Made by a program: the position numbers and the translations under genes. 28,354 bases of DNA, taken from positions 1 to 28,354 of the forward strand of contig LT635977.1 of the NCBI GenBank assembly GCA_900128565.1. Direction: 5' to 3'. The notes under the pieces are model-generated. The model was not told the DNA's origin. It saw only the letters and a list, made by a program, of their open reading frames with translations, and ran no database searches. Below are positions 1 to 28,354 of this stretch, one piece after another (positions within the stretch are counted from its first letter, which is position 1; each line of letters opens with the position of its first letter). This stretch comes from Stramenopiles sp. TOSAG23-6. Lineage: Eukaryota > Sar.

Positions 1-185
1 ATGTTTTAGGTTAGGGTTAGGGTAAAGACGAAAAAAAAAAAAAAAATAATTTTTGTTAGGTATGAAATTTCGTATGAAAAAAAAAAAAAAAAAAAAAATA
101 ATTTTTTTTAGGTATGAAATTTCGTATGAAAAAAAAAAAAAAAAAAAAAATCTCGGAATTGAATTGAAATGAATTGAAAACTAAC
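1..185 (-). repeat. Partial UBR intron with two tandem introner-like units
   Basis: Read in gene sense, the intron starts GTTAGTTTTC, then carries two near-identical units (TTTCATACGAAATTTCATAC, then CTAA) about 52 bases apart, separated by poly-T. It ends at the window edge after TTTACCCTAACCCTAACCTA. No acceptor is present, so the intron continues outside. The telomere-like piece points C-rich toward the 3' end, the wrong way round for a real chromosome end on this side. Confidence 0.75.
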
Positions 186-1258
186 ATTTGTCCACTACCT
201 TTTTTATCAATATCAAGAGCGATAGATTTACACATTTCATCATCAACACCAACTTTACTTAGAGCTGTATGTACTTCATCAAAAGTATGAACATCATCAT
301 TATGCATGAAAATAACCCACTTTTCCAATAGGGAACTAGGGTTAGGGCTACATTTACATTTCAAATCTGATTTTGACGATGAAAAAAAAGATTCTGCGAC
401 ACGCGCTCTTAGATCATTTTTTGTAATACAATCAGAAACATCTCCACCATTTTCTTTAATGATTACCTTGAGTTTCTTTACTGAACACTGTAATAAATCG
501 GGGAAAAAATATTCTACATTGTGTTCAGTGAAATTCTTGTCCCATTCAATTTCATTCTGCTTTTCGTTAAATTCTTGACGAGCAACAGATTGAAGTAAAG
601 CTTGGTCATCATAACAGCTAACACAGTGTTCTGCCGTTTCTCGGAGAAAGTCTACAGCACCAGCAATAACTGCAGGGGCTGATTGTTGTAGAGTTGGTGG
701 AAGACTCTGGAACGTCTCTGTCAAATCCTCATCAGTGTATGACCAATTTTCACTCAAATTAGTGTTTTCATCGCTTTCTTTATTAGTATTTGTTATAATA
801 TCTACACCACCATGAAGACAACAAAATCCTTTAGGGTTAATTGCCTCAGGATCACCACAATCACAACAACCTCCTTGTCCTTGACTACGGTAATAATGGA
901 ATTCGTGATCTACGTGATCTCCAGCTAAAAAACATTTTGCGCATAAAACACAAGTTGGATCAGCGGCACATGTTTTGCAAAAATATACAATATCTCCATG
1001 TTGAAACACCTTGCCACACAACTGAGATTTCGATGCATCTCCGTCACTAAAGGATTGTAAGTAGTTTTTTAAAGTCGAAACATCTAAACACTGCCTTTCT
1101 AACTCTGGCTCATCTAATAACTTTGTAGACAATAAAGTTGCTACGTTAGGTTTAGGATGAGAAATATCAGCATTCTCACCATCAGTGAAGCGACCTTCAT
1201 ACAATCTGCGCTTAATGTCTATATATAAATCATGATATCCAGTCCAATGCTCTACCAT
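186..1258 (-). CDS. UBR-box N-recognin E3 ubiquitin ligase, 5' part
   Basis: This is the N-terminal part of a UBR1/UBR2-type ligase, which binds destabilising N-terminal residues and marks proteins for proteasomal degradation. The UBR-box zinc finger spans about residues 81-149, with C81, C94, C97, C103, C106, C109, H115, H118, a CCDCGD cluster at 131-136, C146/C147 and H149. A ClpS-like N-degron-binding domain follows at about 312-357 (WVIFMHNDDVHTFDEV). The RING and C-terminal regions lie beyond the window. ATG is at 1258-1256 with an in-frame stop four codons upstream. I end the exon at a GTTAGT donor; an alternative GTAGTG donor lies 13 bases earlier. The open frame running on to 56 only translates intron poly-T. 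Residues SPNPSS (about 305) are encoded by a telomere-like CCCTAACCCTAGT. Family sure; exon end uncertain. Confidence 0.9.
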
Positions 1259-1544
1259 GATATTACTTTAGTAATTCTACTTTATCTAATATTGTATTCT
1301 TTGTAGGTAGCGATGATGATGAGTCATTCTTCTTCTTCTGTGTTTTTTTTTGCTGACTGAAAAAATTGAAACACGAAATACTGCGATTCTAGAATTAAAA
1401 AATCATATTATTTTGAAATATTCAATTTAAATTGCACAAGAAAAAAATCATATTTTATTTTTACAACAAAATTAAAAAAAAAAAGTATAAAAAAAATGGT
1501 ATGAAAATTCATAGCTATTACCTACAATACTCTATTCGTATACG
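1259..1544 (-). other. GAA1-UBR spacer with possible extra GAA1 exon
   Basis: In gene sense this follows the GAA1 stop and precedes the UBR ATG. It is AT-rich, then has a polypyrimidine tract ending CAGTCAG, then an open 29-codon lysine- and serine-rich stretch (1263-1352) that begins QKKTQKKKND and ends in TAA. If GAA1 exon 8 splices at GTGCAA (donor at 1553) to this acceptor, the frame stays open and GAA1 gains a basic tail, stopping only 4 bases before the UBR ATG. Otherwise this is 3' UTR plus a compact promoter. Confidence 0.45.
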
Positions 1545-4469
1545 TCATTGCACTTGCCCTGTAAATGCAATAGCCGTAGCAATAGAGTGTATAGGTGTAT
1601 AACAAATACAAATTAAAGGATAAATCCAATTTCCATAATTATTCCAATCATTTTTAAATGTTTCAAGATTCAATATTTCATGATGTACGCCAATACTATG
1701 ACTTATTTTTGGAATAAATACAAAAAATATCGAAACCGGTGATAAGAAGACTAAAAACAGTAACTGTATTGTAGAAAAATATTTCAAAAAAAATCTAAAA
1801 AAAAATTGTTAGGTACAAAATTTACTATAAAAAAAAAATTTAGACAAAAAATTGAAAAAATAAAATAAAATATACCTGAAGAACATCTTTCATTGTGATT
1901 GAATTTGTTGAGAGCAGTGGCTGAACTATTGTTAAAAATGGGACAGTGATTAATCCAGAAAGTACTATATTTTGGAAAAATATTTCAAAAAAAAATTAAC
2001 ATTAGGTACAAAATTATCTACGAAAAAAAATTAAAAAAAAAAGAAATTAAAATGAAAACTTGGGTTAGGGTTAGGGTTAACCTACAAGCAAGTGAAAAAT
2101 TGCCAAGGCCAAGGACAAGATGTATTGAAAGCCAAATAATGAGTGTTATAATTTTAACAGCCTGCCAACGACCAGTACGTCCCTTTGCGTACATTAAATT
2201 ATAACCGACATACATGAAAATTAAACCTTCCGTACATAGCATATATTTTGGAAAAATATTTCAAAAAAAAAATCTAAAAAATTTTGTTAGGTACAAAATT
2301 TACTATAAAAAATAAATTCGATTTTTTTTTTACGGAAAACAAAAAAAATAAATAAAACTTACATAATAATCAATATATTTTCTACAAAATTTCTACCTAC
2401 TAAAACATTATGAAAAAACAATGCAATCTTATTCAAAACCTCTACAAAAAAATCTCCGATACCATTTGTTTTGAAAACATCTAAAAAATAAAGTTTGTTT
2501 TTGTATTGTTCTAACGATTGTGTAGATACAATAAACAATATTCCCCCCATCGCAAAAGGTAGCAAGGATGGCCATATATTTAAAAAAAAAATTGAAATGT
2601 GAAAATTTGTTAGGTACAAAATTTCGTACAAAAAAAAAAAAAAATGTAAAAGTAAGGGTAGGGTTAGGGTTAACCTACATAGAGCACCGACAAAATCGAG
2701 TCTGTCCACGGAATAAATCAAACCTAAGATTTTTATAATTACAGGAATACATATCAAAAGCAAAACAAAACTATATTCACCAATAGTGACCATTAGTGTC
2801 GGAGAGGGTAATATATAAAACCATGTATTTTTTCAAAATATTTCAAAAAAAAATTTCAAATTTTTTGTTAGGTACAAAATTTCGTACGAAACGTTTTTTG
2901 GAAAAAAAATTTTAAAAAAATGTAAAATAATGAAAACCTACAAAATGATTGATGAAATCTTTCCTCTAAATTATTACTACAGTGTTACACAATATGTCAA
3001 ATTTGATATTTGTTAAAAACAAAAACTTGGTATGATTTTGATGTGTACCAAGAAATATATATATACTATTCAATAGGGTTAGGTTTGTTTTTTTAAGGTA
3101 GGGTTAGGGTTCGTATTTAGGTAGGGTTAGGGTTACGTACATACTTCGTAAAAGTTTTTCCACAAGAACACCAAATGATTTTGATCTTGCACCACCATAT
3201 GTCTTTCTACCAATTGTAACAGGTGTAATTGTCAACGCTTCAATATTATATTTACTAAAATGAGCATGAGGCCCTAATGGACCACGAGCAAGGCTTCCAC
3301 TAAAACGCAAAACTCCTGCCATTTTCTGAAGATAATCATTAAAATAATGTCGAAATTTTTTTGGAATGCAAAGAAGAAATTGTTTAAAATATGGCATGGC
3401 TATTACTGTAAATTTCGCAAAGGAATCAATATGTGCTGTTCTTGTCAACATGATTGGAACATCTGAAACTTTTTCAACAACATTAAACAAGTCCAAATTA
3501 GGTAATTGACCGTTTATACCAGGAAGAAGTGCTGCTATATTTTGGAAAAATATTTCAAAAAAAATTCTAAAAAATTTGTTAGGTACGAAATTTCGTACGA
3601 AAAAAAAAAAACANAANTTCGATGTTTTTTTACTTACCTATATGTGTAAAACGTCCAAAATCGACTGAAGCTTGAACAACAATTGCACCGCGAATCGTTC
3701 CAACACGCAGAAATGATTGTGATAGTTTAGGTTGTGGTAATGTGTATGCTTCAAGCCATGCTTCAATACCATATGACAAAGGTAATCCTTGTTGATTGTT
3801 TTGTTTTTGTTTTTTGTTTTGATTAGGGTTTTCCAGAGGATTGTTAAGATCAATATCTAATGGAATCAGAAGAACACAATCTTTAGCAAGCCAATTTAGT
3901 TTCGTTAACATTTCAAAAAGAGCTAAAGATGTTGCTAGTCCAGAGGTATAATTCGTATCCCTTGTAGTTGAGTGTAGTCTATTCTTACTTACATCTTCAT
4001 TAGCACCAGTGACGGCTAGTACCATGCCTTCAGCTCCAGAGGCTCTCGATGCCCTTAGAACTCCATATACATTATATCGCTCGACACCATCAACCTCATA
4101 ACGGTGAATATTTGCCTCTATACCCATATCTCTAAGGGTTGACAATAACCAATCACGACGTTGGTGAGACTTTGCACCAATTTTCGAAGGTGGCATTTCC
4201 CAAAATGCAGCGTCGAATTCTTTTGCACGCGATATCTCAGCATTGCTAAAAGAAACTAGCGATGAGCCAGGCATTAAGGCATTCTCAGATAGATACGTAC
4301 CCCTGCATTTCGTTTCACCACATGTTATACATGCGAGAGGGAATAAAGAAATCCATACAATACCAAGGATAAAGAAAAGTATTGAGAAAGCACTACGCCA
4401 CTTCCACACATTAGACGCTATTGAAACTTTATAATCAGGTGGCACTAATTTAGTGATGATGCTTCCCAT
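1545..4469 (-). CDS. GAA1: GPI transamidase subunit GAA1 (GPAA1), 8 exons
   Basis: Subunit of the ER-membrane complex that attaches GPI anchors to proteins. Exons in gene order: 4469-3638, 3534-3141, 2976-2942, 2822-2679, 2573-2363, 2240-2086, 1964-1876, 1763-1545; joined frame 692 codons, close to known homologues. An N-terminal membrane segment lies at about 28-48, followed by RGTYLSENALMPG (56-68). The lumenal domain holds NVYGVLRA, EAWLEAY, GINGQLPNLD (283-291) and HFSKYNIEAL (369-378). NNLEERFHQSF sits across a 35-base exon. Several membrane segments follow, with NFSLA at 586-590 and a C-terminus PIHSIATAIAFTGQ. These match the human GPAA1 pattern in order. Six of the seven introns carry the shared introner-like repeat. 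The joins for exons 3/4, 4/5 and 5/6 keep the frame only without an AG acceptor. A 9th exon at 1352-1263 is possible. Confidence 0.93.
1764..1875 (-). repeat. GAA1 intron 7, introner-like copy
   Basis: Donor GTATATTTTA, core AGTAAATTTTGTACCTAACA, 3' end GAAATATTTTTCTACAATA CAG. CAG is present at both junctions. Phase 0 join MKDVLQ-LLFLVFLSP. 112 bases. Confidence 0.85.
1965..2085 (-). repeat. GAA1 intron 6, introner-like copy with telomere-like 5' end
   Basis: Donor GTAGGTTAACCCTAACCCTA, nearly the same first 20 bases as intron 4; then TTTTGTACCTAATGTTAATT and GAAATATTTTTCCAAAATA TAG. It joins NFSLA to LLSGLITVPFL in frame. 121 bases. Confidence 0.85.
2241..2362 (-). repeat. GAA1 intron 5, introner-like copy without AG acceptor
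   Basis: Donor GTAAGTTTTA, core AGTAAATTTTGTACCTAAC, 3' end GAAATATTTTTCCAAAATA then TAT|GCTATG. TATG flanks both ends. Two upstream AGs (in TATAG and TTTTTTAG) cannot be used because in-frame TGA follows in TTTGAAATA. 122 bases. Confidence 0.65.
2574..2678 (-). repeat. GAA1 intron 4, introner-like copy with telomere-like 5' end
   Basis: Donor GTAGGTTAACCCTAACCCTA, then TTGTACGAAATTTTGTACCT, AACAAA and a degenerate 3' end TTTAAATATAT before GGCCATCC. TATG is shared by both junctions. No AG acceptor lies in the last 60 bases; the frame (ALW-PSLLPFAMGG) joins only at AT|GG. 105 bases. Confidence 0.65.
2823..2941 (-). repeat. GAA1 intron 3, introner-like copy without AG acceptor
   Basis: Donor GTAGGTTTTC, core TTTCGTACGAAATTTTGTAC then CTAAC, and 3' end GAAATATTTTGAAAAAATAC followed by AT and the exon (GGTTTTAT). 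Protein continuity (HQSF-WFYILPSP) needs the intron to end in AT, or an equivalent shifted boundary within the shared TG. No AG exists between the core and the exon. Confidence 0.65.
2977..3140 (-). other. GAA1 intron 2, telomere-like repeats, no introner core
   Basis: Donor GTACGTAACCCTAACCCTAC is followed by two further CCCTAA runs and AT-rich sequence, with acceptor CACTGTAG; 164 bases. The donor at GTACGT was chosen over GTATGT four bases earlier because only it gives the conserved LLRSINNLEERFHQSF. Confidence 0.75.
3535..3637 (-). repeat. GAA1 intron 1, introner-like copy, contains two N
   Basis: In gene sense it runs GTAAGT, then TTCGTACGAAATTTCGTACC, TAACAAATTTTTTAG, GAAATATTTTTCCAAAATA, TAG; 103 bases. 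The flanking exon end and the intron end share ATATAG, a possible target-site-like duplication. Ambiguous bases sit at 3614 and 3617. Splicing restores the codon for Ala278 and leads into AALLPGINGQLPN. Confidence 0.88.
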
Positions 4470-4960
4470 ACTCCGTGTTCCACGTTATCAAAGTAAATGT
4501 ATTAGATGTATTCTTGAAAGGTTTAATAATAAAACTTTTCAGTTATTAATGTTGTAAGCGCACACAGTCCTATAACTCGAACGACACTTGAGTTTGTCAA
4601 GGTATTTATAATTTGTAGTGCATTTGTAGTTTTGACTCAAGGGTATAAATTTTAAATGTTTTTTCGTGTTTTTTCCTAAAAATAATTAACTGTTCCTGTC
4701 TCTCAATACAAAATTATTATTTCATATTCTTGAATGATGATGATATATACTTTATGAGAAAGTTGTGGTCGAATGTTATCATTAGGAATTATTAAAAAGT
4801 TCTCTAATTTTGTTTCAAAATATTTTGATAATACCATTTTATATACATTTTGTACATTTATTATTTATCAAAAAAATAACATATATAACATGAAAAGTTA
4901 TCGAAAAAACAATACTGAACCAACTAGATATATTTACCCAATTGTTTTTCTAATTTCAAA
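4470..4960. promoter_or_regulatory. GAA1 upstream region and LRR 3' flank
   Basis: In GAA1 sense, an imperfect inverted motif (TTGACAAACTCAAG, five bases, TTCGAGTTA) at 4573-4600 lies 104-131 bases upstream of the ATG. A related motif occurs between the ankyrin and eIF2-alpha genes. The LRR-proximal part is direct-repeat copy 1 (4642-4932). No gene of its own is seen; short open frames here are AT-rich and lack recognisable features. Confidence 0.5.
4642..4932. repeat. Direct repeat flanking the LRR gene, copy 1
   Basis: Closely matches 6413-6611 over about 190 bases (for example TCTCAATACAAAATTATTAT and GTGGTCGAATGTTATCATTA). This copy has an extra stretch of about 98 bases (about 4800-4897) bounded by AAAAGTT on both sides. 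Its LRR-proximal end carries a decayed LRR codon remnant (TGAACCAACTAGATA). Confidence 0.8.
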
Positions 4961-6304
4961 TCAATGTAAAAAACCAAAAAAATTTGTTAGTTGACCAATT
5001 TCCTCTGGTATTCGACCAGATAGGTTGTTTCTCTGCAAATCCAATCTAACAAGACTTGTTAGTTGACCAATTTCTTTTGGAATGGAGCCAGATAGTTTGT
5101 TGAAACCCAAATTCAAATTTTCAAGTTTTGTTAGTTGCCCAATTTCTTTTGGTATAGAACCAGATAGGCTGTTGTCTCCCAAGATCAAACGTTCAAGATT
5201 TGTTAGTAGACCAATTTCAGTTGGTACTGCACCAGATAGTTGGTTGTCGTTCAAGTACAATCTAACGAGACTTGTTAGTTGACCAATTTCTTTTGGAATT
5301 GTACCAGATAGTCTGGTGTTGAACAAGTAAAAATTTACAAGACTTTTTAGTTGACCAATTTCCGTTGGAATCGGATCAGATAGTTTGTTGTGAGACAAGG
5401 ACAAATCTCTTAGCTTCGTTAGTTGACCAATTTCTTTTGGAATTGCACCAGATATTTGGTTTTTCCGCAAAATCAATTCTTTGAGCTTTGTTAGTTGACC
5501 AATTTCCGAAGGTATTGGACCAGATAGTTGGTTGATACGCAAGTCCAAAACTTTGAGATTTCTTAGTAGACCAATTTCTGCTGGGATTGAGCCAGATAGT
5601 TTGTTGAATGGCAAGGACAATTGAGTGAGACTTGATAGTTGACCAATTTCTGTTGGTATTGAACCAGTTAGTTGGTTTTCGTCCAAGATCAAATCTTGGA
5701 GCTTTATTAGTTGACCAATTTCCGTTGGGATTGAACCAGTTAGTTCGTTGTGATTCAAGATTAACATTTCAAGATTTCTTAGTAGACCAATTTCCGTTGG
5801 TATTGAACCAGATAGGTTGTTGCTCCACAAGTGCAATTTAGTAACCCACCCTCTTTCATTACACGTTACTCCATCCCATGTACAAATATCTTGATCTGTC
5901 TTCCAATTTTTATTACGACTCCAATTGATTCCACCTGTAGTATCATACAATACAGTTAAAGCATTTCTTTCCAATTCCTTACGAATACCTTCTAGACGGC
6001 GTAGCCATTGAATTGATGACTCATCTTTATGTTGATTGACGGAATTAATATCTACATTTCCACTCGATAATTGCATCAGTTCTTTCACCATTTTAGATGT
6101 ACGAAGTGCGCGTATGCCAAATTCAACTTCACTTGCCTTGTTCATCGCACGTGAAACAGCAGAGAAACTACCTAAATCGCTGCGAGATAATTGCGAAGTA
6201 GGACCTCCTCTTAGGCCTAGTGTAATTTCTGCTGTTGTAGCTCCTTTACTTTCTCTTATACTTATTATCATCAATAATAGCAGCACAATACAGAGATAAT
6301 TCAT
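4961..6304 (-). CDS. Secreted leucine-rich repeat protein
   Basis: 447 residues from the ATG at 6304-6302. A signal peptide occupies about residues 1-20 (MNYLCIVLLLLMIIS). A spacer is followed by a cap at 115-155 of the form ALxxLYxxTGGxxW...CTWDGVTC (C141, C148), then twelve 24-residue repeats from about 157 to the end with consensus LxLxxNxLSGSIPxEIGQLxxL. This is the plant/stramenopile-type LRR class, with probable extracellular ligand binding. There is no transmembrane or kinase domain. It ends abruptly after repeat 12 (NFFGFLH, stop), without a C-terminal cap, so truncation or an unseen intron is possible. Extending upstream to 6484 would need a non-ATG start. Repeats are also near-identical at DNA level in 72-base steps. 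Ligand and role are unknown. Confidence 0.9.
   Translation of the reverse strand: MNYLCIVLLLLMIISIRESKGATTAEITLGLRGGPTSQLSRSDLGSFSAVSRAMNKASEVEFGIRALRTSKMVKELMQLSSGNVDINSVNQHKDESSIQWLRRLEGIRKELERNALTVLYDTTGGINWSRNKNWKTDQDICTWDGVTCNERGWVTKLHLWSNNLSGSIPTEIGLLRNLEMLILNHNELTGSIPTEIGQLIKLQDLILDENQLTGSIPTEIGQLSSLTQLSLPFNKLSGSIPAEIGLLRNLKVLDLRINQLSGPIPSEIGQLTKLKELILRKNQISGAIPKEIGQLTKLRDLSLSHNKLSDPIPTEIGQLKSLVNFYLFNTRLSGTIPKEIGQLTSLVRLYLNDNQLSGAVPTEIGLLTNLERLILGDNSLSGSIPKEIGQLTKLENLNLGFNKLSGSIPKEIGQLTSLVRLDLQRNNLSGRIPEEIGQLTNFFGFLH
4970..5840 (-). repeat. 72-base tandem repeats encoding twelve LRRs
   Basis: Each unit carries CAACTATCTGGTTCAAT-like and GAAATTGGTCAACTAA-like segments in gene sense. 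The close DNA similarity, not just protein similarity, suggests recent expansion or ongoing gene conversion between units. Confidence 0.85.
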
Positions 6305-6780
6305 TTTGAAAAATAGTTGCAAATGTATTTTGTTTTCAATATACAAATGGTAGAATTGATACCACGAGGTAAATTCTGAGTTCCTGAAGTCAAGCTCCTT
6401 GGTCAGCTGATCGGTATAAATTTTACATTTTTCTTGTTTTTTCGTGTTTTTTCGTAAAAATAATTGACGGTTCCTGTCTCTCAATACAAAATTATTATTT
6501 CATATTCTTGGATGATGATGATTACTTTATGAGAAAGTTGTGGTCGAATGTTATCATTAGGAATTATTAAAAAGTTCTATCGAAAAAACAATATTGAACC
6601 AGATAGTTTGAAAGATGCAAAAGCAAACAACACGTTTTTTAACTTTTTTAAAAATACGTAGTTTTTTATAGTAGCAATATCTATATAGTAGTAAATTCTA
6701 AATTCGTTACGGTACGAAAGAAAATTCCGTACTAAACAATTTTTTTTTCAGGCAGGGTTAAAGTTTTCACCCCCTTGTTT
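6305..6780. other. LRR upstream and ankyrin 3' flank, with repeat copy 2
   Basis: The LRR-proximal part holds the 5' UTR/promoter (polyA-rich, with CAGCTG). Next is direct-repeat copy 2. Near the ankyrin gene there is a decayed stretch with TTAACCCTGCC and a degenerate introner-like core (TTTAGTACGGAATTTTC). No further gene is supported. Confidence 0.5.
6413..6611. repeat. Direct repeat flanking the LRR gene, copy 2, with LRR relic
   Basis: Matches 4642-4932 without the 98-base extra stretch. At 6593-6611, in LRR sense, it reads TCAAACTATCTGGTTCAATA, which is codons for KLSGSI of an LRR unit, followed by unrelated sequence. This suggests that an upstream LRR paralogue once stood here and that the repeat is the shared 3' flank of a former tandem array. 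Confidence 0.7.
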
Positions 6781-7466
6781 TCACCATGTACAAGGAACCG
6801 GCCAAAACCACAGATTACAAAGAATTGGCCAATTTTCATCATTAGGACTACTAGGGTTAGGGTTATATGTGGCTTTATTGTCATTATACTGTGACGGAGA
6901 TAATTTTGATTTGTTTGACTGGTGTAATCTATCGAGATAATCTTCAATCACTGCAACATTTATTGTTTTTTTTCCAAAAAAAAAAAAAAAATCGTTAGGC
7001 AAAAAATTTAGTACGAACGAAAAAATAAATTCAAAAAGTGAAAACGTACATCATCAAGAGCACCAGCTGAGATTAACAATCTTACTATTTCAGAGTGGCC
7101 ATTATTTGCAGCCCATAGCAAAGCAGACTGATTGTTATGATCTTTTGCATTGCAAGAAGCTCCAGCCTGCAACAAAAGATTTACTGTGCGAATATAACCG
7201 TGTCGCGCTGCCCAAAGGAGCTTGATATCCAGTAGATGTGGTGCAAGTTTTTCATTGACTGTTTCGTCTGATTTCAGCTTCTCCAAAGTTCTGAATGTTG
7301 GATTTGTTGGATTTGTTGGATTTGTTGCATTTGTTCTAATTGCCAGTTTTGAAGGTTTTGAACTTGAGTGTCCACGAATTGCAGAAATGGTTACCGTTGG
7401 AATGGTTAATAAAATTACAATACACACAACGAAACAATGCCTTGTGATGACAAGAAGATGAGCCAT
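6781..7466 (-). CDS. Signal-peptide ankyrin-repeat protein, 2 exons
   Basis: Exon 1 is 7466-7050 (139 codons): hydrophobic N-terminus at about 10-28 (signal peptide or anchor), an NPT triplet repeat at 49-57 (9-base DNA repeats), then two ankyrin repeats at about 79-111 and 112-139 (LLWAARHGYIRTVNLLLQAG; ALLWAANNGHSEIVRLLISA). Exon 2, about 6950-6781, encodes VIEDYLDRLHQSNK and ends PVPCTW-stop, with YNPNPSSP coded by a telomere-like run. The obvious splice (GTACGT to TTGCAG) would put TGA first in exon 2. The frame is kept only by a weaker donor GTTTTC four bases on, or by a boundary at GCA|GTG. So the protein is either 139 residues or about 196. Partner unknown. Confidence 0.75.
6951..7049 (-). 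repeat. Ankyrin-gene intron, diverged introner-like copy
   Basis: In gene sense: GTACGTTTTC, then TTCGTTCGTACTAAATTT, TTGCCTAACGA, a long T run, GGAAAAAAAAC and TTGCAG. The TTCGTAC...CCTAAC order matches the other introns, but the 3' end has lost the GAAATATTTTTCC block. About 99 bases. Confidence 0.65.
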
Positions 7467-7909
7467 ACGTAACTAAAATGTGTTTTGTTCTTTCTCTCGT
7501 CTTGCAATTACTAATAGATACCGATATAGACTACTTGAATGTTCAAATCGGGAATGTTAATACTGGGTTCACAATAGTTTATGTTCGTTGAGCAAGAGTT
7601 GAGAATTTAATGATTTTTACTGCTGCTGTCATTAACTCGAACTTGAGTGTTGACATCAACACAAACAAACACAAAACAAAAACAAAAAACAAATCAAAAA
7701 TTATTTTTCTTGTTTTTTCGTGACTTTTTTTTTCTTTTTTTCACTAAAGATACCCGGTACTAGTTATCACCATGAAAATTCACACGATTGAGATGCACAC
7801 GCGTAGAAATTTAGGTATCAAATTCTTATACGAAAATATGGAACTGAACATAAACTTTGACTACGTACACAATCAACATATATACAGATATATCGTTTGT
7901 ATAATCAGA
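7467..7909. promoter_or_regulatory. Divergent promoter between ankyrin and eIF2-alpha genes
   Basis: 443 bases between the two ATGs. At 7633-7655 lies TAACTCGAACTTGAGT plus GTTGACA, related to the motif upstream of GAA1 but without its five-base spacer. An A/C-rich tract (about 7655-7700) is followed by a T-rich tract (about 7706-7741). An in-frame upstream ATG at 7772 (context CACCATGA) would add 46 residues to eIF2-alpha. Confidence 0.55.
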
Positions 7910-8872
7910 ATGGCGGCCGAAAGTACTGATAATGATCACGATGAGCCAACTGGTGTATTTCGCAATGCTACTGAGGAAGAACACATGAGTAAGTGTCGTT
8001 ACTATAAACAGCGTTTTCCAGAAGTTGAAACGTTGGTAATGGTAAACGTTAAAAAAGTCGAGGCATTGGGAGCTTACGTCTCGTTAATGGAGTACAACAA
8101 TATTGAAGGTATGGTTCTTCTTTCAGAGCTTTCACGCAGACGTATTCGATCAATCAACAAACTCATTCGTGTAAACAGACAAGAGGTGGTATTGGTACTT
8201 CGTGTTGACAAGGAAAAGGGATATGTGGATTTGTCTAAACGCCGTGTCCCTGCAGAGGATGTCGCTAAATTCACTGCCCGCTACAACAAGTCTAAGACAG
8301 TACATAGTGTTTTGTTGAACGTTGCTAGAAAGTGCAAAGTGTACATCGAAGACCTCTATAAGAATATTGCATGGCCATTGTCTAAAAAGTACGGTCATGC
8401 ATTCGATGCTCTTAAAGTTGCGGTTACAGATCCAGAAAACGTCTTCAGAGGTTTGGATATTCCAGAAAACATCATGAGAGCTCTTATGAAGGACGTCAAC
8501 CGCAAACTTGCTGCAAAAGCGATTAAAGTCCGTGCAGATATTGAACTTACATGTTTTACAGTAGAAGGTATTGACGCAATCAAAGCTGCACTTTCTGCGG
8601 GAAAGACAATTTCAAAGACTGAAAGCATGTCAATCAAATTAGTTGCTCCCCCATTGTATGTTATGCAATTGAACACGCTTGATAAAAATGCTGGTATTGA
8701 AACCTTGAATAAATCGATTGAAAAGGTCAAAGAAGTGATTACTGAAAAGGGTGGAAGTATTAATGTTAAAGTTGCACCACATGCGACAAATAATGAACAG
8801 GACGCTGAGTTGCATGAAACTATGATGGCCCTTGCAAAGGCGAATATGGAGGTTGATGGTGATGCTGAATGA
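7910..8872 (+). CDS. Translation initiation factor eIF2 subunit alpha
   Basis: 320 residues from the ATG at 7910 (MAAESTDNDH). eIF2 carries initiator tRNA to the ribosome, and its alpha subunit is the target of stress kinases. An S1-type RNA-binding domain lies at about 38-112 (VMVNVKKVEALGAYVSLMEY), followed by the helical domain and the C-terminal alpha/beta domain. The phosphorylation loop LLSELSRRRIRSINKL is intact, with Ser75 equivalent to Ser51 of animals and yeast, and the kinase-docking sequence KGYVDLSKRRV is also present. It is intronless. The frame is open back to an ATG at 7772, but that extension has no counterpart in known eIF2-alpha, so I start at 7910; Met26, just before CRYYKQRFPEVE, is the other candidate. 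Convergent with the coiled-coil gene. Confidence 0.96.
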   Translation: MAAESTDNDHDEPTGVFRNATEEEHMSKCRYYKQRFPEVETLVMVNVKKVEALGAYVSLMEYNNIEGMVLLSELSRRRIRSINKLIRVNRQEVVLVLRVDKEKGYVDLSKRRVPAEDVAKFTARYNKSKTVHSVLLNVARKCKVYIEDLYKNIAWPLSKKYGHAFDALKVAVTDPENVFRGLDIPENIMRALMKDVNRKLAAKAIKVRADIELTCFTVEGIDAIKAALSAGKTISKTESMSIKLVAPPLYVMQLNTLDKNAGIETLNKSIEKVKEVITEKGGSINVKVAPHATNNEQDAELHETMMALAKANMEVDGDAE

Positions 8873-9239
8873 ACTATTAACGAATCCTCACTAAGCGCAT
8901 TCTCATTTGATTTCGCGAAATGATGTGGTTTGCTTATTCCACATTCGCTTGAGTGACACTCAATCAAGTTAAAACATGGTAGCAAATTGTGTGAATATGG
9001 TTTACCTTTTAAATTGTATTTGATATAGTTTGATTGAATATAAATAAAAAGAATATTGAAAGATGAGTTTTTTTTCATACGAAATTTTGTACCTAACCAA
9101 AAAACAAATTTAATAGTGTCAGACAATTTCGTATGGATGTTTGTATTTTTTTCAAATACAATTGTACTATACTCTTAGTTTTTTAATAATCTAACTTTTT
9201 TATGATTCAGGATGTATTTATAATATTATATATCAAAAA
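8873..9239. other. Convergent intergenic region with stray introner-like core
   Basis: 3' ends of eIF2-alpha (+) and the coiled-coil gene (-). It includes TTGAGTGACACTCAA (8950-8964), able to form a short hairpin, a possible polyadenylation signal AATAAA near 9043, and at 9071-9098 TTCATACGAAATTTTGTACC followed by TAACC. That core has the same orientation as eIF2-alpha but no evident splice sites fitting a coding intron; it could mark a 3'-UTR intron or a dead copy. Confidence 0.55.
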
Positions 9240-9827
9240 TTACCTCAAATTCGGTTTCCGTTTTCTACTACTTTGGCGTATTGGCTGAACTATTTTTCTA
9301 GGTGACTGTGTTTTTGAAATTCCTAATTTACTCAAAAGTTCTTTTTCTTTTGCTTTCCTCTTTGCAGCAGCTTCACGGGCTTTCTGTTCGCGAATTATGG
9401 AACGCTTTTCTTTTTCCTCTGCCCTCCGTTGGCGATCAGAGGCAGTTCGAATAAATTTTAACCAACGGCGCCTCTGAGCAGGTGTAGCCATGAGGTCACT
9501 TCTAAGCACTAATTCCTCTAATAATAGTTTCTGTTCCACTGGAATATCAGGAGAACGCACTTTATTTATAAGGTCATTCACCTCTTTTGTCATCACGGTA
9601 CATTTTTTTTTAATTTCCTCCATTCTTTCGTTATTCTCTCGTTTTCTTTTTCGTAAAGCTGCAGAACGTTGCTTTGAATTTGGAAGCGGAACAACATGAA
9701 AAGCTGACAGTCTATCAAAAACATCTTGTAGAGAAGTAAATTGAGTCACATGCCGAGGATAATACACATCAACCCAATCGCGTAAGTAAATGTCACCGAT
9801 GCTAGTTTTAGAGGGAGCTGTTGACAT
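9240..9827 (-). CDS. Basic coiled-coil protein of unknown function
   Basis: 195 residues, ATG at 9827-9825. I do not recognise the family. The N-terminal 50 residues look folded (YLRDWVDVYYPRHVTQFTSL). Charged, heptad-like helices follow at about 52-90 and 130-168, rich in Arg/Lys/Glu, with LLLEELVLRSDLM and TPAQRRRWLKFIRTASD between them. The tail QSSRKRKPNLR could be a nuclear localisation signal. The C-terminus reads AATTTGAG|GTAATT, so a donor site may overlap the stop and the protein may be longer. It shares a divergent promoter with the beta-hydroxylase-like gene. A nuclear or chromatin role is only a guess from composition. Confidence 0.75.
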   Translation of the reverse strand: MSTAPSKTSIGDIYLRDWVDVYYPRHVTQFTSLQDVFDRLSAFHVVPLPNSKQRSAALRKRKRENNERMEEIKKKCTVMTKEVNDLINKVRSPDIPVEQKLLLEELVLRSDLMATPAQRRRWLKFIRTASDRQRRAEEKEKRSIIREQKAREAAAKRKAKEKELLSKLGISKTQSPRKIVQPIRQSSRKRKPNLR

Positions 9828-10064
9828 TTCAACTCCTTTCCAATGCGTTTCTTAAGATTAGTAAACTTTTGTTACATCGCCGCGAGAATGATGATATTAT
9901 TTTGACAAAGTTTGACAAGTTGGTTAGAATTGCCACGTGGCACCAATTTAAATTTCTGTTAACAATGTAACATTAGTCAACTTTACACGTAGTACGTACG
10001 CTAAAATTTTCTTGATTGTATGCCAAGATAAATAAATCCACTCTTTAATTTGTCTATTTTGACA
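9828..10064. promoter_or_regulatory. Bidirectional promoter with 12-base palindrome, copy A
   Basis: Between the coiled-coil (-) and beta-hydroxylase-like (+) genes. At 9931-9986 it carries TGCCACGTGGCA (G-box core CACGTG), then AATTTAAATTTCTGTTA, 14 extra bases, and GTCAACTTTAC. The same block occurs in the promoter at 12890-13139. bHLH or bZIP factors bind such cores in plants and algae; the factor here is unknown. Confidence 0.7.
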
Positions 10065-11981
10065 ATGATGCGATGCGGATTGATATTTTTTATTCTACTT
10101 ATTCAAAAGCATTCAATTGGGATAACAGGTCTACATTCTCTTTCTTTCAACCCAGTGTCTTCGTTAGGTTCAGAAAGTGAGCATGAAGTCGCTGACCGTG
10201 TTTTGCTTTTATCAAATAAACTTCAACAATTTCATAGAAAAAAAGAAGCAACTGTTGCTGCCTGGTATGGCGAACAATTGTTTTTAAATTCTCTAGACAC
10301 GAGAAACGTATCTTCTAGGGCTGAAAAGATTATACCAATGCCACCAACAAGAATATTATATTTGATTTATAGAAAGTTGCTCCTTCGTTGTCGAATCTGC
10401 GAAGCAGCTATACTTGGACACAAATTAGAGGAATCATATCATTCATTGCTTGTGGAGATTCATTTTGCAATGATTGCACGACTACAACACGAAGTAGCTG
10501 TATCTTCATCGAGTGTCTTTAGTCGCAAACTTGTCCATTCTTTAATAGCAATTTCTTTTAAATTTCTTGGTGGCTGTACTCCCGAACACTCTAAACCAAA
10601 CGAAATAAAAATATTTACTAGCGGACGTTTTATTTCAGTGACCCACTTTTTGAAGACATTTGGTACCCCTGTATTTCATTTCAAAAAGGCTGCTAGTTCT
10701 TCACCAATTTGTCTATCAGAAGCTGAAGATATTGACGACTTTGAAACAAAAATAGTTGAATCTGCTGCGTTTCATTTAGGAATTCAACACGCACATTGCG
10801 TTGAATTATCGACAAGTGACACAAAAAGTGAAACACAACACAAAATGAGAGAAAGTGAGGTACAACATAAAATGAGAGACGCATTGACTGTATATTTGAG
10901 AGTATTCAATGTGTGTATATCATCTCAATTTCAACATTTCAATTTTGATTCCAAGGGAAATAGATTAGGGTTAGGGTTACACTCTTCTATCTGTTCTTTT
11001 GTTGATTGTGAAGAAATTGTTATAAAAAAAGATTTATTAGACACGAATTTACTCCCAGATGTAATGGGTTCCAAGCAGTTTACATTGTCAGTATTACTCA
11101 AAAAGGGAAATTTATTTTTGACAAGAAATAACATCATCAAAAGTGCAGCTCGGAAAATTATACTTTTACTTCATCAAACAGTGAATATTTCATGTACAAA
11201 ATCAAAGATAATTAAATCAATATTTGAAGTTCTTCGAAAGTATAATATTGTATTATGGAAGGATCATTTTCAATTACCTGAACATTATTTAATACGTCTA
11301 AGAGCATATCCATGGTGGACAGAAAAAATTCAGTTTCAAAATGGAATTTATTGGAGGGAATTACAAAGTATTGTGAATGAACTTGAGTCTAATGCACCAA
11401 TTATTATAAAAGAATTAAAGAAGCTTTTGCAATCTTCATTTCAACAAGATGAACCAAAACATAAAGATTCATTATTCTCAGCTGCACTGCTTGATACAGA
11501 TTTACTGAAGAAAACAACGCAAAACAATACAAAACGAAATACCACCAAATCTAGTTGGTCGTCTTTTCTTTTAGCCATTAATGGAGTGTGGAACGAGGAA
11601 GCATGTAAAAGAGCTACACACGTCTGTAAGATATTACAGAAAACACAATTAATATCAAATCGAAGAGGATGTGTAAATAATCAAAATGTATCGGGCTCTG
11701 TGTCATTCCTTAAATTAGGACCCCGTTCAAGTCTCAAGTTACACACTGGTCCAACAAATTCCCGATTGACGATACATTTACCTCTAATTGTTCCTGAATC
11801 ATTCATAAGCTCTGAGAGTACCAGTGGATTGAATGTAGGCTATGAGACAAGGCCATTGCGCGTGGGGAAGGTAGAAGTATGGGATGATTCTTTTGTACAT
11901 TATGCATGGAATATATCAACAATTAAGTCAAGGTATGCTTTAGTTGCGCATATTTGCCACCCTGATATTTTAGAGGATTGA
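10065..11981 (+). CDS. Aspartyl/asparaginyl beta-hydroxylase-like oxygenase
   Basis: 638 residues from ATG 10065 (MMRCGLIFFILL); the frame opens further upstream only with TTG. A signal peptide or anchor spans about 1-21, suggesting entry into the secretory pathway. Residues 30-500 are helical and unrecognised. The C-terminal 110 residues match the Asp/Asn beta-hydroxylase fold: SFLKLGPRSSLKLHTGPTNS, RLTIHLPLIVP, LRVGKVEVWDDSFVHYAWN, then RYALVAHICHP. Probable iron ligands are H560 (HTGPTN) and H612 (VHYAWN), the two-histidine set of this family. It is 2-oxoglutarate dependent by family knowledge; the substrate is unknown. It is intronless. RLGLGL (about residue 305) is coded by a TTAGGG run. 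Convergent with the next gene, 101 bases apart. Confidence 0.85.
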   Translation: MMRCGLIFFILLIQKHSIGITGLHSLSFNPVSSLGSESEHEVADRVLLLSNKLQQFHRKKEATVAAWYGEQLFLNSLDTRNVSSRAEKIIPMPPTRILYLIYRKLLLRCRICEAAILGHKLEESYHSLLVEIHFAMIARLQHEVAVSSSSVFSRKLVHSLIAISFKFLGGCTPEHSKPNEIKIFTSGRFISVTHFLKTFGTPVFHFKKAASSSPICLSEAEDIDDFETKIVESAAFHLGIQHAHCVELSTSDTKSETQHKMRESEVQHKMRDALTVYLRVFNVCISSQFQHFNFDSKGNRLGLGLHSSICSFVDCEEIVIKKDLLDTNLLPDVMGSKQFTLSVLLKKGNLFLTRNNIIKSAARKIILLLHQTVNISCTKSKIIKSIFEVLRKYNIVLWKDHFQLPEHYLIRLRAYPWWTEKIQFQNGIYWRELQSIVNELESNAPIIIKELKKLLQSSFQQDEPKHKDSLFSAALLDTDLLKKTTQNNTKRNTTKSSWSSFLLAINGVWNEEACKRATHVCKILQKTQLISNRRGCVNNQNVSGSVSFLKLGPRSSLKLHTGPTNSRLTIHLPLIVPESFISSESTSGLNVGYETRPLRVGKVEVWDDSFVHYAWNISTIKSRYALVAHICHPDILED

Positions 11982-12082
11982 AAAATAAAAACAGTCCAAT
12001 CACTTTTATTATATCTTTCTTCACTGTATGAACATTAGGTTTGGAGTTTAGCCAAAACACCGAAATGCAATTAAAGTCATTA

Positions 12083-12889
12083 CTAGCGTCTCCATCTTGT
12101 CCCAGCAGCGAATGCCGCCAACATTCCAGAAATCAGAAGTGCCTCACGACTTCGAAGAAAGTCAAAAGCTGAATCAACAACATATCCAACAAAATCTTGT
12201 TCGTTAGATCCTTGTGGAACGCGTGCTCCATTATCCGCAGCCTCACCACTGGAACCACCACCACTACCATTACGTAAAAAACCACCATTAAGTGAAAAGG
12301 TGTTTAATACATAATAGAAAAGACGTAACATGCGCTTAGCTTCATCTTTCTGTTCCCGTCTGAAAGAAGGGACACTGCCAACGTTTTCAACGTTTTGTAA
12401 ATGTCCTTGTGGAGCGAGTGTTTCGTTTCCACCAAGTTGTAAAGTTGGAATCGTTGCTGGCATAGTATTAATATTCGCCATCATTGGAATGGAAGAAGTT
12501 CTAGGAAAGACAGCATTTCTTTTGTTTGCAAGCGCATTCATTGGGATGGAAACAGTTCTTTCAAGACCTTCATCCAAAGCTTTGTTTCTTCTGTTTTCAA
12601 TCGCTATCATTGGGATGGAAGAAGTTCTTAAGAGGAGAGCATTCAAAGCTTCGAGTTTTCTGTTGTTTTTTTCTGCTTCTGCTTCTGCAATCATAATTTT
12701 GAGAGCTAGAGCATCTCTTTCGATGTCCTCTCTTTCGATGTCCTCTCTTTCGATGTCCTCTCTTTCGAGGTTTCCAGACTCTGTCATACCAGGTCCACCA
12801 TCATCTTGAACTATTCCATTACTCATATGAATAGCATTAACAATATATGTAGTAGTCACAACGAGAAAAATGTTGAGAATTAATTTCAT
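12083..12889 (-). CDS. Secreted repeat-containing protein of unknown function
   Basis: 268 residues, ATG at 12889-12887. Signal peptide at about 1-19 (MKLILNIFLVVTTTYIV). An acidic EREDI tandem repeat at 42-58 is followed by a helical Ala/Glu segment, then three RT(S/V)SIPM blocks (SIPM at 91-94, 114-117 and 133-136), a Gly/Ser linker at about 208-218 and a hydrophobic C-terminus at about 250-262 that could be a membrane anchor, ending TRWRR. No known domain is recognised. An opposite-strand open frame over the same DNA is a shadow, since only this strand gives a signal peptide and coherent repeats. It shares a divergent promoter with the 2OG dioxygenase. Confidence 0.75.
   Translation of the reverse strand: MKLILNIFLVVTTTYIVNAIHMSNGIVQDDGGPGMTESGNLEREDIEREDIEREDIERDALALKIMIAEAEAEKNNRKLEALNALLLRTSSIPMIAIENRRNKALDEGLERTVSIPMNALANKRNAVFPRTSSIPMMANINTMPATIPTLQLGGNETLAPQGHLQNVENVGSVPSFRREQKDEAKRMLRLFYYVLNTFSLNGGFLRNGSGGGSSGEAADNGARVPQGSNEQDFVGYVVDSAFDFLRSREALLISGMLAAFAAGTRWRR
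12710..12769 (-). repeat. 15-base tandem repeat, four units
   Basis: Unit in gene sense ATCGAAAGAGAGGAC, four copies with the outer two slightly changed. It encodes the EREDI repeats of the secreted protein and is likely length-variable between strains. Confidence 0.9.
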
Positions 12890-13139
12890 GGTAGCATTTC
12901 TCTATTGTTTTTTATGCGGTTTTAATGAAAACGGCATTAAAAAACATAAGATATTAAAAGATATGAATATACTCAGCGTATACGTTATAGTACGGTTGTC
13001 AAATACACGAAATGCCACGTGGCACTAATTTAAATTTCTGTTAGTCAACTTTACGTTATGCGTACCTAGGCTATATGAATTTTCAATTATTATTATTGTC
13101 CAATCAATCTATATAAAAAGCAAAAAAGAGTGAAACAAG
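12890..13139. promoter_or_regulatory. Bidirectional promoter with 12-base palindrome, copy B
   Basis: Between the secreted repeat gene (-) and the 2OG dioxygenase (+). At 13013-13054 it carries TGCCACGTGGCA, AATTTAAATTTCTGTTA and GTCAACTTTAC in the same order as copy A but without the 14-base insertion. Similarity fades into CGTAC and GGCTA words downstream. Confidence 0.7.
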
Positions 13140-14087
13140 ATGACGCTTAAAAGCCAATATATGGTTGGCCACTTTCATGACTGTAAATTACCAATTTGTA
13201 AAGCGTGGGAAAAGTCTTCTGAAAATACGACTACAGCTTTACGCAAAGATAAAAATACTGGACAATCTATGCAAACATCAACGAAATACACGTTGAAAGG
13301 GGGGGAATGTCAAAGTCTGCCGTATCTCCGTCTCTTTGGATTTTGTCCAGCCCCACAACAACCAGTTGTAAGAGTTCTTGATCTAAACAATAGTGAATCA
13401 TTCAATGTACGACCTATTAGTCACGAGAGTCTTTATATATCTCCTACTGCTTCAAAACTATTCTTTGCATATATTTGTCCGAATGCCCTATCAATAGATC
13501 AGTGTCAGGATATCCTAACGATGGCACAACATCACACAGCTCTTTATGGTTGGAGAACTACTAGACATGTTGAACATAACACTACGGACTTCTCCATCAG
13601 GGATTCAATTGGTCTTTTTCAATATGTTGAACCTATAATTCAAAATGTCATCAATCCAACTCTGAAATCGTTGTTTTTTCCAGACTGCGAAATTACTCTT
13701 GATATCGAAGATCTTTTCATAGTAAAGTATGATTCTGACGGACAGTCTAAACTTGGAGCTCATCGTGATGGTACATTAATTTCATTTAATATTGCTTTGA
13801 ATGATCCAAAAGAGTTTTCAGGTGGAGGTATGTTTTATTTTATTTTTTTTTGAAATTTTTTTTTTTTTATTTTTTTATGGAAAATAAAAAAAAAAAAATT
13901 TTGTACCTAACAAATTTTTTTTTTTTTTCGGTAAAAAAATTTTGAAATATTTTTCCAAAATACAGGGACAACATTTTTAGGAGCTGAGACTACTATTAGA
14001 CCAAATAATATTGGTGATTGTATATCACATTGTGGTAAAATATTACATCAAGGTGAACAAATTTATTCAGGTGTCAGATTTATCTTG
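13140..14087 (+). CDS. 2-oxoglutarate/Fe(II) dioxygenase, truncated by palindrome centre
   Basis: Exon 1 is 13140-13827 and exon 2 is 13966-14087; 270 residues are visible and the 3' end is missing. The double-stranded beta-helix core is clear: GAHRDG with H208 and D210, SGGGTTF across the splice, the distal ligand H257 (HCGKILHQG) and R267 (GVRFIL) for the 2-oxoglutarate carboxylate. This layout is typical of the prolyl/lysyl hydroxylase branch; the substrate cannot be told. There is no signal peptide. The N-terminal 100 residues are unrecognised. The intron join (GGA G|GG ACA) gives the conserved glycines. At most a short C-terminal exon is lost at the fold-back, since the catalytic core is nearly complete. 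Confidence 0.88.
13828..13965 (+). repeat. Dioxygenase intron 1, introner-like copy
   Basis: Donor GTATGTTTTA, long A and T runs, core AAATTTTGTACCTAACAAA, 3' end GAAATATTTTTCCAAAATA CAG. The palindromic TTCGTACGAA part is replaced by A-rich sequence. 138 bases. Confidence 0.85.
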
Positions 14088-14177
14088 GTAAGTGTTTCAA
14101 AACCCTAACCCTAATAAAATGAAAAAAAAAAAATTATGAAATTTTGTACCTAACCAAAAAAAAAAAAAAAAAAAAAT
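14088..14177 (+). repeat. Dioxygenase intron 2, introner-like copy cut at the centre
   Basis: Donor GTAAGTGTTTC, then AAAACCCTAACCCTAATAAA, ATGAAATTTTGTACCTAACC and the central A run. The 3' half with the acceptor is absent because the sequence turns back here. Confidence 0.8.
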
Positions 14178-14199
14178 ATTTTTTTTTTTTTTTTTTTTT
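14156..14199. other. Palindrome centre: 21 A, TA, 21 T
   Basis: The two arms meet with no spacer between 14177 and 14178. The junction is a run of 21 A, the dinucleotide TA and a run of 21 T. It lies inside the second intron of the 2OG dioxygenase gene, just after a GTACCTAACC motif. Other copies of this intron family also pass from an A run to a T run here, so the spot is naturally self-complementary and a plausible fold-back point. Confidence 0.95.
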
Positions 14200-14267
14200 G
14201 GTTAGGTACAAAATTTCATAATTTTTTTTTTTTCATTTTATTAGGGTTAGGGTTTTGAAACACTTAC
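14178..14267 (-). repeat. Mirror of dioxygenase intron 2 (partial)
   Basis: Reverse complement of 14088-14177. Together the two half-introns face each other across the centre. Confidence 0.8.
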
Positions 14268-15215
14268 CAAGATAAATCTGACACCTGAATAAATTTGTTC
14301 ACCTTGATGTAATATTTTACCACAATGTGATATACAATCACCAATATTATTTGGTCTAATAGTAGTCTCAGCTCCTAAAAATGTTGTCCCTGTATTTTGG
14401 AAAAATATTTCAAAATTTTTTTACCGAAAAAAAAAAAAAATTTGTTAGGTACAAAATTTTTTTTTTTTTATTTTCCATAAAAAAATAAAAAAAAAAAAAT
14501 TTCAAAAAAAAATAAAATAAAACATACCTCCACCTGAAAACTCTTTTGGATCATTCAAAGCAATATTAAATGAAATTAATGTACCATCACGATGAGCTCC
14601 AAGTTTAGACTGTCCGTCAGAATCATACTTTACTATGAAAAGATCTTCGATATCAAGAGTAATTTCGCAGTCTGGAAAAAACAACGATTTCAGAGTTGGA
14701 TTGATGACATTTTGAATTATAGGTTCAACATATTGAAAAAGACCAATTGAATCCCTGATGGAGAAGTCCGTAGTGTTATGTTCAACATGTCTAGTAGTTC
14801 TCCAACCATAAAGAGCTGTGTGATGTTGTGCCATCGTTAGGATATCCTGACACTGATCTATTGATAGGGCATTCGGACAAATATATGCAAAGAATAGTTT
14901 TGAAGCAGTAGGAGATATATAAAGACTCTCGTGACTAATAGGTCGTACATTGAATGATTCACTATTGTTTAGATCAAGAACTCTTACAACTGGTTGTTGT
15001 GGGGCTGGACAAAATCCAAAGAGACGGAGATACGGCAGACTTTGACATTCCCCCCCTTTCAACGTGTATTTCGTTGATGTTTGCATAGATTGTCCAGTAT
15101 TTTTATCTTTGCGTAAAGCTGTAGTCGTATTTTCAGAAGACTTTTCCCACGCTTTACAAATTGGTAATTTACAGTCATGAAAGTGGCCAACCATATATTG
15201 GCTTTTAAGCGTCAT
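14268..15215 (-). CDS. 2OG/Fe(II) dioxygenase, mirror copy, truncated
   Basis: Exon 1 is 15215-14528 and exon 2 is 14389-14268, with the introner-like intron at 14390-14527. Identical to the gene at 13140-14087, including the cut after intron 2 begins. Catalytic residues as described there. Confidence 0.85.
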
Positions 15216-15465
15216 CTTGTTTCACTCTTTTTTGCTTTTTATATAGATTGATTGGACAATAATAATAATTGAAAATTCATATAGCCTAGGTACGCATAAC
15301 GTAAAGTTGACTAACAGAAATTTAAATTAGTGCCACGTGGCATTTCGTGTATTTGACAACCGTACTATAACGTATACGCTGAGTATATTCATATCTTTTA
15401 ATATCTTATGTTTTTTAATGCCGTTTTCATTAAAACCGCATAAAAAACAATAGAGAAATGCTACC
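15216..15465. promoter_or_regulatory. Mirror of bidirectional promoter copy B
   Basis: The conserved block with TGCCACGTGGCA lies at 15301-15342. Same sequence as 12890-13139 reversed. Confidence 0.65.
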
Positions 15466-16272
15466 ATGAAATTAATTCTCAACATTTTTCTCGTTGTGAC
15501 TACTACATATATTGTTAATGCTATTCATATGAGTAATGGAATAGTTCAAGATGATGGTGGACCTGGTATGACAGAGTCTGGAAACCTCGAAAGAGAGGAC
15601 ATCGAAAGAGAGGACATCGAAAGAGAGGACATCGAAAGAGATGCTCTAGCTCTCAAAATTATGATTGCAGAAGCAGAAGCAGAAAAAAACAACAGAAAAC
15701 TCGAAGCTTTGAATGCTCTCCTCTTAAGAACTTCTTCCATCCCAATGATAGCGATTGAAAACAGAAGAAACAAAGCTTTGGATGAAGGTCTTGAAAGAAC
15801 TGTTTCCATCCCAATGAATGCGCTTGCAAACAAAAGAAATGCTGTCTTTCCTAGAACTTCTTCCATTCCAATGATGGCGAATATTAATACTATGCCAGCA
15901 ACGATTCCAACTTTACAACTTGGTGGAAACGAAACACTCGCTCCACAAGGACATTTACAAAACGTTGAAAACGTTGGCAGTGTCCCTTCTTTCAGACGGG
16001 AACAGAAAGATGAAGCTAAGCGCATGTTACGTCTTTTCTATTATGTATTAAACACCTTTTCACTTAATGGTGGTTTTTTACGTAATGGTAGTGGTGGTGG
16101 TTCCAGTGGTGAGGCTGCGGATAATGGAGCACGCGTTCCACAAGGATCTAACGAACAAGATTTTGTTGGATATGTTGTTGATTCAGCTTTTGACTTTCTT
16201 CGAAGTCGTGAGGCACTTCTGATTTCTGGAATGTTGGCGGCATTCGCTGCTGGGACAAGATGGAGACGCTAG
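15466..16272 (+). CDS. Secreted repeat protein, mirror copy
   Basis: Same 268-residue protein as at 12083-12889. The 15-base tandem repeat is at 15586-15645. Convergent with the beta-hydroxylase-like gene. Confidence 0.73.
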   Translation: MKLILNIFLVVTTTYIVNAIHMSNGIVQDDGGPGMTESGNLEREDIEREDIEREDIERDALALKIMIAEAEAEKNNRKLEALNALLLRTSSIPMIAIENRRNKALDEGLERTVSIPMNALANKRNAVFPRTSSIPMMANINTMPATIPTLQLGGNETLAPQGHLQNVENVGSVPSFRREQKDEAKRMLRLFYYVLNTFSLNGGFLRNGSGGGSSGEAADNGARVPQGSNEQDFVGYVVDSAFDFLRSREALLISGMLAAFAAGTRWRR

Positions 16273-16373
16273 TAATGACTTTAATTGCATTTCGGTGTTT
16301 TGGCTAAACTCCAAACCTAATGTTCATACAGTGAAGAAAGATATAATAAAAGTGATTGGACTGTTTTTATTTT

Positions 16374-18290
16374 TCAATCCTCTAAAATATCAGGGTGGCA
16401 AATATGCGCAACTAAAGCATACCTTGACTTAATTGTTGATATATTCCATGCATAATGTACAAAAGAATCATCCCATACTTCTACCTTCCCCACGCGCAAT
16501 GGCCTTGTCTCATAGCCTACATTCAATCCACTGGTACTCTCAGAGCTTATGAATGATTCAGGAACAATTAGAGGTAAATGTATCGTCAATCGGGAATTTG
16601 TTGGACCAGTGTGTAACTTGAGACTTGAACGGGGTCCTAATTTAAGGAATGACACAGAGCCCGATACATTTTGATTATTTACACATCCTCTTCGATTTGA
16701 TATTAATTGTGTTTTCTGTAATATCTTACAGACGTGTGTAGCTCTTTTACATGCTTCCTCGTTCCACACTCCATTAATGGCTAAAAGAAAAGACGACCAA
16801 CTAGATTTGGTGGTATTTCGTTTTGTATTGTTTTGCGTTGTTTTCTTCAGTAAATCTGTATCAAGCAGTGCAGCTGAGAATAATGAATCTTTATGTTTTG
16901 GTTCATCTTGTTGAAATGAAGATTGCAAAAGCTTCTTTAATTCTTTTATAATAATTGGTGCATTAGACTCAAGTTCATTCACAATACTTTGTAATTCCCT
17001 CCAATAAATTCCATTTTGAAACTGAATTTTTTCTGTCCACCATGGATATGCTCTTAGACGTATTAAATAATGTTCAGGTAATTGAAAATGATCCTTCCAT
17101 AATACAATATTATACTTTCGAAGAACTTCAAATATTGATTTAATTATCTTTGATTTTGTACATGAAATATTCACTGTTTGATGAAGTAAAAGTATAATTT
17201 TCCGAGCTGCACTTTTGATGATGTTATTTCTTGTCAAAAATAAATTTCCCTTTTTGAGTAATACTGACAATGTAAACTGCTTGGAACCCATTACATCTGG
17301 GAGTAAATTCGTGTCTAATAAATCTTTTTTTATAACAATTTCTTCACAATCAACAAAAGAACAGATAGAAGAGTGTAACCCTAACCCTAATCTATTTCCC
17401 TTGGAATCAAAATTGAAATGTTGAAATTGAGATGATATACACACATTGAATACTCTCAAATATACAGTCAATGCGTCTCTCATTTTATGTTGTACCTCAC
17501 TTTCTCTCATTTTGTGTTGTGTTTCACTTTTTGTGTCACTTGTCGATAATTCAACGCAATGTGCGTGTTGAATTCCTAAATGAAACGCAGCAGATTCAAC
17601 TATTTTTGTTTCAAAGTCGTCAATATCTTCAGCTTCTGATAGACAAATTGGTGAAGAACTAGCAGCCTTTTTGAAATGAAATACAGGGGTACCAAATGTC
17701 TTCAAAAAGTGGGTCACTGAAATAAAACGTCCGCTAGTAAATATTTTTATTTCGTTTGGTTTAGAGTGTTCGGGAGTACAGCCACCAAGAAATTTAAAAG
17801 AAATTGCTATTAAAGAATGGACAAGTTTGCGACTAAAGACACTCGATGAAGATACAGCTACTTCGTGTTGTAGTCGTGCAATCATTGCAAAATGAATCTC
17901 CACAAGCAATGAATGATATGATTCCTCTAATTTGTGTCCAAGTATAGCTGCTTCGCAGATTCGACAACGAAGGAGCAACTTTCTATAAATCAAATATAAT
18001 ATTCTTGTTGGTGGCATTGGTATAATCTTTTCAGCCCTAGAAGATACGTTTCTCGTGTCTAGAGAATTTAAAAACAATTGTTCGCCATACCAGGCAGCAA
18101 CAGTTGCTTCTTTTTTTCTATGAAATTGTTGAAGTTTATTTGATAAAAGCAAAACACGGTCAGCGACTTCATGCTCACTTTCTGAACCTAACGAAGACAC
18201 TGGGTTGAAAGAAAGAGAATGTAGACCTGTTATCCCAATTGAATGCTTTTGAATAAGTAGAATAAAAAATATCAATCCGCATCGCATCAT
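16374..18290 (-). CDS. Asp/Asn beta-hydroxylase-like protein, mirror copy
   Basis: Same 638-residue protein as at 10065-11981, ATG at 18290-18288. The oxygenase domain with both histidine ligands is intact. Confidence 0.83.
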   Translation of the reverse strand: MMRCGLIFFILLIQKHSIGITGLHSLSFNPVSSLGSESEHEVADRVLLLSNKLQQFHRKKEATVAAWYGEQLFLNSLDTRNVSSRAEKIIPMPPTRILYLIYRKLLLRCRICEAAILGHKLEESYHSLLVEIHFAMIARLQHEVAVSSSSVFSRKLVHSLIAISFKFLGGCTPEHSKPNEIKIFTSGRFISVTHFLKTFGTPVFHFKKAASSSPICLSEAEDIDDFETKIVESAAFHLGIQHAHCVELSTSDTKSETQHKMRESEVQHKMRDALTVYLRVFNVCISSQFQHFNFDSKGNRLGLGLHSSICSFVDCEEIVIKKDLLDTNLLPDVMGSKQFTLSVLLKKGNLFLTRNNIIKSAARKIILLLHQTVNISCTKSKIIKSIFEVLRKYNIVLWKDHFQLPEHYLIRLRAYPWWTEKIQFQNGIYWRELQSIVNELESNAPIIIKELKKLLQSSFQQDEPKHKDSLFSAALLDTDLLKKTTQNNTKRNTTKSSWSSFLLAINGVWNEEACKRATHVCKILQKTQLISNRRGCVNNQNVSGSVSFLKLGPRSSLKLHTGPTNSRLTIHLPLIVPESFISSESTSGLNVGYETRPLRVGKVEVWDDSFVHYAWNISTIKSRYALVAHICHPDILED

Positions 18291-18527
18291 TGTCAAAATA
18301 GACAAATTAAAGAGTGGATTTATTTATCTTGGCATACAATCAAGAAAATTTTAGCGTACGTACTACGTGTAAAGTTGACTAATGTTACATTGTTAACAGA
18401 AATTTAAATTGGTGCCACGTGGCAATTCTAACCAACTTGTCAAACTTTGTCAAAATAATATCATCATTCTCGCGGCGATGTAACAAAAGTTTACTAATCT
18501 TAAGAAACGCATTGGAAAGGAGTTGAA
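18291..18527. promoter_or_regulatory. Mirror of bidirectional promoter copy A
   Basis: The conserved block lies at 18369-18424. Same sequence as 9828-10064 reversed. Confidence 0.65.
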
Positions 18528-19115
18528 ATGTCAACAGCTCCCTCTAAAACTAGCATCGGTGACATTTACTTACGCGATTGGGTTGATGTGTATTATCCTC
18601 GGCATGTGACTCAATTTACTTCTCTACAAGATGTTTTTGATAGACTGTCAGCTTTTCATGTTGTTCCGCTTCCAAATTCAAAGCAACGTTCTGCAGCTTT
18701 ACGAAAAAGAAAACGAGAGAATAACGAAAGAATGGAGGAAATTAAAAAAAAATGTACCGTGATGACAAAAGAGGTGAATGACCTTATAAATAAAGTGCGT
18801 TCTCCTGATATTCCAGTGGAACAGAAACTATTATTAGAGGAATTAGTGCTTAGAAGTGACCTCATGGCTACACCTGCTCAGAGGCGCCGTTGGTTAAAAT
18901 TTATTCGAACTGCCTCTGATCGCCAACGGAGGGCAGAGGAAAAAGAAAAGCGTTCCATAATTCGCGAACAGAAAGCCCGTGAAGCTGCTGCAAAGAGGAA
19001 AGCAAAAGAAAAAGAACTTTTGAGTAAATTAGGAATTTCAAAAACACAGTCACCTAGAAAAATAGTTCAGCCAATACGCCAAAGTAGTAGAAAACGGAAA
19101 CCGAATTTGAGGTAA
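18528..19115 (+). CDS. Basic coiled-coil protein, mirror copy
   Basis: Same 195-residue protein as at 9240-9827. The possible donor GTAATT overlaps the stop region at about 19111. Confidence 0.73.
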   Translation: MSTAPSKTSIGDIYLRDWVDVYYPRHVTQFTSLQDVFDRLSAFHVVPLPNSKQRSAALRKRKRENNERMEEIKKKCTVMTKEVNDLINKVRSPDIPVEQKLLLEELVLRSDLMATPAQRRRWLKFIRTASDRQRRAEEKEKRSIIREQKAREAAAKRKAKEKELLSKLGISKTQSPRKIVQPIRQSSRKRKPNLR

Positions 19116-19482
19116 TTTTTGATATATAATATTATAAATACATCCTGAATCATAAAAAAGTTAGATTATTAAAAAACTAAGAGTATAGTACAATTGTATT
19201 TGAAAAAAATACAAACATCCATACGAAATTGTCTGACACTATTAAATTTGTTTTTTGGTTAGGTACAAAATTTCGTATGAAAAAAAACTCATCTTTCAAT
19301 ATTCTTTTTATTTATATTCAATCAAACTATATCAAATACAATTTAAAAGGTAAACCATATTCACACAATTTGCTACCATGTTTTAACTTGATTGAGTGTC
19401 ACTCAAGCGAATGTGGAATAAGCAAACCACATCATTTCGCGAAATCAAATGAGAATGCGCTTAGTGAGGATTCGTTAATAGT
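19116..19482. other. Mirror of convergent intergenic region
   Basis: Holds the stray introner-like core at 19257-19284 in reverse orientation. Otherwise AT-rich, with no gene seen. Confidence 0.5.
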
Positions 19483-20445
19483 TCATTCAGCATCACCATC
19501 AACCTCCATATTCGCCTTTGCAAGGGCCATCATAGTTTCATGCAACTCAGCGTCCTGTTCATTATTTGTCGCATGTGGTGCAACTTTAACATTAATACTT
19601 CCACCCTTTTCAGTAATCACTTCTTTGACCTTTTCAATCGATTTATTCAAGGTTTCAATACCAGCATTTTTATCAAGCGTGTTCAATTGCATAACATACA
19701 ATGGGGGAGCAACTAATTTGATTGACATGCTTTCAGTCTTTGAAATTGTCTTTCCCGCAGAAAGTGCAGCTTTGATTGCGTCAATACCTTCTACTGTAAA
19801 ACATGTAAGTTCAATATCTGCACGGACTTTAATCGCTTTTGCAGCAAGTTTGCGGTTGACGTCCTTCATAAGAGCTCTCATGATGTTTTCTGGAATATCC
19901 AAACCTCTGAAGACGTTTTCTGGATCTGTAACCGCAACTTTAAGAGCATCGAATGCATGACCGTACTTTTTAGACAATGGCCATGCAATATTCTTATAGA
20001 GGTCTTCGATGTACACTTTGCACTTTCTAGCAACGTTCAACAAAACACTATGTACTGTCTTAGACTTGTTGTAGCGGGCAGTGAATTTAGCGACATCCTC
20101 TGCAGGGACACGGCGTTTAGACAAATCCACATATCCCTTTTCCTTGTCAACACGAAGTACCAATACCACCTCTTGTCTGTTTACACGAATGAGTTTGTTG
20201 ATTGATCGAATACGTCTGCGTGAAAGCTCTGAAAGAAGAACCATACCTTCAATATTGTTGTACTCCATTAACGAGACGTAAGCTCCCAATGCCTCGACTT
20301 TTTTAACGTTTACCATTACCAACGTTTCAACTTCTGGAAAACGCTGTTTATAGTAACGACACTTACTCATGTGTTCTTCCTCAGTAGCATTGCGAAATAC
20401 ACCAGTTGGCTCATCGTGATCATTATCAGTACTTTCGGCCGCCAT
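19483..20445 (-). CDS. eIF2 subunit alpha, mirror copy
   Basis: Same 320-residue protein as at 7910-8872, with the Ser51-equivalent loop intact. The in-frame upstream ATG is at 20583-20581. Confidence 0.94.
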   Translation of the reverse strand: MAAESTDNDHDEPTGVFRNATEEEHMSKCRYYKQRFPEVETLVMVNVKKVEALGAYVSLMEYNNIEGMVLLSELSRRRIRSINKLIRVNRQEVVLVLRVDKEKGYVDLSKRRVPAEDVAKFTARYNKSKTVHSVLLNVARKCKVYIEDLYKNIAWPLSKKYGHAFDALKVAVTDPENVFRGLDIPENIMRALMKDVNRKLAAKAIKVRADIELTCFTVEGIDAIKAALSAGKTISKTESMSIKLVAPPLYVMQLNTLDKNAGIETLNKSIEKVKEVITEKGGSINVKVAPHATNNEQDAELHETMMALAKANMEVDGDAE

Positions 20446-20888
20446 TCTGATTATACAAACGATATATCTGTATATATGTTGATTGTGTACGTAGTCAAAG
20501 TTTATGTTCAGTTCCATATTTTCGTATAAGAATTTGATACCTAAATTTCTACGCGTGTGCATCTCAATCGTGTGAATTTTCATGGTGATAACTAGTACCG
20601 GGTATCTTTAGTGAAAAAAAGAAAAAAAAAGTCACGAAAAAACAAGAAAAATAATTTTTGATTTGTTTTTTGTTTTTGTTTTGTGTTTGTTTGTGTTGAT
20701 GTCAACACTCAAGTTCGAGTTAATGACAGCAGCAGTAAAAATCATTAAATTCTCAACTCTTGCTCAACGAACATAAACTATTGTGAACCCAGTATTAACA
20801 TTCCCGATTTGAACATTCAAGTAGTCTATATCGGTATCTATTAGTAATTGCAAGACGAGAGAAAGAACAAAACACATTTTAGTTACGT
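20446..20888. promoter_or_regulatory. Mirror of eIF2-alpha/ankyrin divergent promoter
   Basis: The shared motif (TGTCAACACTCAAG, then TTCGAGTTA) is at 20700-20722. Confidence 0.5.
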
Positions 20889-21574
20889 ATGGCTCATCTT
20901 CTTGTCATCACAAGGCATTGTTTCGTTGTGTGTATTGTAATTTTATTAACCATTCCAACGGTAACCATTTCTGCAATTCGTGGACACTCAAGTTCAAAAC
21001 CTTCAAAACTGGCAATTAGAACAAATGCAACAAATCCAACAAATCCAACAAATCCAACATTCAGAACTTTGGAGAAGCTGAAATCAGACGAAACAGTCAA
21101 TGAAAAACTTGCACCACATCTACTGGATATCAAGCTCCTTTGGGCAGCGCGACACGGTTATATTCGCACAGTAAATCTTTTGTTGCAGGCTGGAGCTTCT
21201 TGCAATGCAAAAGATCATAACAATCAGTCTGCTTTGCTATGGGCTGCAAATAATGGCCACTCTGAAATAGTAAGATTGTTAATCTCAGCTGGTGCTCTTG
21301 ATGATGTACGTTTTCACTTTTTGAATTTATTTTTTCGTTCGTACTAAATTTTTTGCCTAACGATTTTTTTTTTTTTTTTGGAAAAAAAACAATAAATGTT
21401 GCAGTGATTGAAGATTATCTCGATAGATTACACCAGTCAAACAAATCAAAATTATCTCCGTCACAGTATAATGACAATAAAGCCACATATAACCCTAACC
21501 CTAGTAGTCCTAATGATGAAAATTGGCCAATTCTTTGTAATCTGTGGTTTTGGCCGGTTCCTTGTACATGGTGA
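20889..21574 (+). CDS. Ankyrin-repeat protein, mirror copy
   Basis: Exon 1 is 20889-21305 and exon 2 about 21405-21574, with the intron at 21306-21404. Same splice ambiguity as at 6781-7466. Confidence 0.73.
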
Positions 21575-22050
21575 AAACAAGGGGGTGAAAACTTTAACCC
21601 TGCCTGAAAAAAAAATTGTTTAGTACGGAATTTTCTTTCGTACCGTAACGAATTTAGAATTTACTACTATATAGATATTGCTACTATAAAAAACTACGTA
21701 TTTTTAAAAAAGTTAAAAAACGTGTTGTTTGCTTTTGCATCTTTCAAACTATCTGGTTCAATATTGTTTTTTCGATAGAACTTTTTAATAATTCCTAATG
21801 ATAACATTCGACCACAACTTTCTCATAAAGTAATCATCATCATCCAAGAATATGAAATAATAATTTTGTATTGAGAGACAGGAACCGTCAATTATTTTTA
21901 CGAAAAAACACGAAAAAACAAGAAAAATGTAAAATTTATACCGATCAGCTGACCAAGGAGCTTGACTTCAGGAACTCAGAATTTACCTCGTGGTATCAAT
22001 TCTACCATTTGTATATTGAAAACAAAATACATTTGCAACTATTTTTCAAA
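21575..22050. other. Mirror of ankyrin-LRR spacer
   Basis: Contains direct-repeat copy 2 (21744-21942) with the LRR codon relic at its start, and the LRR 5' region. No gene seen. Confidence 0.5.
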
Positions 22051-23394
22051 ATGAATTATCTCTGTATTGTGCTGCTATTATTGATGATAATAAGTATAAG
22101 AGAAAGTAAAGGAGCTACAACAGCAGAAATTACACTAGGCCTAAGAGGAGGTCCTACTTCGCAATTATCTCGCAGCGATTTAGGTAGTTTCTCTGCTGTT
22201 TCACGTGCGATGAACAAGGCAAGTGAAGTTGAATTTGGCATACGCGCACTTCGTACATCTAAAATGGTGAAAGAACTGATGCAATTATCGAGTGGAAATG
22301 TAGATATTAATTCCGTCAATCAACATAAAGATGAGTCATCAATTCAATGGCTACGCCGTCTAGAAGGTATTCGTAAGGAATTGGAAAGAAATGCTTTAAC
22401 TGTATTGTATGATACTACAGGTGGAATCAATTGGAGTCGTAATAAAAATTGGAAGACAGATCAAGATATTTGTACATGGGATGGAGTAACGTGTAATGAA
22501 AGAGGGTGGGTTACTAAATTGCACTTGTGGAGCAACAACCTATCTGGTTCAATACCAACGGAAATTGGTCTACTAAGAAATCTTGAAATGTTAATCTTGA
22601 ATCACAACGAACTAACTGGTTCAATCCCAACGGAAATTGGTCAACTAATAAAGCTCCAAGATTTGATCTTGGACGAAAACCAACTAACTGGTTCAATACC
22701 AACAGAAATTGGTCAACTATCAAGTCTCACTCAATTGTCCTTGCCATTCAACAAACTATCTGGCTCAATCCCAGCAGAAATTGGTCTACTAAGAAATCTC
22801 AAAGTTTTGGACTTGCGTATCAACCAACTATCTGGTCCAATACCTTCGGAAATTGGTCAACTAACAAAGCTCAAAGAATTGATTTTGCGGAAAAACCAAA
22901 TATCTGGTGCAATTCCAAAAGAAATTGGTCAACTAACGAAGCTAAGAGATTTGTCCTTGTCTCACAACAAACTATCTGATCCGATTCCAACGGAAATTGG
23001 TCAACTAAAAAGTCTTGTAAATTTTTACTTGTTCAACACCAGACTATCTGGTACAATTCCAAAAGAAATTGGTCAACTAACAAGTCTCGTTAGATTGTAC
23101 TTGAACGACAACCAACTATCTGGTGCAGTACCAACTGAAATTGGTCTACTAACAAATCTTGAACGTTTGATCTTGGGAGACAACAGCCTATCTGGTTCTA
23201 TACCAAAAGAAATTGGGCAACTAACAAAACTTGAAAATTTGAATTTGGGTTTCAACAAACTATCTGGCTCCATTCCAAAAGAAATTGGTCAACTAACAAG
23301 TCTTGTTAGATTGGATTTGCAGAGAAACAACCTATCTGGTCGAATACCAGAGGAAATTGGTCAACTAACAAATTTTTTTGGTTTTTTACATTGA
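22051..23394 (+). CDS. Secreted LRR protein, mirror copy
   Basis: Same 447-residue, twelve-repeat protein as at 4961-6304. Upstream extension to 21871 would need a TTG start, so ATG 22051, directly before the signal peptide, is chosen. Confidence 0.88.
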   Translation: MNYLCIVLLLLMIISIRESKGATTAEITLGLRGGPTSQLSRSDLGSFSAVSRAMNKASEVEFGIRALRTSKMVKELMQLSSGNVDINSVNQHKDESSIQWLRRLEGIRKELERNALTVLYDTTGGINWSRNKNWKTDQDICTWDGVTCNERGWVTKLHLWSNNLSGSIPTEIGLLRNLEMLILNHNELTGSIPTEIGQLIKLQDLILDENQLTGSIPTEIGQLSSLTQLSLPFNKLSGSIPAEIGLLRNLKVLDLRINQLSGPIPSEIGQLTKLKELILRKNQISGAIPKEIGQLTKLRDLSLSHNKLSDPIPTEIGQLKSLVNFYLFNTRLSGTIPKEIGQLTSLVRLYLNDNQLSGAVPTEIGLLTNLERLILGDNSLSGSIPKEIGQLTKLENLNLGFNKLSGSIPKEIGQLTSLVRLDLQRNNLSGRIPEEIGQLTNFFGFLH

Positions 23395-23885
23395 TTTGAA
23401 ATTAGAAAAACAATTGGGTAAATATATCTAGTTGGTTCAGTATTGTTTTTTCGATAACTTTTCATGTTATATATGTTATTTTTTTGATAAATAATAAATG
23501 TACAAAATGTATATAAAATGGTATTATCAAAATATTTTGAAACAAAATTAGAGAACTTTTTAATAATTCCTAATGATAACATTCGACCACAACTTTCTCA
23601 TAAAGTATATATCATCATCATTCAAGAATATGAAATAATAATTTTGTATTGAGAGACAGGAACAGTTAATTATTTTTAGGAAAAAACACGAAAAAACATT
23701 TAAAATTTATACCCTTGAGTCAAAACTACAAATGCACTACAAATTATAAATACCTTGACAAACTCAAGTGTCGTTCGAGTTATAGGACTGTGTGCGCTTA
23801 CAACATTAATAACTGAAAAGTTTTATTATTAAACCTTTCAAGAATACATCTAATACATTTACTTTGATAACGTGGAACACGGAGT
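23395..23885. promoter_or_regulatory. Mirror of LRR 3' flank and GAA1 upstream region
   Basis: Direct-repeat copy 1 is at 23423-23713 and the GAA1 promoter motif at 23755-23782. Confidence 0.5.
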
Positions 23886-26810
23886 ATGGGAAGCATCATC
23901 ACTAAATTAGTGCCACCTGATTATAAAGTTTCAATAGCGTCTAATGTGTGGAAGTGGCGTAGTGCTTTCTCAATACTTTTCTTTATCCTTGGTATTGTAT
24001 GGATTTCTTTATTCCCTCTCGCATGTATAACATGTGGTGAAACGAAATGCAGGGGTACGTATCTATCTGAGAATGCCTTAATGCCTGGCTCATCGCTAGT
24101 TTCTTTTAGCAATGCTGAGATATCGCGTGCAAAAGAATTCGACGCTGCATTTTGGGAAATGCCACCTTCGAAAATTGGTGCAAAGTCTCACCAACGTCGT
24201 GATTGGTTATTGTCAACCCTTAGAGATATGGGTATAGAGGCAAATATTCACCGTTATGAGGTTGATGGTGTCGAGCGATATAATGTATATGGAGTTCTAA
24301 GGGCATCGAGAGCCTCTGGAGCTGAAGGCATGGTACTAGCCGTCACTGGTGCTAATGAAGATGTAAGTAAGAATAGACTACACTCAACTACAAGGGATAC
24401 GAATTATACCTCTGGACTAGCAACATCTTTAGCTCTTTTTGAAATGTTAACGAAACTAAATTGGCTTGCTAAAGATTGTGTTCTTCTGATTCCATTAGAT
24501 ATTGATCTTAACAATCCTCTGGAAAACCCTAATCAAAACAAAAAACAAAAACAAAACAATCAACAAGGATTACCTTTGTCATATGGTATTGAAGCATGGC
24601 TTGAAGCATACACATTACCACAACCTAAACTATCACAATCATTTCTGCGTGTTGGAACGATTCGCGGTGCAATTGTTGTTCAAGCTTCAGTCGATTTTGG
24701 ACGTTTTACACATATAGGTAAGTAAAAAAACATCGAANTTNTGTTTTTTTTTTTTCGTACGAAATTTCGTACCTAACAAATTTTTTAGAATTTTTTTTGA
24801 AATATTTTTCCAAAATATAGCAGCACTTCTTCCTGGTATAAACGGTCAATTACCTAATTTGGACTTGTTTAATGTTGTTGAAAAAGTTTCAGATGTTCCA
24901 ATCATGTTGACAAGAACAGCACATATTGATTCCTTTGCGAAATTTACAGTAATAGCCATGCCATATTTTAAACAATTTCTTCTTTGCATTCCAAAAAAAT
25001 TTCGACATTATTTTAATGATTATCTTCAGAAAATGGCAGGAGTTTTGCGTTTTAGTGGAAGCCTTGCTCGTGGTCCATTAGGGCCTCATGCTCATTTTAG
25101 TAAATATAATATTGAAGCGTTGACAATTACACCTGTTACAATTGGTAGAAAGACATATGGTGGTGCAAGATCAAAATCATTTGGTGTTCTTGTGGAAAAA
25201 CTTTTACGAAGTATGTACGTAACCCTAACCCTACCTAAATACGAACCCTAACCCTACCTTAAAAAAACAAACCTAACCCTATTGAATAGTATATATATAT
25301 TTCTTGGTACACATCAAAATCATACCAAGTTTTTGTTTTTAACAAATATCAAATTTGACATATTGTGTAACACTGTAGTAATAATTTAGAGGAAAGATTT
25401 CATCAATCATTTTGTAGGTTTTCATTATTTTACATTTTTTTAAAATTTTTTTTCCAAAAAACGTTTCGTACGAAATTTTGTACCTAACAAAAAATTTGAA
25501 ATTTTTTTTTGAAATATTTTGAAAAAATACATGGTTTTATATATTACCCTCTCCGACACTAATGGTCACTATTGGTGAATATAGTTTTGTTTTGCTTTTG
25601 ATATGTATTCCTGTAATTATAAAAATCTTAGGTTTGATTTATTCCGTGGACAGACTCGATTTTGTCGGTGCTCTATGTAGGTTAACCCTAACCCTACCCT
25701 TACTTTTACATTTTTTTTTTTTTTTGTACGAAATTTTGTACCTAACAAATTTTCACATTTCAATTTTTTTTTTAAATATATGGCCATCCTTGCTACCTTT
25801 TGCGATGGGGGGAATATTGTTTATTGTATCTACACAATCGTTAGAACAATACAAAAACAAACTTTATTTTTTAGATGTTTTCAAAACAAATGGTATCGGA
25901 GATTTTTTTGTAGAGGTTTTGAATAAGATTGCATTGTTTTTTCATAATGTTTTAGTAGGTAGAAATTTTGTAGAAAATATATTGATTATTATGTAAGTTT
26001 TATTTATTTTTTTTGTTTTCCGTAAAAAAAAAATCGAATTTATTTTTTATAGTAAATTTTGTACCTAACAAAATTTTTTAGATTTTTTTTTTGAAATATT
26101 TTTCCAAAATATATGCTATGTACGGAAGGTTTAATTTTCATGTATGTCGGTTATAATTTAATGTACGCAAAGGGACGTACTGGTCGTTGGCAGGCTGTTA
26201 AAATTATAACACTCATTATTTGGCTTTCAATACATCTTGTCCTTGGCCTTGGCAATTTTTCACTTGCTTGTAGGTTAACCCTAACCCTAACCCAAGTTTT
26301 CATTTTAATTTCTTTTTTTTTTAATTTTTTTTCGTAGATAATTTTGTACCTAATGTTAATTTTTTTTTGAAATATTTTTCCAAAATATAGTACTTTCTGG
26401 ATTAATCACTGTCCCATTTTTAACAATAGTTCAGCCACTGCTCTCAACAAATTCAATCACAATGAAAGATGTTCTTCAGGTATATTTTATTTTATTTTTT
26501 CAATTTTTTGTCTAAATTTTTTTTTTATAGTAAATTTTGTACCTAACAATTTTTTTTTAGATTTTTTTTGAAATATTTTTCTACAATACAGTTACTGTTT
26601 TTAGTCTTCTTATCACCGGTTTCGATATTTTTTGTATTTATTCCAAAAATAAGTCATAGTATTGGCGTACATCATGAAATATTGAATCTTGAAACATTTA
26701 AAAATGATTGGAATAATTATGGAAATTGGATTTATCCTTTAATTTGTATTTGTTATACACCTATACACTCTATTGCTACGGCTATTGCATTTACAGGGCA
26801 AGTGCAATGA
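23886..26810 (+). CDS. GAA1: GPI transamidase subunit GAA1, mirror copy
   Basis: Exons 23886-24717, 24821-25214, 25379-25413, 25533-25676, 25782-25992, 26115-26269, 26391-26479 and 26592-26810 join to 692 codons. The N bases in intron 1 are at 24738 and 24741. The possible ninth exon is 27003-27092, reached from a donor at 26802. Confidence 0.92.
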
Positions 26811-27096
26811 CGTATACGAATAGAGTATTGTAGGTAATAGCTATGAATTTTCATACCATTTTTTTTATACTTTTTTTTTTTAATTTTGTTGTAAAAATAA
26901 AATATGATTTTTTTCTTGTGCAATTTAAATTGAATATTTCAAAATAATATGATTTTTTAATTCTAGAATCGCAGTATTTCGTGTTTCAATTTTTTCAGTC
27001 AGCAAAAAAAAACACAGAAGAAGAAGAATGACTCATCATCATCGCTACCTACAAAGAATACAATATTAGATAAAGTAGAATTACTAAAGTAATATC
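26811..27096 (+). other. Mirror of GAA1-UBR spacer
   Basis: Polypyrimidine tract and CAGTCAG acceptor before 27003, then the open lysine-rich stretch ending TAA at 27090-27092, four bases before the UBR ATG. Confidence 0.45.
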
Positions 27097-28169
27097 ATGG
27101 TAGAGCATTGGACTGGATATCATGATTTATATATAGACATTAAGCGCAGATTGTATGAAGGTCGCTTCACTGATGGTGAGAATGCTGATATTTCTCATCC
27201 TAAACCTAACGTAGCAACTTTATTGTCTACAAAGTTATTAGATGAGCCAGAGTTAGAAAGGCAGTGTTTAGATGTTTCGACTTTAAAAAACTACTTACAA
27301 TCCTTTAGTGACGGAGATGCATCGAAATCTCAGTTGTGTGGCAAGGTGTTTCAACATGGAGATATTGTATATTTTTGCAAAACATGTGCCGCTGATCCAA
27401 CTTGTGTTTTATGCGCAAAATGTTTTTTAGCTGGAGATCACGTAGATCACGAATTCCATTATTACCGTAGTCAAGGACAAGGAGGTTGTTGTGATTGTGG
27501 TGATCCTGAGGCAATTAACCCTAAAGGATTTTGTTGTCTTCATGGTGGTGTAGATATTATAACAAATACTAATAAAGAAAGCGATGAAAACACTAATTTG
27601 AGTGAAAATTGGTCATACACTGATGAGGATTTGACAGAGACGTTCCAGAGTCTTCCACCAACTCTACAACAATCAGCCCCTGCAGTTATTGCTGGTGCTG
27701 TAGACTTTCTCCGAGAAACGGCAGAACACTGTGTTAGCTGTTATGATGACCAAGCTTTACTTCAATCTGTTGCTCGTCAAGAATTTAACGAAAAGCAGAA
27801 TGAAATTGAATGGGACAAGAATTTCACTGAACACAATGTAGAATATTTTTTCCCCGATTTATTACAGTGTTCAGTAAAGAAACTCAAGGTAATCATTAAA
27901 GAAAATGGTGGAGATGTTTCTGATTGTATTACAAAAAATGATCTAAGAGCGCGTGTCGCAGAATCTTTTTTTTCATCGTCAAAATCAGATTTGAAATGTA
28001 AATGTAGCCCTAACCCTAGTTCCCTATTGGAAAAGTGGGTTATTTTCATGCATAATGATGATGTTCATACTTTTGATGAAGTACATACAGCTCTAAGTAA
28101 AGTTGGTGTTGATGATGAAATGTGTAAATCTATCGCTCTTGATATTGATAAAAAAGGTAGTGGACAAAT
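27097..28169 (+). CDS. UBR-box N-recognin, mirror copy, 5' part
   Basis: Same UBR box and ClpS-like domain as at 186-1258. The gene leaves the window in its first visible intron. Confidence 0.88.
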
Positions 28170-28354
28170 GTTAGTTTTCAATTCATTTCAATTCAATTCC
28201 GAGATTTTTTTTTTTTTTTTTTTTTTCATACGAAATTTCATACCTAAAAAAAATTATTTTTTTTTTTTTTTTTTTTTTCATACGAAATTTCATACCTAAC
28301 AAAAATTATTTTTTTTTTTTTTTTCGTCTTTACCCTAACCCTAACCTAAAACAT
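28170..28354 (+). repeat. Mirror of partial UBR intron
   Basis: Two tandem introner-like units followed by TTTACCCTAACCCTAACCTA at the window edge; no acceptor. Confidence 0.73.

Follow-up and report, generated by a model that had tools for sequence, protein, structure and literature searches.

A sense-oriented, introner-like repeat family in a stramenopile whose introns apparently end in a copied target dinucleotide

What supplies introns of similar sequence to unrelated genes on a single stramenopile contig, and where do these introns end? The window, i.e., the whole 28,354-base stretch of DNA analysed here, is itself a perfect inverted repeat: positions 1..14177 are the exact reverse complement of 14178-28354 (14177 nt, 100%). 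We read this palindrome as an assembly artefact; its centre, AAAAATATTTTT, sits in the A/T-rich stretch of one copy of the repeat family. Because the contig is palindromic, the right-half copies are mirror images; hence, counts for the window were halved and positions 1-14177 alone were taken as independent sequence. The host assembly is partial (8.0 Mb). Judging solely by the name of the EukProt protein model that matches the window's eIF2alpha at 100%, GSMAST32, the host is probably a MAST-3 stramenopile. This model is identical to the window gene across its 281 residues; 25 residues at the start of the gene product and 14 internal ones are missing from it, and the codons of these 14 begin with GT and close with AG, as would follow from excision of a false intron.

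The earlier note had described sequence blocks shared by introns of four genes in the left half. We recovered them in six introns of a GAA1 gene, in an ankyrin gene, in a gene named there as a dioxygenase, and as a doubled partial copy near a UBR gene, with all of them following the orientation of their genes. On the minus strand, GAA1 bears family copies as intron 1 (3535..3637, GT-AG, TAG on both sides), intron 3 (2823..2941, GT..AT, with the junction HQSF^WFYIL aligning without gaps to two solved GAA1 proteins), intron 4 (2574..2678, GT..AT, TAT on both sides), intron 5 (2241..2362, GT..AT, AT on both sides), intron 6 (1967..2081, frame kept with GT..AT, ending ..AAAATAT) and intron 7 (1764..1875, GT-AG, CAG on both sides). 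Introns 4 and 5 were called by frame only, as was intron 6, where a TAG end would break the frame; alignment to the solved GAA1 proteins resolved no junction for introns 4-7. A telomere-like CCCTAACCC lies close to the 5' end of intron 4. The seventh GAA1 intron, intron 2 (2977..3140, minus strand, GT-AG, RS^INN gapless against solved GAA1), gave no match in the family profile search. The ankyrin gene, with matched Ank domains, has one copy (6958..7049, minus strand, GT..AT, with GAT on the left and AAT on the right). The putative dioxygenase gene, for whose exon 1 a Pfam search gave no match, has two on the plus strand: intron 1 (13828..13965, GT-AG, AG on both sides) and intron 2 (14088..14177, core ~14138-14154), which is truncated by the palindrome centre. 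The doubled partial core of the UBR gene (28..161, minus strand) lies where the contig ends, at the 3' terminus of an ORF with zf-UBR and ClpS domains (56-1267, minus strand), and its profile matches span 48-84 and 102-138 (minus strand, 22 and 17 bits). An isolated 33-base core fragment (9067..9099, plus strand, 25 bits) between the eIF2alpha ORF and a GLTSCR1-domain ORF is the copy most plainly outside any recognised gene. The TAG or CAG ends claimed for the family occur in just three of the eight complete left-half introns (1764-1875, 3535-3637 and 13828-13965), whereas keeping the reading frame gives an AT end in the remaining five, the ankyrin frame being hand-read from ORFs. The lengths given as 100-140 bases need correction: copies in the window range over 92-138 bases, and 54 copies have a median of 98 and a range of 82-138.

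Across the assembly, GAAATATTTTTCCAAAATA occurs 510 times (none for its reversed control) and GTACGAAATTTTGTACCTAAC 553 times (none for its control), giving more than 500 exact-core copies in 8.0 Mb. Several of our sequence sets were picked by similarity or exact core and are biased to young copies; only L009-L028, which take in 20 of the longest contigs and total 200 kb, were picked blind to the repeat. These contain 42 copies, which by extrapolation suggests a total of ~1,700 in the assembly. Median pairwise identity is 74% among 46 copies, as against 53% for 60 shuffled pairs (the 46-copy sets used here and below leave out 8 of 54). From 1790 first-look candidates, of which 40 were scored, we obtained 41 matches to one consensus: 40 are 94-99% identical to it over at least 88 bases and are distributed over 38 contigs, and one is partial, at 90%. 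Given this near-identity, the spread of the family looks recent. The family core is absent from viral contigs, and an Rfam search over 15 family loci (150 kb) gave no match.

Such likeness could in principle arise if these were ordinary, immobile introns of one species in which splicing demands long motifs. Consistent with this, a core could be made out in 80 of 81 copies, and agreement in GTACCTAA reaches 73-80 of 80 per position. Coding blocks on the same strand are separated by 93 gaps of at most 350 bases, of which 35 have a family match and 58 do not; of 14 matchless gaps inspected, at least two (L003 and L018) resemble divergent family members, and most others resemble intergenic stretches or shadow frames. 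However, on 38 contigs the 94-99% identity extends over almost the full unit with its spacers, the copies form linked subfamilies (Fisher p=0.003) and are bounded by direct repeats, and GAA1 intron 2 is an intron without the motifs. We therefore consider this explanation very unlikely.

The orientation of the copies bears on their nature. Scoring of the coding flanks of 80 copies (one duplicate of 81 removed) placed 51 in sense and none in antisense, and left 29 unclear. The reading of the earlier note as an introner-like, sense-oriented family in unrelated genes is thus borne out and extends to the whole assembly; the opposite pattern, mostly intergenic copies on both strands, was looked for and not seen. 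That few copies lie outside genes adds little support, as ~83% of the sampled sequence is scored as coding. As in introners, similar repeats stand as introns in many unrelated genes, lie in sense within genes, and their removal restores the coding sequence. We consider it likely that the repeat is a non-autonomous, MITE-like introner family, removed as an intron and moved as DNA. The 2-bp direct repeats, the short inverted ends GTAT/ATAC and the precise restoration of frame are also compatible with DNA elements that are excised from the genome in development, comparable to the IES of ciliates, rather than spliced as introns. The strand bias of 51 to 0 and the polar order of 5' site, branch site and T-rich tract speak against such elements, and we know of no case of developmental excision of this kind in stramenopiles; we regard this alternative as exceedingly improbable.

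We placed the 3' end of the family at ...AATACAT using reading frames and gapless protein alignments. The largest set comprises the 146 unique copies among 160 calls above score thresholds, with sub-threshold copies uncounted and ends called by a motif whose first base had to be G and whose second had to be T or C. Of these, 100 end in AT and seven in AG; in another set of 54 the counts are 40 and four, and no young copy (0/35) ends in AG. Thus, the terminal AG of U2-type GT-AG introns is not the rule in this family. The called end gives the best frame in 41 of 51 copies, and in 76 of the 95 informative copies among the 146 (p ~1e-20 against one in three); just seven of these 76 could be read through if unspliced. 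The remaining 19 informative copies favour another frame, likely because their ends were misplaced, the copies are nested or the genes have decayed, and 51 of the 146 are uninformative. Among the 35 young copies (from 40 stretches, less four in which no unit was found and one duplicate flank), the called end is best in 29; the other six comprise three ties, one 3-base open-frame difference and two ends that are one base off. Overall, taking out the unit together with one repeat puts most informative copies back in frame and recovers conserved proteins at seven junctions tested by homology. These junctions, gapless against protein homologues, are in RPA2, USP, SETD3 (three), GAA1 intron 3 and SENP/Ulp1. 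Searches against solved structures yielded no usable junction for an asparagine-synthetase-like protein (no match), a VPS53-like protein (no match) or a DDX11/FANCJ-like protein (weak match), and the 120 matches listed included neither a GAA1 nor a SETD3 model from the same species.

Could these be canonical GT-AG introns whose true ends we have misplaced? Seven of the 146 copies do end in AG, and the ends were called by motif, not from RNA. Against this, six of the seven gapless junctions offer no AG, and at the RPA2 junction no sliding yields a GT-AG or AT-AC reading. Moreover, non-AG copies have an in-frame AG within 18 nt no more often (19/50) than control positions do (400/1013), and AG ends are missing from the young copies. 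Accordingly, misplacement of canonical ends appears highly improbable.

The sequence around the unit offers a different account of its ends. The unit of ~90-100 bases has the form AT-GTATGTTTTA...CGTACGAAATTTTGTACCTAAC...GAAATATTTTTCCAAAATAC-AT, and is flanked by a 2-bp direct repeat that is usually AT, with AC, AG, TT and CT found too. In 47 copies (54 less ten with ends judged by hand to be misplaced, plus three added), the left and right flanks match above random pairing most clearly at positions -2 (p=0.0005) and -1 (p=0.024); in 126 copies (146 less 19 other-frame copies and one with a short flank) both positions give p <1/3000. Weak signals also occur at +7 (p=0.04, n=47) and at -3 (p=0.013) and +3 (p=0.027) in the set of 126. 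Right ends other than AT are identical to the left in 5/9 cases of the 46-copy set (p=0.0003) and in 10/29 cases of the largest set (0 of 20000 trials), and four of the seven AG-ended copies have AG on the left as well. Among the young copies, both AC cases are AC/AC and position -1 is significant (p=0.0003); -2 alone is not (p=0.059), because nearly all of them have AT. The two dinucleotides are unlike in 48 of the 146 copies, partly through misplaced ends. A longer duplication of 4-5 bp (ATGTA), at which the right flanks of the first 47 copies hinted, does not show in young copies and was rejected. Base pairing as the cause of the matching ends was likewise rejected: AG/AG, TT/TT and AC/AC are identities, not complements, and therefore fit duplication. 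On these comparisons, the last two bases of the family intron apparently behave as a 2-bp target-site duplication, and most copies would end in AT, not AG, because the intron end copies the DNA at the landing site.

The same introns might instead have spread by reverse splicing into sense transcripts, followed by reverse transcription and recombination, and not as DNA. The copies are sense-only wherever the strand could be judged, and the sections of Verhelst et al. (2013; PMC3879977) cited here argue for this route in the Micromonas introners, reported there only in transcribed regions and in sense. However, reverse splicing carries a fixed 3' end, whereas the terminal dinucleotide of this family varies together with the left flank (AT/AT, AG/AG, TT/TT, CT/CT, AC/AC), as predicted by staggered-cut duplication. 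We regard reverse splicing as unlikely, and movement as DNA remains the preferred reading.

The 5' starts of the copies resemble GTATGT/GTACGT in the raw listing, a CTAAC-like branch block is present, and in 50 copies the branch A precedes the 3' end by a median of 39 nt; the 142 GT and four GC starts among 146 are not independent evidence since the caller admitted no other starts. The ends may form a terminal inverted repeat GTAT...ATAC of 4 bp, or 6 bp counting the AT repeat, and the consensus folds with this helix; pairing of the ends in 46 copies exceeds that of shuffles only slightly, with a median of -2.45 kcal/mol versus -1.4 and four of the 46 past the 5% point. As for a conserved RNA hairpin at the near-palindromic core, GTACGAAATTTTGTAC, its left half varies and its right half is nearly fixed; therefore, we claim no maintained stem. 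The extended branch block ACCTAAC and GTATGTTTT, together with the AT-rich 5' site and relaxed ends, are loosely reminiscent of minor-spliceosome (U12-like) introns, and U12-type introns tolerate odd ends. Yet the branch A lies beyond the distance familiar from U12 introns, and zf-U11-48K (PF05253) had no match in the incomplete assembly; we give a U12-like origin very little credence.

Under the DNA-element reading, the spliceosome would remove the unit by means of a 5' splice site, GTAYGT, and a branch site, CTAAC, that the element itself carries, with the copied target dinucleotide serving as the 3' splice site, yielding mostly GT..AT introns. The 3' site may be picked by position after the branch A, and perhaps also by the helix AUGUAU/AUACAU joining the ends, rather than by AG. 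The element itself would move as DNA, with staggered cuts leaving the 2-bp duplication and the moving enzyme presumably encoded elsewhere; antisense insertions, being unable to splice, would be lost. In the partial assembly, the only transposase family sought, PF13359, had no match (its positive control matched 1/14 genomes), Rfam detected no U2 (positive control 0/14), and pattern searches found neither U2 nor U6 snRNA. We lean towards the broader view that GT..AT is the main intron class of this lineage: a recent introner burst would have taken its 3' sites from the landing dinucleotide, the spliceosome would use the distance from a long branch motif and end pairing instead of AG, and AG ends would be accidental.

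The 3'-end AG is near-universal and among the most conserved eukaryotic signals. The family thus raises the testable claim of AG-independent 3' splice-site choice, for which hundreds of similar introns that naturally differ in their last two bases constitute a ready-made experiment; the same introns also inform how new introns arise. In addition, public gene models of such protists assuming GT-AG may be partly wrong, as the residues missing from the GSMAST32 eIF2alpha, the one matching model found, would suggest.

Searches of open-licence papers listed nothing on introners or on introns lacking AG in MAST-3. The closest systems come from other lineages, here compared from the cited sections of each report. 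The Micromonas introners, too, are repeats of conserved sequence that form introns at many novel positions in genes, only in sense, and non-canonical splice sites are frequent among them (PMC3879977); they belong to an unrelated lineage, and in the present family the usual 3' end lacks AG and follows a 2-bp direct repeat. In the Chrysochromulina introners (Gozashti et al. 2022; PMC9860276), as here, the element carries the 5' site and the target duplication supplies the 3' end; their duplication is of 4 bp, whereas ours is of 2 bp and mostly AT, so that the co-opted end is not AG. The words 'MAST' and 'stramenopile' do not occur in the main text of that report, whose species tables are in the SI. 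The hemistasiid diplonemids (PMC12621601) similarly have mostly introns without GT-AG, whose ends base pairing can join; in contrast to the conserved 5' site and branch motif of our family, their 5' site is not conserved, a branch motif occurs in few introns, and they are not described as one repeat family in the sections cited. In the dinoflagellate Amoebophrya (Farhat et al. 2021; PMC7789003), introners likewise have direct repeats across exon borders and inverted ends, the latter putative in our family, and >60% of the introns there depart from GT-AG, as backed by RNA-seq; here splicing is deduced from sequence. Their repeats are of 3-5 nt and both intron ends vary without a clear signature, whereas the stramenopile family keeps conventional 5' and branch sites, with only the 3' end free.

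Using a profile built from 34 copies of the family, with a threshold of 20 bits, we searched 200 kb drawn from 20 of the longest contigs, picked regardless of the repeat, and recovered 42 copies spread over 16 of the 20; scaled up, this corresponds to about 1,700 copies in the whole assembly. Assembly-wide counts, which are inflated because mirrored contigs are present, stand at 510 and 553 for two exact words from the core and at 1790 first-look candidates for a 94-base consensus. Scoring 40 of these candidates returned 41 matches, of which 40 are 94–99% identical over at least 88 bases, on 38 contigs, the remaining one being partial (90%). Pairwise identity among 46 copies has a median of 74% and a maximum of 96% (shuffled control, 53%), and two 5' variants of the unit are linked with two 3' variants (p=0.003), as lineages of copies would give. 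The assembly is partial, and all sample sets except the 200 kb are biased to young copies, i.e., those near the consensus.

When targeted stretches are added to the 200 kb (246 kb in all), the same threshold gives 80 copies: 51 sense, none antisense and 29 unclear, a sense call denoting a sense coding signal on every scorable flank. A rough model classes about 83% of the 200 kb as coding, which makes the scarcity of copies outside genes a weaker argument than this strand bias. One family fragment (window 9067–9099) lies outside recognised genes.

Protein comparisons place an AG end in just one of seven checked junctions, the first SETD3 junction (GC..AG). The RPA2 exons join as FRS^VHRG, gapless against three solved Pol I subunits, and as the copy has TCA on its left flank and CAT at its right end, this junction cannot be slid to GT-AG or AT-AC. 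The USP, SENP/Ulp1 and GAA1 intron 3 junctions are gapless against homologues, as are three SETD3 junctions against ten homologues; three further proteins compared with solved structures yielded no usable junction. GAA1 intron 2 (window 2977–3140), which has no family match, is GT-AG with a gapless junction, so canonical introns also exist in this genome. The joined GAA1 product has 694 residues and ends at a stop, with the boundaries of introns 4, 5 and 7 set by frame alone and intron 6 requiring GT..AT or another odd boundary to keep frame.

For the larger sets, exons were joined across predicted introns starting with GT and ending in ..ATA+NNN, the ends being called by motif. Of the 51 copies with a usable frame (from a set of 54), 41 have their longest open frame with the called end, as do 29 of 35 young copies (three further are ties) and 76 of 95 informative copies among 146 unique ones, 51 being uninformative. 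Unspliced read-through is possible in only 7 of these 76 frame-supported copies, and 54 of them have a length not divisible by three. The last dinucleotide is AT in 40, AG in 4 and another in 10 of the 54 copies; for the 146 the figures are AT 100, TT 17, AG 7 and others 22, some TT ends being taken as misplaced. No young copy (0/35) ends in AG.

The bases flanking the 5' side of a copy match the last bases of its called intron more often than between copies: among 47 copies, 35 versus 28.3 at -2 and 41 versus 37.7 at -1; among 126, 98 versus 85.8 and 110 versus 100.1 (both p<1/3000). In the 35 young copies the match has p=0.0003 at -1 and p=0.059 at -2. Weak signals occur at other offsets (+7 in the 47; -3 and +3 in the 126). 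Non-AT right ends equal the left in 5 of 9 copies in one set and 10 of 29 in a larger one, and the seven AG-ended copies of the 146 have AG (4), AT (2) or AA (1) on the left. Because 33 of the 35 young copies have C just before the right-hand dinucleotide, whereas the base before the left-hand one varies freely, we take the target-site duplication to be 2 bp and the putative mobile unit to be GTATG...AATAC. Such a duplication suggests that the family moves as DNA; under the main rival explanation, copies would have moved by reverse splicing instead. The sole transposase family sought, PF13359, had no match in the partial assembly. Around one copy with an altered 3' end (G000:C333:10074-10382) the direct repeat is not 2 but ~11 bases long (CAAAAGCTCAT), a possible sign of a different insertion event.

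In the proposed working of this element, the copy itself would supply the 5' site GTAYGT and a branch block, GTACCTAAC, with a median distance of 39 nt between the branch A and the intron end (50 copies). In the predicted consensus fold AUGUAU pairs with AUACAU, spanning both splice sites, and end pairing in single copies is only slightly above shuffles; this helix could help set the intron's 3' end. Short telomere-like CCCTAACCC stretches occur within introns at window 2977–3140, 2574–2678, 1967–2081 and 14088–14177, and in another assembly stretch, L003 (~1888–2026). The 200 kb contains 8 of them and the left half of the window 9, versus 2 in one shuffled 200 kb; the 146 unique copies have none. 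The L003 stretch occupies the place expected for the TACCTAAC branch block and, because of this location, may act as a branch site.

The assembly holding the window (contig G000:C27) comprises 8,027,113 bases in 408 contigs. Window positions 1–14177 and 14178–28354 form a perfect inverted repeat centred on AAAAATATTTTT, within an A/T-rich family copy. Family match positions are mirrored within contigs C2, C4 and C37, apparent palindromes, and copies sit across the start or end of several contigs. We read these palindromes and breaks inside copies as probable short-read assembly faults due to the repeat. Contigs C13 and C14 are apparent near duplicates with a 2-base offset.

A Pfam scan of ten ORFs from the window's left half matched UBR box/ClpS, GAA1, leucine-rich repeats, ankyrin, eIF2alpha, a GLTSCR1 domain and Asp/Arg hydroxylase; three ORFs had no Pfam match, including an inner GAA1 piece and exon 1 of the gene with family introns at 13828–13965 and 14088–14177 that the earlier note called a dioxygenase. 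Within the leucine-rich repeat ORF (4961–6499), which is free of family matches, a 72-base (24-residue) unit is regularly repeated, with at least 10 units present; a 99-base direct repeat, 92% identical (4646–4744 and 6424–6522), flanks most of the ORF.

All 281 residues of the public EukProt eIF2alpha model GSMAST32.ASY1.ANO1.1032.1 are identical to the window protein (7910–8869), of which it omits 14 internal residues along with the 25 at the start. As two homologues (P0002, P0003) keep these 14 residues, and the window stretch that encodes them begins with GT and ends with AG, the gap is probably a false intron in the public model. The EukProt name, as we read it, points to a MAST-3 single-cell genome, like those of Seeleuthner et al. 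(PMC5778133), as the source.

In Micromonas, repeat introns have been described that are sense-only and frequently have non-canonical splice sites (PMC3879977), and splice sites are supplied by target-site duplications in several introners (PMC9860276). Introns are reported as mostly non-canonical in Amoebophrya, part of them being introners with 3–5 nt direct repeats (PMC7789003), and in hemistasiid diplonemids (PMC12621601). Relative to the open-licence literature surveyed, and as far as our searches reach, what appears new here is the lineage, the 2-bp rule and the combination of a predicted 3' end that is usually not AG with a conventional 5' site and branch signal.
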